Below are positions 1 to 64,000 of a DNA stretch of 64,000 nucleotides, in pieces. How positions within the stretch are numbered: the stretch's first letter is position 1; every line of letters begins with the position of its first letter. The stretch is taken from assembly GCA_021848545.1 (NCBI GenBank), contig JAJZUL010000005.1, forward strand, positions 1-64,000, given 5' to 3'. Position numbers and translations under genes: made by a program. The DNA comes from Pseudomonadota bacterium. GTDB taxonomy: Bacteria; Pseudomonadota; Alphaproteobacteria; Rhodospirillales; Magnetospirillaceae. The notes under the pieces were generated by a model. It saw only the letters and a list, made by a program, of their open reading frames with translations, was not told where the DNA came from and ran no database searches.

Positions 1-110
1 GCGCGTCCGCGCCCTTGGCTATCCTCGCTTGCGCTCCGAGGCCCCGATGGAGCCTCTCCGCACGCTGCGGCGGCCTCAACGGCCTAGTCGCTCCGCTCCA
101 ACGCGCCTTC
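1..110. other. GC-rich intergenic stretch, no gene seen
   Basis: No reading frame here looks coding. The bases are rich in short GC-rich words such as TCGCTTGCGCTCC that also occur in the direct repeat near 21.2 kb, so this may be a diverged copy of that intergenic repeat type. The resemblance is by eye only. Confidence 0.3.
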
Positions 111-239
111 ACCCGATTACCCTGGCCTGCAAATGGCGGTTTTCTGCGCTTCCGCTGCTCATGTACATGAAGTACGCTCCGCTGCGGTTCTCGAAAACCG
201 CCATTTTCGGCTCACCCTGCCGACTTTCGGGTCAGGCTC
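111..239. repeat. MITE-like palindromic repeat, copy 1 (one end degraded)
   Basis: The right part matches the complete copies at 15388-15529 and 16503-16644 almost base for base: the core AAATGGCGGTTTTC, the GTACATGAAGTAC centre, GAAAACCGCCATTTT and the terminal TTTCGGGTC...GGCTC. The left terminal inverted repeat is eroded, with only ACCCGA and GGCCTGC still alignable, so the left boundary is approximate. The triplet after the right end (240-242) is TTA, matching the TNA target duplications of the other copies. That TTA is also the TAA stop codon of the leftward gene beside it. Confidence 0.8.
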
Positions 240-992
240 TTACAGATTGAACTGGGTCGAGAAATCGCCGGAGAAGGTGGCCGACCCCACATGGCTGAGA
301 CGACTGTGGAGATCGGCCCAGATTTCACCGCCCATATCGGTCCAGCGCTTGCAAAAGGCGAAATCCTCGCTGAGATAGGTGCCGGTCACCGGGTCGATCA
401 TGCATTCGAACAGGGCGTAGCGGTGGGGATTGTCGGCCGCGCCCAGGCTTGAATGGTCGTTTTTGTATTTCAGTTCGGGATGGCGGGCGCACATCCGTTC
501 CACCGCTTCGCGGCGGATCATCAGAAAGCCGGTGCCGGCATAACGCACCTTGACGAAGCCGTTCCTGGCCTCGGCCTGGGCGGGGTTGGCCAGTTCCATC
601 ACGTAATGAAGCGAGGCGGCGGCCGGATCGGGCATTTTCGCGTCCAGCGTCACCCGGATCTTGTCCCAATCCATCTTTTTCACCGGATAGATGGCGGCGG
701 TGACGTCGGCGTCGAAATCCAGGAGCCGCATCACCTGATCCGGCTCGAAACCGATATCGGCGTCGATGAACAACAGGTGGGTGGCCTGGGGGTCGTCGAG
801 AAAGGCGGCAAGCAGGGTGGCGCGCGCCCGGGTGATCAAAGCGTCGTCGGGCCGCATCACCACCCGCACCGGCAGGGGGGGCGTGCGGGCGCCGGCCACC
901 TGTTGCAGCTTCAGCAGCGAGGTGGCGAAAATACTGGAGACCTGACCACCGAAACACGGTGTCGCCACGAACAGATGTACGTCTTGCCGCAT
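240..992 (-). CDS. GT-A type glycosyltransferase-like protein (Anp1-like)
   Basis: This is a 250-residue soluble protein with a GT-A look. The N-terminus VHLFVATPCFGG is a first beta strand, and LLFIDADIGF (about residues 73-82) carries a DxD motif at D77-D79, expected to hold the metal and nucleotide-sugar. GTGFLMIRREAV and YLSEDFAFCKRW fit the acceptor side of Anp1-like or GT2-like enzymes. The ATG at 992 was chosen over upstream in-frame codons because homology-like sequence begins there. The gene is divergent from the GT41 gene with an 85-bp gap, so both probably serve surface glycan assembly. Its TAA stop abuts a MITE. Donor and acceptor cannot be told from sequence. Confidence 0.7.
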   Translation of the reverse strand: MRQDVHLFVATPCFGGQVSSIFATSLLKLQQVAGARTPPLPVRVVMRPDDALITRARATLLAAFLDDPQATHLLFIDADIGFEPDQVMRLLDFDADVTAAIYPVKKMDWDKIRVTLDAKMPDPAAASLHYVMELANPAQAEARNGFVKVRYAGTGFLMIRREAVERMCARHPELKYKNDHSSLGAADNPHRYALFECMIDPVTGTYLSEDFAFCKRWTDMGGEIWADLHSRLSHVGSATFSGDFSTQFNL

Positions 993-1077
993 CCTCGCCG
1001 ATCCTTGTACCGTAGCCGGAAGACCGACGATACCCGAACCGCGGGGGCGCCGGAAGGCGTTGGGGGACGAGAACGCG

Positions 1078-2946
1078 ATGGGGGACCAGGACACGGCGTT
1101 TGTCGCCCGGGCGCAACAGGTCATGGCCCTGCATGCCGGGGGGCGGTTGGAGGACGCGGTCGCCGGTTATCAAAAGCTGCTGGCCGATTTCGGCCCCCGG
1201 GCGGGGGTTCTGGCCAATCTCGGCGCGGCGCTGAAGGATCTGGGCCGTTACGACGCGGCCGTCGCCGCCTGTCGCGACGCCCTGGCCCTGGCGCCCGACA
1301 TGGCCGTCGCCCAGGCCAATCTCGGCGCCGCCCTGGTATCGGCCGGGCGTTACGCCGACGGGGAAACCGCCTGTCGGCGGGCGGTGGAGCTGGCGCCGGG
1401 AAGCCCGGAAACCCACGCCAATCTCGGCGACGCCCTGCTCCATGGCGGCCAGCCCCAGGCGGCCGTCGCCGCCTATCGGCAGGCCCTGGCGCTGAAGCCC
1501 CAGGCGCCGGGAATTCTCGCCAATCTCGGCCTGGCGCTACGGCGCTGCGGCCAGGTGGACGAAGCCCTGGCGGCCTTGACCCTGGCCCTGCGCCAGGACC
1601 CGCGTCAGGTGGCGGCCCTGGCCAATCTGGCGGCGCTGACCTGGGAGGTGGGACGCCCGGCGGAATCCGGCGCCCTGTACAAGGCGGCGCTGGAGGTCCG
1701 CCCCGGCGACGTGCGGCTGCATCGGGGCGCGGCATTGTCGGCCGTCTATCGCGAGGATGTGGATTCGGCCGCCATCGCCGACATTCATCGCCGCTTCGGC
1801 GAGGCCTGCCGGCGTCCGGCCCGGCCCGTCGCCATCGCCGATCCCGATCCAAAGCGGCGGCTGCGCATCGGCTTTCTGTCCGGCGATTTGCACCGCCATC
1901 CCCTGGCCGCCAATCTGTTGCCGGGACTCCGGCACCACGACAAGCGGGCGGTGTCGCTGCATTTTTATGCCCACGGGGCCAAAAACGACGAAGTCACCCA
2001 GGCGTTCCGCGCCCTGGCCGACGGCTGGTGCGACATTTCCAGGCTGGACGACGAGGCGGCGGCGGCCCGCATCCGCGAGGACGGCATCGACATCCTGGTG
2101 TCGCTGGCCGGCCATCTCGACGACAACCGCCCCGTCATCTGCGCGTGGCGGGCGGCGCCGGTGCAGATCAGCCTGTACGACGTCACCACCTCCGGTCTCG
2201 ACGAGATGGATTACATCGTCGCCGATCGAATCATGGTTCCCAGGACGGGCGAGGAATGGTTCATCGAGCGGCCCCTGTGTCTGCCGACCTTCTATGTGGC
2301 CGACCCGCCCCTGGATTTTCCCGCCATCCGCAAAGACCGCCCGGCGGGGCCGCCGGTGTTCGGCTGTTTCAACAATCCGGCCAAGATCGGCCCCGGCACC
2401 CTGGCTCTGTGGGGGCGGCTGCTGGCCGCCCGGCCGGATGCGCGGCTTTTGCTCAAATACCACGATTTTTACGCCACCGACGAAATCCGGACGCGCTTCA
2501 CCGCGCACCTGACCGCCAGCGGCGCCGGGGCGGATCAAATCTCCTTCGTCAGCAGCCGCGACGGTCGCGATACCCTGCTGGCGCGCTATGACGGGGTGGA
2601 CGTGGCTTTGGATACCAGCCCGTTCAGCGGGTCCACCGTCACCTTTCAGGCCCTGGCCATGGGGGTGCCGGTGGTGACCCTGGCCCATACCCGCATGATG
2701 GGGCGATGGAGCGGGGCGATGCTGACGGCGCTGGGGCTGGAGGATTGGATCGCCGCCACGCCCGATTCCTATATCGCCAAGGCCGTCGAACTGGCCGGAC
2801 TGTCCGGCGACGGGGCGTGGCGCGAAGCCCTGCGCGCCCGGCTGGTCGCCTCGTCCCTCTGCGACGGGCCAAAATGGGCGCGGCGGATGGAGCGTCTGTA
2901 CCGGGCGGTGTGGCGGCGGGCGGTGAAGAAGGTCGCGGGCGTTTAA
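1078..2946 (+). CDS. TPR-containing GT41 (O-GlcNAc transferase/SPINDLY-like) glycosyltransferase
   Basis: The protein has 622 residues. About residues 10-215 are tandem 34-residue TPR units, recognisable by repeated ANLGAAL, HANLGDAL and LANLGLAL stretches. The rest (about 230-610) is a GT41 catalytic domain with RIGFLSGDLHRHP, FGCFNNPAKIGP and DTSPFSGSTVTFQALAMGVPVVTL, the last being the UDP-binding region of the SPINDLY/OGT family. Bacterial members glycosylate proteins or take part in glycan assembly. The ATG at 1078 has GGGGGA upstream; a TTG at 1060 is a weaker alternative. It heads the rightward glycan gene set. The family is clear but the substrate is not. Confidence 0.85.
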   Translation: MGDQDTAFVARAQQVMALHAGGRLEDAVAGYQKLLADFGPRAGVLANLGAALKDLGRYDAAVAACRDALALAPDMAVAQANLGAALVSAGRYADGETACRRAVELAPGSPETHANLGDALLHGGQPQAAVAAYRQALALKPQAPGILANLGLALRRCGQVDEALAALTLALRQDPRQVAALANLAALTWEVGRPAESGALYKAALEVRPGDVRLHRGAALSAVYREDVDSAAIADIHRRFGEACRRPARPVAIADPDPKRRLRIGFLSGDLHRHPLAANLLPGLRHHDKRAVSLHFYAHGAKNDEVTQAFRALADGWCDISRLDDEAAAARIREDGIDILVSLAGHLDDNRPVICAWRAAPVQISLYDVTTSGLDEMDYIVADRIMVPRTGEEWFIERPLCLPTFYVADPPLDFPAIRKDRPAGPPVFGCFNNPAKIGPGTLALWGRLLAARPDARLLLKYHDFYATDEIRTRFTAHLTASGAGADQISFVSSRDGRDTLLARYDGVDVALDTSPFSGSTVTFQALAMGVPVVTLAHTRMMGRWSGAMLTALGLEDWIAATPDSYIAKAVELAGLSGDGAWREALRARLVASSLCDGPKWARRMERLYRAVWRRAVKKVAGV

Positions 2947-3056
2947 GGATTCGTTTATCGCCGTGCCTCAAACTGCCAAGGGGATGTTTTCGTTGCCTTA
3001 ATGTATCGCGTTCGCCCCATGTCGCGCATTGGGGATGCCAGGGACTCGTCTGAGAC

Positions 3057-4229
3057 ATGTTCTATGATCTTGCAGCTCCCACCTGGGGGCCGGAGGAAAT
3101 CGCCGCCGCCAAGGCGGTGATCGATGGGGGCTATACCACCATGGGCGCCGAGGTGAAGGCGTTCGAGGCCGAATTCGCCGCCTATATGGGGGCTGGTCAC
3201 GCCATCATGGTCAATTCGGGATCGTCGGCCAATCTGGTGGCGGTGGCGGCCCTGGCCTATCGGCAAAACCGGCCGCTCCGGCCGGGCGACGAGGTGATCG
3301 TGCCGGTGATGTCCTGGGCGACCACCTACCATCCCTTGCAGCAATACGGATTGCGCCTGCGCTTCGTCGATATCGCGCTGGAGACGCTGAACATCGATCC
3401 GGCGCTGCTGGAACAGGCGCTGACCCCGAACACCCGGGCCATCGTCGCCGTCAGCATTCTCGGCAATCCGGCGGCCTTGGACACCATCCGCGCCTTCGCC
3501 GACGCCCACGATCTGGCCCTGCTCGAAGACAATTGCGAATCGCTGGACGCCGAACTGGGGGGGCGCAAATGCGGCACCTTCGGCGATCTCAACACCTTCA
3601 GCTTCTTCTTCTCCCACCATATCTCGACCATGGAAGGGGGGATGATCGTCACCGACGACCGCGAACTGGCCGATCTTTGCCGCTCGATGCGCGCCCATGG
3701 CTGGACCCGCGATCTCGGTCCGGATTCGCCGGTCTATACGCGCAAATCCCAGGATCATTACGAAGCCTATCGCTTCATTCTGCCCGGCTACAATGTCCGG
3801 CCGCTGGAGATCGAGGCGGCGGTGGGCCGCGCCCAATTGGCCAAGCTGCCCGGCTTCACGGCGGCGCGGCGGCGCAATCTGGCCCTGTTCCAGAATTTGT
3901 TCGCCGGTGACGAGCGCTTCATCATCCAGCGTGAGAACGGCAAAAGCAGCGCCTTTTGCTTCACCATCATCCTCGATCCGGCGCGCAAGCCCGACCGCGC
4001 CCGCGTGTTCGAGGCCCTGAAGGCGGCCGATATCGGCTTTCGCATCATCACCGGCGGCTGCTTCCTGCGCCACGACGTGATCCGCCATTACGATTACACG
4101 GTGGTCGGCGGCGGCACGCCCAACGCCGATACCGCCCATGATTTCGGTTTTTTCGTCGGCAACCATCCCTTCGACCTCGCCCCGCAGATCACCCGTCTGC
4201 GCGAGGTTCTGGACGATGTGTGCCGGTAA
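3057..4229 (+). CDS. DegT/DnrJ/EryC1/StrS family, PMP-dependent sugar 3-dehydratase type
   Basis: A 390-residue fold-type I PLP protein. NSGSSANLVAVAAL (about 53-66) binds the cofactor phosphate, and LLEDNCESLDAELGGR holds the Asp that contacts the pyridine nitrogen. Where aminotransferases of this family have the Schiff-base Lys, this protein reads FFFSHHISTMEGG, with His at 187-188. In ColD and RfbH (E1) a His at this place turns the enzyme into a PMP-dependent 3-dehydratase of NDP-4-keto-6-deoxysugars. I therefore infer sugar 3-deoxygenation rather than amino transfer. It sits 18 bp upstream of an SDR gene in the same direction. The sugar is unknown. Confidence 0.85.
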   Translation: MFYDLAAPTWGPEEIAAAKAVIDGGYTTMGAEVKAFEAEFAAYMGAGHAIMVNSGSSANLVAVAALAYRQNRPLRPGDEVIVPVMSWATTYHPLQQYGLRLRFVDIALETLNIDPALLEQALTPNTRAIVAVSILGNPAALDTIRAFADAHDLALLEDNCESLDAELGGRKCGTFGDLNTFSFFFSHHISTMEGGMIVTDDRELADLCRSMRAHGWTRDLGPDSPVYTRKSQDHYEAYRFILPGYNVRPLEIEAAVGRAQLAKLPGFTAARRRNLALFQNLFAGDERFIIQRENGKSSAFCFTIILDPARKPDRARVFEALKAADIGFRIITGGCFLRHDVIRHYDYTVVGGGTPNADTAHDFGFFVGNHPFDLAPQITRLREVLDDVCR

Positions 4230-4247
4230 TCAGGAGAGAGAGGGACG

Positions 4248-5186
4248 ATGAGCTATCGCATACTCGTGACCGGCGGCGCCGGCTATCTGGGGTCGATTCT
4301 GGTGCCGGAATTGCTGGCGGCCGGGCACAGCGTCACGGTGCTCGACAATTTCATGTTCCGCCAGAATTCTCTGGCCCATTGCGCTGCCGATCCCAAATTC
4401 GACGTAGTGCGCGGCGACGTCCGTGACGAGGCGCTGATGGCCGGGCTGCTCAAGGAGGCCGACGTGGTGATCCCGCTGGCGGCCCTGGTGGGCGCGCCCT
4501 TGTGCAAGCAGGATCAGGTCGGCGCCACCACCACCAACCGCGATGCCCAATTGGCCCTGATCAAGGCGCTGTCGCCGAATCAAAGGGTGCTGATGCCCAT
4601 CACCAATTCCGGCTACGGCATCGGCGAATCCGGCAAGTTCTGCACCGAGGAAACGCCGCTGCGGCCGATCTCGCTGTACGGCGTGCACAAGGTCGAGGTC
4701 GAGAAGGCGGCGCTCGATCGCGGCAATTCCGTCAGCTTCCGTCTGGCCACGGTGTTCGGCATGGCGCCGCGCATGCGGATCGACCTGCTGGTCAACGATT
4801 TCACCCACCGCGCCGTCAACGACCGTTTCGTCGTTCTGTTCGAAAGCCATTTCAAGCGCAATTACATCCATGTGCGCGACGTCGCCCGGGTGTTCATGCA
4901 CGCGCTGAACAATTTCGAATCCATGGCGGGCCGGCCCTACAATGTCGGCCTGTCCGACGCCAATCTGTCGAAGAAGGAATTGTGCGCCAAGATCAAGGAG
5001 CACCTGCCCGATTTCGTCTATCTGGACGCGCCCATCGGCGAGGACCCGGACAAGCGCGATTACATCGTCTCCAACGAGCGTATCGAAAGCACCGGATTCA
5101 AGCCGGCCCATTCGCTGGACATGGGCATCCGCGAGCTGATCAAGGGCTACCGGATGATCCGCAATTCCGTCTATTCCAATGTGTGA
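4248..5186 (+). CDS. NAD-dependent epimerase/dehydratase (extended SDR)
   Basis: This 312-residue extended short-chain dehydrogenase starts with VTGGAGYLG (residues 7-15), the nucleotide-binding glycine motif, followed by D33 in VLDNF, suited to NAD. The catalytic pair is Y144 and K148 in SLYGVHK. RNYIHVRDVARVF is the usual sugar-nucleotide epimerase segment. The preceding AGGAGAGAGAGG is a good ribosome binding site. It follows the ColD-like gene directly and precedes a GHMP kinase, so it probably acts on the same NDP-sugar as epimerase, dehydratase or reductase. It is shorter than GDP-mannose dehydratases, and the exact reaction is not readable. Confidence 0.85.
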   Translation: MSYRILVTGGAGYLGSILVPELLAAGHSVTVLDNFMFRQNSLAHCAADPKFDVVRGDVRDEALMAGLLKEADVVIPLAALVGAPLCKQDQVGATTTNRDAQLALIKALSPNQRVLMPITNSGYGIGESGKFCTEETPLRPISLYGVHKVEVEKAALDRGNSVSFRLATVFGMAPRMRIDLLVNDFTHRAVNDRFVVLFESHFKRNYIHVRDVARVFMHALNNFESMAGRPYNVGLSDANLSKKELCAKIKEHLPDFVYLDAPIGEDPDKRDYIVSNERIESTGFKPAHSLDMGIRELIKGYRMIRNSVYSNV

Positions 5187-5216
5187 TCCGGCCGGCCGTC
5201 TTCCGGGAGTTCGCCG

Positions 5217-6209
5217 ATGATCATCAGCCGCACGCCGTTCCGCATCTCCCTGTTCGGGGGGGGGTCCGACTATCCCAAATGGTTCCAGAACCATGGCGGA
5301 TCGGTGCTGGGCTTCGCCATCAACAAATATTGCTATATCTCGCTCAGGCCGTTGCCGCCGTTCTTCGAGCACCGCCACCGGCTGGTCTATTCCCGGATCG
5401 AGAACGTCAGTTCCATCGAGGAAATCCAGCATCCGGCGGTGCGCGCGGTGCTGATGGACCGCAAGGTGGAATACGGGGTGGAAATCCACCATGACGGCGA
5501 TTTGCCGGCCCGGTCCGGCCTGGGGTCGTCGTCCTCCTTCACCGTGGGGCTGTTGAACGCGGTGCAGGCCCAAAGCGGACGCATTTCGTCACGCCGTTTT
5601 CTGGCCAGCGAAGCGATCCGCATCGAGCAGCAGGTGATCGGCGAGAATGTGGGGTCGCAGGATCAGGTCTGGGCCGCTTACGGCGGCATCAACCGCATCG
5701 ATTTCCAGCGCGACGGCACCTTCGCCGTCGAGCCCCTGATCATACCGTCCGAACGCCAGAAGCTGCTTCTGTCCCATTGTCTGTTGTTCTTCACCGGCCT
5801 GTCGCGTTTCGCCTCGGAAATCGCCGGCAAGCAGATCGCCAATATGGATCAGCGCGAAAGCCACCTGCACAAGATGGTCTATCTGGTGAGCGAGGCCGAG
5901 CAGGTGATCGGTTCCCCCTGGGCCGACATCACCGATATCGGCGAACTCATGCACGAAAGCTGGATGCTGAAACGGGAACTGGCCGACGCGGTCAGTCCCC
6001 CGGAAGTGGACGCCATCTACGAGGCCGGCCGCGAAGCCGGCGCCATCGGCGGCAAACTGCTGGGGGCGGGCGGCGGCGGCTTCTTCCTGTTCTTCGTGCC
6101 GCCGGAAAAGCGCCAGGCCGTGCGTCAGCGTCTGTCCAACCTGCTGGAGGTCGGGTTCGATTTCGACCATAGCGGCAGCCGCATCATCGTCTATGAACCG
6201 GAGGCGTAG
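5217..6209 (+). CDS. GHMP-family sugar kinase (HddA-like heptose 7-phosphate kinase candidate)
   Basis: A 330-residue GHMP kinase. The N-terminal RTPFRISLFGGGSDYP is the substrate-side motif shared with D-glycero-D-manno-heptose 7-phosphate kinase HddA. PARSGLGSSSSF (about 97-108) is the ATP-binding PxxxGLGSSxS loop. GGKLLGAGGGGFFLFF (about 279-294) is motif 3. The HddA-type N-terminus makes an anomeric heptose kinase the best guess, which would feed a GDP-heptose pathway, but no heptose nucleotidyltransferase is nearby. Fucose-type kinases are a weaker alternative. It lies 30 bp after the SDR gene and is probably in one transcript with it. Confidence 0.8.
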   Translation: MIISRTPFRISLFGGGSDYPKWFQNHGGSVLGFAINKYCYISLRPLPPFFEHRHRLVYSRIENVSSIEEIQHPAVRAVLMDRKVEYGVEIHHDGDLPARSGLGSSSSFTVGLLNAVQAQSGRISSRRFLASEAIRIEQQVIGENVGSQDQVWAAYGGINRIDFQRDGTFAVEPLIIPSERQKLLLSHCLLFFTGLSRFASEIAGKQIANMDQRESHLHKMVYLVSEAEQVIGSPWADITDIGELMHESWMLKRELADAVSPPEVDAIYEAGREAGAIGGKLLGAGGGGFFLFFVPPEKRQAVRQRLSNLLEVGFDFDHSGSRIIVYEPEA

Positions 6210-6311
6210 GGGCTCTTACTCGTTGGCCGGATGGCCAATTCGGAGAAATCGGCGACCTTGTCGTGTTCTGAGCAAATGTCGAGTGTATATTTATTTTTTT
6301 TGGGGGGCGTG

Positions 6312-7253
6312 ATGAATTTTAATATTTTGACCCATAATCATGGAGGGGCTCATCTGTCCGTAGAGATACTCTTTCAGCATATTAGGGATACATTATCGCT
6401 GTGCGGGCATGAGGTGAGCATCGCTACCAACCGCATGACGGGCGATTCATTGAATTTATATCTTGAGTACTTTCCCGAAAAACAGGATTACGCCAGTGTC
6501 TTTCGGAAGATACGGCAGGATACCGGCTATCGCATCGGCGTGATAACGACGGAAGTCGTCAGAAACGGCGAGATTCCTTACGCTCACCTCATGACGGGGG
6601 ATGTTTCGCGGCGACTGATGAATATGGAATTGGTCGCCCGTGAGGTCGATTTCGTATGGTCGTTATCGGAGGGAACTGCCCGGGATTACGAATCGAAAAC
6701 GGCAATTTCAGAATTTTTTCCCTATGGGTGTACCGGATTGGTGGATGCCGAGCGCCGGCGATCGCGAAAAGATATCGATGTCTTCTTTTTCGGGGGCCAT
6801 ACGGAACACCGGGAGCGTATTTTGCAGTCACTTCTTGACGCCGGCATAAAGGTCGTGGCGGTTGGTGACGGGTTCCCGGGCGGGTCGCTCCCCAAATATA
6901 TGATCGATTCGTTCATGGACCGATCAAAAATCGGCCTGAACTTAACGATGTTGCCGAAACCGCAAAGGCCGGATGAGAGCGATCCGCGCTTTATTTCCGC
7001 CACACGGGTTGTTCGGATGCTGGAGCGGGAGCTTCTGGTCGTCTCCGAAACCATTCCCGGCGAGAATCCGTACCGGGACTATATGATTTCCGGGGAAGTG
7101 GAAGATCTGACCGCAATCTGTAAAAACATCATCGACCAGGGCCTCTGGGTGGAGGAAGGGCGGGCGCGGGCGCGGCGCTTCCAGGAACAGATGGATGTGC
7201 GGCGCATCTGCGCCCCGGCCATCGACCGCACGCTTCGTAGGCTGAAGCTTTAA
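6312..7253 (+). CDS. putative GT-B-type glycosyltransferase, AT-rich
   Basis: The 313-residue product begins MNFNILTHNHGGAH; this ATG follows a GGGGGG site and was preferred to an ATG at 6231. The second half looks like a GT-B C-terminal domain of the CgeB/glycosyl-transferase-1 type: IDVFFFGGHTEHRERIL, then IGLNL and FISATRVVRMLERELLVVSE, which usually surround the nucleotide-sugar site. The first half is much more AT-rich than neighbours, and a run of eight T lies just upstream. Both suggest recent transfer. A fragment homologous to its last 25-30 codons is at 15300-15387. Function is inferred from fold-like features, so call it tentative. Confidence 0.6.
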   Translation: MNFNILTHNHGGAHLSVEILFQHIRDTLSLCGHEVSIATNRMTGDSLNLYLEYFPEKQDYASVFRKIRQDTGYRIGVITTEVVRNGEIPYAHLMTGDVSRRLMNMELVAREVDFVWSLSEGTARDYESKTAISEFFPYGCTGLVDAERRRSRKDIDVFFFGGHTEHRERILQSLLDAGIKVVAVGDGFPGGSLPKYMIDSFMDRSKIGLNLTMLPKPQRPDESDPRFISATRVVRMLERELLVVSETIPGENPYRDYMISGEVEDLTAICKNIIDQGLWVEEGRARARRFQEQMDVRRICAPAIDRTLRRLKL

Positions 7254-7330
7254 CCCGATCCATTCACGGTGCCGTCACGTCGGCCGGGCTCCGCCCTCCC
7301 TGCGTGATGCCGCGGTGCTGGCGCCCAGGC

Positions 7331-8233
7331 TCACCGCAGCAGGGCCTCGATCCGGGCGGCGATCCGTTCGGCCGAGGGGGTAAGGTTGTCCAGATGCGGC
7401 GAGGCGCCCGGCGAGCGTTCCTCCAGCCCCATTGCCGCCACCATCCGGCCGGTGGCCTGGGACAAGTCGTAGGCCAGCGAGCGCGCGGCGCCGCAGGTCT
7501 CGTAGGTGGCGTCCACCACCAGCCCCCGCCCGGTGGCGCGCAGCGGGTCCAATTGCGCCGGCGAGGGGGCGAACGGCTTCAGCCACACCAGATGGATCAG
7601 ATTGCAGACGATGCCGCGGTCGGCCAGGTCCGCCACCGCCTGTTCGGCGGTGAAGCGGGCCGGTCCGACGGCGTAGAGGGTGACCACCGCGTCATCGCGC
7701 ACGATGTCGGGCAATTCGCGGTTGTTCTTGTAGCTGGCCCGATGTTCGCTGACCAGCAGCGGGTCGTCGTGGGACAGGTAACGCTCCCACACCTGCTCGT
7801 ATTCCCCCGGCGTCATCGGCGCGCAGACGGGCAGGCCGGGCATATGCATGAACATGGAGTGATAGGCGTGGCTGTGCACCGGCCCGGTGCCGCCGCCCTC
7901 CGAGGCGATGGCGCGCACCAGCAGCGGGCAGGGATAGCCGAACATTTCCTTGGATTTGGCGGCGTAGTTGACGATGGGGCTGGCGTTCAGCCACAGGAAG
8001 CTCTGAAAGCGGATGACCAGGACGGGGCGACGCCCCGCCAGCGCCAGACCCACGGCGAAGCCGGACCCGGCGATGTCGGTCATGGGCAGTTCCACCACCC
8101 CCTCGGTCTGGGCCGGCACGGTATTCTGCACCCAGCCCACCGCCGACAGGCACTGGCCCACCACCACGCCGTTATGGTCGGCGATATGGCGGCGGGTCAG
8201 CTCGCGGATCGTATCTGCAACCGTTCTGTCCAT
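7331..8233 (-). CDS. thiamine-diphosphate enzyme E1 beta-like subunit (transketolase C-terminal type)
   Basis: A 300-residue homologue of the beta subunit of 2-oxoacid dehydrogenase E1: VVELPMTDIAGSGFAVGLALAG and RPVLVIRFQSFLWL form the pyrimidine-binding domain, and VVTLYAVGPARFTAEQAVADL begins the C-terminal transketolase domain. Its start lies 37 bp inside the alpha-subunit gene, so translation is probably coupled. No lipoyl E2 or E3 gene accompanies the pair, so an oxidative dehydrogenase complex is unlikely. AviB1/AviB2 of avilamycin biosynthesis are a precedent for E1 pairs that add a two-carbon branch to a sugar. This is the last gene of the leftward operon. Confidence 0.8.
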   Translation of the reverse strand: MDRTVADTIRELTRRHIADHNGVVVGQCLSAVGWVQNTVPAQTEGVVELPMTDIAGSGFAVGLALAGRRPVLVIRFQSFLWLNASPIVNYAAKSKEMFGYPCPLLVRAIASEGGGTGPVHSHAYHSMFMHMPGLPVCAPMTPGEYEQVWERYLSHDDPLLVSEHRASYKNNRELPDIVRDDAVVTLYAVGPARFTAEQAVADLADRGIVCNLIHLVWLKPFAPSPAQLDPLRATGRGLVVDATYETCGAARSLAYDLSQATGRMVAAMGLEERSPGASPHLDNLTPSAERIAARIEALLR

Positions 8234-9117
8234 CGGGCCTCGACCATCTGTGCCGCCTCCCGCTCGATGCGCCGGGATTCGTCTCCCAGGCCCATGGCGG
8301 CCAGACGGCTTTTCACCATTTCATAGCGGTTCCACTCGCCGGGGCCGTCGCTGCCCGTGCCCACATGCCAATATTCGCGGCAGGTGCGCACGTTGATGAC
8401 GGCCGGCAACCTGTCCATCAGGGCCGTGGTCCAATGGGCCACCAGCCAGGGATCGTCGGCGATGTCCACCGCCTCCATCCCGAACCCGCGCGCGACCTCG
8501 GCCAGCTTCCAGGTGCGGCGGTCGCGGGTGGGGGTCAGCACCGACAGATCGTTGTCCTCGCACACGAACAGAATGGGCAGGCGGCGGCTGGCGGCGGTAC
8601 CCAGGCTGGTCAGCACGTAATCCTCCTCGGCGGCGCCGTCGCCGAAGACGGTGACCACCGGACGATTGGTGCCGCCCATGGCCATGCCCACCGCGACCGG
8701 AACCTGGTCGCCGATCAGCCCGTTATGGCCGACGATGCCGCGTTCGAAATCGTGGATGGGCGGCGACCCGCCCATGCCGCCGCAGCAACCGCTGGGCATG
8801 CCCAGCAATTCGTCGATGACCCGCTCGATCCGGCCGCCGAACGACAGATACAAAGCGTGGCCGCGATGCTGGCCCAGCACCCACGATCCTTCGGCGCCCA
8901 TGGACAGGCCGGCGGCGACCGCCTCCTGGCCGACGCCGAGATAGACCAGGGTGCGCACCTCGCCGGCCATCTGGGCGCGGCGGACATGTTCGTCGAAGGC
9001 TCGGGCCACCGCCATGCGGCGGAACAGCTCCAGCGATTGCGAGGCGGCCTCGGCCTCGGCCAGGCCGGCGATGGCGCCCAGGTCGGGCGTGCGGTCGGGG
9101 GAGGATGGGTCGGACAT
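8197..9117 (-). CDS. thiamine-diphosphate enzyme E1 alpha-like subunit
   Basis: A 306-residue E1 alpha homologue. The ThDP motif starts with GDG at 159-161 (VFGDGAAEEDYV) and closes with N189 in CEDNDLS. YLGVGQEAVAAGL and QHRGHALYLSFGG match the conserved first third of the family. The ATG at 9117 has GAGGGG just upstream and lies 7 bp after the stop of the isopropylmalate-synthase-like gene. With the beta gene it should form a heterotetramer that decarboxylates a 2-oxoacid. Without E2/E3 the activated aldehyde is probably passed to another carbonyl. Substrate unknown. Confidence 0.8.
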   Translation of the reverse strand: MSDPSSPDRTPDLGAIAGLAEAEAASQSLELFRRMAVARAFDEHVRRAQMAGEVRTLVYLGVGQEAVAAGLSMGAEGSWVLGQHRGHALYLSFGGRIERVIDELLGMPSGCCGGMGGSPPIHDFERGIVGHNGLIGDQVPVAVGMAMGGTNRPVVTVFGDGAAEEDYVLTSLGTAASRRLPILFVCEDNDLSVLTPTRDRRTWKLAEVARGFGMEAVDIADDPWLVAHWTTALMDRLPAVINVRTCREYWHVGTGSDGPGEWNRYEMVKSRLAAMGLGDESRRIEREAAQMVEARWTERLQIRSAS

Positions 9118-9124
9118 GAGCCCC

Positions 9125-10294
9125 TCAGCCGGCGACATGATGGGCGAGATTGACGACGTCTTCGTCCACGATCACCTTCTTGCGGGCGGCCAAGGTCTTG
9201 AACGCCCCGTAGAATTTGTCGAAGGCGGGGCCGTCCAGATCGATGCCCAACTGGCCCAGTCGCTGTTGCAAAGCGTGCTTGCCCGACAATTTGCCCAGTT
9301 CCAGGCTGAAATGCGGCGCGCCCACCGCTTCGGGCCGCAGCACCTGATAGGTGGCGCTGTTGCAGACCATGCCGTGCTGGTGGATGCCCGATCCGTGGCG
9401 GAACGCGTTGCGGCCGACGATGGCCTTGTTGGGGGCCACGGCCATATGGGCCAATTCCGCCACCAGCCGGCTGGCGGCGGTGATGCGGGTGGTGTCGATG
9501 TCGGCATCCACCCCGAACTGGCCGGGGCGGGTCTTCAACGCCATGACCACCTCTTCGAACGCGGCGTTGCCGGCCCGCTCGCCGATGCCGTTGATGGTGC
9601 ATTCCGCCTGACCGGCGCCGGCCGCCAGCCCGGCCAGGGTATTGGCGGTGGCCAGACCCAGATCGTCGTGGCAATGGACGGCGATGGTCGCCTTGTCGGC
9701 CCCCGGCACCCGGGCGATCACGCCCTGGACGATGGCGGTGTAATCGGCCGGGGTGGCATAGCCGACCGTGTCGGGAATTTCCAGGGTGCGGGCGCCGTTC
9801 TCCAGCGCGACCTTGAAGCAGGTGTGCAGAAAATCGGGGTCGGAGCGGGTGGCGTCCTCGGCGGCGAATTCCACGTCTTCCACCAGCGACCGGGCATGGG
9901 CGACGGCCTCGGCGATCTTGGCCAGGGCCTGATCGCGGGTCATCTTCAGTTTGACTTCCAGATGCAGGTCCGAGGTGGCCAGCACCACCTGGATGCGGGG
10001 GCGCGCCGCCGGCCGCAGCGATTCATAAGCGGCGTCGATATCGCCGATATGGGCGCGGCACATGGAACAGATGATCGGCCCGTCCTCGCCGCCCAGTTCG
10101 CGGGCGACAAGGTTGACCCCGGCCCAATCGGCTTCGGACGCGGCCGAGAATCCGGCCTCGATGATGGGAATGCGCAGATCGGCCAGGGCCCGGGCGATGC
10201 CCAGCTTTTCCTCGGGGAAGAAATTGACCCCCGGGCTCTGTTCGCCGTCGCGCAGGGTGATGTCGTTGAACAGGATCGGGCGAAGGGCGGTCAT
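9125..10294 (-). CDS. 2-isopropylmalate synthase-like acyltransferase, no regulatory domain
   Basis: A 389-residue DRE-TIM metallolyase. NDITLRDGEQ at 10-19 has the catalytic R15-D16 pair, HCHDDLG (about 204-210) the metal-binding His residues, and NGIGERAGN the family signature. VGRNAFRHGSGIHQHG and LELGKLSGKHAL match the linker subdomain of LeuA. LeuA is usually over 500 residues with a C-terminal LeuA-dimer domain for leucine feedback; this protein stops before it, as homocitrate and citramalate synthase relatives do. It should join acetyl-CoA to a 2-oxoacid. The setting among radical SAM, aminotransferase and E1 genes suggests a dedicated pathway rather than leucine synthesis. Confidence 0.85.
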   Translation of the reverse strand: MTALRPILFNDITLRDGEQSPGVNFFPEEKLGIARALADLRIPIIEAGFSAASEADWAGVNLVARELGGEDGPIICSMCRAHIGDIDAAYESLRPAARPRIQVVLATSDLHLEVKLKMTRDQALAKIAEAVAHARSLVEDVEFAAEDATRSDPDFLHTCFKVALENGARTLEIPDTVGYATPADYTAIVQGVIARVPGADKATIAVHCHDDLGLATANTLAGLAAGAGQAECTINGIGERAGNAAFEEVVMALKTRPGQFGVDADIDTTRITAASRLVAELAHMAVAPNKAIVGRNAFRHGSGIHQHGMVCNSATYQVLRPEAVGAPHFSLELGKLSGKHALQQRLGQLGIDLDGPAFDKFYGAFKTLAARKKVIVDEDVVNLAHHVAG

Positions 10295-10366
10295 GGGGCC
10301 TCCGTGTCAGGCGCCGCAAGGGCCTCAGATGTACCGAATGGAATATGCATCGCCGCCCTTTTCCGT

Positions 10367-11863
10367 TCACCCGCCCCGCGCCGTGTCCAGATGGCGGCGC
10401 GGCAAGGCCTGCGCCGTCATCTCCGTCACGTGGGTTCTGGCCACCGGTCCGAATTTCTCCTCCATCAGAGCGAGATAAGCGGGGTTTGTAAAGTACTGGG
10501 TAAAAGCCCGATCGCGGAACGACAACACTTCGACGGCGCTCAGGGTGTCGGTGGGCAAAGGCAGGCAGTCATAGGCGTGCTGGGAATAGCCGATCCAGCC
10601 CGGCCCGCCGGGATCGTCGGGCAGCGCCCATCCTTTCTGCTTCGCCAGATCGTAGAGAGCCGAACCGGGATAGGCCATGGCACAATAGAAATTGGCCCAT
10701 TCGGTGTTCAGGTCCATGGCGAAATCCAGGGTCTGGCGCATGCGGTCCAGAGTGTCGTCCGGCAGGCCGAAGATGTAATTGGCGCCGACATTGATGCCGA
10801 AATCGCGCACCCGGCGCACGGTCTCGGCCATGTCGATATTGCCGAAACGGCCCTTGGTGGCGACGTCGCGCACCTCGCGGCTGGCGGATTCCAGGCCCAG
10901 GCCCAGCCAGTTGAAACCGGCCGCCTTCAGCTTGGTCAACATCTCGGTGTCGTTGAGGGTGTCGATGCGGGCATAGGCCCAGAAGTTCAATCCATACCCG
11001 CGTTCGATGATGCGGTCGCACAATTCCTTGACCCGGCGGGGGTTGAGCACGAACAGCTCGTCGGGGACCTTGATGTTGCGGATGCCGTACTCCTTCACCA
11101 GGGTGTCGATCTGGGCGATGACGGATTCGGTACTCCACACCCGCAGGCTGGGCGTGCCGAAGGGCGTGTTGATGCAGCAGAAGGAGCAATGAAACGGACA
11201 GCCCAGGCTGGTTTGCAGCGAGGCGTAGGATGAGCGGCTGTCGAGATCGTGGAAGCAATGCCAGTTGTGGGCCCGGTACAGACTCATATCCAGCAATTCC
11301 CAGGCCTGACGCGGCAGCTCGGAATCGAGATCGGCGATGGGATCGGCCCGGCCGGTTCCCCTGATGGCGTCGCCGTCGCGGTACCACAGGCCGGGAACCC
11401 GGGCGACGGGGCCGTTTCCCTGCAGGTGTCGCAGTAGGCCCAGCACCGTCCGGGGGCCTTCGCCCTCGCAGACATAGGTATAGGGTTCCTCGCGCAGGGT
11501 GCGTTCGGGCAGGGCCGAAGGATGGGTTCCCATCACCAGGGTGGCGCCATCGAAGCGCAGCCGGGCCAGGGCCTCGGCCGTCTTGCGGGCGGCGGGCATG
11601 CATTGGGTGGAGGCGGAGGGCTGCTGGCCGTACACGACGAACACCGTCAGCCGGGCGGCGGTCTCGGTGATGCGGGCGGCGGTTTCCTCGTGGGTCAACC
11701 GCAGGGCCTCGGCGTCGAGCATGGCGACGTCGATATCGTGGCGGCGCAGGAAATGGGCGATCAGTCCCGACCAGACCGGCGGCTCGATGGCCGACAGGTC
11801 GTTGCCGAGATTCTGGTACACCTGCAGGCGGCTGGGAGGGGTGACGAGAAGAACGTCGGTCAT
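10367..11863 (-). CDS. B12-binding-type radical SAM enzyme (paralogue of 43439-44920)
   Basis: A 498-residue protein with an N-terminal cobalamin-binding-like domain (about 1-190) and a radical SAM barrel. The cluster motif is C222-x3-C226-x2-C229 (GCPFHCSFC). GLGLESASREVRD and IFGLPDDTLDRMRQTLD are standard barrel strands. The base-off motif DxHxxG is not visible in the N-terminal domain. The ATG at 11863 is preceded by AAGGAAA, which overlaps the stop of the aminotransferase gene, so the two are coupled. A paralogue at 43439-44920 shares long blocks such as YRAHNWHCF and the CCIN motif after the cluster. Methyl transfer or a carbon-skeleton change are possible. Confidence 0.85.
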   Translation of the reverse strand: MTDVLLVTPPSRLQVYQNLGNDLSAIEPPVWSGLIAHFLRRHDIDVAMLDAEALRLTHEETAARITETAARLTVFVVYGQQPSASTQCMPAARKTAEALARLRFDGATLVMGTHPSALPERTLREEPYTYVCEGEGPRTVLGLLRHLQGNGPVARVPGLWYRDGDAIRGTGRADPIADLDSELPRQAWELLDMSLYRAHNWHCFHDLDSRSSYASLQTSLGCPFHCSFCCINTPFGTPSLRVWSTESVIAQIDTLVKEYGIRNIKVPDELFVLNPRRVKELCDRIIERGYGLNFWAYARIDTLNDTEMLTKLKAAGFNWLGLGLESASREVRDVATKGRFGNIDMAETVRRVRDFGINVGANYIFGLPDDTLDRMRQTLDFAMDLNTEWANFYCAMAYPGSALYDLAKQKGWALPDDPGGPGWIGYSQHAYDCLPLPTDTLSAVEVLSFRDRAFTQYFTNPAYLALMEEKFGPVARTHVTEMTAQALPRRHLDTARGG

Positions 11864-11877
11864 GGGTCGGCGTTTCC

Positions 11878-13047
11878 TTACAGCCTGTCCACCAGCGAGA
11901 TGATCCGCCGGATGCCTTCCCGCACGTCGCCGGGGGCGCCGCAGGTGGCGACCCGGATGTGGGAGGTGTAACGATCTCCGAAGCTGCTGCCGGGGGTGAC
12001 CGCGGTCCGTTCCTCCTCCAGCAGCAGATGGGAAAAGGCGACATCGTCCATGCCCGACGAGCTGACGTCGAGGAAGAAATAGAATCCGGCGGCCGGCGCC
12101 GTGAAGCCGATCCGGTTGGTCCGCGCCAGTTGGGCCGAACACCAATCGGTGATCTCGATGCACCGGCGTTTCACCAGATCGGTATAGTCGGACAGGGTTT
12201 CCAGGGCCATGGCGCATCCCATCTGGGTGAAGATGGGCAGGCACGACAGCAAAGTCGATACCGACAGCGCGAATTTGCCGGCGACGGCGGGATGGGCGAT
12301 CAGATAGCCGATGCGGAAGCCCGGCACCGACAGAATCTTGGAAAACGAGGACATGATCACCACGTGGGGCAGGTCCAACGGGCCCAGGCTGTAAAACGGC
12401 TTGCCGAAGCTGATCTCGCCATAGGTTTCGTCGCTGAGCAACCAGATGCCGCGCGCCTCGCATTCCCGCGCCAGTCGTTCCAGCGGCTCGCGATCATAGA
12501 CGGCGCCGGTGGGGTTGTTGGCCGAATTGACGATGATGGCGCACGGGTTCAGGGCCAGGGCCCGGGTTACCGCATCCTGGGACAGATCGTAGCCGCTGGC
12601 GGGGTCCAGCGGCACGCTCAGCACCTCGATTCCGGAATGGAGGGCGGCGGCCCAATAGGTGGGGAAGGCGGGGGTGAAAAAAACCACCCGGCCGCCGCGA
12701 TCGCACATGATGTCCAGGAACTGGTTGATGATCAGGTTGGCCGGGCTGACCACCACGTTGTCGGGGCCGATGGGGTGGTTGTAAATGTCGCTGTATCGCC
12801 GCGCCACCGCCTCGCGCAGGGCGGGGTGGCCGCCCGACTGAGTGTAGCCGACGTCCAGGGCCCGCAAGGATTCGATGGTGCGCGACACGATGGTCGCCGG
12901 CGGCGGCAGGCGGGGGTTGCCCAGTTCCAGATGGTAGATGTGGGAGCCGTCGGCCTCCAGCCGCCTCGCCTCGTCCAGGACCGTGAACATGGTTTGGCCG
13001 ATCAGGGCCTCGCCCCGCTGGGAAAACCGAAGATCCCGTGCGCACAT
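11878..13047 (-). CDS. class I/II PLP-dependent aminotransferase
   Basis: The product has 389 residues from the ATG at 13047 (MCARDLRFSQ). ELGNPRLPPP, NSANNPTGAVYDREPLERL and LLSDETYGEISF are family signatures, and MSSFSKILSVPGFRIGYL contains the Schiff-base Lys. The last segment SHIRVATCG holds the carboxylate-binding Arg. It sits between two radical SAM genes in the leftward operon, 15 bp before the next gene, so it most likely aminates an oxoacid or oxosugar made by the cluster. A housekeeping aspartate or alanine aminotransferase is possible but the context argues against it. Confidence 0.85.
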   Translation of the reverse strand: MCARDLRFSQRGEALIGQTMFTVLDEARRLEADGSHIYHLELGNPRLPPPATIVSRTIESLRALDVGYTQSGGHPALREAVARRYSDIYNHPIGPDNVVVSPANLIINQFLDIMCDRGGRVVFFTPAFPTYWAAALHSGIEVLSVPLDPASGYDLSQDAVTRALALNPCAIIVNSANNPTGAVYDREPLERLARECEARGIWLLSDETYGEISFGKPFYSLGPLDLPHVVIMSSFSKILSVPGFRIGYLIAHPAVAGKFALSVSTLLSCLPIFTQMGCAMALETLSDYTDLVKRRCIEITDWCSAQLARTNRIGFTAPAAGFYFFLDVSSSGMDDVAFSHLLLEEERTAVTPGSSFGDRYTSHIRVATCGAPGDVREGIRRIISLVDRL

Positions 13048-13124
13048 TTTCCGTCCGCCCCCCATTCCGGGGCCGGATGGCCGTCCGTCCCGCCTAGCTT
13101 CCACCTCGGGCCGCGACATCATAA

Positions 13125-13168
13125 GAGCCTGACCCGAAACTCGCCATGGCGGCTTTCGGGTCGGGCTC
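13125..13168. repeat. MITE-like repeat, 44-bp internally deleted copy
   Basis: It contains only the two terminal inverted repeats, GAGCCTGACCCGAAA and TTTCGGGTCGGGCTC, joined by CTCGCCATGGCGGC. It is flanked on both sides by TAA (13122-13124 and 13169-13171), the expected 3-bp duplication. It lies 38 bp past the stop of the leftward radical SAM gene and could form a terminator-like hairpin. Confidence 0.9.
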
Positions 13169-13206
13169 TAAGGATATCGATGGCCGATACCAAGATTGAA
13201 GCGGAT

Positions 13207-15036
13207 TTACTGCCTTTCCGTTAACGTCAGTCCCAGCGACGCGAAGGTATCCTTCCAGAAAGGCTGGGTTTTCATCAGTTGGTCCAGGCGTCCGGTCAAT
13301 CTTTCGTCGCGGGGCCGTCCCAACCGGTCGGACAGCACTTGGCGGTAATGCAGAGCGATGGCGTCGCCGGGGGCGACGATGTCGCTGACATATTCCAGGT
13401 TCTTCAGGTATTGCTCCAGCTTGATCGGGTCGGTCTTGTTTTCCAGGCGCAGATAGTTGAGGTGGACCACCATATAGGCCCAGATGTCCTGCAAATCCTC
13501 GGCATCGGGCACCGCGTCGGCGGAATGGCGGCCGAATATGCCTTCGAAATCGCGCGCCAGAACGTCCTTGCCGCCGGCCGAGCGGGTGGCATTGCGGCCA
13601 AAGGTGCCGCCGGCATATTGGACGCCGACGAAATCGTCGGCCTTCACCAGCCCCTTCGCCGCCAGACTGTCGAACATCGGCGTGTTGGGCAGCGGCTGGA
13701 GCAGTTGGATCTGGTACCAATCCAAATCCATCTGGCGGGCGATGGAGATGGTGTCGGCGATCTGGGCGAAGGTCTCGTCGGGGAAGCCGATGATCAGGAA
13801 AACGCGGCTATAGATGGTGGGATGCCGGTGAAGAGCCTCGGCCGCCGACAGGAACTTTTCTACCGTGGACGGCTTGCGGATGCTGCGCAGGATTTCCGGA
13901 TTGCCCGATTCCATGCCCAACGACATGCCGATGCAGCCCGCCGCCGCCGCCGCCGCGACCACCTCCTCGTCGCACGAGGTGGCGATGACGCCGTTGGTGC
14001 AGTCCCAGGTCAGCCCCACGTTGCGGCGGACCATTTCCTCGAACAGGGCCAGGGTGGCGGCGCGATTGTACAGAAAGTCGTCATCCAGCCACATGACATG
14101 GCCGACGCCGAATTCGTCGCGCAGATATTCCAACTCGTCCACCACCGACGCCGCGCTGCGGCGGCGGACCCCCATGCCGTTGAAGTTGCGCACGCTGCAG
14201 AACGTGCATTGGGCCCGGCAGCCGCGATTGCTGAGAACGGTGGCGAAGCGGGTGTCGGGGGAGCGCAGGTAGAAATACGCGCCCACCTTGCCCCAGCGGG
14301 ACAGATCGTCCGGCCGCATCAGATCGTGGGCCGGCAGCACGTTCAGGCTTTCGGTTCCGGGCGGGCGGCGCCGGGTCAGATCCACCTCGGAATCGCCGAC
14401 GCGCAGCAACAGCTGGGCCAGCCCGTCCGCCGCTTCGCGCTCGCCGTTGACCACGGCGATGAAATCGGGAAAGGCTTCGTCGCATTCATGGCGGAAGAAC
14501 AGGGAGACCGGTGCCAGATCGTCCAGCAGGGCGGTGCGGGTCGCCGCATTGGCCAGGGCGTTGGTGACGTGGACGCCGCCGGCGGCGATGGGCAGGTCGG
14601 GATGCCGCGCGGCGACGTGCCGGCAGACGGCGGCCATGATGGGGTGGGTCTGGCTGAACATGCAGCTGACCCCGACCAGATCGGGACGGAAGTGATCCAG
14701 CGCCTCGTCCAGGGCGTCTTGCCAGATCGAATCGTAGTGGAAATCGGCCTCGTCGTCGGCCAGCCGGCCGGCCTTCAGGACCGCGTTGGCCAGATTGACG
14801 ATATCGACGGCGATGCCGCCCGCCCGCAGACGCCCGGCCAGAACGCCCAATCCATAGGGTTCGTAATTGGTGTAGCGCCCGCGTTTGCAGACGGCGAAAT
14901 TGAACGCGCCCGCTTCGACGTCCGGTGGCGCCACCAGCAGGACGCGGCGAACCGATCGCCCCTCGAAAAGCCGCTCGATCAGCTCCGAGGCGAGCGCCGA
15001 CGTAGCGTCCGTGGGGCGGGTGTCTGCGTTCGGCAT
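13207..15036 (-). CDS. B12-binding-type radical SAM enzyme
   Basis: A 609-residue protein and the first gene of the leftward operon. An N-terminal cobalamin-binding-like domain (about 30-200; RRVLLVAPP, YGLGVLAGRLRAGG, GVSCMFSQTHP, AAGGVHVT) leads into a radical SAM domain with C273-x3-C277-x2-C280 (GCRAQCTFC). SLGMESGNPEILRSIRKPS and FLIIGFPDETFAQI are barrel strands. About 120 extra C-terminal residues are unassigned. The ATG at 15036 was chosen for the GGGAAGG upstream. It belongs to a different subfamily from the 498-residue enzyme downstream. The reaction is unknown. Confidence 0.85.
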   Translation of the reverse strand: MPNADTRPTDATSALASELIERLFEGRSVRRVLLVAPPDVEAGAFNFAVCKRGRYTNYEPYGLGVLAGRLRAGGIAVDIVNLANAVLKAGRLADDEADFHYDSIWQDALDEALDHFRPDLVGVSCMFSQTHPIMAAVCRHVAARHPDLPIAAGGVHVTNALANAATRTALLDDLAPVSLFFRHECDEAFPDFIAVVNGEREAADGLAQLLLRVGDSEVDLTRRRPPGTESLNVLPAHDLMRPDDLSRWGKVGAYFYLRSPDTRFATVLSNRGCRAQCTFCSVRNFNGMGVRRRSAASVVDELEYLRDEFGVGHVMWLDDDFLYNRAATLALFEEMVRRNVGLTWDCTNGVIATSCDEEVVAAAAAAGCIGMSLGMESGNPEILRSIRKPSTVEKFLSAAEALHRHPTIYSRVFLIIGFPDETFAQIADTISIARQMDLDWYQIQLLQPLPNTPMFDSLAAKGLVKADDFVGVQYAGGTFGRNATRSAGGKDVLARDFEGIFGRHSADAVPDAEDLQDIWAYMVVHLNYLRLENKTDPIKLEQYLKNLEYVSDIVAPGDAIALHYRQVLSDRLGRPRDERLTGRLDQLMKTQPFWKDTFASLGLTLTERQ

Positions 15037-15299
15037 TAGGTTGGCCTTCCCAGGTAAACGGTCCGCCGATCTTTGATCGGCCTTACAATAGCGTGAACCA
15101 ACTTCTGTCGGAAGACGAAACGATGTACCCATAGCCTCCGTCGGGGCAAAATCGTCCGTCAGAGGATTATTGGGTCAACGCTTCCGATTCGTTTTGCGAC
15201 GGCGTGGGCGCACACCGCTTTTCTCCTGTTCGGTGTGGGCGTGCCCGGCCTTCGCCGGGCGCGCCCGTCCGGGCTCCTGCCAGGATTGCATGATATCGG

Positions 15300-15387
15300 G
15301 GGAGGCGGCGCGCACGGCGCTTCGCGGACGAGATGGATGTGCGGAAAATCTGCGGGCCGGTTATCGAGCGAACGCTTCGGACGCTGA
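15300..15387 (+). pseudogene. remnant of the 3' end of a glycosyltransferase paralogue
   Basis: In the frame of the ATG at 15333 this reads ARRFADEMDVRKICGPVIER followed by TLRTLR. It matches the C-terminus of the gene at 6312-7253 (ARRFQEQMDVRRICAPAIDR then TLRRLKL). An in-frame TGA at 15291-15293 and the MITE at 15388 bound the match, so only about 29 codons survive. It marks a former gene copy lost by deletion in this 500-bp gap. The rest of 15037-15300 holds only a GC-rich hairpin near 15244-15262 and no gene that I can support. Confidence 0.65.
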
Positions 15388-15529
15388 GAGCCCGACCCGA
15401 AAATCGCCATGGCGGCCTGCAAATGGCGGTTTTCTGCGCATCCGCTGCTCACGTACATGAAGTACGCTCCGCTGCGGTTCTCGAAAACCGCCATTTTCGG
15501 CTCACCCTGCCGATTTTCGGGTCGGGCTC
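15388..15529. repeat. MITE-like palindromic repeat, complete 142-bp copy
   Basis: The ends are GAGCCCGACCCGAAAATCG and its reverse complement. Inside is a second inverted repeat, AAATGGCGGTTTTC with GAAAACCGCCATTT, and a small GTAC-ATGAA-GTAC centre. It is flanked by TGA at 15385-15387 and 15530-15532. It has no transposase and must be mobilised in trans. It lies 6 bp past the stop of the leftward methyltransferase gene. The short open frames across it are by-products of the repeat. Confidence 0.9.
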
Positions 15530-15535
15530 TGAATA

Positions 15536-16354
15536 TCAGTCCGGGCGTCTGACGAAAGCGGCGCATTCGTCTTTCTTTTCTTGATTGAAGTGTGCCGGAA
15601 TTTGCGTCGGCGTTCCGATCAAGGACACGTCTTCATAAGTTTCACCGGTCTTGCGAACGACCCAGAAGCCGAGATAGGCGGAGACGCGGCGGCCGAAAAA
15701 CTCCCCCACGGCCAGAGAGACGCCGGGATGGTATCCGGGGCTCAGGAAATCAAGGCGCCGGTTGGCCCAGGCTTCGGCATGGTCGAATTCGCCCACCTGC
15801 CGCTCCAAATCGTCGCCGCACAGGATGCCGCCATCGGCCAGGATGCGGTCGCTGTTGCGGAGATCGGCAAGGCATTCGTCGTAATAATGGCAGCCGTCGA
15901 CATAGATGAAATCGAACGAGTGCGATGCCAGCGTCGGCAATATGTCGGAGGCGGCGCCGCGAAGGGCCGTGATGGTCACGCCGGGCGGGGGATGCCGGGT
16001 GTTGTGGCGGAACAGTTCGAACGGCAGGCTGGTTTCGGCGATGGCGGCGGCGGAGGCGTAATACGCGTCCCTTTTCTGATCTTCGGGCGAGATGAAGGGT
16101 TGCCAGGGATCGACGCACAGGATGGAACCGCCCTTCGGCGAGAAGGCGCCGATGGCCTGGGCAAAGGTCAGGGCGCTGCAGCCGGTCCACGATCCAATTT
16201 CCAAAACGCGCAGCGGTTTGTCCGGATTGACGCCCCTGGCAATGGCGGACATCATGAAAATATGGCGGCGGACGTCACCCTGGAAACCATGGGTCGTGCC
16301 TTCAAAGAAGGGCTTGTCGCCGAACAGTATTTCTAAAAGCGCCGGAACGTCCAT
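15536..16354 (-). CDS. class I SAM-dependent methyltransferase (Methyltransf_24 type)
   Basis: A 272-residue protein. LRVLEIGSWTGCSALTFAQA (about 49-68) is motif I that binds S-adenosylmethionine, GSILCVDPWQPF is motif II, and FDFIYVDGCHYYDECLADL with GGILCGDD matches the Methyltransf_24 group seen in glycan and antibiotic clusters. The ATG at 16354 has GGAGG about 10 bp upstream. A much longer frame running through here into phaC is an artefact. The location beside glycan genes suggests methylation of a sugar or a product of the radical SAM cluster. Substrate not determinable. Confidence 0.75.
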   Translation of the reverse strand: MDVPALLEILFGDKPFFEGTTHGFQGDVRRHIFMMSAIARGVNPDKPLRVLEIGSWTGCSALTFAQAIGAFSPKGGSILCVDPWQPFISPEDQKRDAYYASAAAIAETSLPFELFRHNTRHPPPGVTITALRGAASDILPTLASHSFDFIYVDGCHYYDECLADLRNSDRILADGGILCGDDLERQVGEFDHAEAWANRRLDFLSPGYHPGVSLAVGEFFGRRVSAYLGFWVVRKTGETYEDVSLIGTPTQIPAHFNQEKKDECAAFVRRPD

Positions 16355-16502
16355 TCTGTGCTCGCCTCCACGGTAACGGTTGCCAGGGTACGACGCTCCA
16401 CGCGCTCCTGATCCACGAGCGTTCATCATTCCGTGCGGAGGCCGATCTTCCGCATTCCCATTCAGGAACGGATGGGGCTTGCGCTGCGGACGCCCCCCTT
16501 CA

Positions 16503-16644
16503 GAGCCCGACCCGAAACTCGCCAGGGTGAGCCGAAAATGGCGGTTTTCGAGAACCGCAGCGGAGCGTACTTTATGTACGTGAGCAGCGGAAGCGCAGAA
16601 AACCGCCATTTGCAGGCCGCCACGGCGATTTTCGGGTCGGGCTC
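16503..16644. repeat. MITE-like palindromic repeat, complete 142-bp copy, inverted
   Basis: It is the reverse complement of the 15388-15529 copy with few differences and starts GAGCCCGACCCGAAACTCG. The flanking triplets are TCA at 16500-16502 and 16645-16647. The right-hand TCA is the TGA stop codon of phaC on the minus strand, so the element appears to have inserted at the stop codon and duplicated it. Confidence 0.9.
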
Positions 16645-18465
16645 TCAGACCAGCCGCACCTTCACATACCGTCCCGGCGCGTCGTCCAGCGCCGGCAGTC
16701 CGCCTTCGCCGGGAATGCGGGCGGGGACCCGTTTGCCGCCGTGGCGGCTGACCCATTTGTGCCAGTCGGGCCACCACGATCCCGGCTGTTGTTTGGCGCC
16801 GGCCAGCCAGGTGTCCGGGTCCTTGACCTTGCGGCCGTTGGTCCAGAAACAATATTTCTCCGCCTCCGGCGGATTGATGACGCCGGCGATATGGCCCGAG
16901 GCGGCCAGCACATAGCGCACCGGCCCCGCCACCATGCGGGTCAGGGCGAAGGTGCTTTTCCACGGCGCGATGTGATCCTCGCGGGTGGACAGCATGTAAA
17001 GCGGGGTCTTGATGCGGGTGATATCGACGGGCTCGCCCTCCAGCACGATCCCCCCCGGCTCGATCAGGCGGTTTTCCAGATACATGTGGCGCAGATAATA
17101 GCCGTGCATGGCCGCCGGCATGCGGGTGGAATCGGAATTCCAGTACAGCAGGTCGAAGGGGAAGGGCTCCTTGCCCAGCAGGTAATTGTTGACCACGAAC
17201 GACCAGATCAGATCGTTGGCCCGCAGCATGTTGAAGCTCATCGCCATGTCGCGGCCGTCGAGATAGCCGTGCTCGCCCATTTTTTTTTCGAGTTGGGCGA
17301 GCTGCTCCTCGTCGATATAGACCCCCAATTCCCCCGGCTCGGAAAAATCGGTCATGGTGGTGAACAGGGTGGCCGATAGGATGCGGTCGTCGCCTTTGGC
17401 CGCCATGATCGCCAGCAGGCTGACAAGCAGGGTGCCGCCCAGGCAATAGCCGATGGCGTTGACGTGGGTTTGCCCGGTGGCCCGGGCGATGGCGTCCAGC
17501 GCTGCCAGGGGACCTTCGGTCATGTAATCGCCGAAGCTTTTATCCGCCAATTCCCAGTCGGGATTGACCCAGGAGATGACGAACACCGTATGGCCCTGGG
17601 CCACCGCCCATTTGATGAAGGAATTCTTCGGCCGCAGATCGAGGATGTAATATTTGTTGATCCAGGGCGGCACGATCAGCAACGGCGCCTCCAGCACCGT
17701 GTCGGTGGCGGGCGCGTATTGGATCAGCTCCATCAGCGCGTTTCTGAAGATCACCTTGCCCGGAGTGACGGCGATGTTCCCGCCCACCCGGAACGCGTCC
17801 TCGTCGGTCATGCGGATGGCCAGCCGGCCCTTGCCCCGCTCCAGATCGTCCAGCAGATGGTCGAGGCCGCGCACCAGATTCTCGCCGCCGCTCTCGATGG
17901 TGGCGCGCAGCACCTCCGGATTGGTCATCACGAAATTGGACGGCGCCACGGCATCGACGAACTGGCGGGTGTAAAAGGCCACCTTCCGCTTCGCGTGCTC
18001 GTCCATGCCCGATACGCCGCCCACCAGATTCTGTATCCAATGGGCCGACAGCAGATAGGATTGTTTGACGAAATCGAAAATCTCGTTGTCCTGCCACAAT
18101 TCGTCCTTGAAGCGGCGGTCGCCTTTTTCCGGTTCGGCCACCGGCGGCGGCGCTTCGCCCAACAGGCGCTGGGCGGTGTGCTGCCACAAGGTCATATAAT
18201 CGTTCCACAGGCCGAGATTGGCCTCGACCAGCCGGGCGGGGTCGCTCATCATCCGTGCCGCCGTTTCCAGAAAGGCGGCGCCGACATGGAACGGATCGGG
18301 CGAGGCCACGGCGCCGCTTTCCGCGCCATGGCTCAGGAATTCGGCGAAGACGCGCTGGCTGCGTTCGGCGATGCGGGCCATGGCCCGGGACAATTCGGCC
18401 GCATCGATCGGCTCGGCTTGGGGGGCGTCGGCGCGGGCGTTGGTGCGGGTCGAATTCTCGGTCAT
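16645..18465 (-). CDS. phaC: class I poly(3-hydroxyalkanoate) synthase
   Basis: A 606-residue synthase, close to the usual length of class I PhaC, which polymerises (R)-3-hydroxyacyl-CoA at the granule surface. The lipase-like box GYCLGG gives the nucleophile C341; D497 (STREDHIAPW) and H525 (ASGHIAGVINPP) complete the triad. The N-terminal PhaC_N region spans about 60-250. The start at 18465 has GAGGAAG just upstream. No phaA, phaB or phasin gene is adjacent. The stop codon coincides with the target duplication of a MITE, and the coding sequence looks intact. It is transcribed away from the lipoprotein gene at 18573. Confidence 0.95.
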   Translation of the reverse strand: MTENSTRTNARADAPQAEPIDAAELSRAMARIAERSQRVFAEFLSHGAESGAVASPDPFHVGAAFLETAARMMSDPARLVEANLGLWNDYMTLWQHTAQRLLGEAPPPVAEPEKGDRRFKDELWQDNEIFDFVKQSYLLSAHWIQNLVGGVSGMDEHAKRKVAFYTRQFVDAVAPSNFVMTNPEVLRATIESGGENLVRGLDHLLDDLERGKGRLAIRMTDEDAFRVGGNIAVTPGKVIFRNALMELIQYAPATDTVLEAPLLIVPPWINKYYILDLRPKNSFIKWAVAQGHTVFVISWVNPDWELADKSFGDYMTEGPLAALDAIARATGQTHVNAIGYCLGGTLLVSLLAIMAAKGDDRILSATLFTTMTDFSEPGELGVYIDEEQLAQLEKKMGEHGYLDGRDMAMSFNMLRANDLIWSFVVNNYLLGKEPFPFDLLYWNSDSTRMPAAMHGYYLRHMYLENRLIEPGGIVLEGEPVDITRIKTPLYMLSTREDHIAPWKSTFALTRMVAGPVRYVLAASGHIAGVINPPEAEKYCFWTNGRKVKDPDTWLAGAKQQPGSWWPDWHKWVSRHGGKRVPARIPGEGGLPALDDAPGRYVKVRLV

Positions 18466-18572
18466 GCTTCCTCGTCGGGGCTGCCGACCTACCCCCATCG
18501 GCGGGGCTGTAAAACCGGGGCGACCTTCTATAGACTTCGCCCAGCCAGGAATTACGCCGGAATAAGAGGTCG

Positions 18573-19967
18573 ATGCGCTTGATGCCGCCCAGAATCGGAG
18601 TCCAATGTCCTTCCGTCAAGGGTGGCATTTCCACCCTCGCTCTTGCCGTGGCGATGACTGTCGCGCTGAGCGGATGCGCGCAAATCCCCGACGCCATCAA
18701 TCCGGTGCAATGGTACAAGGGCGCGGCCAACGCCGTGACCGGCTACGGCTCGGATTCCGGCAGCGGCCGGACGTTGGTGGCCGATACCGCCCACGAGAAT
18801 TACACGGCGCCGGTCCCCCGCGAGGTGGCGCCCAGCCGGCCTTATGTGAGCAAGCCGGCTCCGGCGCAGGCTCCGGCGGAGACATCGCAAGCGGATGCGC
18901 CGCCACCGCCGTCGGCGGTCGCGCCGCCGACAACGGTCTCGGAAAAACCGCTGCCGGCCGAAGCCCAGGCGGCTGAGAAGGCGGCCAAGGAAAAAGCGGC
19001 CAAGGCGAAGGCGGCGGCGCAGGCTGCGGCGGAGAAGGCTGCCCAGGAAAAGGCGGCGGCCGAGAAAGCGGCTCAGGCCAAAGCGGCGGCGGAGAAGGCC
19101 GCGGCGGAGAAGGCGGCCCAGGAAAAAGCGGCCCAGGCGAAGGCGGCGGCGGAAAAAGCCGCGGCCGCGAAGGCGGCTCAGGCCAAAGCGGCGGCGGAGA
19201 AGGCGGCGCAGGCCAAGGCCGCGGCCGCGAAGGCGGCCCAGGAAAAGGCCCTCGCCGAACGGGATGCGGCGATGAAAGCCGCTCGCCAAAAAGCGGCGGC
19301 GGAAAAAGCCGCCGAGGAAAGGGCGGAGGCGGCGAAAGCGGCGATCGCGGCTCGGGAAGCGGCGCAGGCCAAGGCCAATCCGGTGCCTGCGCCGGTCGCC
19401 GTGGCCAAGAAAGCGGTTGCGGCGCCGCCGGCGCCGCCCAATCCGGCCAATTTGTCCGGCACCCAGGCGGTGGACGCCTATTATCGCCAGGCCTTGGCCG
19501 AATCGGCGCCGAACGCGGCCCCAGTGAACGAACCGTCCGATGAGGACGCCTTGTCATCCTCGTCCGGCGGCGTGTCCTCCGGGCGGGCCATCCATCTGGT
19601 GCCGCCGCCGGGGATGGCCGCGACCGCCGGCGCTTCGGCCGGCCTGTCCACCTTCCGGGTGGCGGACGTCACTTTCGAGGGGGCCGGCGACCGCTTGAGC
19701 GCCCACGAGGTCCGGGCCCTGGCCCGCGTCGCCCGGCTTTACAAACAGACCGGCGGCACCGTCCGCATCGTCGGCCGCGCGTCCGAGGCCGCGATGGCCG
19801 GCGGCGGGGCCGATCCGATCACATTGGGCGTTCGTCGCGCCAATCAGGTGGCGCGGGTGCTTCACGGCGACGGCGTTCCCGCGTCCCACATCCAGGTGGG
19901 CGGGGTTCCCGGGGGCCGGTTCGCCGACGGCGGCACCGAAGGGGCGCGGGTCTACCTGATGTACTGA
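18573..19967 (+). CDS. lipoprotein with TolA-like Ala/Lys coiled coil and C-terminal OmpA-like domain
   Basis: The 464-residue protein starts with a signal sequence ending in the lipobox ALSGC (cleavage before about C34), so it should be lipid-anchored. About residues 130-267 are almost only Ala, Lys, Glu and Gln, a long helical coiled coil like the middle of TolA. The last 110 residues (FRVADVTFEGAGDRLSAHEV, TVRIVGRASE, GVRRANQVARVL) fit an OmpA-like peptidoglycan-binding fold. The layout suggests an envelope spacer that spans part of the periplasm. The repeat length may vary between strains. It is divergent from phaC. Confidence 0.75.
   Translation: MRLMPPRIGVQCPSVKGGISTLALAVAMTVALSGCAQIPDAINPVQWYKGAANAVTGYGSDSGSGRTLVADTAHENYTAPVPREVAPSRPYVSKPAPAQAPAETSQADAPPPPSAVAPPTTVSEKPLPAEAQAAEKAAKEKAAKAKAAAQAAAEKAAQEKAAAEKAAQAKAAAEKAAAEKAAQEKAAQAKAAAEKAAAAKAAQAKAAAEKAAQAKAAAAKAAQEKALAERDAAMKAARQKAAAEKAAEERAEAAKAAIAAREAAQAKANPVPAPVAVAKKAVAAPPAPPNPANLSGTQAVDAYYRQALAESAPNAAPVNEPSDEDALSSSSGGVSSGRAIHLVPPPGMAATAGASAGLSTFRVADVTFEGAGDRLSAHEVRALARVARLYKQTGGTVRIVGRASEAAMAGGGADPITLGVRRANQVARVLHGDGVPASHIQVGGVPGGRFADGGTEGARVYLMY
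18970..19370. repeat. low-complexity tandem coding repeat (Ala/Lys/Glu codons)
   Basis: Irregular units of GAGAAGGCGGCCCAGG type, mixing AAG, GCG, GAG and CAG codons, run for about 400 bp inside the lipoprotein gene. The units are imperfect but similar enough for slippage or recombination to change the length in steps that keep the frame. The shadow frames across this block are artificially long and Arg- or Pro-rich. Confidence 0.8.
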
Positions 19968-20010
19968 CCCGGAACCCGCCATTCCCAATCGCGACAGGAG
20001 GTGACCCCCC

Positions 20011-21174
20011 ATGCAATCCGGTCCACGCCAGATCGTTACGCCGTTCCGCCCCATACCCTTGACCGTCCCCGAGGGCATGAAGCCCAACGAGTTCTTCAAC
20101 AGCACCGAGAACTTGAACGATCTGGCCAACAATAACGGCCTGCTGCGCAATCCCGAGGGATTGCTGCTCTATCGCAAGGCCCTGGGTCACAGCAATCTGT
20201 TCGACACCTCGATCATCTACGACACCTCGCAAAGCATTCTCGACCCGTTGGGGCGCCCGGTGCGCCGGACCCAGTTGCCGGAACAGGTCAAGGCGGTGTG
20301 GAACCGCATGAACCGCATCATCTTCGCCTATATGCTGGAGCGGTATCCCGACCCCGACGCCCATCTGGTGTTGATGGGCGAGGCCAGCCTGGACGCCACC
20401 TGGCCCCTGACCTCGCCCGGCGTGCCGTCCATCCGCATGCTGCACAACCATTTCATGGTGTTCGACAAGGTCGAGCTGGCGGCGGCGCCGTTCGCCGATC
20501 TCGACAATCCCAACCTGACCGACGGCGGCCAGCATTCCCTGTTCCAGGCCCATATGCGCGACGTCTATCGCCATTTCTTCGAGGGGCTGGACCTCAAGAT
20601 CCTGAAGCCGTGCCGGGACGGGTCGTGCCGTCTGGCCCTGACCGGCTATCCGCAGGGCCTGCCGAGCTGGGAGGTGTCCGATGGCATCGAGGCGCTGAAG
20701 GACATCCGTTTCTGGGAGGAATACGACACCATCCTGAAAGGATTCCTCGATTTCTACCGGACCTTCTTCGGCCAGGTCTCGATCCGCAACGCGCCGCTGC
20801 CGCGCGGCATCCATTTCCCCGAGCTGGTCAAGGTCCGCCTGCAATATGACGACGACTTCCTGGCCACCGCCAAGATGGTGCGCGACCGCTGCGTGGGCGA
20901 CGCCAAGTACGCCAACGCCATCCGCTGGCAGCCGGCCTTCAAGCAGCTCATCTACCGCAACGACAAGGGCAAGCTGATCGTCACCATCAGCCAGAATTCC
21001 ATCGGCAACGCCATCACCGAATTGCTGGGGGTGGTGGTCGACCGCCGGCCCGACGCCGACGCCTACGGCAATGCCGAACCGGCGCTGCTGGAGCAATTGT
21101 TCGAAGTGCGCCGCCGTCTGGTCGAGGCCGACCTCGGCCACGGCATCGCCACGCCGTTCTGGGGCGAGGTGTGA
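20011..21174 (+). CDS. conserved-looking protein of unknown function
   Basis: I do not recognise this 387-residue protein. It has no signal peptide or membrane segment and mixed, globular composition, with clusters such as FFNSTENLNDLANNNGLLRN near the start and SIRMLHNHFMVFDKVELA in the middle. The HNHF stretch is faintly like a HIT-type histidine motif, but that alone is not evidence. The start is certain: AGGAGGTGA stands 7 bases before the ATG, a near-perfect ribosome binding site implying strong translation. It is 43 bp downstream of the lipoprotein gene and may share its transcript. Confidence 0.75.
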   Translation: MQSGPRQIVTPFRPIPLTVPEGMKPNEFFNSTENLNDLANNNGLLRNPEGLLLYRKALGHSNLFDTSIIYDTSQSILDPLGRPVRRTQLPEQVKAVWNRMNRIIFAYMLERYPDPDAHLVLMGEASLDATWPLTSPGVPSIRMLHNHFMVFDKVELAAAPFADLDNPNLTDGGQHSLFQAHMRDVYRHFFEGLDLKILKPCRDGSCRLALTGYPQGLPSWEVSDGIEALKDIRFWEEYDTILKGFLDFYRTFFGQVSIRNAPLPRGIHFPELVKVRLQYDDDFLATAKMVRDRCVGDAKYANAIRWQPAFKQLIYRNDKGKLIVTISQNSIGNAITELLGVVVDRRPDADAYGNAEPALLEQLFEVRRRLVEADLGHGIATPFWGEV

Positions 21175-21184
21175 TTTTTGTTTA

Positions 21185-21400
21185 GCCTCAGGCGCCGGCG
21201 CTCGCGCTTGGCTTATCCTCACTCGCTTGCGCTCGCTCCGGCGCGCCGGTCTTGGTGCTCCGCTCCGCTACGGGCGCATAGTCGGAGCTCACGCTTAGTT
21301 TGTTGGTTGGGCCTCAGGCGCCGGCGCTCGCGCTTGGCTTATCCTCACTCGCTGCGCTCGCTCCGGCGCGCTCAACGCGCATAGTCGTCGCTGACGCTCC
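21185..21400. repeat. two direct repeats of about 125 bp in a non-coding gap
   Basis: The blocks at 21185-21245 and 21311-21370 are identical except for one missing T; both begin GCCTCAGGCGCCGGCG. Each is followed by a looser copy of GCGCATAGTCG...CTCACGCT. Together they fill most of the 380-bp gap between 21174 and 21554. No gene is seen; the remaining 150 bp should hold the promoter of the aminotransferase gene, but I cannot name one with confidence. Confidence 0.75.
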
Positions 21401-21553
21401 TCCGGGTGCCGGTGGTCGAGGGTTGAGGGAGCGGGAGCGGGTTTGCAGGCCTAGGCATAGCGCCAAAAAGGTATCGATTCTCGGACACGGGCGCGGTAAA
21501 GATGACCTCTTCGCCGCCCCGAGGGCGGTAGTCGTTATCGGTGTCGCGCTATC

Positions 21554-22780
21554 ATGGACCAGGACTTCCACAGGATCAGACGGCTTCCCCCTTACGTGTT
21601 CGCCGAAGTGAACGCGATGAAGGCCCGCGCCCGGGCCGCCGGCGACGACATCATCGATTTCGGCATGGGCAATCCCGATCAGCCGACGCCGCCCCATATC
21701 GTCGAGAAACTGATCGAGGCGTCGCGCAACCCCCGCGCCCATCGCTATTCCATGTCGCGCGGCATTCCGGGCCTGAGGAAGGCGCTGGCCGCCTATTACC
21801 AGCGCCGCTTCAACGTCGATCTGGACCCCGAAGCCGAGGCGATCGTCACCCTGGGATCGAAGGAGGGCCTGGCCAATCTCGCCAACGCCATCACCTCGCC
21901 CGGCGACATCGTGCTGGTGCCCAATCCCAGCTATCCGATCCACCCTTACGGCTTCATCATCGCCGGCGGCTCGTGCCGCTACGTGCCGGTGACGCCGGAT
22001 GCCGATTTCCTGGCCGCGCTCGACCGCGCCGTGCGTCATTCGGTGCCCAAGCCCATCGCCCTGGTGCTGAACTACCCCAGCAATCCCACCGCCCTGCTGG
22101 CCGATCTCGATTTTTACGGCCAGGTGGTGGATTTCTGCCGGCACCATAAGATCTGGGTGCTGTCCGATCTCGCCTATGCCGAGATCTTCTTCGACGGCAA
22201 TCCGCCGCCCTCGATCCTTCAGGTTCCGGGCGCCAAGGACATCGCCGTCGAATTCACCTCGATGTCCAAGACCTACAACATGCCGGGCTGGCGCATCGGT
22301 TTCGCCGCCGGCAACCGCACCCTGGTCGGGGCGCTGGCGCGGATCAAAAGCTATCTCGATTACGGCGCCTTCACGCCGATCCAGGTGGCGGCCGCCCACG
22401 CGCTCAACGGGCCGCAGGAATGCGTGGGCGAAATCCGCGCCATGTACAAGACCCGGCGCGACGTGCTGATCGAGGGGCTGGAAGCGGCCGGCTGGTCGGT
22501 GCCGAGCCCGGCCGCGACCATGTTCGCCTGGGCGCCGATCCCGCCGGCCTTCGCCCATCTGGGATCGCTGGAATTCTCCAAATTGCTGATGCGCGAAGCC
22601 AAGGTGGCGGTGGCGCCGGGAATCGGCTTCGGTGAGTATGGCGACGGCCATGTGCGGATCGGTCTGGTGGAAAATCCCCACCGGACCCGCCAGGCGGTGC
22701 GCAGCATCAAGAGTTTCCTGGCCGGATACGACCGGGTATTGGAAGAATCGGAAAAGCAAAGGGCGGTGGCCGGCGGATGA
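21554..22780 (+). CDS. alaC: class I aminotransferase, AlaC-like (alanine/glutamate-pyruvate transaminase)
   Basis: A 408-residue fold-type I aminotransferase. DFGMGNPDQPTPPHIVEKL is the usual start of the AlaC / LL-diaminopimelate aminotransferase-like group, LNYPSNPTA binds the substrate carboxylate region, and FTSMSKTYNMPGWRIGF contains the Schiff-base Lys. GHVRIGLVEN holds the conserved Arg. The gene overlaps hom by ATGA, so they are co-translated; this pairing before homoserine dehydrogenase is common in alphaproteobacteria. Transamination of pyruvate or related oxoacids with glutamate is most likely. Confidence 0.8.
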   Translation: MDQDFHRIRRLPPYVFAEVNAMKARARAAGDDIIDFGMGNPDQPTPPHIVEKLIEASRNPRAHRYSMSRGIPGLRKALAAYYQRRFNVDLDPEAEAIVTLGSKEGLANLANAITSPGDIVLVPNPSYPIHPYGFIIAGGSCRYVPVTPDADFLAALDRAVRHSVPKPIALVLNYPSNPTALLADLDFYGQVVDFCRHHKIWVLSDLAYAEIFFDGNPPPSILQVPGAKDIAVEFTSMSKTYNMPGWRIGFAAGNRTLVGALARIKSYLDYGAFTPIQVAAAHALNGPQECVGEIRAMYKTRRDVLIEGLEAAGWSVPSPAATMFAWAPIPPAFAHLGSLEFSKLLMREAKVAVAPGIGFGEYGDGHVRIGLVENPHRTRQAVRSIKSFLAGYDRVLEESEKQRAVAGG

Positions 22781-24090
22781 GTAGGGAAAAGGACGCGAAG
22801 GCGGGCGCGGAGCCGCTTCGCATCGCCATTGCCGGTTTGGGGACCGTCGGCGGAGGAACGTTGCGGCTGTTGCGCGAGCAGGCCGGCCTGTTGGCCGCCC
22901 GCGCCGGGCGCCCGCTGGTGCCGGTGGCCTGTTCGGCCCTGGAACGGCCCGCCGACCAGTCGCTGGATGGCATCCGTTTCTATGACGACGCGCGGGTGAT
23001 GGCCGCTGATGCCGATTACGACGTGCTGGTGGAATTGATCGGCGGGTCCGACGGCATCGCCCTCGATCTGGCCATCACGGCGATGGAGCGGGGCCGCCAT
23101 GTGGTGACCGCCAACAAGGCGATGATCGCCCATCACGGCCTGCGTCTGGCCGCTCTCGCCGATCGGGCCGGGGTGGCGCTGGGCTACGAGGCGTCGGTCG
23201 GCGGCGGCATTCCCGTCATCAAGGCGATCCGCGAGGGATTGGCGGGCAACCGCATCAGCCGGGTGGCCGGCATCCTTAACGGCACCTGCAATTACATTTT
23301 GTCGACCATGCGCAAGGACGGGCGCGACTTCACCGACGTTCTGGCCGAAGCCCAACGGCTCGGCTATGCCGAGGCCGATCCGACCTTCGATATCGACGGC
23401 ATCGACACGGCGCACAAGCTGGCGATTCTGGCCAGTCTCGCCTTCGCCGCGCCGGTGGGGATCGACAAGGTCGCCTGTGAAGGCATCCGCCATGTGTCGG
23501 CCCTGGACATCCGCTATGCCGAGGAATTGGGCTATCGCATCAAATTGCTGGGGGTGGCGACGCTGACCGGGGACGGGATCGAGGCCCGGGTCTATCCGGC
23601 GATGGTGCCCCTGTCCTTTCCGCTCGCCCATGTCGAAGGCGTCTTCAACGCGGTGGTGGCCGAGGGCGATTTCGTCGGCCGCACGGTGCTGGAGGGCCAG
23701 GGCGCCGGCGCCTATCCCACCGCCTCGGCGGTGGTGGCCGATCTCATGGATTTGGCCCGCGGCCGGGTCCTGCCGGTCTATGGCACGCCGGTGGCCGCGC
23801 TCGTCGAACAGCCCTTCTCGAATTCCGGCAATCATCTCAGCGCCTGTTACATCCGCCTGACGGTCAAGGACGAACCCGGCGTGATCGCCGACGTCGCCGC
23901 CGCCTTCCGCGACGAGAAGGTGTCGCTGGAGCAGATCATCCAACGGGGCCGGGCGCCTTCGGAATCGGTGCCGGTGGTGATGATCGCCCACGAGACCAAC
24001 GAGGCGGCGACCCTGCGGGCGGTGGCGCGCATCGCCCGGATGCCGGCGATGCTGGAACCGCCGCGTCTGATCCGAATCGAATCGCGATAA
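22777..24090 (+). CDS. hom: homoserine dehydrogenase
   Basis: A 437-residue enzyme that reduces aspartate semialdehyde to homoserine for threonine and methionine synthesis. The N-terminal IAIAGLGTVGGGTLRLL binds NAD(P). The catalytic part has VVTANKAMIAHHG, GYEASVGGGIPVI and GILNGTCNYILSTM. A C-terminal ACT domain (about 355-437; LTVKDEPGVIADVAAAFRD) suggests threonine feedback. Its ATG overlaps the alaC stop by four bases. Length is normal for the ACT-containing form. Confidence 0.95.
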   Translation: MSREKDAKAGAEPLRIAIAGLGTVGGGTLRLLREQAGLLAARAGRPLVPVACSALERPADQSLDGIRFYDDARVMAADADYDVLVELIGGSDGIALDLAITAMERGRHVVTANKAMIAHHGLRLAALADRAGVALGYEASVGGGIPVIKAIREGLAGNRISRVAGILNGTCNYILSTMRKDGRDFTDVLAEAQRLGYAEADPTFDIDGIDTAHKLAILASLAFAAPVGIDKVACEGIRHVSALDIRYAEELGYRIKLLGVATLTGDGIEARVYPAMVPLSFPLAHVEGVFNAVVAEGDFVGRTVLEGQGAGAYPTASAVVADLMDLARGRVLPVYGTPVAALVEQPFSNSGNHLSACYIRLTVKDEPGVIADVAAAFRDEKVSLEQIIQRGRAPSESVPVVMIAHETNEAATLRAVARIARMPAMLEPPRLIRIESR

Positions 24091-24147
24091 GCGTCGAAAG
24101 ACGATACCGTCGCAGACCGCGATGCTACCCAACGGTCGGGGGACGGG

Positions 24148-25155
24148 ATGACCGATTTGTCCGAGATGATGCCGCCGGCGGCGGCGCTTGACCGCAACCT
24201 CGCTCTGGAAGTGGTGCGGGTCACCGAGGCCAGCGCCCTGGCGGCGGCGCGCTGGATCGGCCGCGGCGACGAAAAGGCCGCCGACGAGGCCGCCAGCCTC
24301 GCCATGCGCCGGGCCCTGAACGCATTGGCCATGGAAGGGACCATCGTCAACGGCGAAAGCGACGATCCCGAACGCCTGCTTCATACCGGCGAGCAGGTGG
24401 GCACGGGCCAGGGGCCGCAGGTCGATATCGTGCTGTTGGCGCTGGAAGGCCAGACCATTTGCGCCAAGGGCAGCCACAACGCCCTGTCGGTGGTGGCCCT
24501 GACCCAGGGGGGCGCCTTCCTCAAGGTGCCGGCCCGCGCCTATATGGACAAGATCGCCTCGGGGCCGGGCCTGCCCCCCGGCATTCTCGATCTCGATCTG
24601 CCGCCGGGCGAGGTGCTGGGCCGCGTCGCCCAGGCCAAGGGCGTGGCGGTGAGCGATCTCGATGTCTGCATTCTCGATCGTCCCCGCAATGCCGATCTCA
24701 TCGGCCGGCTGTACGAAACCGGCGCGCGGGTGATCCTGATCGACGATGGCGACGTGTCGGGGGTGTTGGCGGCGGGGCTGCCCGATACCGGCATCGATCT
24801 GTACATGGGATCGGGCGGCGCGCCCGAAGGGGTGTTGGCGGCGGCCGGGCTGAAATGCCTGGGCGGGCAGATGCAATGCCGGTTCCTGGTGCGCAACGAC
24901 GACGAACGGGCCGAATGCCGGCGTTTCGGCATCGAGGATTTCGACCGCAAATACGATGTCGAGGATCTGGTGGGCGGCGATGTGATGTTCGCCACCACGG
25001 GGATTACCGATGGGCCGGTATTGCAGGGGGTGCGTCTGGTGCCGCCCGACCGCGCCGTCAGCCATTCCCTGGTGATGCGCTCGGTCACCGGCACCTTGCG
25101 GCTGCTGACCGCCCATCACGATTTCGCCAAAAGCGCCACCCACCGGCCGCGGTGA
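24148..25155 (+). CDS. glpX: GlpX-type (class II) fructose-1,6-bisphosphatase homologue with altered active site
   Basis: A 335-residue GlpX homologue in the usual place between hom and recJ. GGAPEGVLAAAGLKCLGGQMQ and GITDGPVLQGVR are well kept. Two core motifs differ from what I recall for the family: the VDPxEGT segment reads LLALEGQT, so the metal-binding Asp is L97 and the Thr is Q102 (E100 is kept). The IGEGExDEAPM loop is NGESDDPERLL, one residue shorter. The enzyme may have lost or changed phosphatase activity, or may be a paralogue beside another fructose bisphosphatase. Nothing indicates a frameshift. Confidence 0.8.
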   Translation: MTDLSEMMPPAAALDRNLALEVVRVTEASALAAARWIGRGDEKAADEAASLAMRRALNALAMEGTIVNGESDDPERLLHTGEQVGTGQGPQVDIVLLALEGQTICAKGSHNALSVVALTQGGAFLKVPARAYMDKIASGPGLPPGILDLDLPPGEVLGRVAQAKGVAVSDLDVCILDRPRNADLIGRLYETGARVILIDDGDVSGVLAAGLPDTGIDLYMGSGGAPEGVLAAAGLKCLGGQMQCRFLVRNDDERAECRRFGIEDFDRKYDVEDLVGGDVMFATTGITDGPVLQGVRLVPPDRAVSHSLVMRSVTGTLRLLTAHHDFAKSATHRPR

Positions 25156-25160
25156 GCGGG

Positions 25161-26951
25161 ATGGACGGGGCCGACCGGGGCATGGACGAGGCGCTGCTGG
25201 GGGTCGAACGCTCGCTGACCGGCCGGCGCTGGCGGGAACGGCCCGGCGACGGGCGCCTGGCGGCGGCCCTGTCCCAGCGTTTCGATCTTCCCGATCTGGT
25301 GGGCCGGGTGCTGGCGGCGCGCGGCATCGGCCTGGATGACGCCGAAGCCTTTTTGTCGCCGACCTTGCGCGATCTGTTGCCCGATCCCGGCCATCTCAAG
25401 GATATGGACCGGGCGGTGGCGCGGCTGGCGGCGGCCATCCAGGCGGGCGAAACCGTCGGCGTGTTCGGCGATTACGACGTGGACGGCGCCACCTCATCGG
25501 CCCTGCTGGCGGGGCTGATCGAGGAGATGGGCGGTCGCGCCCTGGTCTATATTCCCGACCGTCTGGCCGAAGGCTACGGTCCCAACCTGCCGGCCTTGCT
25601 GAAGCTGAAGGAGCAGGGCTGCGGGGTGGTGGTCACGGTCGATTGCGGCACCACCGCCTTCGAGCCCCTGGCGGGGGCGGCTTCGGCGGGCATCGATGTC
25701 ATCGTCGTCGATCACCACGAAGGCGAAACCCGCCTGCCGGATGCTTTCGCCGTGGTCAATCCCAACCGTGTGGACGAGGACAGCCCCCATGGCCATCTGG
25801 CGGCGGTGGGGGTGACCTTCCTGCTGGCGGTGGGGTTGAACCGGGCCTTGCGCGGGGCCGGCTGGTACGGGGCGGGACGGCCGGAACCCGATCTTTTGCG
25901 CCGGCTCGATCTGGTGGCCCTGGGCACGGTCTGCGACGTGGTGCCGCTGGTGGGCGTCAACCGCGCCCTGGTGGTCCAGGGGTTGAAGGTTCTGGCCCGG
26001 CGGGGCAATACCGGGCTGGCGGCCTTGGCCGACGTGGCCGGCGTCAGCGAGACGCCCGACGCCTATCATCTCGGTTACGTGCTGGGCCCCCGGGTCAATG
26101 CCGGCGGACGGGTGGGCGAAGCGGGGATGGGCGCGCGGCTGCTGGGCACCCACGACGCGGCCGAGGCGGCGGACCTGGCCGGGCGCCTCAACGGCTACAA
26201 TCGCGACCGCCAGGAGATCGAGGCGGCCGTCCTGCTGGAGGCCATCGAGCAGGTGGAAACCCGGCCCGAGGACGAGGTGCCGCTGGTGATCGCGGCGGGG
26301 GACGGCTGGCATCCGGGGGTGATCGGCATCGTCGCCGGCCGGCTCAAGGAACGCTATGGCCGTCCGGCCTGCGTGGTGGCGTTCGAGGGCGGCGTCGGCA
26401 AGGGCTCGGGCCGTTCGGTGGCCGGCCTCGATCTGGGGGCGGCGGTGATCGCCGCCCGTCAGGCCGGTTTGCTGATGGCCGGCGGCGGCCACGCCATGGC
26501 GGCCGGTTTCACCGTTTCCCGCGACCGCCTGGAGGATTTCCGCGCCTTCGTCGGCGCCCGTCTGGCCGCCGAACAGAAGGGCGAGATGGTGGCCCTTCTC
26601 GATCTGGACGGCACCCTCGACGCGGCGGGGGCCACCGTCGATCTGGTGGAGACGGTGCGGCGGCTGGGGCCGTTCGGGTCGGGCAATGCCGAGCCGCGCT
26701 TCGCCGTGGTGGCGGCCAGGGTGGTGCGGGCCGACATTGTGGGGTCGGGCCATGTGCGCTGCATCCTGGCCGGGGCCGGCGGCCAGCGTTTGAAAGCCAT
26801 CGCCTTCCGCTCCGCCGACGACGATCTCGGCCTCGCCTTGCTGAACGGCGTCGGGACCGTCTTTCATGTGGCGGGGACGCTCCGTCTCGACACCTGGCAG
26901 GGCCGCAACGACGTGCAATTGATCATCGACGACGCCGCGCCGGCGCGATGA
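25161..26951 (+). CDS. recJ: single-stranded-DNA-specific exonuclease RecJ
   Basis: A 596-residue 5'-3' single-strand exonuclease used in recombination and mismatch repair. GVFGDYDVDGATSSALL is motif I, VVTVDCG and VVDHHEGETRLPDA are motifs II-III with the DHH metal site, LVALGTVCDVVPL is motif IV, and the DHHA1 domain carries GGGHAMAAGFTV. The OB-fold follows to the C-terminus. The ATG at 25161 was chosen; it lies 5 bp after the glpX stop, and a nearby ATG at 25182 is possible. Long frames starting inside glpX are shadows. Confidence 0.95.
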   Translation: MDGADRGMDEALLGVERSLTGRRWRERPGDGRLAAALSQRFDLPDLVGRVLAARGIGLDDAEAFLSPTLRDLLPDPGHLKDMDRAVARLAAAIQAGETVGVFGDYDVDGATSSALLAGLIEEMGGRALVYIPDRLAEGYGPNLPALLKLKEQGCGVVVTVDCGTTAFEPLAGAASAGIDVIVVDHHEGETRLPDAFAVVNPNRVDEDSPHGHLAAVGVTFLLAVGLNRALRGAGWYGAGRPEPDLLRRLDLVALGTVCDVVPLVGVNRALVVQGLKVLARRGNTGLAALADVAGVSETPDAYHLGYVLGPRVNAGGRVGEAGMGARLLGTHDAAEAADLAGRLNGYNRDRQEIEAAVLLEAIEQVETRPEDEVPLVIAAGDGWHPGVIGIVAGRLKERYGRPACVVAFEGGVGKGSGRSVAGLDLGAAVIAARQAGLLMAGGGHAMAAGFTVSRDRLEDFRAFVGARLAAEQKGEMVALLDLDGTLDAAGATVDLVETVRRLGPFGSGNAEPRFAVVAARVVRADIVGSGHVRCILAGAGGQRLKAIAFRSADDDLGLALLNGVGTVFHVAGTLRLDTWQGRNDVQLIIDDAAPAR

Positions 26952-26974
26952 TGCGATAAAAGCCCTTTCCGCTC

Positions 26975-27003
26975 TTGATCTTGGGCGCGGCTTCCGTTAT
27001 CTA
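26975..27003 (+). promoter_or_regulatory. probable sigma-70 promoter of tRNA-Glu
   Basis: TTGATC at 26975-26980 and TATCTA at 26998-27003 are separated by exactly 17 bases. They end 15 bases before the mature tRNA 5' end, the right place for a stable-RNA promoter. Confidence 0.6.
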
Positions 27004-27018
27004 AGCCCCCTCCGGTCG

Positions 27019-27094
27019 GTCCCCATCGTCTAGAGGCCTAGGACACCGCCCTTTCACGGCGGCGACACGAGTTCGAATCTCGTTGGGGACGCCA
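27019..27094 (+). tRNA. tRNA-Glu (anticodon UUC)
   Basis: The acceptor stem pairs GTCCCCA with TGGGGAC, the anticodon loop is CTTTCAC giving anticodon UUC, and the T arm ACGAGTTCGAATCTCGT is standard. CCA is encoded at 27092-27094. The 3' half, from just before the anticodon loop, is the left attachment site of the integrated element. Confidence 0.95.
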
Positions 27095-27098
27095 ACCG
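27048..27098 (+). repeat. attL, 51-bp direct repeat inside tRNA-Glu
   Basis: The 51 bases from GCCCTTTCACGG to GACGCCAACCG are repeated exactly at 40679-40729. The repeat covers the anticodon arm, T arm and 3' end of the tRNA, typical of tyrosine-recombinase integration that restores the tRNA. Confidence 0.95.
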
Positions 27099-27130
27099 AA
27101 TCAATGGGTTAGCGAAAGCGCCCATTGCCA

Positions 27131-27164
27131 GTGTCCAGTCTGTATCCAGTTTGCGTCCTGAGAC
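27131..27164 (+). repeat. 34-bp subterminal repeat, left copy (integrase arm-site candidate)
   Basis: It matches 40542-40575 at 30 of 34 bases in the same orientation, starting GTGTCCAGT and ending CGTCCTGAGAC. Within each copy TGTCCAGT is nearly repeated 10 bases later. The position just inside attL fits an integrase or excisionase arm site. The rest of 27099-27345 shows no gene. Confidence 0.6.
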
Positions 27165-27345
27165 GTGTATGGACGACGGTGGACACAGCACCCCCAAAAT
27201 GCCCAGCACCAGGGCCATGTTTGTCGGACAAACCGGGGCCACGATGGCGGCCGGCGATCCGCGAGCGTCAGCGCCCGAATCCCGTTTTGCGCCGCCAATC
27301 CCATGGAGGGGCCCGAAGCCGGCTGTTGATGCGCGTGACGGGCGG

Positions 27346-27382
27346 CACGAAAAAGCCCCGCCAGGACGAACCGGGCGGGGCT
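27346..27382 (-). terminator. rho-independent terminator at the left end of the element
   Basis: On the minus strand a 9-bp stem AGCCCCGCC/GGCGGGGCT with an 11-base loop is followed by TTTTTCG. It stands about 20 bp after the last leftward gene. A near-identical copy is at 41727-41758. Confidence 0.8.
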
Positions 27383-27399
27383 GGTGGTGAGCGGGTGGG

Positions 27400-27639
27400 T
27401 TAGACGGTGGGGTTGTCGCGGGTCATCTCTTCCTGCACGTCTTGCAGCCGGTCGGCCAGGTCATAGAGCGACCGAGACAGATACGCCATTCCTTCGCGCA
27501 TGTTGTCGGGGCCGCCAGGGACGGATTTCAGGTTGCCCCCCAACTCGACCAACCCGGCGAGATTGACCGCAATCCCGGTCATCCCGATCATGATGTCCCA
27601 AATGATGTCGCTGTGGGTCTTGGGCTGTTCCGTACTCAT
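27400..27639 (-). CDS. small element protein, unknown
   Basis: A 79-residue protein with a hydrophobic helix (IMIGMTGIAVNLAGLVELGG, about 14-33) and a C-terminal amphipathic part (YDLADRLQDVQEEMTRDNP). It could be a small membrane-associated protein. The ATG overlaps the upstream stop as ATGA and has AAGGA before it. It is the last gene before the end terminator. Confidence 0.6.
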   Translation of the reverse strand: MSTEQPKTHSDIIWDIMIGMTGIAVNLAGLVELGGNLKSVPGGPDNMREGMAYLSRSLYDLADRLQDVQEEMTRDNPTV

Positions 27640-27992
27640 GCGTTGGTCCTTTCCTGTTGCGAGGCCGCAGCATCGAGCAGACCGAAGCGCCGCATATCGC
27701 TCACCGTCAGCGCGGCCCATCTGCGATCTTCTTCGCACAACTCGTTTTCCATCCGGGCGCGGAGGGTCAGGAACTTCCAGGCCAGCACGTCGGCATTCGG
27801 GGCCGGCATGTTCATCACCGCATTTTCGGCGGCGATCTCGGCGTTAAACAGCGCATCCCACAGCGCCCTAAAGGCCAGACCGCTTTGCGAGTTCGGGTAG
27901 CTGTCGTTGATGAAATTGGACAAGCCCTTGAGCGTGTCGAGCGTCACGGCAAGCGGGACCGTGACGAGGACGGGGGCGGTTTCGTCGCTCAT
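27636..27992 (-). CDS. small element protein, unknown
   Basis: A 118-residue, mostly helical acidic protein without signal peptide or membrane segment. It starts at the ATG at 27992, overlapping the upstream gene by ATGA, and overlaps the next gene the same way. The tight coupling of the four small genes marks them as one operon. I do not recognise the family. Confidence 0.6.
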   Translation of the reverse strand: MSDETAPVLVTVPLAVTLDTLKGLSNFINDSYPNSQSGLAFRALWDALFNAEIAAENAVMNMPAPNADVLAWKFLTLRARMENELCEEDRRWAALTVSDMRRFGLLDAAASQQERTNA

Positions 27993-28330
27993 GCGTCGGC
28001 CCTCCCGCTGGTGGCAGCCTGCAGCGCGGCGGCTTCCAGCGCGTCGGCTTGCCTCTCCGCATCGATGATGCGCGTATGAAGCTCGTTCAGCGCCCACATC
28101 ATGCCCTGGACGGGGCCATAGCCGAGACCTGTCCTCTCGGTCGCCGAATGGCAATTATTCGCGACCACCTCGGCCATGCCGTCCACGGCGTCGAATATCG
28201 CCGCGATGTGCGTAATCGTATCGACCAGATCGTGGATATCGGGCGTCTCGGTAACCGTGGGTTCGGCAATGTGGTCGCCCTCAGGCAAGCCGGTCCCGTT
28301 CCCGCCCGCGGCGGGTTTCTTCGTCTTCAT
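27989..28330 (-). CDS. small element protein, unknown
   Basis: A 113-residue protein; the ATG at 28330 with AGGGAG upstream is preferred over a TTG two codons earlier. The middle (DLVDTITHIAAIFDAVDGMA) and the end (IIDAERQADALEAAALQAAT) should be helices. It resembles short phage proteins of unknown role encoded near regulators. It is coupled to its downstream neighbour by ATGA. Confidence 0.55.
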   Translation of the reverse strand: MKTKKPAAGGNGTGLPEGDHIAEPTVTETPDIHDLVDTITHIAAIFDAVDGMAEVVANNCHSATERTGLGYGPVQGMMWALNELHTRIIDAERQADALEAAALQAATSGRADA

Positions 28331-28342
28331 GCTCAATCTCCC

Positions 28343-28624
28343 TTATCGACAGTAGGTGTAGTAATTGCCGTAGGACATCCGGGCGGCACCCCGTCGCGTT
28401 CCGGTCGTGGTCGGCCGGGCGCGAAACTCCGCGATGATCTTCTGGACTTCCTGCACCACCGGGTCCGCCTTGATCTCGGCCCAGGCGGCGCGTAGGGCGC
28501 TGGCGAGGTACTGGCGGGCCTTGCCTCCGAACACCAGGGCACCCTTACGGGCCATCCGCCACGCGTCGCGCATGGCGAGGCTGGCGTTGCGGGTGGCGAA
28601 GGTGGATTTCCGGGTGGTGGTCAT
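28343..28624 (-). CDS. small basic element protein, unknown
   Basis: A 93-residue, Arg- and Ala-rich protein (pI clearly basic by eye), so nucleic-acid binding is possible. AAGGA precedes the ATG at 28624. It is the first gene of the short leftward operon and is divergent from the XRE regulator; the 94-bp gap holds the repeated GTACAC operators, so it is likely controlled by that regulator. Confidence 0.55.
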   Translation of the reverse strand: MTTTRKSTFATRNASLAMRDAWRMARKGALVFGGKARQYLASALRAAWAEIKADPVVQEVQKIIAEFRARPTTTGTRRGAARMSYGNYYTYCR

Positions 28625-28650
28625 TGGCGTTGTCCTTGTCGCTAACTATG

Positions 28651-28717
28651 GGTACACTGTACACATGAAAACGGATGATGTCAATGCCGTGTCAACGCGT
28701 ATATGGACGGTGTACAC
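28651..28717. promoter_or_regulatory. divergent control region with two GTGTACAC-type palindromes
   Basis: The first site contains GTACACTGTAC, a perfect inverted repeat; the second is GTGTACAC immediately before the XRE start codon. TGTACACATGA followed by an A/T-rich base and AACG occurs at both. The sites lie between divergent genes, as expected for an autoregulating phage-type repressor. Confidence 0.55.
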
Positions 28718-28721
28718 ATGA
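28665..28721 (+). CDS. possible 18-residue leader peptide overlapping the XRE gene
   Basis: ATG at 28665 opens an 18-codon frame (MKTDDVNAVSTRIWTVYT) whose TGA stop overlaps the XRE start codon as ATGA. The overlap would allow translational coupling. No clear ribosome binding site precedes it, so it may be fortuitous. Confidence 0.3.
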   Translation: MKTDDVNAVSTRIWTVYT

Positions 28722-28969
28722 TAACGAGGGAGCAGGTGAAGATGGCGCGCGCCGCGCTGGGGTGGGGAGTCCGCGATCTTGCGGAAAAGGCTGGGACGAC
28801 GGCCAACACGGTGAGCCGTTTTGAGAACGGCGCCGACGCCCTCGGCGGCACGCTGTCCAAGATCGAGGCGACGTTGACCGCCGCCGGCATCGTGTTCATC
28901 CCGGCCGGGAGCTACCAGGGCGACGGCGGGCCTGGGGTGCGGCTGAGGGGAGCGGGCGAGGGCGGTTAA
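28718..28969 (+). CDS. XRE-family helix-turn-helix regulator
   Basis: An 83-residue protein from the ATG at 28718. Residues about 3-55 are a Cro/CI-type HTH: VKMARAALGWGVRDLAEKAG, then TTANTVSRFENGAD as the recognition helix. It probably represses the divergent small-gene operon and itself through the GTGTACAC sites. The stop overlaps the next start (TAATG), so it is in an operon with the acetyltransferase gene. Confidence 0.8.
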   Translation: MITREQVKMARAALGWGVRDLAEKAGTTANTVSRFENGADALGGTLSKIEATLTAAGIVFIPAGSYQGDGGPGVRLRGAGEGG

Positions 28970-29493
28970 TGCCTGGAAAACACCACGCGGAGGCCCGATA
29001 TCGGGAATTGCGGGCGCTGGCCCACCGGAAGGCCGCTTCGCTGTTGCCGTCCGATCCTCACGTCCGGATTCGGGATATCGACTGCGGCGCCCTGGAGGCG
29101 TTCGCCGCGACATGGGCCGGACATCCGGTGCGGGCGGTCGCGTGGCCCTGGCCGGAAATCGCCCAGCGCTTCCGGCGCAACTACCCGGAGCGGTTCGAGG
29201 CGGCCATATGGTCGGGGGAGTGGCTGTGCGGGCTCGCCATCGGCCGGCCGAATAACGCGGGCGACATGGTGGCCCTGCACTTCCTGGAGGGATGTCCGGA
29301 TGTCGGCCATCCCCTCAAAGGGTCCGTCCATCAGGCGGCGCTGGAAGCGCTGTTCGCCTATGCCCTGGCGATCAGCGCCACCCGCATCCGCATCAACGAT
29401 CCGCTGCCCGGTGCCGTCCGGCTCTATGTCGCCTTGGGGTTTCGGCTTGAAATACCGAAGTCCGGCGGCTCATACTGCGAGAAGGAGATATGA
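28969..29493 (+). CDS. GNAT-like acetyltransferase of the mobile element
   Basis: A 174-residue protein. WSGEWLCGLAIGRPNNAGDM and VALHFLEGCPD look like the central GNAT strands, and AVRLYVALGFRLEIPKSGG is the typical end of the fold (A-x-LY-x-x-LGF). The canonical Q/RxxGxG/A acetyl-CoA loop is not plain, so the match is partial. Its place between a phage regulator and a small gene, with overlaps on both sides, suggests a host- or phage-directed accessory role. Confidence 0.6.
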   Translation: MPGKHHAEARYRELRALAHRKAASLLPSDPHVRIRDIDCGALEAFAATWAGHPVRAVAWPWPEIAQRFRRNYPERFEAAIWSGEWLCGLAIGRPNNAGDMVALHFLEGCPDVGHPLKGSVHQAALEALFAYALAISATRIRINDPLPGAVRLYVALGFRLEIPKSGGSYCEKEI

Positions 29494-29711
29494 GCATGCC
29501 CAGCAAGGCCCTGAACACGCATCGCAAGCCCGGATCGGTCGCCAAGCGGCAGCCCGAGGGCGGTGCTTTGCCCAGCGTCGAGGCGGCCACATTGCGCCTC
29601 AACGGCAGCAAGGGCTTGGTGGCCTCGTGCGATCCGGCTGCCGTCGCCGCGTTCCTGGATTATGACGGCCCGGTGCTGGCCGGCCCGCAGGAATACCGCA
29701 AGCCGGCGTAA
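29490..29711 (+). CDS. small element protein, unknown
   Basis: A 73-residue basic protein starting MSMPSKALNTHRKPG; its ATG overlaps the acetyltransferase stop by ATGA, which supports it being translated. No recognised domain. It ends the rightward three-gene operon. Confidence 0.5.
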   Translation: MSMPSKALNTHRKPGSVAKRQPEGGALPSVEAATLRLNGSKGLVASCDPAAVAAFLDYDGPVLAGPQEYRKPA

Positions 29712-29762
29712 GGCTGTACCCGCTCTGCTTCGGCATCGGGCATGGAAGACCGCTTCGGCGGC

Positions 29763-29799
29763 AGCCTCGGGATTTGGCGATGACAAGCTGCCCGAGGCT
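29763..29799. repeat. inverted repeat between convergent operons
   Basis: AGCCTCGGG and CCCGAGGCT are perfect 9-bp arms separated by 19 bases. It lies between the ends of the rightward and leftward operons and might act as a bidirectional terminator, but no T-run follows on either side. Confidence 0.35.
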
Positions 29800-29833
29800 C
29801 AGATAGGCTCTACCGGCGACGGTGGGGCCTTTG

Positions 29834-30019
29834 TCATTGCGGCGCCTGGACAATCTGGGGGGCTGTGGTGATGGGCTGGTCTGGCCCTTGCCGATCCTCG
29901 CCGTAGTGTTGTCGATTGATTCGGAACACCACATATGGCAGTGTCGGCGGTGGCAATGTCCCTCTCGGCAATGTCGATTTACCCCCGTTTCCGCTGGCAG
30001 GCGGTGCGGGGGTTTCCAT
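29834..30019 (-). CDS. possible small proline-rich element protein
   Basis: The ATG at 30019 opens a 61-residue frame (METPAPPASGNGGKSTLPRG onward, ending PQIVQAPQ). It lies 10 bp after the gp10-like stop in the same direction. There is no strong ribosome binding site, and the composition is Pro/Gln-rich, so the call is weak. Confidence 0.35.
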   Translation of the reverse strand: METPAPPASGNGGKSTLPRGTLPPPTLPYVVFRINRQHYGEDRQGPDQPITTAPQIVQAPQ

Positions 30020-30029
30020 TTCTGGCCGC

Positions 30030-30521
30030 TCAATCCGTCTCGTCGGGGATGCCGAGGCGCCCAAGGTGGATGTCCTCGCCCACCAGGGCCATGGCGATGC
30101 GCTCGCCCACGATTTCGGCCACCCGGTCGGCCTTCTCGAACGCGGCGGCACCCAGGACCGATCGCGGCGGCTGGTGGATGGTACCGGCTTCGAAATAGAC
30201 CATGGCCTGATCGTCGGACCCGACATTGGCTTTGCTGTCGCCGACCCGCCGGCCGATGGAATCGCGCATGGTGCCGTCGCGCAGGCCCGGCTCGTCCGCT
30301 GGATAGCCCTGCCGTTCCCGATCTGCTTGCGTTGATGGTGCCAGCGCGGCCCAGGCGGCGAACGGCCCCGCCGCGTCCTGATAGTCGCCGATCTTGGCCT
30401 TCGCTGTCTTCTCGACCAGCTTGGCGGCGCGGTCCAAGGCCACATGCTGGGCTTCGTGCTGGGCAACGGCAACTTCGGCCAGGTGAACGGCGAAATCGCC
30501 AAAGCTGGTGAAGGTTTTCAC
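30030..30521 (-). CDS. HK97 gp10-like / virion morphogenesis tail protein
   Basis: A 163-residue protein. The long first helix ending RAAKLVEKTAKAKIG and the later GTMRDSIGRRVG, VYFEAGTIHQPPRSVLGAAA and ADRVAEIVGERIAMAL match the layout of HK97 gp10-like or Mu gpG-like tail completion proteins: a membrane-free helix, a substrate-like loop with Pro-Pro-Arg, then a C-terminal helix. It is immediately downstream of the frameshifted chaperone gene. The fold assignment is by eye. Confidence 0.6.
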   Translation of the reverse strand: MKTFTSFGDFAVHLAEVAVAQHEAQHVALDRAAKLVEKTAKAKIGDYQDAAGPFAAWAALAPSTQADRERQGYPADEPGLRDGTMRDSIGRRVGDSKANVGSDDQAMVYFEAGTIHQPPRSVLGAAAFEKADRVAEIVGERIAMALVGEDIHLGRLGIPDETD

Positions 30522-30566
30522 GGTCGATTCTCCTTGGATCGAGACGGGGGCACATGGCCCCCATCC

Positions 30567-30734
30567 CTACTTTCGCTCTCGCCAAGTCATCCGGCCCCAA
30601 TCCCATTCGCCCCCATCCATCTGTCCGAAGATGATGCTGAAGGCCAGGACATCAGCCGGCGACAGGCTGAGCGCGACATCAAACGGGACACCGTTCTTGA
30701 CCAGGTACAAGGCCCCGGTCAGCCCGGCGTCCAT
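30567..30734 (-). CDS. -1 frame extension of the tail-assembly chaperone (GT-like part)
   Basis: A 55-codon frame starting MDAGLTGALYLVKNGVPFD and ending MTWRERK. It is open from the slippery site of the gene before it. A -1 slip on A AAA AAC would add R-V and this sequence to the chaperone, giving a long form as in lambda gpG-T. The zero-frame stop and this ATG also overlap as TGATG, so reinitiation is an alternative. NGVPFDVALSLSPADVLAFS fits the small helical second part of such proteins. Confidence 0.7.
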   Translation of the reverse strand: MDAGLTGALYLVKNGVPFDVALSLSPADVLAFSIIFGQMDGGEWDWGRMTWRERK

Positions 30735-31105
30735 CACCCGTTTTTTACCGCGTCCGCGTCGATCTCGGCCGGCGCGAAGTGTTCGGCGATGCCCTTCGCA
30801 ACGGCGGCAAGGCCGTCGTCGTCCAGCATCTGAATCATGGCCTCAAGCTGGCGGCGGGTGGTGGGGCGGCTGAACGCATCGCCATCGACGTTGACGACGT
30901 GGAAGGCCAGCGTCGCGTAGCCGAGAAAGGCTTCGTTCTTCGCATTATCACCCCCGATCACTTCGAACATGCGAAGGCGATCCAGGGCGTTCATGCGCTT
31001 GATGCCGATCATCCGGCCTTTGTCGTCGGTGACGGTGGCGGCCGTGTTCGCGGCGTTGACGATGGTGGCCGAAGGGGTTTCGGGGTTCAGGTTCAGCGTG
31101 GTCAT
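30734..31105 (-). CDS. phage tail-assembly chaperone, short form
   Basis: A 123-residue protein from the ATG at 31105, which has GGAGA 7 bases upstream. An in-frame ATG at 31186 overlaps the tape-measure stop as ATGA and would give 150 residues, so the start is not settled. IKRMNALDRLRMFEVIGGDN and RQLEAMIQMLDDDGLAAVAK suit the helical gpG-like chaperones that coat the tape measure during tail assembly. The gene ends at a slippery heptamer 3 bases before the GGG-TGA stop. It is encoded after the tape measure rather than before it, which is unusual. Confidence 0.7.
   Translation of the reverse strand: MTTLNLNPETPSATIVNAANTAATVTDDKGRMIGIKRMNALDRLRMFEVIGGDNAKNEAFLGYATLAFHVVNVDGDAFSRPTTRRQLEAMIQMLDDDGLAAVAKGIAEHFAPAEIDADAVKNG
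30740..30746 (-). other. programmed -1 frameshift slippery heptamer A AAA AAC
   Basis: Read on the minus strand the zero-frame codons are GTA AAA AAC GGG TGA, so the heptamer is in the X XXY YYZ register needed for tandem -1 slippage. The -1 frame then stays open for 55 more codons. Position and products match the G/GT switch of long-tailed phages. Confidence 0.75.
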
Positions 31106-31185
31106 ACTTTGATCTCCGGGGCCGGGATTGGAACCCGCCGACAGGCCCGAGGCCGGCGGGGTATTGGATTCGGTGGTGGTGGTCA

Positions 31186-33120
31186 TCAGCGGCCCACCGG
31201 AAGCTGTACAGGCGACAGAGCGGCGCGACCGTCATGCCAACCGGGGCCGGTCGGCGGCGAGGACGCGGCGTGCGCCTGGTGCCGGGTCACGATCTCGGCA
31301 ACTTCGCGGCCGTCCATGTGATGGTGGGTGTGCACATGGATTTCGTGGGCGGCCGGAGGCGGCGGCATTGACCACCGCAGGCCGGGCATGCCGTCGGGCG
31401 TGGTGAAGGATTTCGCGGACGGTCCCGGATGGGCGGCCATCCATGCGGCGGCGGCGGGGGCGATAGCGGGGTGACCGGCGCCGGAGGACTTCAGGTAGGC
31501 GCTCAAGCCGCCATGGACGCCGTGGGCTTTCAGATACGTGTCCAAGCCGTGTTGTTCGCCCTTGTTGACCTTGGGCGCGTCGCCGATGGCGGCGGCGATT
31601 ATTGCGAGGGGACCGAGGATCACGGAGAGGCGGCCAAGGCCGCTGGCCAGGACGCCGATGTTCGCCGCCGTGGTGCCGATCTCGGCGCCCGACAGAACGT
31701 CCATTGCGAGGGCCAGACCCTTGAAGGCTGTGGCGACGGCGAGGACCGTGCCACCGATGGCCATGGCCGCGCTCAGGCCGGCGAAACCGTCGATGAGCCA
31801 TTCGAACCGGATGGGATGCCGCCGCGCCCACCGGGCGAGGTCCGACAGATCCGTGGTCAAATCCTGAATCCACGGAATGACGATCGGCAGCACCTGAAGG
31901 CCGATGACCGTCTCCAGCTTTTTCCATTGGGCGGCGGCAGCGGCGAATTGCGTCTCGGGATCGTGCGCGATGGTTTGCGCGTATGCCTTCCCATACGGCA
32001 TCGCGGTTTTGATGTTATGCGCGTCCCGCAGGATCAGCGCGTGTTTGACGGCCATTTCACCCAGGAACGCGGCGCCCAACTGATTGCCGCGGGCGATCTG
32101 ATTGATGATGGCAAGCACCTGGGATTCCGAGGCGTGCGGGTAGGCCTTCTTGATCGCCGGGACCAAGTATTTGCTCACCCAGGCGAACGGGTTTTCGGCG
32201 TAGAGGGAAGCGCCGCGCATCGGCGAAACGACCGTCCCTCTGGTCGTCGTCGGCAGGAATGAATTGGACTGCAACAGCCCGAGGTGTTCGAGCAGCGGCA
32301 TCGATTTCTTGTTGATGAGCCCCTGCACCACCATCCGGTAGCCGGCGGCCAGCATCGGGCCGACGCCACGCGAGCCGCCGCCCCCGCCATGTTCACTGGC
32401 ATATTCGAGCATGAAGCTGGGCAGGATGCGGTACTTGAATTCGTCCGACAGGCCGTAGCGGGCCTGACGGGAATATTGGAATACCTGCTGGAACATGGCC
32501 GGCGTCACCCGATTCTGGGTGGCCGCGATGACCTGGGACATCATCGATGCCTGTTTCGCGAACTCGGCGGGGGAGCGGGTGCCGCCGACGATGTCAATGG
32601 CCTTGGCAATCGCGAACGCCATATCCTCTGGGTGCTGGCGGATTGTCTTGTCGGTGGAGGCGGCCAGCACCGTGCCAAGCTTCAAGATGGTCGGCAGAAA
32701 CTGGATAGCTTCCTTCATGCTGCCCGGATGGCTTTTGCCGCCCATGGTGTTGCGGAGGTCGATCAGCGCGGCCAAATTGCCGGTGGGTGTGCTGGTGATG
32801 ATGTCCCGCGAGGTTTTCCAGGCCGCCGCCGTCGCCTCGGCGATCTGGCGATGCGTCAGCCCCAGCATGACCATCTTGTTGAGGACATGCGCGTATTCGC
32901 GGGCGGCGCCGAGGGTGTGCTTCAGAGCGTCCAGCCCCGCGTATCCGGCAGCGCCCAAGGCGATGGCTGCGCCTCCCATGATCTTGATGTCGCGGAGGGT
33001 GCTCTTGAGCTTCTTGGCCTCCGCGTCCGTCCTCACGAAATCCACAGCGAGGCCGCGAAGGGCGCCCGAAACCTTGTTTTTCAGCGCGATTTCGATGCCG
33101 ATTTTATACGCGTCCATCAT
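31186..33120 (-). CDS. phage tail tape measure protein
   Basis: A 644-residue, Ala/Gly-rich, largely helical protein. The start IGIEIALKNKVSGALRGLAVD is typical of tape measure proteins. About residues 35-200 correspond to the TP901-type core with repeated helices, and hydrophobic stretches near 445-500 (GLSAAMAIGGTVLAVATAF, LGPLAIIAAAIG) could insert in the membrane. The C-terminus has a His-rich HVHTHHHMDG segment. In phages this protein sets tail length. At 644 residues the tail would be about 90-100 nm by the usual 1.5 A per residue rule, which is a rough inference. It starts inside the upstream stop. Confidence 0.8.
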   Translation of the reverse strand: MMDAYKIGIEIALKNKVSGALRGLAVDFVRTDAEAKKLKSTLRDIKIMGGAAIALGAAGYAGLDALKHTLGAAREYAHVLNKMVMLGLTHRQIAEATAAAWKTSRDIITSTPTGNLAALIDLRNTMGGKSHPGSMKEAIQFLPTILKLGTVLAASTDKTIRQHPEDMAFAIAKAIDIVGGTRSPAEFAKQASMMSQVIAATQNRVTPAMFQQVFQYSRQARYGLSDEFKYRILPSFMLEYASEHGGGGGSRGVGPMLAAGYRMVVQGLINKKSMPLLEHLGLLQSNSFLPTTTRGTVVSPMRGASLYAENPFAWVSKYLVPAIKKAYPHASESQVLAIINQIARGNQLGAAFLGEMAVKHALILRDAHNIKTAMPYGKAYAQTIAHDPETQFAAAAAQWKKLETVIGLQVLPIVIPWIQDLTTDLSDLARWARRHPIRFEWLIDGFAGLSAAMAIGGTVLAVATAFKGLALAMDVLSGAEIGTTAANIGVLASGLGRLSVILGPLAIIAAAIGDAPKVNKGEQHGLDTYLKAHGVHGGLSAYLKSSGAGHPAIAPAAAAWMAAHPGPSAKSFTTPDGMPGLRWSMPPPPAAHEIHVHTHHHMDGREVAEIVTRHQAHAASSPPTGPGWHDGRAALSPVQLPVGR

Positions 33121-33536
33121 TCAGCCTCCCCGCTACGGAAGCCCGGCCACGGGGCGGCGATGATGCGAGGCTTCGCTTGGCTGGCGGCCATGACGACGGG
33201 GAACAGCGCTTCGGCTCGCCGGATGGTTTCCGGTGACGGACACGGCAGGATCATCGCTGCAGCGGCTTGCTGCATTTCCGGAGTCGGGCGGCCCTTCGCG
33301 GCATCGAGAATCGGCATCAGCGCGGCCAGCGTCTCGCGGGCGGCCACGCGGGAGAGGATGCCGTTCGCCATCAGGGCAGCGGCGTTGCGGTCCAGGGTCG
33401 CGGTGCCAATGCCCCGCCAATCGCGCCCTGAGGCATGCCACGGCGTCGAAACGGGGTTGGGGGGCACCAGCATACCAGCCGAAGCCTTCCCGCCCTCAGC
33501 GGGCTTATTTTCGCTGTTTGTGCATGATTTGCTCAT
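33117..33536 (-). CDS. element protein of unknown function
   Basis: A 139-residue protein starting MSKSCTNSENKPAEGG. The C-terminal half (ALMPILDAAKGRPTPEMQQA, ETIRRAEALFPVVMAASQAK) is helical. It ends in the tape measure start codons, so it is co-translated. The position resembles that of small tail proteins, but nothing identifies it. Confidence 0.55.
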   Translation of the reverse strand: MSKSCTNSENKPAEGGKASAGMLVPPNPVSTPWHASGRDWRGIGTATLDRNAAALMANGILSRVAARETLAALMPILDAAKGRPTPEMQQAAAAMILPCPSPETIRRAEALFPVVMAASQAKPRIIAAPWPGFRSGEAE

Positions 33537-33552
33537 GGTCTGTTTCTTCCCT

Positions 33553-34071
33553 TCAATCCGTGATCCGGCCGCCGGCCTTGATGTGGGCCATGCGGGCATC
33601 CGTAGGCAGCCGGTCGAAGGCGGCACGGCTCAGGGTGTTGCTGTTGGCCGGTGCGCCTCCGGTCGGGCTGGTGGTGGTCGCGGTGCTGGCCTTGGCGTTC
33701 GCCAACCGGGCCGACAATTCGGGATGTCGGCTCGCCAGCATTTCCAGGGCTTCATCCGGCATCGCGTATTCGCCAGGGTGCTTCCGGCTGAACAGCGGGC
33801 GGCCGTCCGCGTCATGGGCGATCAGTGCACCCCGCTCGATTCGAAATGCGCTCCCGAAGGCGGCGTTCACCATATCGGCCGGTAAGCCCAACCGGGCGGT
33901 TACCGGGGATTGCGCGATGGCGATCGCGGCCGGAACGGCGGCCTCGGCCTTGGCAAGTCGGGCGGTCAGGTCGGCGGCGTCGAAGGTGACTTCCTTGCCG
34001 GCATCGGTCGTGTAGATCGGCATGCCATCGCGGAGGATGGCGTGGCCTTCGGTGTCGAGTTTCAAGCGCAT
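33553..34071 (-). CDS. phage protein, DUF6651/scaffold-like
   Basis: A 172-residue protein. MRLKLDTEGHAILRDGMPIY and DAGKEVTFDAADLTARLAKA resemble phage proteins annotated DUF6651 that sit near capsid genes and look like scaffolds: a short N-terminal beta part, a coiled helix, and a flexible C-terminus. No capsid gene accompanies it here. The resemblance is from memory and needs a profile search. Confidence 0.45.
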   Translation of the reverse strand: MRLKLDTEGHAILRDGMPIYTTDAGKEVTFDAADLTARLAKAEAAVPAAIAIAQSPVTARLGLPADMVNAAFGSAFRIERGALIAHDADGRPLFSRKHPGEYAMPDEALEMLASRHPELSARLANAKASTATTTSPTGGAPANSNTLSRAAFDRLPTDARMAHIKAGGRITD

Positions 34072-34346
34072 TGGTCGGGTTCCTTTTCGGTGGGTTCGAT
34101 GTCGGGCAGGAAAATCGCCAGGCGGATCGGGCCGGCCTGGTCGTTCAAGGTGGCGAGCATCCGTTCGCGGAAATCGGCTTCGGTTTCGTCGGCCTCACGG
34201 TGGAAGCGGTGTTGGCCAACCTCAGCGGTGGTGATGGGGGCGTCCTCGCCGACGGGGCGGATGGAAACCACCAAGCCGGTGGACGCCGCTTTGGCGATGG
34301 CTCGCTCGACCCGGAGGACGCGGTTCAGGACGGCTTTCATGGTCAT
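34062..34346 (-). CDS. small element protein, unknown
   Basis: A 94-residue protein beginning MTMKAVLNRVLRVERAIAKA. It overlaps its upstream neighbour by ATGA and its downstream neighbour by 10 bp, which supports translation. The acidic end (FLPDIEPTEKEPD) and mixed middle give no recognised family. Confidence 0.5.
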   Translation of the reverse strand: MTMKAVLNRVLRVERAIAKAASTGLVVSIRPVGEDAPITTAEVGQHRFHREADETEADFRERMLATLNDQAGPIRLAIFLPDIEPTEKEPDQCA

Positions 34347-34798
34347 TCGTGGGGTTCCTTCTGCGGGGCGGTGTCTTCGAGGGCGGCAAGGCGCGCTTCC
34401 AGTTCGACCGTCTCGATGGCGCGGCGCTGCGTCTCCAACAGACCGGCGACCACAGCGGCTTCATCCGGGCTCAAGGCCCCTTCGGCTGTTGCCGCGACCA
34501 GGGCGGCGATGGCTGCCACCAAGTCGGCAGGGGCCTCGATCTTCGGAATGTCAAACAAAACGGGCGATCCACGGCGAGGCGGCGCGATCCGGTCGAGGAT
34601 CAACTTCGCGGCCTGCATGTCGCCGGCCTTGGCCTGTTCGATCACGGCCCGCACCACGTCGTCGGCGTCGTCCTGCATCAGCTTTTCAGCCAGGATCGTC
34701 ACCCGCGACCGGGTGCCGGGCTTCTTGCCGGGGTTGCCCTTTTCGAACCGGCGGCCGACCGGCGTTTTTGCGGGGCGTTTGCGGGGCGCGTTGGTCAT
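34343..34798 (-). CDS. DUF5681-like phage protein (terminase-small-like N-terminus)
   Basis: A 151-residue protein. The basic start VGRRFEKGNPGKKPGTRSRV matches the KGNPGKPKG motif of DUF5681 proteins, often encoded near phage terminases. The next 60 residues (AEKLMQDDADDVVRAVIEQA, AAKLILDRIAPPRRG) are the usual companion helices. It is overlapped at both ends by neighbouring genes. If it recognises DNA for packaging, it would be the only packaging-related protein in the element. Confidence 0.6.
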   Translation of the reverse strand: MTNAPRKRPAKTPVGRRFEKGNPGKKPGTRSRVTILAEKLMQDDADDVVRAVIEQAKAGDMQAAKLILDRIAPPRRGSPVLFDIPKIEAPADLVAAIAALVAATAEGALSPDEAAVVAGLLETQRRAIETVELEARLAALEDTAPQKEPHE

Positions 34799-35274
34799 TG
34801 GCCGGCCCTCCCTGTGGGGATGGTCTGCCGGTCGAACGCCTGGGCATCGGCCAACCGCTCGAAGGCCAGCAGCAGGACCGCGCCGGCCTGAAGGCTGCTC
34901 GCCAAGGTCGGATCGGCGGTGATGCTGTCCAGGTCATGGCCGGCAAGGATGGGCACCAGGACGGACGCGGCGCCGGGCTGGAAGGCAGCGGCAATGTCGG
35001 CGGTGCCAATCGCCATCAGCGCGACCGGATCAAAGCCGCAGGCAGCACAGATGCCGGCAAGGGTCGTTGGCGGGATATGGGGAGTAACCCCGTCGCCCTG
35101 CACAGGGGCGGAGGGGTTATATCCCCGTAGGGGATATAGGGACACAGAGAGAGCAGACCTTTGTGCATGGTTTATCAATGGGTTATGGGAAACCCTTGGG
35201 CACTTTGTGCGCAGGCGGTTTTTGTGCAGCCCATTCGGGTGGTTTTGGGGTGGGGTGCGTTTGGTTTTAGCCAT
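34795..35274 (-). CDS. element protein of unknown function
   Basis: A 159-residue frame from the ATG at 35274, overlapping the helicase gene by 8 bp. Its first 60 codons are odd in composition and contain a perfect 9-bp hairpin and three TTTGTGC repeats, so the real gene may start later (for instance at a GTG near 35104). The second half (LAGICAACGFDPVALMAIGT, LAGHDLDSITADPT) looks coding. Family unknown. Confidence 0.45.
   Translation of the reverse strand: MAKTKRTPPQNHPNGLHKNRLRTKCPRVSHNPLINHAQRSALSVSLYPLRGYNPSAPVQGDGVTPHIPPTTLAGICAACGFDPVALMAIGTADIAAAFQPGAASVLVPILAGHDLDSITADPTLASSLQAGAVLLLAFERLADAQAFDRQTIPTGRAGQ
35118..35227. promoter_or_regulatory. hairpin plus three TTTGTGC repeats (origin or operator candidate)
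   Basis: TATATCCCC-GTA-GGGGATATA is a perfect inverted repeat at 35118-35138. TTTGTGC occurs in the same direction at 35160, 35204 and 35221. The AT-rich stretch right behind a replication helicase gene would suit an origin with iterons, but three short repeats are weak evidence. Confidence 0.35.
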
Positions 35275-36472
35275 GGTCGCCCCCGCCGATTTCATCAGTG
35301 TTTTCATGCTGTTCCGTAGCCGTTACCGTGCGCCGTATCCCCATTTTCGGGGTCCGGTTGACGTAGTGCCCGACTTCGCCCACTTCGATGGTCCCAGCGG
35401 AGAAGTGGCGCTCCATGGCGCGTTCCAGGTCGTTGAGCTTGAATCCGGCGCACTGGGGCATTCGAAGGAAGGTCTTGGGGGCGTAGGCGCCGCCGTTTTT
35501 GGAGTGCGAGACGTGCCGCCCTTGGCGGGTGGCGGCATCGAGGGCGGCGAGGAAGGCGCTCTCGGCGCAGACCTTGGCGATAGCGGCGGGCACCGGCGAA
35601 CCGTCGCCTTCGGGCAGCACCGGAACGAACCGGCCCTGGTCCCATTTGATGCGCAGTTCGTCGCCGTTCGGGCCGTAATTCGATTTCTTCCCGCGGAGGA
35701 TCAGTGGCGAGTCGCGGTCCTCTTTGTCGCTCTTTTCCAAATAGAGCATGGCGCGGGCGGCGTTGCGGAAGGCCACGTTTCCGGACGTGCCGTCGCCCGA
35801 TTCCATTCCGGATTTGCTGGGGTGCCACAAGACGACGATTGCGCAACCGCTGTCGTAGGCCAGTGACCGAAGCGTTCCCATGAAGTAACGGGCACTCGCC
35901 TGGTCAAGTTGGTTTCCAGGAAAGAAATCGTAGAGTGAGTCTAGAACCACCAGTCCTGGGGCTTCGTCTGTGATCCAGGCCGACATCTGGACCCAGAATT
36001 GACTCGGTTCCCAGCCCGCGCCGTATCCTTCCCCCCTGGCGATGACTGCGTTTTCTGCGCCGGTTCGGTCAAACAGTTCGAGGCCATCCAAATCGGCAAG
36101 GCCCCAGTCCTCGGCCTGGCAAATCGACGCCAGGCGCCGATGAAGCTCAGCGAGGTCATCTTCACAGCTCAAGTAAAACGCTTTCCCCGGCCGGGTGTCG
36201 CGGCCAAGCCATCGCTGGCCTAGGACACTTGCGCAGGCGAGTTGCAAAGCCAGGGTTGATTTCCCAGTGCCGCCATCGCCGCTGAACAGCGTGACCGCCC
36301 GGAATGGGACCAGACCATCTACTGCCCATTCCCGCGCCGGCACGGGCCTGTCCGCCAAGCTCGGCGCGTGTGTGGGCCGGTTCCAAGTGCGCCACGCATC
36401 GGCCGCGCCCTCGACGGAGGGCCGTTGCCGGGCTGCCCGTTCGGCCTGGTCGAGAGGGATAGCGCCGGCCAT
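35267..36472 (-). CDS. RepA-like hexameric replicative helicase (AAA_25)
   Basis: A 401-residue RecA-fold ATPase. Walker A is GDGGTGKS at 65-72, FYLSCEDDLAELHRRLASI is the RepA/AAA_25 Asp-rich motif, PGLVVLDSLYDFF is Walker B, and IVVLWHPSKSG with FRNAARAML are later helicase motifs. RSF1010 RepA-type helicases unwind the origin for element replication. The start overlaps the previous gene by ATGA. Its presence suggests autonomous replication after excision. Confidence 0.8.
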   Translation of the reverse strand: MAGAIPLDQAERAARQRPSVEGAADAWRTWNRPTHAPSLADRPVPAREWAVDGLVPFRAVTLFSGDGGTGKSTLALQLACASVLGQRWLGRDTRPGKAFYLSCEDDLAELHRRLASICQAEDWGLADLDGLELFDRTGAENAVIARGEGYGAGWEPSQFWVQMSAWITDEAPGLVVLDSLYDFFPGNQLDQASARYFMGTLRSLAYDSGCAIVVLWHPSKSGMESGDGTSGNVAFRNAARAMLYLEKSDKEDRDSPLILRGKKSNYGPNGDELRIKWDQGRFVPVLPEGDGSPVPAAIAKVCAESAFLAALDAATRQGRHVSHSKNGGAYAPKTFLRMPQCAGFKLNDLERAMERHFSAGTIEVGEVGHYVNRTPKMGIRRTVTATEQHENTDEIGGGDHG

Positions 36473-37101
36473 CACGCGGCCACCTCCGTCGTATCGGCGC
36501 GGACCAGAATACGGGCGGCCGGCAACTTTGGCGGCTGAAGTGCATTCTTGAGCCGGCGCCCGGTTAACAGATCGTCGGCGACAAATTCGGCATTGCCAAC
36601 CAGGTGCCAGAGCGAGCCCCGCGCCTCGGCCCAATTGACGATCAGCACCCCATGGCCGCCCCGGCTGTCCTCGCCATCCCATTGCGCGGCAGCGGCCCAC
36701 CGGCGTGGATCGGAGAAGACCCGGAGCGGTCGGCTTTCGCCCATGCAACGGCCGGCGATATGAATCGCCCACGCGCCGATCACGTCGGCCACCCCCAGGC
36801 GGGGGATCAATTGGCCGTTGCCCGGGGTCCATGCGATCACGTCGAGCAGATCGGCCCGCCGACCCGGCGCCGGACCATCCCAGGCCGGAATGAGTATGGC
36901 CGGCGTCCCGACGCCCTCACGGTCGGTCGGCTCGTAGGTGCCGTCGCCGGCGCATGCGATTCGCGCCACGCCGCCGCCCAAGCCTTGCAAGACCGCAACC
37001 CTGGGCCACCCCTGCCGCTCACGCCAAGCGCGGGCTTCCGGGGTCTGGGCGCGGCAGATCGCGGCGTCGTATTCGGCCAACAGATCTACGGGGCGGCTCA
37101 T
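36472..37101 (-). CDS. element replication-module protein, possibly Toprim-like
   Basis: A 209-residue protein encoded directly before the helicase and overlapping it. It has alternating strands such as GVGTPAILIPAWDGPAP, LLDVIAWTPGNGQLIPRLG and HGVLIVNWAEA that could be a Toprim or primase-like fold, but no full Toprim acidic set is visible. The context suggests a priming or origin role. I do not recognise the family. Confidence 0.5.
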   Translation of the reverse strand: MSRPVDLLAEYDAAICRAQTPEARAWRERQGWPRVAVLQGLGGGVARIACAGDGTYEPTDREGVGTPAILIPAWDGPAPGRRADLLDVIAWTPGNGQLIPRLGVADVIGAWAIHIAGRCMGESRPLRVFSDPRRWAAAAQWDGEDSRGGHGVLIVNWAEARGSLWHLVGNAEFVADDLLTGRRLKNALQPPKLPAARILVRADTTEVAA

Positions 37102-37328
37102 TGCGCACCCCCAAGACCGGCCAGTTCGACCACCACCCGAGCATGGGGTTCGGTCAGACGGTGACGCTCGGCGACCCGGCGGATGATGCGGGCGGTGACC
37201 AAATCGAGCCGTTGAAAACTGCCGATCTGGCCGTTATCTTCATCGGTGGTGATGATGTTTTCGGTTTCGGCTCTGGCGGTGGCGGCAACCACCCCAGGGC
37301 CTTTTCGTTTGTCTGGCGGCCGCATCAT
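37098..37328 (-). CDS. small element protein, unknown
   Basis: A 76-residue protein (MMRPPDKRKGPGVVAATARA). The C-terminal half, LVTARIIRRVAERHRLTEPH, is a helix-rich stretch that could bind DNA. It overlaps the next gene by ATGA and shares one base with the AlpA-like gene. Confidence 0.5.
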   Translation of the reverse strand: MMRPPDKRKGPGVVAATARAETENIITTDEDNGQIGSFQRLDLVTARIIRRVAERHRLTEPHARVVVELAGLGGAQ

Positions 37329-37531
37329 CAGGCGGCGTCCCGGTGCGCGGAAATGAAGCGGTCGAGGCTCTCGACAAGCACCAAGTGGCGCTTGCCGATA
37401 CGGACCGTTTCAATATGGGGGATTACATCGCGGTAAAACGTCGCCCGGCTGAGGCTGAGATAAGCGGCAGCATCGGCGATCGATGTCAGGGCCGGGCGAC
37501 GGGTGCCGACTTCGGGAGTGCTGGTGTCCAT
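37328..37531 (-). CDS. AlpA/excisionase-like winged-helix protein
   Basis: A 67-residue HTH_17-type protein: SIADAAAYLSLSRATFYRDV is the HTH, followed by the short wing IETVRIGKRHLVLVESLDRF. Small regulators of this type activate integrase or excision and are standard in phage satellites and integrative elements. It heads the replication module. The upstream gap 37532-37658 is AT-rich (runs of CAAAATTTTGGC type) and probably holds its promoter. Confidence 0.75.
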   Translation of the reverse strand: MDTSTPEVGTRRPALTSIADAAAYLSLSRATFYRDVIPHIETVRIGKRHLVLVESLDRFISAHRDAA

Positions 37532-37658
37532 TTCCGTATCCAGTCGTCATGTGACGCTGAACAAAGGACATCACGCAGATGTTTTGCCGTCTATTTTGGC
37601 ATTTTGGCTGCCAAAATATTCTTTTTGTCAGAATAGTTTGTCAAAACTCCTGCCAAAA

Positions 37659-38432
37659 TTACCGGGGGCCTGTCCGCTGCGGTCCCAAAGTGGTGCGGCG
37701 CCATTCGGTGATGGTCTGCCGGGGGATGCCATTGGCCTGCCCCCACTCACGGTCCCCCTCTTCGCCGCCCTTGGTCGTCACGGCCGGGGGTGCCTTGCCG
37801 GTGCGTTCCATACAATCACGAACTCGGGACTGGTATTGCTGAAAGAGGTCATCTAGCGATTCACCGCCAATATCCTCATCCCGCTCATAGGTAACCTCGT
37901 CGTCGTCATGATCGGCTGGTCCGGCCTCATCCCGCGCCGGATCGGCAGCAGACGGCGCGGCCTCGGTCACAATTGCGGATGGGGTTATGAGTGATGGCCC
38001 CAATAGTGCCGGTGCTAGGGCGGCGGCTGCTTCATCCGCGTCGTTCCGGGGAAACTGGTGTGGGAACGTCCACCCGATGCGCTCGCCCCATTTCCGGAAC
38101 TCGGCTAGAACCACACGCCACTTTCCCGCTTCGTAGGGTTTTTTCTCGAAGAGGCTGATGGGGTAGGCCTGCACCTCGTCCAATCGCAATTGTGCAATGG
38201 CAAGACGCTTTCTGAACTCATCATTGTCCTTCCAGTAACCCTCCGCCGGCTCGTGCTTATCGCGACAAGCCGCAATCGACCAGATATTGCAGGAAAGAGC
38301 GATGGCTTCCTCAAGGGAAAGCGTTGCTGCGTGGCGAAAGACGTCCCAATCGGGCGGGGTGAGCATGGTGGTCCAGTTGGCCCCACCGGCCCCGCGAGAA
38401 CCGCCCCCCGAAGGTATGCCGTTATTTGCCAT
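37659..38432 (-). CDS. element protein of unknown function
   Basis: A 257-residue protein. The first half (PDWDVFRHAATLSLEEAIAL, KWRVVLAEFRKWGERIGWTF) is helical, and the C-terminal 25 residues (REWGQANGIPRQTITEWRRT) look like a small HTH, so it may bind DNA. The central 60 residues are acidic and low in complexity. Not recognised. Confidence 0.55.
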   Translation of the reverse strand: MANNGIPSGGGSRGAGGANWTTMLTPPDWDVFRHAATLSLEEAIALSCNIWSIAACRDKHEPAEGYWKDNDEFRKRLAIAQLRLDEVQAYPISLFEKKPYEAGKWRVVLAEFRKWGERIGWTFPHQFPRNDADEAAAALAPALLGPSLITPSAIVTEAAPSAADPARDEAGPADHDDDEVTYERDEDIGGESLDDLFQQYQSRVRDCMERTGKAPPAVTTKGGEEGDREWGQANGIPRQTITEWRRTTLGPQRTGPR

Positions 38433-38527
38433 TCACGCCCTCCGCTGGGCTCCGCATGATGTCGGCAGGGAAGCGCGGTGCGGTGTCCGCGCTTGTCGGC
38501 TGGCCGGCCTACCCCCACCGATTCGAA

Positions 38528-38890
38528 TTATTCCGCCGCCGGCAGATGCGGCCCGCTGGTTCCAGTCTTCCGCCGTCCTGCACCTCTGGGCGCCTTGGCC
38601 GGCGCCGATGCTGCGATGGTCATCTTGAGGCCCAGCGCACCCACGACCTTGCGGATGGTTTCGTGCCGGGGGTGCGCACCAGTCGCCAGGGCCTTGTAGA
38701 GGCTTTCCCGGCCCAGGCCCGAGGCTCGGGCAACCTCGGCCATGCCCTTGGCCTTCGCCACGTCGGCCAGCGCCGCGATGAACACGTCCGGGTTGGGGTC
38801 TTCCAGGCAGGCGGCGAGGTATTCGGCCATCATCTCTTCGCTGTCGAGATAATCCGCCGCGTCGAAGGGCGCGATCTTGCCTTGGGTCAT
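38528..38890 (-). CDS. HigA-like antitoxin (addiction module antidote)
   Basis: A 120-residue protein. FDAADYLDSEEMMAEYLAAC and the HTH region GMAEVARASGLGRESLYKAL match the antidote family that pairs with Gp49/HigB-type toxins. Its ATG overlaps the toxin stop, giving the toxin-first order typical of this type II group. It should neutralise the toxin and repress the operon. Confidence 0.8.
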   Translation of the reverse strand: MTQGKIAPFDAADYLDSEEMMAEYLAACLEDPNPDVFIAALADVAKAKGMAEVARASGLGRESLYKALATGAHPRHETIRKVVGALGLKMTIAASAPAKAPRGAGRRKTGTSGPHLPAAE

Positions 38891-39192
38891 GGTTCTTCCT
38901 TCCGCACGTCCTGCGCCAGGGTCTTGGCTCGCTCGATGTCCCGTTTCTGGCTGGATTTGTCGCCGCCGCACAGCAGGACATAGACGACCGATCCGATACG
39001 GGTGAAATAGACCCGGTAGCCGGGGCCGAAATGCACCCGCATTTCGCTCACGCCTTCACCCACCGGCTCGCAATCGCCGAAATTGCCGAGTTCCGCCGAC
39101 TTGATCCGGGCCAGGATTCGCGCTTTGGCCTTCGCGTCCTTGAGGCGGCGAAACCATGTGTCGAAGGCGTCATGGCGAACGAAAGCGAACAT
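38887..39192 (-). CDS. HigB/RelE-superfamily toxin (Gp49-like)
   Basis: A 101-residue protein. FDTWFRRLKDAKAKARILAR, VGEGVSEMRVHFGPGYRVYF and VYVLLCGGDKSSQKRDIERA match the phage-derived Gp49-like HigB toxins, ribosome-dependent mRNA interferases of the RelE fold. It precedes the antitoxin gene with an ATGA overlap. On an integrated element such a pair stabilises maintenance, and may also act on phage. Confidence 0.8.
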   Translation of the reverse strand: MFAFVRHDAFDTWFRRLKDAKAKARILARIKSAELGNFGDCEPVGEGVSEMRVHFGPGYRVYFTRIGSVVYVLLCGGDKSSQKRDIERAKTLAQDVRKEEP

Positions 39193-39200
39193 GGGTAACT

Positions 39201-39216
39201 GTATCCGAGTAGATAC
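39201..39216. promoter_or_regulatory. possible operator of the toxin-antitoxin operon
   Basis: GTATC and GATAC form an inverted repeat with a 6-base spacer, 8 bp upstream of the toxin start. The position suits HigA-type autoregulation. Confidence 0.35.
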
Positions 39217-39240
39217 GTGTGGTCAATGTCTGGGTCTTCG

Positions 39241-40491
39241 TCACCGCGTCCCCAGCCGCACCACGTTGGCCGGGGTGCTGTCGGTGTCCAGCATCCCAAC
39301 CCGTGCCAGCGCGTCGGCGTGGTGGGCCAATTCCTTGCTGTAGTGCCGCTCGATCATGGCAACGCTGGTGTCATGCTGGACGGCAACGACGCGCACCGGG
39401 ACACCGCGAAGGATGCCCCGGACGATGCTGGAATGCCGCAAGGCGTAGATCGTGATGTCGTCGATGGAGTAGGGGGCGATGTCTTCGGGCGCGAATCCCG
39501 CCGCCACCACGGCGCGGGCGAACGGCCGGGTATGGTCCGATTTCGCCCAGGGTGCGCCGCCGGGCTTCACGATCAAGGGCGCGTCTTTGCCGGCACCTCG
39601 GGCGGTGCCCGCAGCTTCCAGGCGCACGGCCAGCCCGGCGGGCAGCGGAACCGGATAGCGCGGCACCTTCTTCACGCCCTTGCCCTTCTTGCTGGCCGGC
39701 ATCATCAGGCGCGGCTCGGCGCCGGCCTGTAGGTCGCCCACCGTCATGCGGGTGATTTGGGAATACCGGGCGCCAGTGACGGCGGCGATCTCGACCACCA
39801 ACCCGAACGCATCCGAATGGCGGTATGCCGCCTCAATGATCCGCTTCACCGCGTCGTCGCTCAGGACGACGTTGCGGGCCTCTTCGGCATCCGGCAGACC
39901 CGCCAACCCATGCTTCCAGGCGGTGGTGTTGATGATCCGGTGGTTGTGCTTGGCAGCCAGCGACAGCGCCGCCCGGAGCGCATTGGCCGTCCTGTTGACC
40001 GTGGCTGGCGCCAGCTTCGACAACAGCCCATCACGCCAGCGCCGCAGATCGGGCGCGGTCAACTCGGCGACCACCATGCCGGCCAGCTTCTTCGACAGGT
40101 GGTAGCGGAGGCGCTGGACGTTGCCGAGGTCGCCCTTGCGGGCGGTCAGGTCGCGCTCATAGGCATCCACGGCTTCGGCGACGGTCAAGCGGCTGGCCGG
40201 CGACACGTCCGCCGCAGCCTCGGCAGCGACCAGTGCGCGTTGTTGCGCTTGCGACCAGGATAGGACGTGTTCTCCGTCCGGCTCGGCGTAGTCGTCGGCC
40301 TGCCCGATGACCCGCTGTGTCGAGCCACCCTTGCCGTCCGACTTGCGCACGATCCATGTGCCGGCGCTGGCGTTGCGGCGATACCCGACGCTCACGCCGT
40401 CGCCCAGGCTCTCAAAGATCGGCTTCTTCGAGACGGGCAGGGCGAGGCGGCTTTTCTTGACCGCGAGGACGGATGATTTGGCGCGGGCCAT
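39241..40491 (-). CDS. int: tyrosine recombinase integrase
   Basis: A 416-residue phage integrase with an arm-binding N-terminal part, a SAM-like core-binding domain (about 110-200) and a catalytic domain. AAVTGARYSQITRMTVGDLQ holds the first catalytic Arg, IYALRHSSIVRGILRG the H-x-x-R pair, and AMIERHYSKE the nucleophilic Tyr. The ATG at 40491 lies about 190 bp from attR. It should catalyse exchange between the 51-bp att sites in tRNA-Glu. An eroded relative of its C-terminus is at 41965-42056. Confidence 0.9.
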   Translation of the reverse strand: MARAKSSVLAVKKSRLALPVSKKPIFESLGDGVSVGYRRNASAGTWIVRKSDGKGGSTQRVIGQADDYAEPDGEHVLSWSQAQQRALVAAEAAADVSPASRLTVAEAVDAYERDLTARKGDLGNVQRLRYHLSKKLAGMVVAELTAPDLRRWRDGLLSKLAPATVNRTANALRAALSLAAKHNHRIINTTAWKHGLAGLPDAEEARNVVLSDDAVKRIIEAAYRHSDAFGLVVEIAAVTGARYSQITRMTVGDLQAGAEPRLMMPASKKGKGVKKVPRYPVPLPAGLAVRLEAAGTARGAGKDAPLIVKPGGAPWAKSDHTRPFARAVVAAGFAPEDIAPYSIDDITIYALRHSSIVRGILRGVPVRVVAVQHDTSVAMIERHYSKELAHHADALARVGMLDTDSTPANVVRLGTR

Positions 40492-40541
40492 GGTGGCGAA
40501 TCTCCGTTGCCGCTGTGTCAAAGCGGTATCGATTTGGGCGA

Positions 40542-40575
40542 GTGTCCAGTTTGTGTCCAGTCTACGTCCTGAGAC
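40542..40575 (+). repeat. 34-bp subterminal repeat, right copy (integrase arm-site candidate)
   Basis: It matches 27131-27164 with four differences, in the same orientation. It lies between the integrase start and attR, so it may also overlap the integrase promoter. Confidence 0.6.
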
Positions 40576-40678
40576 AGTATGAGACAGCCATGGACGGTCC
40601 GGCAACAGAAATACGCTATTTCAATGGCTTATTCGGATGGCGTTGGGCGGATGTAGACGCCATGAGACGGATGCTTAT

Positions 40679-40729
40679 GCCCTTTCACGGCGGCGACACG
40701 AGTTCGAATCTCGTTGGGGACGCCAACCG
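40679..40729 (+). repeat. attR, 51-bp direct repeat
   Basis: It is identical to 27048-27098. It lacks the D arm and 5' acceptor strand, so it is not a functional tRNA. Flanking bases differ (TAT before, GCACG after), which sets the repeat length. Confidence 0.95.
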
Positions 40730-40745
40730 GCACGAATGACTTAAG

Positions 40746-40775
40746 AACCGCCTTCGGGCGGTTTTGTCGTTTTTG
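40746..40775 (+). terminator. rho-independent terminator, probably the original tRNA-Glu terminator
   Basis: AACCGCC-TTCG-GGCGGTT is a 7-bp stem with a stable TTCG loop, followed by TTTGTCGTTTTT. It begins 17 bp after attR. Removing the element would place it right behind tRNA-Glu. Confidence 0.85.
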
Positions 40776-40779
40776 GCCA

Positions 40780-40832
40780 ACTTTTGTCCAATCTACACCC
40801 CTGCACAGGGATGAACGGGGTTGGACAAAAGT
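40780..40832. repeat. 12-bp inverted repeat pair
   Basis: ACTTTTGTCCAA at 40780-40791 and TTGGACAAAAGT at 40821-40832 are perfect inverted copies 29 bases apart. They lie in the 180-bp gap between attR and the Abi-like gene. The role is unknown; a recombination or operator site is possible. Confidence 0.5.
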
Positions 40833-40909
40833 GCTCCCGATTATCCCGTTGCAATCCTGGCCGTCCGGACTGTGGCCCTGTTCGTCCGACGAAATTGGTC
40901 TGCCAAGAC

Positions 40910-41593
40910 TCACGGCTTGGCCCGAAGCGCCGTTTGCAGTTGGCTGTGCGCGGACACCCAATCAGCCGTGTGGGTGCAGCGATATCGAATGGCTTTGATT
41001 ACATTGCTATGCTCTTTTGACAGATCCCGCTCAAAGATCGGTTCATAGTGAGCCACGCGATTGCGAAGACCCTTTATCTCCTGGAGAAGCGAGTGAAGCT
41101 CGCGCCTCTTACACGTTTTTGGGAAATTGGGGAAAATTCTGTGAAGCGACGTCTGCCAAAGAGGGCGGTCATACTTTCCGGTAAAGAGTCCCACCCAAAA
41201 ATCGAAAGGGAGTCCGGCGACAATCCTGCCCGTCGTTACTGGGTGGCCGTCGCCAGTGACCCTTTTAGAAACCTTTCTGATGGCCTCTTCGGTTTTCTCT
41301 TCACGGTCTGGAACTAAACTGAGGAAGGTGGGTTCTTTGGGCCAGTCTGCACCGAATCTAATTGCAAGATATTCGTTTAAAGTATTTCGTATAGATACTT
41401 CGATTGTCTGAAAGGGTAAATGAAAAGACTGTGATACATATGAGTTCCACACATAAAGTTGAATTGCACGTTCTTTGTCGAATCCGGCGGCCTTTATATA
41501 AGTATTCAAGCGATCGGTTGATATTGTGCTTTCAAGGGCGGACAGCACAATAGGTTGATATTGAAATTGCGCTTGACCAAACGGCGTCTCCAT
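40910..41593 (-). CDS. Abi-like (Abi_2 family) HEPN protein
   Basis: A 227-residue protein, clearly more AT-rich than neighbours. IEVSIRNTLNEYLAIRFG (about 64-81) and LPFDFWVGLFTGKYDRPLW (about 128-146) are typical of the Abi_2/AbiD-AbiF group. RNRVAHYEP gives the HEPN ribonuclease motif R177-x4-H182. Such proteins stop phage spread by RNA cleavage, and some are controlled by a neighbouring small RNA. It lies outside attR, among remains of an older integrated element. The ATG at 41593 follows a weak ribosome binding site. Confidence 0.75.
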   Translation of the reverse strand: METPFGQAQFQYQPIVLSALESTISTDRLNTYIKAAGFDKERAIQLYVWNSYVSQSFHLPFQTIEVSIRNTLNEYLAIRFGADWPKEPTFLSLVPDREEKTEEAIRKVSKRVTGDGHPVTTGRIVAGLPFDFWVGLFTGKYDRPLWQTSLHRIFPNFPKTCKRRELHSLLQEIKGLRNRVAHYEPIFERDLSKEHSNVIKAIRYRCTHTADWVSAHSQLQTALRAKP

Positions 41594-41701
41594 GAGAGAT
41601 TCCCAAAAGAAGCCGTGATGCCCCTCTGCTTCGGCACGCGCTCACGACAAAGTTAGAGCCCCAGGACAGGCAGCGATGCCCCTCCTGGGGTTTCGCTTTT
41701 T
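41594..41701 (+). ncRNA. possible small RNA ending at a strong terminator upstream of the Abi gene
   Basis: CCCCAGGA at 41659-41666 pairs with TCCTGGGG at 41683-41690 and is followed by TTTCGCTTTTT, a rho-independent terminator on the plus strand. No plus-strand gene ends here. GATGCCCCTC occurs twice in the stretch before and inside it. A short RNA divergent from the Abi gene is one explanation; the 5' end is a guess. Confidence 0.35.
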
Positions 41702-41726
41702 ACGATTATAGCGGCTTTGGAGTATG

Positions 41727-41758
41727 TGAAAACCCCGCCAGGACGAACCCGGCGGGGC
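41727..41758 (-). terminator. terminator nearly identical to the one at the element's left end
   Basis: CCCCGCC/GGCGGGG with the same AGGACGAACC loop as 27346-27382, followed by TTTTCAC on the minus strand. About 33 of 35 bases agree. It marks the former left end of a related element. Confidence 0.75.
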
Positions 41759-41774
41759 TGGGGGTGATTCTCGG

Positions 41775-41882
41775 TCATTCCTTGGTCCCCGCGTTGGCGG
41801 TATTCGCTTCGGCCTTGTGCTTGGCTCGGTAGGCGTCACGCTGGTCAGACAGCCTGCACGCCAGGAATCCAATTGCGAGCCA
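41775..41882 (-). pseudogene. remnant of a small phage gene
   Basis: An open frame of 35 codons ends LSDQRDAYRAKHKAEANTAN and a few more residues before TGA at 41775, after a hydrophobic LAIGFLAC stretch. There is no start codon, and a stop lies just upstream. The place right before the terminator copy mirrors the small genes at the left end of the intact element. Confidence 0.3.
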
Positions 41883-41964
41883 TCAATGGCGTGACCGGGT
41901 GCCGCTTGGTCTTGCGCGTGTCCATCAATGGTGATCCGCCAAATCAACCCCTAACTGCGTCGGG

Positions 41965-42056
41965 TCACCCCAGCCGGACCACATTGGCCGGGGCGCCGGT
42001 ATCCCGCATGCCCATGCGCGCCAGCCCCTTGGTGGCCTTCCCGATGTCCCGCTTCC
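41965..42056 (-). pseudogene. int: C-terminal fragment of a second tyrosine integrase
   Basis: The minus strand reads GLARMGMRDTGAPANVVRLG then stop. The intact integrase ends ALARVGMLDTDSTPANVVRL then GTR. Only about 30 codons remain, and no catalytic residue is left. It shows that a related element once ended here. Confidence 0.7.
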
Positions 42057-42075
42057 TGCCGCGGGATCGGGCCGG

Positions 42076-42900
42076 TCACGCCGTATCGACGGCGTCCACC
42101 GTGTCCAGGGCCTTTCGCAGCCGGGCGGCGACCGGATGGTCGATGACCGCGAGGGCATCTTGCGCCCGCTGGGACAAATCCGTGCCCGCCCGCGCGATCC
42201 GCCCCAGCACGACGACGGCCTCCTCGTCGGCGATCTCGGCAATGGCGTCGACGGCTTCGGCGGTGGGCCTGTCGCGGAGCAGGCGCAGCAGCGATGGCCG
42301 CGCCTCCGTTTGGCCCATCCGCCCCAGGGCGAGCGCGGCCTGGTCGGCGACATCCTGGTGAAGGTCGCCCAGAAGATCGATCAGGATGGCGGCGATGTCC
42401 GGCCGGAAGCGGACGCAACGGCAGGCGTCGGCACGCGCCTGGGGGGCGGCGTGGCACAGCAGGGATAACGCCGCCTCGGGCGGCAGGACGACACCGAGGC
42501 GGGCGGCGGCGGCGACGGCGGCCGGCAAGGTCGGCCCCTGAACGACGCCTTTGGCGATGATTTGCGCCACCGCCCGCGCCGCCGCCTCGCCGCCAATTCC
42601 GGCAAGGGCGTCGAGGGCCGCCACCTGCTCTTTCACCGGCTGGGACAGACCGAAACCCGCGAAGCGTCGACACAGGCGTTCAAGGGCGGGAATTGCCGCC
42701 GTCAACCGGCGCCGGGTCGCCTCGGCGGCTAGGATGGTGGCATCGGTCATGTCCGCTTCCGGCAGGACGGCGATCAGGGTTTCGTCGTCGAAGGCCTCGG
42801 GTGCCAATGGTCGGGGGCCGTCCGGGGTGGATGACGGTGTGCCGCGGGGGCGGTCCACGGCGGCGAACAGGTCCAATTGCGTGTCGTTCCGTTTTCCCAT
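42076..42900 (-). CDS. HEAT-repeat-like protein
   Basis: A 274-residue, Ala- and Leu-rich protein with repeated two-helix units such as VKEQVAALDALAGIGGEAAA, VADQAALALGRMGQTEARPS and EAVDAIAEIADEEAVVVLGR, as in HEAT or PBS-lyase-like repeat proteins that serve as binding scaffolds. The ATG at 42900 follows MM and was chosen because DLFAAVDRP begins there; an upstream extension to 43074 is open but looks non-coding. Partner unknown. The 267 bp upstream holds no other gene that I see. Confidence 0.6.
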   Translation of the reverse strand: MGKRNDTQLDLFAAVDRPRGTPSSTPDGPRPLAPEAFDDETLIAVLPEADMTDATILAAEATRRRLTAAIPALERLCRRFAGFGLSQPVKEQVAALDALAGIGGEAAARAVAQIIAKGVVQGPTLPAAVAAAARLGVVLPPEAALSLLCHAAPQARADACRCVRFRPDIAAILIDLLGDLHQDVADQAALALGRMGQTEARPSLLRLLRDRPTAEAVDAIAEIADEEAVVVLGRIARAGTDLSQRAQDALAVIDHPVAARLRKALDTVDAVDTA

Positions 42901-43167
42901 CATCCAAGAATGGCGCAGACGGCGGCGGGGCTCAAGCCGCAAGGACCGGCCGATTGGTTCCCGCCATCCGTCATGATATTCGTATTCGCGATGGCCGTCG
43001 GAGAGGCGCCATGGATATTGATCCCGCCCGCCGCCATGAATGGCCGGTGCGGGTGTGGTTTTCCCCACGGTCATCCGACAGGGACGGGCAAAGACCGGCA
43101 GGGCTTATGGTGACGCTTTGCCGGATGTGGTGCGGTCGCCACGAACACGGGTCATGAGGTGAGAGCG

Positions 43168-43392
43168 ATGAGCATGGAAGACTGGCAGCCGATTCACACC
43201 GCCCCGCGCGACGGGACGATCGTCGAGATCGTGGCGGACGCTGGCGAAGGTCCGGGCGAGGCTTGGCCGATGCGCTGGGTTGCCGGAAAGGGGGACGGCC
43301 AGACCCCCGGCTTCTGGACCGTCTCGGATGGGTCGTTCACCTGGCGCGAGGGCGATGGCGGGCCCACGCATTGGCGCCCGCGTCATAAGTAA
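43168..43392 (+). CDS. small DUF551-like protein
   Basis: A 74-residue protein starting MSMEDWQPIHTAPRDGT. The W-x-P-I-x-T-A-P-x-D-G start and the later THWRPRHK match short DUF551-type proteins common in phages and alphaproteobacteria. GAGGTGAGAG precedes the ATG at 43168. It may be a further phage leftover. Confidence 0.6.
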   Translation: MSMEDWQPIHTAPRDGTIVEIVADAGEGPGEAWPMRWVAGKGDGQTPGFWTVSDGSFTWREGDGGPTHWRPRHK

Positions 43393-43438
43393 GCCGTGAT
43401 ACGGGGCGGTATCGGGCGTCGGCTTGGGGGCCCGCGGT

Positions 43439-44920
43439 TCAGGCCGCCGTCAGCTTGCGGGGCAGGGGCATCGCGACCATGCGTCCGATATGCTCGACCA
43501 CGGCGGGGCCGAACTTGCGCTCCACCATGGCCAGATAGCCGGGATCGGTGAAGCAGGTGTTCCAGGCCTGGTCGCGAAAGGCCAGGATTTCGGCGGACGA
43601 CAAATGGGCGTTGGGAAGAGGGGTGCAGTCATAGGCATGCTGTGAATACTGGTGCCAGGATTCCGGCAGCGGCATGCCCTCGGCCAGGGCGGAGGCGTAC
43701 AGCTTCGATCCCGGATACGGCATCGCCGAATACAGATTGGCGAATTCGCACTTCAGCTCCAGCGCCAGATCGAGCGTTTCCTGCATCTTCTCGTGGGTAT
43801 CGTCGGGAAGACCGAAAATGTAGTTCCCGATGATGTTGATGTCGGCGGCCTGAATCATCCGAACCGTCGAAACGATATCCGCGCCCCGCAACTTCTTGCT
43901 GGCGCCGTCGCGCACCTCTTCGCTGGCGCTTTCTATCCCTAAGGCCAGCCAGGTGATGCCGGCCCGGCGCATGCGCTCCAGCATGTCCTCTTCGACGGTG
44001 TCGACGCGGGCATAGGCCCAGATGTTGAGATCGTAGCCGCGCTTCTCCAGCAGGTCGCAGATGCCCAAAACATGGGCGCGGTTGAGGACGAACATCTCGT
44101 CGACGATCTTGATGTGGCGGATTCCGTGGCGTTCGACGAGATAATCGATTTCGCCCACCACTTTTTCCGGGCTCCACATCCGGTAGGAGGATTTGCCGAA
44201 GGGCGCGTTGATGCAGCAGAAATTGCAGCTGTAGGGACAGCCCAAACTGGTGTGGATGGAGGCATAGGGGCTGCGGTTGCCGATGTCGTCGAAACAATGC
44301 CAGTTATGCGCCCGGTATTTGTCCATGGGCAGCAGGTCCCAGGCGATTCCGGGCATTTCGGCATCGAGATCGCGGATCAGGGGTTCGGCCGCCAGGGGGG
44401 CGGCGATGCGGCCCTCGTTCCGCCACCACAGGCTGGGGACGGCGCTGAAATCCCCGGCGGCCGCGTCCAGGGCCTCCAGGGTCTTGAGGATGGTCCAGGG
44501 GCCTTCGCGGTCGCAGACGAAATCGACGCTTTCCTCGCGCATGGTGCGCTCGGGCAGGGCCGCCGGATGGGTGCCGGTCATCAGGATGCGGGCGTCGGGG
44601 CGCGCCGCCTTGATCAGCCGGGCGATCTTGCCGCTCGATCCCATGTTCTGGGTGGAGGCCGAGGGCTGGAACCCGTAGACCGGAATGACGATCAGGGTCG
44701 CCCTGAAATCCTCGGTGGCGATGCGGGCCGCCTCCTCGGCGGTGATGCCCAGCGCCGGCACGTCGAGGATGGCGGCGGACCGCCCCTTTCCGCGCAGAAA
44801 CGACGCGAACAGGCCGGCGAAGACCGGGGGCTCGATGGCGCTGAATTCGTCGCCCAGGGATTGATAGACCTGCCTGCGGTCTCCGGGATTGATGAACAGG
44901 GCGTCGATGCGCTCGGCCAT
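43439..44920 (-). CDS. B12-binding-type radical SAM enzyme (paralogue of 10367-11863)
   Basis: A 493-residue protein with an N-terminal cobalamin-binding-like domain and the cluster motif C228-x3-C232-x2-C235 (GCPYSCNFC). It shares with the protein at 10367-11863 the NxGDEFSAIEPPV start, VYGFQPSASTQ, MTGTHPAALPERT, KYRAHNWHCF and the YSQHAYDC end, so both should do closely related chemistry. It is the last gene of a leftward operon after a TIR-like gene (76-bp gap). A DxHxxG motif is not visible. Substrate unknown. Confidence 0.85.
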   Translation of the reverse strand: MAERIDALFINPGDRRQVYQSLGDEFSAIEPPVFAGLFASFLRGKGRSAAILDVPALGITAEEAARIATEDFRATLIVIPVYGFQPSASTQNMGSSGKIARLIKAARPDARILMTGTHPAALPERTMREESVDFVCDREGPWTILKTLEALDAAAGDFSAVPSLWWRNEGRIAAPLAAEPLIRDLDAEMPGIAWDLLPMDKYRAHNWHCFDDIGNRSPYASIHTSLGCPYSCNFCCINAPFGKSSYRMWSPEKVVGEIDYLVERHGIRHIKIVDEMFVLNRAHVLGICDLLEKRGYDLNIWAYARVDTVEEDMLERMRRAGITWLALGIESASEEVRDGASKKLRGADIVSTVRMIQAADINIIGNYIFGLPDDTHEKMQETLDLALELKCEFANLYSAMPYPGSKLYASALAEGMPLPESWHQYSQHAYDCTPLPNAHLSSAEILAFRDQAWNTCFTDPGYLAMVERKFGPAVVEHIGRMVAMPLPRKLTAA

Positions 44921-44996
44921 AGTTTTCTCTCATCGATCGGATAAATCGCAATGAATGCCGGCGATTGGTCTGAACCCGACGCCAGCCGCGGCTGCC

Positions 44997-45425
44997 CTAC
45001 CCTGATGATCGCGAAGGGAAGATGTCGTTATCGAGCGTGTCGGCCAAGCCGGCAAGCGCGACCCAGCGGTCCGCAAGCGTGTCGATGCCGGGAGGCGGAA
45101 GGCTTTCGCCATCCGCCAGAATGCCGATGACCGGAATGTCGCGATGCCGGGCCTGGTTCACCGCGCGTTCGGCGCAGGCGCGGCCGATATTCGTCGCCGT
45201 GTATATTGCCGGCACCAGGATAACCACCTGGGCCGGTGTGATCTGGAGATCGATCATTCCCAGCAACGTGGCCATTCCATCGGGCGAATTGGAACGCAAG
45301 ACGGGGTCGTGCCACGGTGTGCCGAAATTGCGCCAATTCAGGCCCCAGGCCTGATCCAAATGGGTGAGAACCCTGTCGAATTCGGCTGTTCCATGCCACC
45401 GATGGGTGATGAAGACGTCGCGCAT
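44997..45425 (-). CDS. TIR-like domain protein (MTH538/ThsB type)
   Basis: A 142-residue single-domain protein. MRDVFITHRWHGTAEFDRVL, NWRNFGTPWHDPVLRSNS, AQVVILVPAIYTATN and IPVIGILADGES follow the order of the MTH538/DUF1863 TIR-like fold, as in ThsB of Thoeris. In Thoeris that protein makes a cyclic ADP-ribose-type signal, but no ThsA-like effector is next to this gene. The start lies 9 bp after the stop of the upstream radical SAM gene, so co-translation is very likely. A role linked to the radical SAM products is an alternative to immunity. Confidence 0.7.
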   Translation of the reverse strand: MRDVFITHRWHGTAEFDRVLTHLDQAWGLNWRNFGTPWHDPVLRSNSPDGMATLLGMIDLQITPAQVVILVPAIYTATNIGRACAERAVNQARHRDIPVIGILADGESLPPPGIDTLADRWVALAGLADTLDNDIFPSRSSG

Positions 45426-45433
45426 GGCCCCCC

Positions 45434-47686
45434 TCAGTGATGCAAAGTGCCTTGCCACCAATATGGTCGTCCCAGACTGCGGATAACGTCGTGCGTTCCC
45501 GGCGTATTGTCGAAGGCCAGGCTTTGGCCGCCATCGGTGAGAACGACGAACTGGTTCAGGGACCGTTTCGGCGGGGACGGCGGGGCGCTATCGGGAAGTC
45601 GGACCCGATCCGCCACATCGGGGGCCAGGGTCGGTTCCGTGGTCATCGCCCGATACTCCATATGGCCCAGCCCGGATTGTACGGCCTGAAAATTTTCGAT
45701 GACCTCTCTTCCCAAGGGGACGCCCGCTTGGTTCAGACCCAGAACCATTCGGCGCATGTGATCGAAACGAACGGTCTTGTCCATGAAAGGATCGACACTG
45801 TACCATAAAGACTGGGGGACACCGAATCTGTATTTCTTGAAGATATCATCTTTGTTGCCGTAAAAATAGATCCCATGTTTTTCTGGAAAATGCCAATACA
45901 CACTATTGTTAACCAATTCGCAGCAATTTATATTATTTATAATGTGGATAATATCCCGATGTTTCGCAATGAATGAAATTGAATTTGTTATATCATCGTC
46001 TGTTTCGCCTGGGGTCCCCGTAACGATGTTTGTGTCCGTACGAATTCCGGCGCGATGACAATCCGTGTAATTGCGAATCACCGTATCAAGAGTATAGCCC
46101 TTGTTTTGCCTGCGAATGGTGTTCTCGGTGAAGGCGTCGGCCCCGAAATTCAGGGCCTGTATGCCTGCTGCACGCATCAATTTAAAAAATTCATAATCGT
46201 ATTCTTTATTGACCCGAATCTGCCCTGAGAAAGACAACTTCAGTCCGCGCCTTACGATTTCCTCGCAGACCTCATGAATGACGGAAGGCTGGCCGCCGAA
46301 GTCGCTGTCACTGGCGCTGAAGGCGCCATTTCGACCGCTGGCGAGTACGGCCTGGAGCTCGTCCACATATTTCTCGGGACTGCGCGAGCGGAAGGAGAAA
46401 CGCTCGGCGCAGAACGAGCAGCGCGACCATACGCAGCCGCGGGTCAAGGGGATGGCTGTGGATTGCTGTCCATTCCATGATCGGTACAGGGCGTTGACGT
46501 CGGGGGTGGCGTCGTAATCGAGCCCGCCGACGATGTCGAGATTGTGGGGGGCCGGGCCGGGTATGAAAGGCTGTTCGGGCGCATCGAACTTCGACGCCAC
46601 GCCCGGCATGTTGGTGGGGCGCTCTCCGCGCGCCAGCGCTTCCACCAGCGGACCCACGACCAAATCGGCTTCACCGACAACCATGTAATCATAGTCCGGG
46701 AAGGCGGCGGCCCCCGTTTCGCGGGTATAGCAACTGTGGCCGCCGATCAGGATCAGCGTATCGGGCCGATCGAGCTTGACCCGCCGGGCGACATGACGGG
46801 TAATCCACTCATTGCGCTGGTGGATCGACATGGCCAGGACTTTGGGCTTCGCGATCAGGATCTGCCGGACGATTTCATCAATATCTTCCGCGAAAAAATC
46901 CAGCAGGAATGGCCACAGGCGAGGATCGACCCAGGCTCGTTCATTGTACCCCCACGCATCGGCCGTCAGTGGGGCGCCGTTGCGCAGGGTCGGGTCGTGT
47001 CCCAGGTCGAACAGCCGGTGAATCTGGAAGCGGTGATAAAGGATGATGCCGGCATCGAAGGTCTGGAACCGCGCCGTGGATCGCTTCAGGGCTTTGTGGA
47101 CATAGGCGACGCTGACGGGAATCTGAAGGCCGGCGGCGCTGGGGAGGTCCAGCAGCAGCACGTCGAGATCGGGGTCGAAGCGAATGTCGGGATAGGGAAA
47201 GGGGTATATGGTGGCTTCTTCGGGGATCCATGCCTGCTCCGGCACCATATCCGGAAGCGTGCGGGCGATGTCCGGCGAGATGATGGCGGCGCCCGGCGGG
47301 ATGTTGCGTTCCAGCCGCCAGCGGGATGCGGTGGCGGCTTCACACACGAACACCACGCTTTCCGCCGGCAGGGCGGAAAAATCGGTGGCGCAGGGTATGT
47401 CCCGGTAGGTGCTTTCGGTCCAGTCCTCGTCAACGATCATGGTGACATGGGGGATCAGGAACGGAGCGTGATCAAGGATAAAATCAAGGAACCTGCCCAT
47501 ATGATAAAGTGTAACTGGGCGTCCTGACCGGGCCAATTCTTGGCAAATTCTATTTATCAGGGCAATTTCGCTGTCTTCACCGGTCAGTGGGAAGCATTTG
47601 TAGGGGCTAAATTTAAGTTTGTCCGCCGAATAACGGGTCTTCTCACCGGTGTCTGCATGGACGATAGTGACTTCTGCTCGCTGCAT
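45434..47686 (-). CDS. B12-binding-type radical SAM enzyme with CX4CX2C cluster motif
   Basis: A 750-residue protein. About 1-170 is an extra N-terminal domain, 175-380 a cobalamin-binding-like domain (LDVLLLDLPSAAGLQIPVSV, LILIGGHSCYTRE, VVGEADLVVGPLVEAL), then the radical SAM barrel. The cluster ligands are C418, C423 and C426 (RGCVWSRCSFC), four residues between the first two instead of the usual three. GTPGETDDDITNSISFI is a later strand. The segment about 45790-46260 is AT-rich. It heads an operon with the TIR-like gene and a second radical SAM gene. Confidence 0.8.
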   Translation of the reverse strand: MQRAEVTIVHADTGEKTRYSADKLKFSPYKCFPLTGEDSEIALINRICQELARSGRPVTLYHMGRFLDFILDHAPFLIPHVTMIVDEDWTESTYRDIPCATDFSALPAESVVFVCEAATASRWRLERNIPPGAAIISPDIARTLPDMVPEQAWIPEEATIYPFPYPDIRFDPDLDVLLLDLPSAAGLQIPVSVAYVHKALKRSTARFQTFDAGIILYHRFQIHRLFDLGHDPTLRNGAPLTADAWGYNERAWVDPRLWPFLLDFFAEDIDEIVRQILIAKPKVLAMSIHQRNEWITRHVARRVKLDRPDTLILIGGHSCYTRETGAAAFPDYDYMVVGEADLVVGPLVEALARGERPTNMPGVASKFDAPEQPFIPGPAPHNLDIVGGLDYDATPDVNALYRSWNGQQSTAIPLTRGCVWSRCSFCAERFSFRSRSPEKYVDELQAVLASGRNGAFSASDSDFGGQPSVIHEVCEEIVRRGLKLSFSGQIRVNKEYDYEFFKLMRAAGIQALNFGADAFTENTIRRQNKGYTLDTVIRNYTDCHRAGIRTDTNIVTGTPGETDDDITNSISFIAKHRDIIHIINNINCCELVNNSVYWHFPEKHGIYFYGNKDDIFKKYRFGVPQSLWYSVDPFMDKTVRFDHMRRMVLGLNQAGVPLGREVIENFQAVQSGLGHMEYRAMTTEPTLAPDVADRVRLPDSAPPSPPKRSLNQFVVLTDGGQSLAFDNTPGTHDVIRSLGRPYWWQGTLHH

Positions 47687-47725
47687 TGCATTCTCATCCT
47701 TTAAAAATGCCTGCCGCCGGAAGGC

Positions 47726-48202
47726 CTATTCGCCGTACACCCACTGATATTCGGCGATCCAGTCGCGCGAAATCACTTTCTGGGCGCGTTTCAGGGAGAT
47801 TTCACCGAAACAGACCATTTTATGCAAACGCTTTTCCAGCCGGTCCTTGCGCCGCGCGTTCCAATGGCCGCCCGTGGGCTGGGGCCAGATATTGGCGGCG
47901 ACGTTCGATCCGCCCAGGGCGACGGGAATCAAATGGTCCAGCGTGCAGGCCTTGCCCGAGGCGCAGGCATCCTTGGGCAGGCCGTAGGCCGCATAGACCT
48001 TGGCGCGCACGGCGGCCGGAATCGGGGGCGGCGAGCGGTCGTAGCCGGGCTTGCACACCGTAAGAGAGGTCACGCCGGCGGTGGTCGCGCCCGGCGTCAC
48101 CAACGGATCGGGGAGACGCGCCGCCAAGGCGCGGCCGCCAAAGGAGAAGGTCGCAACAAAGGAGAGGGCCAGCCAGCCGGCGAATAAACCTGATTTCCGC
48201 AT
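47726..48202 (-). CDS. exported HNH-like nuclease-domain protein
   Basis: A 158-residue protein from the ATG at 48202 with AAAGGGAAA upstream. The start MRKSGLFAGWLALSFVATFS ending GRALAA is a signal peptide. CTLDHLIPVALGGSNVAANI and WPQP follow the HNH pattern of D-H-x-I-P and the late N-I-W, as in small secreted HNH proteins. Two Cys around the motif may form a disulfide in the periplasm. A short stem with T5 follows the stop at about 47704-47725. Confidence 0.7.
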   Translation of the reverse strand: MRKSGLFAGWLALSFVATFSFGGRALAARLPDPLVTPGATTAGVTSLTVCKPGYDRSPPPIPAAVRAKVYAAYGLPKDACASGKACTLDHLIPVALGGSNVAANIWPQPTGGHWNARRKDRLEKRLHKMVCFGEISLKRAQKVISRDWIAEYQWVYGE

Positions 48203-48324
48203 AGTTTCCCTTTCACGATACCCCGTCCGCGCTCCGGCCCGACTGTATCCGAAACGGAAAGGGGCGGCCATGCCCGCCGTCTCTTAAAATCAAAATGGAA
48301 AGGCCCGTCCAAATCGCCGGGCGA

Positions 48325-48402
48325 AAACGCAAACGCCCGGAACCGAAACGGTCCCGGGCGTCGCGACCAGCATCCCTTGGGGGGGGAGGGGCGGGATGCT
48401 GG
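48325..48402 (-). terminator. terminator of the DUF2076 gene, with a second hairpin before it
   Basis: On the minus strand CGCCCGG(G)ACCG and CGGTTCCGGGCG form a stem with a TTT loop followed by TTTGCGTTTTC (48325-48360). CCAGCATCCC and GGGATGCTGG at 48367-48402 form another 10-bp hairpin. The rest of the gap 48203-48593 shows no gene. Confidence 0.65.
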
Positions 48403-48593
48403 CCAATGTCGTCGCGGTCCGAAGGCGGTTGCGATCACGCATGGCCGCGCTTCAGGACAAGCGAACCCGGGACGGCGCGAGCGCGCCATCGATACCGGCA
48501 TTGCGTCTAAAATATTACGCAGCGCTTATATAAGGGGATTGTGATGGGAGGGCAAGAAGCTTTCCAAACGATAAAAGCGATTTCGCCGCCGGA

Positions 48594-49352
48594 TCAGGTC
48601 CAGGAACTGCCGCTGCCGGAATCCCCGCCGCCGGAACCACCGCCCGAACCGGCATCAGTGCCGGAATCATTGCCGCCGAAACCGCCGCCGGACCCGGCAT
48701 CATAGCCGCCGGAATTGTCCTGCTGGCCGGGATCATTGGCGCCGCTGCCGTCATCGCCGTAGTAGTTGTTGACGACCGTTTCCGGCTGGCCGCCCATTCC
48801 GCCGCCGAAACCGCCCATTCCGCCGCCGAATCCGCCGCGATGGCCGCCGAACAGGCTGGAAATGCTTTCAGCCACCAGCATGCCGCCGGCCACGCCGGCC
48901 GCGGTGGTCGCCGCGCTCCGCAGGAAACCGCCGGCGCCCGCCCCCCACGGGGAAGGGTGGGGTTGGGGCGCGGCCTGAGGCTGGGCGCCGTAGGAGGGTT
49001 GCTGCGGCGGCGCCTGTCCATAGGCCGGCCCGGCCGGAACCGAGGGAATGGCGCTGGGACCGCGGGGCGCGGGGCCGCCGGTCCAGGCGGCCGCTCCGCC
49101 GCCGAGAAAACCCCCGGCCGGCGCCGGCGCGCCCTGGGACAGGCGATGTTCCAGATCGGCGATGTGGGCGTGGGCCTGCTGGAGCGCCATTTCCTGGACC
49201 GCCACCGCCTGGACCAGGCCATAGCTGGCGTCGGGCAGATTGACCAGGTGCTGATTGATCAAGGCGACCGCTTCCGGGTCTTTGGGGGCGCCGGCCAACT
49301 GGGCCAGGCGGGAAAAGACGCTTTCGATCAGCGCGCGTTCCTGGGGATTCAT
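48594..49352 (-). CDS. DUF2076 domain protein
   Basis: A 252-residue protein. MNPQERALIESVFSRLAQLA, DPEAVALINQHLVNLPDASY and LVQAVAVQEMALQQAHAHIA are the typical DUF2076 start. The middle is Pro/Gln/Ala-rich, the segment FLRSAATTAAGVAGGMLVAE may insert in a membrane, and the tail is a Gly/Ser/Asp-rich low-complexity stretch. A periplasmic or membrane-associated role is assumed for the family, but the function is unknown. The whole gene appears intact with its own terminator. Confidence 0.8.
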   Translation of the reverse strand: MNPQERALIESVFSRLAQLAGAPKDPEAVALINQHLVNLPDASYGLVQAVAVQEMALQQAHAHIADLEHRLSQGAPAPAGGFLGGGAAAWTGGPAPRGPSAIPSVPAGPAYGQAPPQQPSYGAQPQAAPQPHPSPWGAGAGGFLRSAATTAAGVAGGMLVAESISSLFGGHRGGFGGGMGGFGGGMGGQPETVVNNYYGDDGSGANDPGQQDNSGGYDAGSGGGFGGNDSGTDAGSGGGSGGGDSGSGSSWT

Positions 49353-49442
49353 GTCTCACCTGCTGCGACTGCGGGGTGAAGGGGTGTTCCGCCCGTCGGT
49401 CCAAATAAGGTAGGGGCGAAAGATGGAAAAGCTAGGGCAGGT

Positions 49443-49982
49443 TTACACCGCCCCGTCGACCCGCCGCAACAGGCGCCGCAACCCCCGGTCGGTGACCCCC
49501 AGGGCTTCGAGCTGGGCGAGGGTGGAAGCCAGATAATCGCGGGCGGCGCCGTTGGCGCCCCGTCCCTGACGGATCAACCTCACGGCGCCCTCGGCCGGCC
49601 CCCGCCAATATTGGGGGTGGTCGCGAATGACGACGAAGGCGTAGGCCGGCACCACCCGGCCGCCCTCCAGGCGGACCGGCAGGAACCGCGGATCATAGAT
49701 TCCGGTGCGCAATTCCCGCGCGTGGAGGGCGGCGCGGACCCCGGCCCAATCGGCGGCGGCGACGCGAAACACCCGCCCGACGCAACTGCCGCCCCGGTCC
49801 AGGCCCAGCACCAGGCCCGGCCGCTCCGGCGAGCCCCGGTAATGGGTCGAAAGCACGCACAGGGCGCGATGCCAGCCATACAGGCGCGCCGGCCCGCTTC
49901 CCTGATGGGCGAAGTCCGGCCGCCACATCAGCGAACCATAGGCGAACACCCAAACCGCGTCCGGCCCTTGCGCGGACGCCAT
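49443..49982 (-). CDS. chaC: ChaC-like gamma-glutamylcyclotransferase
   Basis: A 179-residue enzyme expected to split glutathione into 5-oxoproline and Cys-Gly. VFAYGSLMWRPDF is the substrate-binding YGSL loop, GWHRALCVLSTHYRG and GLVLGLDRGGSCVGRVFRV are family motifs, and the catalytic Glu lies in the ARELRTGIYDPRF-like region. The ATG at 49982 is used because the homology starts there; a longer frame overlaps the divergent gene. It faces the DUF2125 gene across 79 bp. Confidence 0.85.
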   Translation of the reverse strand: MASAQGPDAVWVFAYGSLMWRPDFAHQGSGPARLYGWHRALCVLSTHYRGSPERPGLVLGLDRGGSCVGRVFRVAAADWAGVRAALHARELRTGIYDPRFLPVRLEGGRVVPAYAFVVIRDHPQYWRGPAEGAVRLIRQGRGANGAARDYLASTLAQLEALGVTDRGLRRLLRRVDGAV

Positions 49983-50061
49983 GGCGGGGTTACACGAAGA
50001 AGACGTCGATGAGCGCTTGGCCGTTTCCGAATCGGCGCTGTCCGTGGAGTTGCGATCCGGC

Positions 50062-51138
50062 ATGTCGTCCCGTCTCACCTTCCGCTCCCGCTCCTCGCCA
50101 TCGTTCCGGCGTCCCGCCGTCATCGTCCTGGTCCTGGCGCTGGTGGCCGCCGGCGGGTACGGAACCTATTGGTTCCATGCGGCGGGGGTTTTGCGCAAGG
50201 GTTTGAATAGCTGGATCGCCGCCCGCCGCGCGGCCGGCTGGCGCATCGCCTATGGCGATCTCGCCATCGGCGGCTTTCCCTGGCGCCTTTCGGTGCGGGT
50301 GACGGGATTGGCGGTGACCACGCCGCGCGGTCTGGGCTGGCGCTCCGACACGGTGACCGCCGCGGCCTGGCCCTGGAATTTCCGTCATATCCGCCTGTCC
50401 TCGCCGGGCCGCCACATGCTCGATCTGGGCGGCTGGACCATCCCCCTCGACAGCGGGCGCCTGCGCGCCGATCTGGTTCTGGGACCAACGGGCGGGTTCC
50501 AACGTCTCGCCGTTTCGGCCCGGAGCGTCGCCGTGCACGGTTTCGGGGCCAAGCCGGTGACCGCCGATTCCCTGTCCCTGTCGTTGGCCGCGCCCACCGC
50601 TCCGGCCGCCGTCACCGCCGGCCCCGATCTGCCGCCCAGCCTGTCCTTCGCCGCCACTTTCGCCGAATTGCGCCTGCCGGCCGTCGCCGACGCCACCCTG
50701 TCGCATGCCGACATCAGCGGCCGGGTGCTGGGGGCGGTGCCGCCGGGGCCGTTCCTGCCGGCGGTGGCCCGGTGGAGCGCCGCCGGCGGCACCATCGATA
50801 TCGGCCATCTGGCCATGGATTGGGCGCCGGTGGCGATCGAGGCCAGCGGCACCCTGGCCCTGGACACCGCCTTGCAGCCGATCGTCGCCCTGTCGGCCCG
50901 GGTCGGCGGCTACGACCATCTGATCGACCGTCTACGCCGGGCCGGCACCATCGACGACGGCGCCGCCAACGCGGCCAAGACCATGCTGGGGGTGATGGCC
51001 AAATCCCAATCGCCCGCTCCCGATTCCCCGAACCGCGCGGTGGTGCCGGTTCCGGTGACGTTGGAGAACGGCGCCCTATGGCTGGGACCGGCGCGGGTCG
51101 CCACGGTGCCGGCCTGGCATTGGCCGGCCCATCCGTAA
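50062..51138 (+). CDS. DUF2125 domain protein, membrane-anchored
   Basis: A 358-residue protein from the ATG at 50062. PAVIVLVLALVAAGGYGTYW (about 18-37) is a single N-terminal membrane anchor, and GWRIAYGDLAIGGFPWRLSV is the DUF2125 start, typical of alphaproteobacteria. The periplasmic part is beta-rich (ATLSHADISGRVLGAVPPGP). It resembles AsmA-like envelope proteins in layout. Its last 63 bp overlap the convergent hydrolase gene. Function unknown. Confidence 0.8.
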   Translation: MSSRLTFRSRSSPSFRRPAVIVLVLALVAAGGYGTYWFHAAGVLRKGLNSWIAARRAAGWRIAYGDLAIGGFPWRLSVRVTGLAVTTPRGLGWRSDTVTAAAWPWNFRHIRLSSPGRHMLDLGGWTIPLDSGRLRADLVLGPTGGFQRLAVSARSVAVHGFGAKPVTADSLSLSLAAPTAPAAVTAGPDLPPSLSFAATFAELRLPAVADATLSHADISGRVLGAVPPGPFLPAVARWSAAGGTIDIGHLAMDWAPVAIEASGTLALDTALQPIVALSARVGGYDHLIDRLRRAGTIDDGAANAAKTMLGVMAKSQSPAPDSPNRAVVPVPVTLENGALWLGPARVATVPAWHWPAHP

Positions 51139-52146
51139 ATCCATTCTGGCGAGGCGGGCGTTGGCGATGGCTTCGGCCCCCGACGGCAGCGGGCGCGACG
51201 GGTGATCGATCCACGACGCGATGTCATGCATCACCGTGCCCGCCTCCAGATCCCGAAGCAGCATGTGATAGCCCAGGGGATACAGGCCGATCACCTGGCC
51301 GTGGCCGAGATCGGGGAGGTGGCGGACCATGCGCCAGAACGCCTTCGCCGGCACGACGCGGTCGCGTTCGCCATACAGGATCAGGGCCGGAACCCGTAGA
51401 TCGGGCGCGGCGGCGGCGGCCCTGCTCATCAGATCGACCAGACCGTTGATGGCGTCGACCCGGGTCCGTTTGATGATCAGCGGGTCGTGGGACAGGCGCC
51501 GCAGCATGGCGATGTTGTCCGACGGCCAGATGCCCAGCCCGCTTCCGCTGAACCGCAGACCGGGCGTGACGGTATCGGCGATCCACAGCAGGGCGCGTTC
51601 GGGAAAGGTCAGCTCGCCGCGGTCCCACACCGCCGGCGCCGCCAGGATCAGACCGGCAAGATGGGGGGGCGGCATCGTCTCCGCCGCCAGCATCGCCACC
51701 GCGCCGCCCATGCTTTCGCCCAGCAGATAAAGCGGCGTGTGCGGATAGCGGGCGGCCAGGACCAGGGCCGCCGCGTCGGCGTCGGCGACCAGGGTCCGGG
51801 TGCCCGCCCAATAGCCGTGATCGGGGGCGCGGCCGAAGCCGCGCTGGTCGTAGGCGTAAACGGCGAAACCGTCATCGGCGAAGGTGCGGCCGGGATCGTC
51901 GAAGGCTTCCGAATAATCGTTCATGCCGTGCAGCGCCAGAATCACCGCCCGCGGCTTTCCCGAGGGCAGCCATTCCCGCATCGGCAGACGGGCGCCGTCG
52001 GCGGCGATGAAGGCGTCGGGATGGGCTTCGGGACCGGCGAAATGGGGTTTGTCGATGGCGGGGCCGGCGGGACGGATCTGGGCGCAGGCCGACAGCAGCA
52101 AAGCCAGGGCCGCCAGGATCGGGCCGTATCGCGAGGGGCGGAGCAT
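51076..52146 (-). CDS. alpha/beta-hydrolase lipoprotein (lysophospholipase-like)
   Basis: A 356-residue protein. The start ends in lipobox LLSAC, so it should be lipid-anchored. ILALHGMNDYSEAFDDPGR is the oxyanion region, LLGESMGGAVAMLAAE carries the nucleophile Ser in G-x-S-x-G, LILYGERDRVVPAKAF the Asp, and YHMLLRDLEA the His of a monoglyceride-lipase or lysophospholipase-type hydrolase. The 3' end overlaps the DUF2125 gene in convergent orientation. The natural lipid is unknown. Confidence 0.85.
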   Translation of the reverse strand: MLRPSRYGPILAALALLLSACAQIRPAGPAIDKPHFAGPEAHPDAFIAADGARLPMREWLPSGKPRAVILALHGMNDYSEAFDDPGRTFADDGFAVYAYDQRGFGRAPDHGYWAGTRTLVADADAAALVLAARYPHTPLYLLGESMGGAVAMLAAETMPPPHLAGLILAAPAVWDRGELTFPERALLWIADTVTPGLRFSGSGLGIWPSDNIAMLRRLSHDPLIIKRTRVDAINGLVDLMSRAAAAAPDLRVPALILYGERDRVVPAKAFWRMVRHLPDLGHGQVIGLYPLGYHMLLRDLEAGTVMHDIASWIDHPSRPLPSGAEAIANARLARMDLRMGRPMPGRHRGDPRRSQP

Positions 52147-52278
52147 GGGGCAAGCCTAGCCTGAATCCGTGACGTTGCGTGATAGCCCTTCCGTCGAGGC
52201 CGGGGCAAGCCGGGTTGACCCCCCGGGACAGCGGTGTATAGTCGCCGTCGTTGTAATCAACGGACGGAACGGCATGGC

Positions 52279-53586
52279 ATGAACGCGGGCGGATTCGTTT
52301 CGGTGGCGGTCGCCACCATCCTGCTTGCCGGCTGCGCCGTCTATCATACGGCCCCCCTGCCGAAGAGTCCCGATCTGGCTCCGGCTCTGCCGCGACAAAC
52401 CCTGACCATGGCCCGGGCGACCCGATTCGCCCTGGCCCACAATCCCGATCTGGCGGTGGCCCGGCGTGCCGCCGCGCTTGCCGCCGCCCGGGCCGGATTG
52501 GCCGGCGATCTGCCCGATCCCACATTGTCGGCGGGCTTCGATCATCCCACCACCACGGATGTCGGTTACGTCAACGCCTACACCTTCGGTCTGGCCCAGG
52601 AACTGACCGCCCTGGCGACCCATCCGGCGGCGGCGGACCAGGCGCGGGCCGAGCGCGACCGCGCCGCCCTGGGGCTGGTCTGGAGCCAATGGCGCCTGGC
52701 GGCGGCGACCGCCGGCCTGTATGCGCGGGTCTGGTACGGGCAGCGGCAGACCGCCGCCCTGGGACGGACGGCGACCCTATTGGCGGCCCAGGCCCGCCAT
52801 AGCGGCGCCGCCCTGGCCCGGCGCGACGTCACTTTGGCCCGCGTCGGGGCCGATCTGGTCGCCGCCCAGGATGCCGGCGATCGTCATGCGGGCGCGCTGC
52901 GCGCCCTGGCCGCCGACCGCGCCGCCCTGCGGGCGCTGCTGGGGGTGGCGCCGACGGCGCGGCTGCGTCTGGCCGATCCCGGCCTGCCGCCGCTTCTGCC
53001 GCGCGCCGTTCTGGTCGGCGCCCTGTCCCGGTTGCGCCGGGTCCGTCCCGATCTGCTGGCGCTTCAGGCCGGCTATCGGGCCAGGAATGCCGGTCTGCGC
53101 GCCGCCATCCTCGAACAATTCCCCGGCCTCGCCCTGGGCCTGAACCGGGCCGGCGACACCAGCGGCGTGCAGAGCGAGGGCCTGACCCTGGGGGTGACCC
53201 TGCCTCTGTTCGGCCGGGCGCAGGATCGGGTACGGGTGGCCCGCGCCGATCGCGCCCATCTGCGCGCCGTCTATCAGGCCCGCCTGGATCAGGCGACCAG
53301 CGAGTCCTGGCGTCTGTGGCGGGCCTCCGTCCGAATCGCAAAGCGCGTCGCCGGGCTGGAGGCGACCCTGCCGCGCCTGCGGCGCATGGCCCGCGCCGGT
53401 ACGGCGGCCTATCGTTCCGGCGAATTGGCGCCGGCTCTGTATGTGGAATTGGCCGGGGATCTGGCCACGCGCCAAGAGGAGATCGCCCATTTGAAGACGG
53501 AGGCCTGGGCCGACGCCATCGCCCTGCGGCTGGTGCTGGCGGTGAAACCCCTGATACCCGCCACCATCGCCAAGGGGCGGGGATGA
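52279..53586 (+). CDS. outer-membrane efflux protein, TolC family
   Basis: A 435-residue protein from the ATG at 52279. The start ends in lipobox LLAGC, as in OprM-type channels. LTMARATRFALAHNPDLAVA is the usual first OEP helix, and the protein continues as long Ala/Arg-rich helices with the OEP repeat (GVTLPLFGRAQDRVRVARAD). It is the first gene of a three-gene efflux operon, overlapping the adaptor gene by ATGA. The exported substrate is not evident; metal (Cus/Czc-like) or drug efflux are possible. Confidence 0.85.
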   Translation: MNAGGFVSVAVATILLAGCAVYHTAPLPKSPDLAPALPRQTLTMARATRFALAHNPDLAVARRAAALAAARAGLAGDLPDPTLSAGFDHPTTTDVGYVNAYTFGLAQELTALATHPAAADQARAERDRAALGLVWSQWRLAAATAGLYARVWYGQRQTAALGRTATLLAAQARHSGAALARRDVTLARVGADLVAAQDAGDRHAGALRALAADRAALRALLGVAPTARLRLADPGLPPLLPRAVLVGALSRLRRVRPDLLALQAGYRARNAGLRAAILEQFPGLALGLNRAGDTSGVQSEGLTLGVTLPLFGRAQDRVRVARADRAHLRAVYQARLDQATSESWRLWRASVRIAKRVAGLEATLPRLRRMARAGTAAYRSGELAPALYVELAGDLATRQEEIAHLKTEAWADAIALRLVLAVKPLIPATIAKGRG

Positions 53587-54623
53587 TCCGGCCGCGCATC
53601 GGGATTGTGGCGGTTCTGGCCGGTTTCGCGCTGGCGGTTTCGGCCGGACCGGCGATGGCCGCGCCGCCCAGCGTGCTGGTGACGGAAACCGCGTTGACCG
53701 CCGGCAGCCTGCCCATGACGGTCACCGCTTTCGGGCGGGTGCGGGCTCCGTCGGTGCGGGTCCGCACCCTGACCGCGCCGGTGGCGGCGATGGTGGGGAT
53801 GGTGGCGGTGCGGCCCGGCCAGCGGGTGGCGGCGGGGGCGCCCTTGCTGCGCCTGACCCCCGATCCCCAATCTTCGGCCGCCTTCACCCAGGCGCAAGCG
53901 GCGGTGACCGCCGCCGATGCCCTGGTGCGCCATACCGAACGGCTGGCGGTGCGCTTCCTCGCCACCCACCAGCAGGTGGTCGAGGCCGAACGCCGGCAAG
54001 CCGACGCCAGGGCCGCGTTGCATGCCCTGGTCCGGCAGGGCGCGGGCGGACCGCGTCCGGTGCGCGCGCCGGTCGCCGGCATCGTCACCGCCCTGGCGGT
54101 GGAACCCGGCGCCCATGTGACCGCCGGCTCGCGCCTGTTGACCCTGGCGCCCGGCGCCGGGCTGGTGCTGGGCGTCGGTCTGGTGCCGCATATGGCGCGG
54201 GCGGTGAAGCGGGGCGATTTCGTGCGGATCCGGCCGACCGGCGGCGGCGGGTCCGTTTCGGGGCGCGTGGTCTTTCGCGGCGCCCTGGTCGATGGCGACG
54301 GTCTGGTGCCGGTGGATATCGCCGTGCCGGCCGGCGCGCTGCTGCCCGGCCAGGCGGCGAAGGCCGCCATCGTCACCGGCATGGCGCGGGGCTATGTGGT
54401 GCCCCATGCGGCGCTGCTGATCGGCGATGACGGCCACCCTTACGTGGTCCAGGCGGTGGCGGGAATCGCCAAACGGGTGATGGTGTCGGTCCTGGCCTCC
54501 CGGGACGGGCGCGACGTTATCGCCGGCGACCTCGACCCGGCGGCGCCTTTGGTCCTGTCGGGGAATCATCAATTGGGTGACGGCATGCGGGTGCGGCTGG
54601 CGCCGGCCTCCGGCGGGCGCTGA
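53583..54623 (+). CDS. RND efflux periplasmic adaptor (membrane fusion protein)
   Basis: A 346-residue protein with signal peptide (AGFALAVSAGPAMAAPP). AAMVGMVAVRPGQRVAAGAP is the first half of the lipoyl domain, a short alpha-hairpin follows (about 100-150), and VRAPVAGIVTALAVEPGAHV the second half; then beta-barrel and membrane-proximal parts. It joins the RND pump to the TolC-like channel. Both neighbours overlap it by 4 and 1-3 bases, so the three are made together. Confidence 0.85.
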   Translation: MIRPRIGIVAVLAGFALAVSAGPAMAAPPSVLVTETALTAGSLPMTVTAFGRVRAPSVRVRTLTAPVAAMVGMVAVRPGQRVAAGAPLLRLTPDPQSSAAFTQAQAAVTAADALVRHTERLAVRFLATHQQVVEAERRQADARAALHALVRQGAGGPRPVRAPVAGIVTALAVEPGAHVTAGSRLLTLAPGAGLVLGVGLVPHMARAVKRGDFVRIRPTGGGGSVSGRVVFRGALVDGDGLVPVDIAVPAGALLPGQAAKAAIVTGMARGYVVPHAALLIGDDGHPYVVQAVAGIAKRVMVSVLASRDGRDVIAGDLDPAAPLVLSGNHQLGDGMRVRLAPASGGR

Positions 54624-57600
54624 TGTTCGCCGCCCTGCTCAACCGCCATCGCCGGGCTTTGCTGGCGGTCGCTTTCGCCTTGGCTCTGGCCGGCCTGTTC
54701 GCCGGGATCAAGCTGCCGGTCGGCCTGTTCCCGGTCACCAGCTTTCCGCGCATCCGGGTCGAGGTGTCGGCCGGCTCGCGGCCGGCGCGGCGCATGCTGA
54801 TCGACGTCACCCAAAAACTGGAGGAGGTGGCCCGCGCCGTGCCCGGCGCGGTGGATGTGTCGTCCACCACGTCGCGCGGGTCGGCGGAGATTTTCGTCGA
54901 TTTCCCCTGGGGCTTCGACATGACCCGGGCGCTGCTGACGGTCGATGCCGCCTTCGCCCGCCAGATGCCCGACCTGCCCAAGGGGACCACCTACGACATC
55001 ATCCAGATGAGCCCCAACGTGCTGATGCCGTTCGTGTCCTATGCCCTGGTGTCGAAGACCGAAAGCCCGGCGGCGCTGCGCCGTCTGGCCCGCACCCGCA
55101 TCGTGCCGCTTCTGACCGGGCTCAAGGGCGTGCGCCGGGTGGGGGTGCTGGGCGGCAAGGACCCGGAGGTCGAGGTCGCCATCAGCCCGGCGTCGCTGCG
55201 CGCCCACGGCCTGACCCTGGCCGGTCTCGCCCATGATCTGGGCGCCGCCAATACGGTCAAGGCGGTGGGGCGGCTGGAGGATAACGATCTTCTTTATCTG
55301 GTGGTGGCCGACGATTCCTTCACCGCGCTGAAGAGCATCCGCGCTTTGCCGGTGCGCCTGCCCAAGGGCGGCGTCGTGCCCCTGTCGGACATCGCCAGCG
55401 TCGCCTGGGGCTCGGTGCCCAGTTGGATGCTGGTCAACGATGACGGCCGGCCGGCGGTGACCTTCGACGTCTATCAGCAGGACAGCGCCGATTCCCTGCA
55501 TCTGGCGAAAGAGGTGGCGAAACGGCTGGCCACCTTCATGAAGACCCAGTCGCCGGACCTGCATCTGTACAAATGGTACGACCAGACCCGGCTGGTCCGT
55601 TCGTCCATCGGCGCGGTGATCGAGGCGATCCTGATCGGGCTGGCCTTCGCCGCCCTGGTGGTGCTGGGCTTCCTGCGCAATTGGCGGGCGGCGCTGGTGG
55701 CCATGACCATCGTGCCGCTGTCGGTGCTGACCACCGTTCTGCTGCTCGATCTGCTGGGCATGACCTTCAACATCATGACCCTGGGCGGCATCGCCGCGGC
55801 CATCGGCATCATGATCGACGACGCCATCGTCATGATCGAACATCTCGCGCGGCGCGCCGGCGCCGAGGATGCGGCGCGCGGCGATCTGGGGGTGTTCGAG
55901 GCGGCCCGCGAATTTCTGGCGCCCCTGTTCGGCTCCAGCCTCGCCACCGTGATCATCTTTCTGCCCTTGGCCTTTCTGTCGGGGGTGACCGGCGCCTTTT
56001 TCAGGTTTTTGTCCGTGACCATGGCGTCCTCCATCGTCATCTCCTTCATCCTGACCGCGCTGATCGTTCCCTTGCTGGCCCGCGCCCTGATCGATTTCGA
56101 GCGCTGGCATGATCCCCACGATACCCAGGGACGGTTGCCGCGCGCCCATGGCGCCCTGCTCGACCGCCTGTTCGCGCGCCCCTTATGGGCGGCGCTGGGC
56201 GTGGCGGTTTTGATCGGCGCCGGCTGGTTCGCCTATGGCCATGTCGGCACCGGCTTTCTGCCCAGGATGGACGAAGGCGGGTTCGTGCTGGATTACCAGG
56301 CCAAGCCCGGCACCTCGCTGGCCGAGACCAACCGCGAGCTGGAAGAGGTCGAGGCGATCCTGCGCAAGAACCCCTACGTCTATACCTATTCGCGGCGCAC
56401 CGGCGCCGGGCTGGGCGGCGATCTCAACGAGACCTATCAGGGCGATTTCTTCGTCCGCCTGATTCCGGCCTCCAAACGGCCGTCGGTGTGGAAAATCATG
56501 GACCGTATCGGCCATGCCATCACCCAACGGGTGCCGGGCATTTCCATCGATCCCCACCAATTGCTGGGCGACATGATCGGCGACATGGTGGGACGCCGCC
56601 AGCCGGTGGTGATCGACCTTCAGGCCGTCGATCCCAAAATTCTGTTCTCGGTGGCGCCCAAGGTGGCGGCGGCGATCGCCAAGGTGCCGGGGATCGAACC
56701 GGCCTCCATCAATGACGGGGTGGTGCCGGCCGGCGACGCCCTGAACATCCGGGTCGATCGCGCCGCCGCGGCTTTGGCGGGGATCAGTCCGGCCGATATC
56801 CGGGCTCAGCTTCGCGCCTATCTCCACGGCACGGTGGTCACCCGCTTCGCCGGCGCCACCCGCGAGATCGGGGTGCGCCTGAGTCTGAAGACGGGACACC
56901 CTTCGCTTGCGCTCACCCGCGGCGAACTGGCCCGCCTGCCGATCCGCACGGCGAGCGGCCGTGTGGTGCCGCTGAGCCAGGTGGCGCGCATCCAATTCGT
57001 CGCCGGCCAGCCGGAGATCACCCGCGACAATCTCGCCCAGATCGTGGCGGTGACCGCCGAGATCGGCGGCGGCCATGATCTCGGCTCGACGGTGGCGGGG
57101 GTGAAAAAGGCGCTGGCCCGTCCCGGCCTGTTGCCGCCGGGGGTCACCTATTCCATCGGCGGCGCCTACAAGCAGCAGCAAATGGCGGCCGAGGGCATGA
57201 CCAAGGTCTTCGCCGCCGCCGCCATCGCCGAATTCATCCTGCTGCTGTTCCTGTACGACCGCATCATGCTGGCGGTTCTGGTCATCGGCAGCGCCGTTCT
57301 GTCCAGCGGCGCGGTGTTCATCGGCCTGTGGATCGCCGGGGTGGAATTCAACATCACGGCGATGATGGGGATGGTGATGATCGTCGGCATCGCCACCGAA
57401 ATGGCGATCTTCTTCGCGTCCGAGGCCCGTGCCCTGGAAGGAAGCCTGCCCCGGCGCGAAGCCCTGCGCCGGGCGGCGATCACCCGCCTGCGTCCCATCG
57501 TCATGAGCTCTCTCGCCATGATCCTGGCGCTGTTGCCCCTGGGCGCGGCCTTGAGCGGGTCGGGCGATCAGATGCTTCAGCCCCTGGCCATCGCCATCAT

Positions 57601-57682
57601 CGCCGGCATCATCGTGCAATTGCCGCTGGTGCTGGTGGTGCTGCCGGTGGCGGTGGACCGGCTGACGCCTGGGCGGCGATAG
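54623..57682 (+). CDS. RND-family efflux transporter, inner-membrane pump
   Basis: A 1019-residue pump of normal length. The N-terminal membrane helix (ALLAVAFALALAGLFAGIKL) is followed by the porter domain and helices 2-6; GIAAAIGIMIDDAIVMIEHL (about 390-409) holds the paired Asp residues of the proton relay. The second half repeats the pattern, with GMVMIVGIATEMAIFFASEA near 915-934. The TVDAAF and KAVGRLEDNDLLYLVV segments are more like the heavy-metal/unknown RND branch than AcrB. The start overlaps the adaptor stop (TGATG). Confidence 0.9.
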   Translation: MFAALLNRHRRALLAVAFALALAGLFAGIKLPVGLFPVTSFPRIRVEVSAGSRPARRMLIDVTQKLEEVARAVPGAVDVSSTTSRGSAEIFVDFPWGFDMTRALLTVDAAFARQMPDLPKGTTYDIIQMSPNVLMPFVSYALVSKTESPAALRRLARTRIVPLLTGLKGVRRVGVLGGKDPEVEVAISPASLRAHGLTLAGLAHDLGAANTVKAVGRLEDNDLLYLVVADDSFTALKSIRALPVRLPKGGVVPLSDIASVAWGSVPSWMLVNDDGRPAVTFDVYQQDSADSLHLAKEVAKRLATFMKTQSPDLHLYKWYDQTRLVRSSIGAVIEAILIGLAFAALVVLGFLRNWRAALVAMTIVPLSVLTTVLLLDLLGMTFNIMTLGGIAAAIGIMIDDAIVMIEHLARRAGAEDAARGDLGVFEAAREFLAPLFGSSLATVIIFLPLAFLSGVTGAFFRFLSVTMASSIVISFILTALIVPLLARALIDFERWHDPHDTQGRLPRAHGALLDRLFARPLWAALGVAVLIGAGWFAYGHVGTGFLPRMDEGGFVLDYQAKPGTSLAETNRELEEVEAILRKNPYVYTYSRRTGAGLGGDLNETYQGDFFVRLIPASKRPSVWKIMDRIGHAITQRVPGISIDPHQLLGDMIGDMVGRRQPVVIDLQAVDPKILFSVAPKVAAAIAKVPGIEPASINDGVVPAGDALNIRVDRAAAALAGISPADIRAQLRAYLHGTVVTRFAGATREIGVRLSLKTGHPSLALTRGELARLPIRTASGRVVPLSQVARIQFVAGQPEITRDNLAQIVAVTAEIGGGHDLGSTVAGVKKALARPGLLPPGVTYSIGGAYKQQQMAAEGMTKVFAAAAIAEFILLLFLYDRIMLAVLVIGSAVLSSGAVFIGLWIAGVEFNITAMMGMVMIVGIATEMAIFFASEARALEGSLPRREALRRAAITRLRPIVMSSLAMILALLPLGAALSGSGDQMLQPLAIAIIAGIIVQLPLVLVVLPVAVDRLTPGRR

Positions 57683-57688
57683 AGGGCC

Positions 57689-58249
57689 TTACTTTACGGG
57701 CGCGCGGAACGCCGTTTCGGCATAGGCCGCCAGCTCCTCCACGCAGGATTCAGGCGTCCGACCCTCGGTCTCCACCCGCAATTCCGGCCGCAATGGCGGC
57801 TCGTAGGGGGCGGAAATGCCGGTGAAATCGGCGATGAGGCCGTCGCGCGCCCGCCGGTACAACCCCTTGGGGTCGCGGCGTTCGCATTCGGCCAGCGCGG
57901 TGGCGATGTGGATTTCGTGGAAGGCGGCCGGGTTGAGGGCGCGGATGAGGTCGCGGTCGGCCTGATAGGGTGAAATGAAGGCGGCGATCGCCACCATGCG
58001 GGCGCCGGCGAACAGATGGGCGACGCAGCCGGCGCGGCGGATGTTTTCGGCCCGGTCAGCGGGGCTGTAGCTCAGATCCCGGCACAGATTGCGGCGCAAT
58101 TCGTCGCCGTCCAGGACCGCCGTCCGCCATCCCGCCGCCGACAGGCGCCGGTCCAGCAAGGTGGCCAGCGTCGATTTGCCGGCTCCCGACAGCCCGGTCA
58201 GCCACAGAATGCCACCCCGGTGGTCAACCGATTCCGTATCGCGCTCCAT
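57689..58249 (-). CDS. cysC: adenylylsulfate (APS) kinase
   Basis: A 186-residue kinase that phosphorylates APS to PAPS. GLSGAGKST at 19-27 is the P-loop, LDGDELRRNLCRDLSYSPAD matches the APS-binding DGDNxRxGL/FxxxxR region, and ENIRRAGCVAHLFAGA and FISPYQADRD are family motifs. CysD/CysN partners are not nearby, so this may supply PAPS for sulfation of a glycan as well as for cysteine. The stop faces the RND gene across 6 bp. The ATG at 58249 was chosen over a longer frame. Confidence 0.85.
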   Translation of the reverse strand: MERDTESVDHRGGILWLTGLSGAGKSTLATLLDRRLSAAGWRTAVLDGDELRRNLCRDLSYSPADRAENIRRAGCVAHLFAGARMVAIAAFISPYQADRDLIRALNPAAFHEIHIATALAECERRDPKGLYRRARDGLIADFTGISAPYEPPLRPELRVETEGRTPESCVEELAAYAETAFRAPVK

Positions 58250-58275
58250 TCCGTGGAATCCCTGCCGAACATGAA

Positions 58276-58310
58276 ACCGGCGCGGGGGCCGTGAAAACCC
58301 CCGCGCCGGT
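58276..58310 (-). terminator. hairpin behind ilvC
   Basis: ACCGGCGCGGGGG and CCCCCGCGCCGGT are perfect 13-bp arms with a 9-base loop, 31 bp past the ilvC stop. Only a short T-run (TTT) follows on the minus strand, so it may be a weak terminator or an RNA 3'-end stabiliser. Confidence 0.6.
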
Positions 58311-58340
58311 CGCAAAACAACCGTACCCGCAATAGCAGGA

Positions 58341-59944
<1,604 letters not shown>

Positions 59945-59969
59945 GGTCTTGTTCTCCTTCGCGCGCCGG

Positions 59970-61766
59970 TCACACCAGCACCATGCCGTCCTTCTCCGAG
60001 CCCGGCGCGTCGCCGGACCGGTCCTCGGGGCCCAGCACCATTTCGTTATGGGGCTGGCCGGGCATGATCATCGGGAAGCAGTTTTCCGAGGCGTCCACCC
60101 GCATGTCGACGATGACCGGGCGGTCGATGGCGATCATTTCCTTGATCACCGCATCGACGTCGCCGGGTTTTTCGGCGCGCAGGCCCACGGCGCCGAAGGC
60201 TTCGGCCAGTTTGACGAAATCGGGATGACCGTCCATGTGGCTTTCGGCGTAGCGGCCGCCATGGATCAGCTCCTGCCACTGGCGCACCATGCCCATATAC
60301 TGGTTGTTGAGGATGAAAACCTTCACCGGCAGCCGGTACTGGGCCAGGGTCGCCATTTCCTGGATGTTCATCTGGATCGAGGATTCGCCGGCGATGTCGA
60401 TCACCAGCGCGTCGGGGTGGGCCACCTGCACGCCCATGGCCGCCGGCAGGCCGTAGCCCATGGTGCCGAGCCCGCCCGAGGTCATCCAATGCTTGGGCGA
60501 TTCGAAGCGGAAATGCTGGGCCGCCCACATCTGATGCTGGCCGACCTCGGTGGTGATGTAGGTGTCGCGATCCCGGGTCAGCTCGTACAGGCGCCGGATG
60601 GCGTGCTGCGGCTTGATGATCTTGGTCGAGTTCTCGAAACGCAGGCAATCGCGGGCGCGCCATTCCTCGATCTGCGCCCACCAGGCCTTCAGCGCCGCTT
60701 CGTCGGGGCGGTGGTGGCCGTCCTTCCATTTGGCGATCAGCGCCTCCAGAACCCGGGTGCAATCGCCGACGATGGCCACGTCCACCATCACGTTCTTGTT
60801 GATGGAGCTGGGATCGATATCGATATGAATCTTCTTCGAGCCCGGCGAGAAGGCGCTGACCTTGCTGGTGACGCGGTCGTCGAAACGCGCGCCGATATTG
60901 ATCATGACGTCGCAGCCATGCATGGCCAGATTGGCCTCGTAGGTGCCGTGCATGCCGGGCATGCCCAGATAGAGCGGGTCCGAGGCGGGAACCGCGCCCA
61001 ATCCCATCAAGGTCAGGGTGACGGGAAAGCCGGTCATGCGGGCGAAGCGGGTCAGCAACTCGCACGCTTCCGGCCCGGAATTGATGACGCCGCCGCCGGC
61101 ATACAGGATCGGCCGCTTGGCCTTGGCGATCAGTTCGATGGCGGCGTCGATGGAAGCCCCGTCGCCCTCGACGCGGGGCTGGTATTTGGGGGTCAGGGCC
61201 GTCGGCGGTTGGTAGGTCCCTTGGGCCTGGGCCACGTCCTTGGGCAGATCGACCACCACCGGGCCGGGCCGTCCCGAGCGGGCGACGTGGAACGCCTCGT
61301 GGATGGTGACGGCCAGCCGGTTGACGTCCTTGACCAGATAATTGTGCTTGGTGCAGGGCCGGGTGATACCGGTGATGTCGGCTTCCTGAAACGCGTCGTT
61401 GCCGATCAGGTGAGTGGGCACCTGGCCGGTGATGCAGACCAGCGGAATCGAATCCATCAGCGCGTCGGTCAGGCCGGTGATGGTATTGGTGGCGCCGGGG
61501 CCGGAGGTCACCAGCACGCAGCCGACCTTGCCGGTGGAGCGCGCATAGCCCTCGGCGGCATGGACGGCGGCCTGCTCGTGGCGCACCAGCACATGGCGCA
61601 GGCGGTTCTGCTTGAACAATTCGTCGTAGATCGGCAGTACGGCGCCGCCGGGATAGCCGAAAATCACCTCTACGCCCTGATCCATCAGAGCCTTCAAGAG
61701 GATTTCCGCCCCGTTCAACGGTGCGCCGTCGGCGGTGCCCGTTTTGGCCGTGCCTGTCTCTGCCAT
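59970..61766 (-). CDS. ilvI: acetolactate synthase large (catalytic) subunit
   Basis: A 598-residue thiamine-diphosphate enzyme. GVEVIFGYPGGAVLPIYDEL holds the catalytic Glu region, RHEQAAVHAAEGYARSTGKV follows, TSGPGATNTITGLTDALMDS is strongly conserved, and VIDIAGESSIQMNIQEMATL is the ThDP/Mg motif (here GES rather than GDG in the first triplet). It begins at the ATG at 61766. It makes acetolactate for branched-chain amino acids. Could equally be named ilvB. Confidence 0.95.
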   Translation of the reverse strand: MAETGTAKTGTADGAPLNGAEILLKALMDQGVEVIFGYPGGAVLPIYDELFKQNRLRHVLVRHEQAAVHAAEGYARSTGKVGCVLVTSGPGATNTITGLTDALMDSIPLVCITGQVPTHLIGNDAFQEADITGITRPCTKHNYLVKDVNRLAVTIHEAFHVARSGRPGPVVVDLPKDVAQAQGTYQPPTALTPKYQPRVEGDGASIDAAIELIAKAKRPILYAGGGVINSGPEACELLTRFARMTGFPVTLTLMGLGAVPASDPLYLGMPGMHGTYEANLAMHGCDVMINIGARFDDRVTSKVSAFSPGSKKIHIDIDPSSINKNVMVDVAIVGDCTRVLEALIAKWKDGHHRPDEAALKAWWAQIEEWRARDCLRFENSTKIIKPQHAIRRLYELTRDRDTYITTEVGQHQMWAAQHFRFESPKHWMTSGGLGTMGYGLPAAMGVQVAHPDALVIDIAGESSIQMNIQEMATLAQYRLPVKVFILNNQYMGMVRQWQELIHGGRYAESHMDGHPDFVKLAEAFGAVGLRAEKPGDVDAVIKEMIAIDRPVIVDMRVDASENCFPMIMPGQPHNEMVLGPEDRSGDAPGSEKDGMVLV

Positions 61767-61851
61767 TGTTCTGGTCCTTTTCGAATCCTGTCGCCCCGGC
61801 AAGACCGGCATCATGCCGTCTTTGCCAAGGCGGCGCCACCCTAACGGCGGG

Positions 61852-62799
61852 TCATTGCGCGGTCAACAGGAAATCGCGAATTTTCGGCAACGTTTTGTGC
61901 GAAACACTTTCCGAAAATTGCTCATTTATGAAAACCGCGTCGCCCATCTGGTGACGGAACCATGTGACCTGGCGCTTGGCGTAGGCGCTTGTGTCGCGAC
62001 AGGCGCGGTCGATGGCTGCGTCCAGGGTCAGCCGGCCTTCGAGATGATCGAGCAGCGGCGGCAGGCCCAGGGCCTTCATCATCGGCAATCCCCGGTCGAG
62101 GCCGCGGGCCAGCACGGCGCGGGCCTCGTCCAGGGCGCCGGCTGCGATCATGGCGTGAAAGCGCCCGTCGCAGGCGGCGAACAGCGCCTCGCGCTGCGGC
62201 AGCAGGACGAGAGACAGAAAGCGGGCGGATACGGCGCCCTCGCGGGGCAGAGTCTGCCAATCGGCCAGGGAGCGCCCGGTGGCTTCCAACACCTCCCAGG
62301 CGCGGACCACGCGCTGGCTGTTGCCCGGCGCCAGACGTCCGGCCATCACCGGATCGCGGGCGGCCAGGCGGGCGTGGAAATCGTCATTGCCGAGACGGGC
62401 GAGCAGGGCGCGGGCCTCGTCGCGGATGTCCGCCGGAATCTCGGGGATCGGCGACAGGCCGCGGGTCAGGGCGTCAATATAGAATCCGGTGCCGCCGGTG
62501 ATGATCGGCACCCGGTTTTCGGCCCAGGCGGCTTCCATCTCCGCCTTGGCGCGGTCGCGCCACCATGCCGCCGAACAGGGCGCGTCCGGTTCGGCGATTC
62601 CGTACAGCCGGTGGGGAACGCGGGCCTCGTCGGCGGCGCAGGGCCGCGCGGTCAGAATGCGCAGGGGCGCATAGACCTGCATCGAATCGGCATTGATGAC
62701 GGTGCCGCCGAAAGCCTCGGCCGCAATCAGGGCCAGGGCCGATTTGCCGGACGCGGTGGGGCCGGCGATGACGAGGGCGGGGGGCGGGGCTGGTGTCAT
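61852..62799 (-). CDS. miaA: tRNA dimethylallyltransferase
   Basis: A 315-residue enzyme that prenylates A37 of tRNAs reading UNN codons. GPTASGKSALAL at 13-24 is the P-loop, INADSMQVYAPLRILTARP and HRLYGI are motifs of the family, and WWRDRAKAEMEAAWAENRVP with ITGGTGFYIDALTRGLSPIP completes the catalytic core. The C-terminal AYAKRQVTWFRHQ is typical. The start at 62799 was chosen before PALVIAGPT. It is 85 bp from ilvI. Confidence 0.95.
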   Translation of the reverse strand: MTPAPPPALVIAGPTASGKSALALIAAEAFGGTVINADSMQVYAPLRILTARPCAADEARVPHRLYGIAEPDAPCSAAWWRDRAKAEMEAAWAENRVPIITGGTGFYIDALTRGLSPIPEIPADIRDEARALLARLGNDDFHARLAARDPVMAGRLAPGNSQRVVRAWEVLEATGRSLADWQTLPREGAVSARFLSLVLLPQREALFAACDGRFHAMIAAGALDEARAVLARGLDRGLPMMKALGLPPLLDHLEGRLTLDAAIDRACRDTSAYAKRQVTWFRHQMGDAVFINEQFSESVSHKTLPKIRDFLLTAQ

Positions 62800-63058
62800 C
62801 GGCGGCGGTGGGGCTCGTCGTTGGAGAGGGGGGTGAAAGACGTCCGGTCCGCGGATAATGGCGATATTTTCGCCACTCCCGCCAGTGCGATGGGCGGCGC
62901 GGGCGCCTTTTGACATTACAGCCTTTCGCCGGCCGCCGCGGGACGATACCTTTCGCGCAACGAGGACGGTATGACGGGGACCCCGTGGTAACGCAGGCGA
63001 AACGATGGCGCGGGTGGGCTGAATGCGTTACGGGGTCGGCCTCGTGACGGCGAGACCC

Positions 63059-63985
63059 ATGGTCATCGCCGTGTTCGGCGCCGAGGGACAGGTCGGGCGG
63101 GAAATCCTCCGGCGGGCGCCATCCGGTCTCGACATCCGGGGGTTGTCCCGGACCGAGGCCGACATTACCGATGCCGGCCGGGTGGACGAGGCGATCGCCG
63201 GTCTGCGGCCGGATGTGGTCGTCAATGCCGCCGCTTTCACCGCCGTTGATGCCGCCGAGGGCGACGGCCGGGAGAGGGCCTGGGCGGTCAATGGCACGGG
63301 GGCGGGCCATCTCGCCGCCACCTGCGCCCGCCACGGCCGGCCCTTGATCCATTTGTCCACCGATTACGTGTTCGACGGCGAGGCGGACGCGCCCTATGAC
63401 GAAGAGGCCCGGCCGAACCCGATTTCGGTCTATGGCGCCAGCAAGCTGGCGGGTGAGGAGGCGGTCCGCGACCGTCTGTCCGCCCATGTCATCCTGCGGA
63501 CCGCCTGGGTGTTCGGTTTTCATGGGGCCAATTTCGTCAAGACCATGCTGCGGCTGGGGGGCGAGCGGCCGGAGATCGCTGTGGTCGATGATCAGCGGGG
63601 CGGTCCGACCTGGGCGGGCGCCATCGCCGACACGGTGCTGACCGTCGCCGCCCGCATCGGCGGCGCGCCGGTGACGGGGGCGGGTCCCTGGGGACTCTAT
63701 CATTATTGCGGGGCGCCCACGGTTACCCGGTTCGACTTCGCCCGGGCCATCTATGACGAGGCGGTGCGGGCCGGTCTGTTGCCGGAGGCGCCCCGGCTGG
63801 TTCCCGTTTCCTCCGGCCATTTTCCGGTACCGGCCCGGCGCCCCGCCAATTCGGCCCTGGATTGCCGGCGCTTGGCCCAAACCTTCGGTATCCTCCAACC
63901 CGATTGGCGGGCCGGCCTGGCCGCGATGACCGACGAACTGGCCGCGGCGGCGCGGGCGAACGAGCGACAAGGAGAGCGGAGATGA
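63059..63985 (+). CDS. rmlD: dTDP-4-dehydrorhamnose reductase
   Basis: A 308-residue SDR that reduces dTDP-4-keto-L-rhamnose in the last step of dTDP-L-rhamnose synthesis. FGAEGQVG (G7, G10, G13) binds NADPH, LIHLSTDYVFDGEADAPYDE is the family hallmark, and Y125-G-A-S-K129 the catalytic pair. An in-frame ATG at 63023 would add 12 residues; 63059 places the first strand where the family has it. It overlaps the next gene by ATGA, so the rml genes are co-translated. The 259-bp gap to miaA shows no gene. Confidence 0.9.
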   Translation: MVIAVFGAEGQVGREILRRAPSGLDIRGLSRTEADITDAGRVDEAIAGLRPDVVVNAAAFTAVDAAEGDGRERAWAVNGTGAGHLAATCARHGRPLIHLSTDYVFDGEADAPYDEEARPNPISVYGASKLAGEEAVRDRLSAHVILRTAWVFGFHGANFVKTMLRLGGERPEIAVVDDQRGGPTWAGAIADTVLTVAARIGGAPVTGAGPWGLYHYCGAPTVTRFDFARAIYDEAVRAGLLPEAPRLVPVSSGHFPVPARRPANSALDCRRLAQTFGILQPDWRAGLAAMTDELAAAARANERQGERR

Positions 63986-64000
63986 AAGGGATCATCCTGG
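63982..64000 (+). CDS. rmlA: start of glucose-1-phosphate thymidylyltransferase (cut by window end)
   Basis: Only ATGAAAGGGATCATCCTGG is visible, reading MKGIIL, the invariant start of RmlA. With rmlD just upstream and overlapping by ATGA, this is very probably rmlA of the dTDP-rhamnose operon. The remainder lies outside the window. Confidence 0.75.

Follow-up and report, generated by a model that had tools for sequence, protein, structure and literature searches.

A conserved −1 frameshift site in the tail assembly chaperone gene of a satellite-like element integrated at tRNA-Glu

The window analysed here, 64,000 nucleotides of a contig from a member of the Magnetospirillaceae (JAJZUL010000005.1), contains a discrete element of 13.6 kb which is integrated at a tRNA-Glu gene (27019-27094) and bounded by perfect 51-bp direct repeats. 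Leftward from the right repeat it comprises an integrase, a toxin-antitoxin pair, an AlpA-like HTH protein, an AAA_25 ATPase, a DUF5681-like protein, a short DUF6651 protein and a tape measure protein (TMP), followed by the tail chaperone pair G/GT, a tail completion protein and a divergent repressor with small genes. The TMP and the chaperone were assigned from weak sequence profiles together with their context.

40679..40729, no strand: attR, identical 51-bp repeat (repeat search)
39241..40605, minus: tyrosine integrase beside the right repeat (phrog_1, 3e-31)
38887..39192, minus: Gp49/HigB-like toxin of the toxin-antitoxin pair (PF05973, 3e-6)
38528..38971, minus: HI1420-type antitoxin (PF21716, 4e-35)
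37328..37531, minus: AlpA/excisionase-like HTH_17 protein (PF12728, 6e-6; phrog_66, 0.007)
35267..36832, minus: AAA_25 ATPase, primase/helicase-like, true start probably internal (PF13481, 4e-31; phrog_906, 4e-34)
34343..34798, minus: DUF5681-like protein (Pfam)
34062..34346, minus: protein of no assigned function, 57% identical in a second element (L007)
33553..34071, minus: short homologue of the putative DUF6651 scaffold, 172 aa (PF20356, 4e-15)
33117..33626, minus: protein of no assigned function, identical in the L007 element
31186..33120, minus: tape measure protein, 644 aa, upstream of G/GT (phrog_28, 3e-6)
30030..30521, minus: tail completion protein of the gpZ / HK97 gp10 / P2 gpS type, 163 aa (phrog_26, 5e-6)
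28703..28969, plus: HTH repressor, divergent from the late genes (PF01381, 9e-7)
28343..28624, minus: Phage_Gp111 protein, also in the L007 element (PF07410, 2e-10)
27048..27098, no strand: attL, 51-bp repeat at the 3' end of tRNA-Glu (repeat search)

Among the main open reading frames (ORFs) of the element, Pfam and PHROGs gave no match to a terminase large subunit, portal, capsid, tube, sheath or baseplate protein, which bears out the original prediction that most virion genes are missing. The att repeats, the integrase and the ORFs are intact. The Gp49-like/HI1420-type pair (38528-39192) within the element is likely to be stabilising. Next to the repressor, the sequence at 28969-29493 reads as acetyltransferase-like and falls into phrog_4350, a group of unknown function. 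Outside the element, two adjacent genes (43439-44920 and 45434-47686) have a radical-SAM look from their cysteine motifs.

Four features mark the chaperone gene:

30734..31186, minus: G tail assembly chaperone, zero-frame product, listed at 150 aa (phrog_20383, 6e-27)
30740..30746, minus: slippery heptamer A AAA AAC, in register in 139 of 144 homologues
30732..30734, minus: unconserved ATG across the G stop, a possible reinitiation site (homologue comparison)
30567..30740, minus: GT extension in the −1 frame, 57 aa (homology and reading frame)

The G ORF ends in ...GTA AAA AAC GGG TGA, with its stop codon at 30736..30734 (−), and the heptamer AAAAAAC at 30746..30740 (−) is split by the G reading frame into A AAA AAC, the register that had been predicted. 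Past the heptamer the −1 frame is indeed open, down to 30567, with a length of 57 residues rather than the 55 codons first given; it reads RVMDAGLTGALYLVKNGVPFDVALSLSPADVLAFSIIFGQMDGGEWDWGRMTWRERK up to its stop, and the predicted fusion junction is VKN-RVMDAGLTGALYLVKNGVPFDVALSLSPADVLAFSIIFGQMDGGEWDWGRMTWRERK. What had been described as a sensible helical sequence turns out to be conserved as a sequence among the homologues (LV.NGVPFDVAF...). The start of G is probably not the gene limit at 31186 that had been proposed but the internal ATG at 31105 (123 aa), since GGAG lies ahead of this codon and homology begins there. Homologues of G sit beside sheath, tube and TMP genes. The solved folds nearest to the G model are the tail assembly chaperone (TAC) of HK97 (2OB9, Z 5.2), YqbN (3KLU, 4.8) and PLE1 ORF19 (5IR0, 3.9), which are modest scores, and Foldseek against TAC folds gave an E-value of 0.27. 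A search of PDB sequences with the chaperone profile returned no significant match.

The host genome and its family supplied the first homologues. A contractile prophage in the host (L002/L006) has the slip context ATA AAA AAC TGA, a gene 58% identical to that of the window (L008) has GTG GGA AAC GGG TAA, and a more distant gene (L009) has CTA AAA AAC TCC TAA; in each of them a GT homologue lies in the −1 frame. A profile made from four fusions (A1) led to 160 loci in GTDB genomes and IMG/VR, while a single-sequence search of IMG/VR with the window chaperone yielded no close relatives. The G/GT arrangement of long-tailed phages that had been proposed for the window is matched by these homologues, 162 out of 164 loci having GT in the −1 frame (the exceptions are L099 and L104). 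In L104 (2432-2986) the GT part seems to lie in the frame of G past a stop, possibly by readthrough or by an error. After removal of duplicates, 144 distinct homologous genes were available for the heptamer count. A canonical in-register heptamer is present in 139 of them (GGGAAAC 78, AAAAAAC 47, AAAAAAG 9, AAAAAAA 5) and absent from 5; since only 2 of 14,151 upstream codon positions in the same phase of the same genes carry one, the heptamer exceeds chance, with counts that are inflated by kinship among the homologues. The type of heptamer differs between clades and the register is constant, so that a general lack of the heptamer in homologues, which would have spoken against the prediction, was not found. 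A programmed −1 frameshift in the chaperone gene is well supported by this comparison. In addition, dN/dS values of about 0.24 for G and about 0.29 for GT, calculated against the 58% identical element L008, point to purifying selection on both parts, in line with the earlier suggestion that the tail module is under selection. A −1 frameshift is ordinary for a tailed phage, whereas the genomic setting here is out of the ordinary.

The NGVP codons lie at an invariant distance of 51 nt from the heptamer in 135 distinct sequences, and two arms of a putative stem were found downstream of the slip site:

30726..30732, minus: 5' arm GGACGCC, about 7 nt past the heptamer (same geometry in 135 homologues)
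30686..30692, minus: 3' arm GGTGTCC, in the NGVP codons of GT (homologue alignment)

Counted from the start of the heptamer, the arms occupy positions 13-20 and 54-61 and form on average 7.0 of 8 standard pairs, compared with 3.2-4.3 when slid by 1-3 nt. Reshuffling of the partners lowers the mean to 6.48, and 0 of 2000 shuffles reach 7.0; for the 36 sequences whose arms are not of the dominant type the figures are 5.11 pairs and, after shuffling, 4.78 (2/2000). In all these comparisons both arms are coding, and kinship is ignored by the shuffles. Compensatory types of arms occur, namely GGACGCC/GGTGTCC in the window and GGAACCCC/GGGGTTCC or GGGACTCC/GGAGTCCC in others, and the fragment of the window folds with a z-score of −2.85. 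The stem is not universal, with poor pairing in several burkholderial sequences. Taken as comparative evidence for a stimulatory stem-loop in tail-chaperone frameshifting, the aligned homologues make a good but not conclusive case for a conserved structure about 7 nt past the heptamer.

The tape measure protein of the window matches those of Burkholderia phages by tblastn (E 2e-13) and is also matched by the A2 profile. In viral contigs neither this protein nor the TMP of L009 found a match, and the TMP of L008 found one ordinary phage (L182) with the standard gene order. The 163-aa protein encoded after GT is assigned, from sequence and structural model, as a tail completion protein. Its family of 43 members contains PF05069 (Phage_tail_S) in 21 and HK97-gp10_like in 8, and in the SaPI1 neck structure (9MU2) its model fits chain P with a Z of 9.5 (runner-up 3.8; Foldseek probability 1.00). 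The title of this entry (80alpha/SaPI1 neck) names the tail completion protein, which the SaPI1 neck study resolved inside the tail together with DNA and the tape measure protein. A search of PDB sequences with the completion-protein profile gave no significant match.

In typical phages, the related ones included, the tube gene lies upstream of G/GT and the tape measure gene downstream. In the window G/GT adjoins the tape measure and completion genes, with the TMP upstream and no tube gene. The order tape measure, G, completion protein was found only here and in three other elements, L007/L022 (G016:C69), L008/L023 (G016:C14) and L009/L088 (G002:C62), so that the trio as a whole recurs. The related phages in which a tape measure gene is detectable have it downstream of G/GT, the reverse of the window; 56 phage loci show the order G, completion protein, tape measure, and no phage has the TMP upstream. 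One apparent case of a TMP-first phage (L253) was a spurious match of −4 bits. Synteny with tail genes is a usual companion of the frameshift and no defining part of its mechanism. Three of the four known elements are on short contigs of other assemblies. Replication genes differ among three of the four: AAA_25 in the window, a D5-type primase and a helicase in L007, Prim-Pol and DUF3987 in L008.

About 3.4 kb of DNA (window 30626-34026, L007 about 3400-6800) are 100% identical between the window and the L007 element, which lies in the genome of another genus, and both flanks diverge. Such identity across different replication modules suggests recent mobility or exchange of the module; it could be due to exchange or to mis-binning within one sampled community. 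L007 was also considered as a circular contig, and its ends do not overlap. In a quick G/GT tree the window and L023 branch near prophages of planctomycetes (Limnoglobus) and at a distance from L006, the resident contractile prophage, whose G is only 36% identical to that of the window; the tree does not support L006 as the source of the G/GT pair of the element. L009 branches apart from the window, and the TMP-first order may thus not have one origin. The L006 prophage (G000:C64, 8222-18206) carries terminase, portal, DUF6651, capsid, sheath, tube and G/GT genes. It runs to the end of its contig and terminates there in a dispersed repeat, copies of which occur in the window at 132-242, 15422-15530 and 16502-16610. 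On a further contig of this genome (L188, G000:C23, 11952-20000) a tape-measure-like ORF is followed by baseplate-type genes and adjoins a tsaB-like gene; head genes are absent upstream, and the stretch is either the latter half of a prophage or what remains of one reduced to tail genes.

Two further proteins of the element may be concerned with the head. The DUF6651 protein of the window has 172 aa and lacks 80 middle alignment columns of the phage versions, both ends being aligned; the full-length phage matches, 55 in number, cover 231-271 aa each, and none among them is short. In the L006 prophage the neighbours of the DUF6651 gene read as portal on one side and major capsid on the other, where a scaffold gene usually sits; a scaffold role is suggested by this position, and the shortened protein would serve as an alternative internal scaffold. 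The DUF5681-like protein is common to three elements. A homologue was not found in related phages, which speaks against it as the TerS of those phages and leaves its candidate role as a packaging-specificity factor a guess.

We consider that the element is most likely a phage satellite which builds chimeric tails with a frameshift-made G/GT, in the manner of the Vibrio PLEs, and we assign this reading, drawn from gene content and from analogy, a probability of roughly 0.7. An integrase, 51-bp att repeats, a size of 13.6 kb, which is smaller than a phage, and an incomplete set of virion genes are the satellite traits observed. In the proposed course of events the element would excise and replicate via its own primase/helicase-type ATPase, and a contractile-tailed helper phage would package it. 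At A AAA AAC the ribosome would slip back by one base in some passes, aided by the stem-loop, yielding presumably much G and little G-T fusion. The element would supply the tape measure, G/GT and the completion protein, three proteins expected at the tail lumen. G/GT would coat the satellite tape measure and recruit tube subunits of the helper, so that satellite particles would have tails with the tube, sheath and baseplate of the helper and the tape measure of the satellite. An own tape measure in the absence of a tube gene would call for a matching G/GT and a fitting completion protein, which may be why the trio stays together and the rest would come from the helper. A wider version, to which we give even odds, holds that satellites outside Vibrio replace the tape-measure-handling set of the helper and also shrink its capsid by means of an internally deleted scaffold; head and tail would both be rebuilt, and the need of the satellite for a G:GT ratio under its own control would be the reason that the frameshift is kept.

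The genes are phage-derived, and the same genome contains another contractile prophage as well as a tail-gene remnant, so that the element might also be a decaying prophage which has lost its head and most of its tail genes, with three tail genes and the slip site left by accident. However, repeats, integrase and ORFs show no damage, the trio keeps its unusual order in diverged elements with different replication modules, G and GT appear to be under purifying selection, and the internal loss of 80 residues spares both ends of DUF6651; we regard decay as unlikely. Somewhat less probable still is a device of tail interference or defence, in which TMP, G/GT and completion protein would act as decoys that poison the tails of infecting phages and not as parts of own particles. 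Tail assembly is a known target of such systems, as in Tai (PMC11364771) and Rta of PLE11 (PMC12987554), but a full-length tape measure, a chaperone, a completion protein, a frameshift and a short scaffold fit building over blocking, and no PADLOC defence model fits the element, save for weak NsnC matches of the Gp49-like protein. Very improbable is the production of the GT region as a separate protein by stop-start reinitiation at TGATG without any frameshift, for although the ATG of the window (30734..30732, −) overlaps the G stop, a clear Shine-Dalgarno sequence is absent ahead of it, just 3 of 144 homologues have an ATG close to the stop of G in the frame of GT, 100 of the 144 lack a start codon of any kind there, and the heptamer and the stem are what homologues conserve; reinitiation is thus not the conserved mechanism, and may be a side route in the window itself.

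If the satellite reading is true, a second family in other hosts would make the takeover of tail-length control a general satellite strategy, would show which tail proteins must travel together, and would offer a natural system in which to ask why the G:GT ratio of tail chaperones must be fixed. Chimeric tails made by a satellite were demonstrated only in 2026, in one Vibrio family. The frameshift itself is of a known kind, and what appears new is its satellite-like setting with a tape-measure-handling kit.

A conserved −1 frameshift in tail assembly chaperone genes is known from lambda G/GT (reviewed in PMC5009743), with which the window shares a short gene, an X XXY YYZ heptamer at its 3' end and a −1 extension. 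Criteria described for PICIs include a specific att site, exclusive PICI genes and phage-dependent induction (PMC6092414); the element has a tRNA-Glu att site and an AlpA-like gene. Putative tmp genes are also carried by the cf-PICIs (PMC12987554, Extended Data Fig. 10). However, cf-PICIs form their own capsids, while no capsid gene was found in the element by Pfam and PHROGs scans. In SaPIs the alternative internal scaffold CpmB leads to small capsids (PMC10945586). By analogy the element has a candidate of this type which, unlike CpmB, would be an internally shortened homologue of the phage DUF6651 protein. A close parallel is provided by the PLEs of Vibrio cholerae, which encode a TMP, a TAC and a baseplate hub (BhuB) and make chimeric tails, as shown by mass spectrometry and by the loss of transduction upon deletion of tmp (PMC12987554). 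The TMP and the TAC are present in the element and a baseplate hub was not found with Pfam and PHROGs, the likeness being drawn from the published description of the PLEs. A tail completion protein takes the place of the hub as third tail protein, the chaperone is predicted to be frameshifted, a feature unmentioned in the PLE paper (PMC12987554), and the hosts are others. Alike in both are an own tape measure and chaperone, combined in PLEs, and probably here, with structural parts of a helper, and the TAC of PLE1 (5IR0) is among the folds nearest to G of the window.
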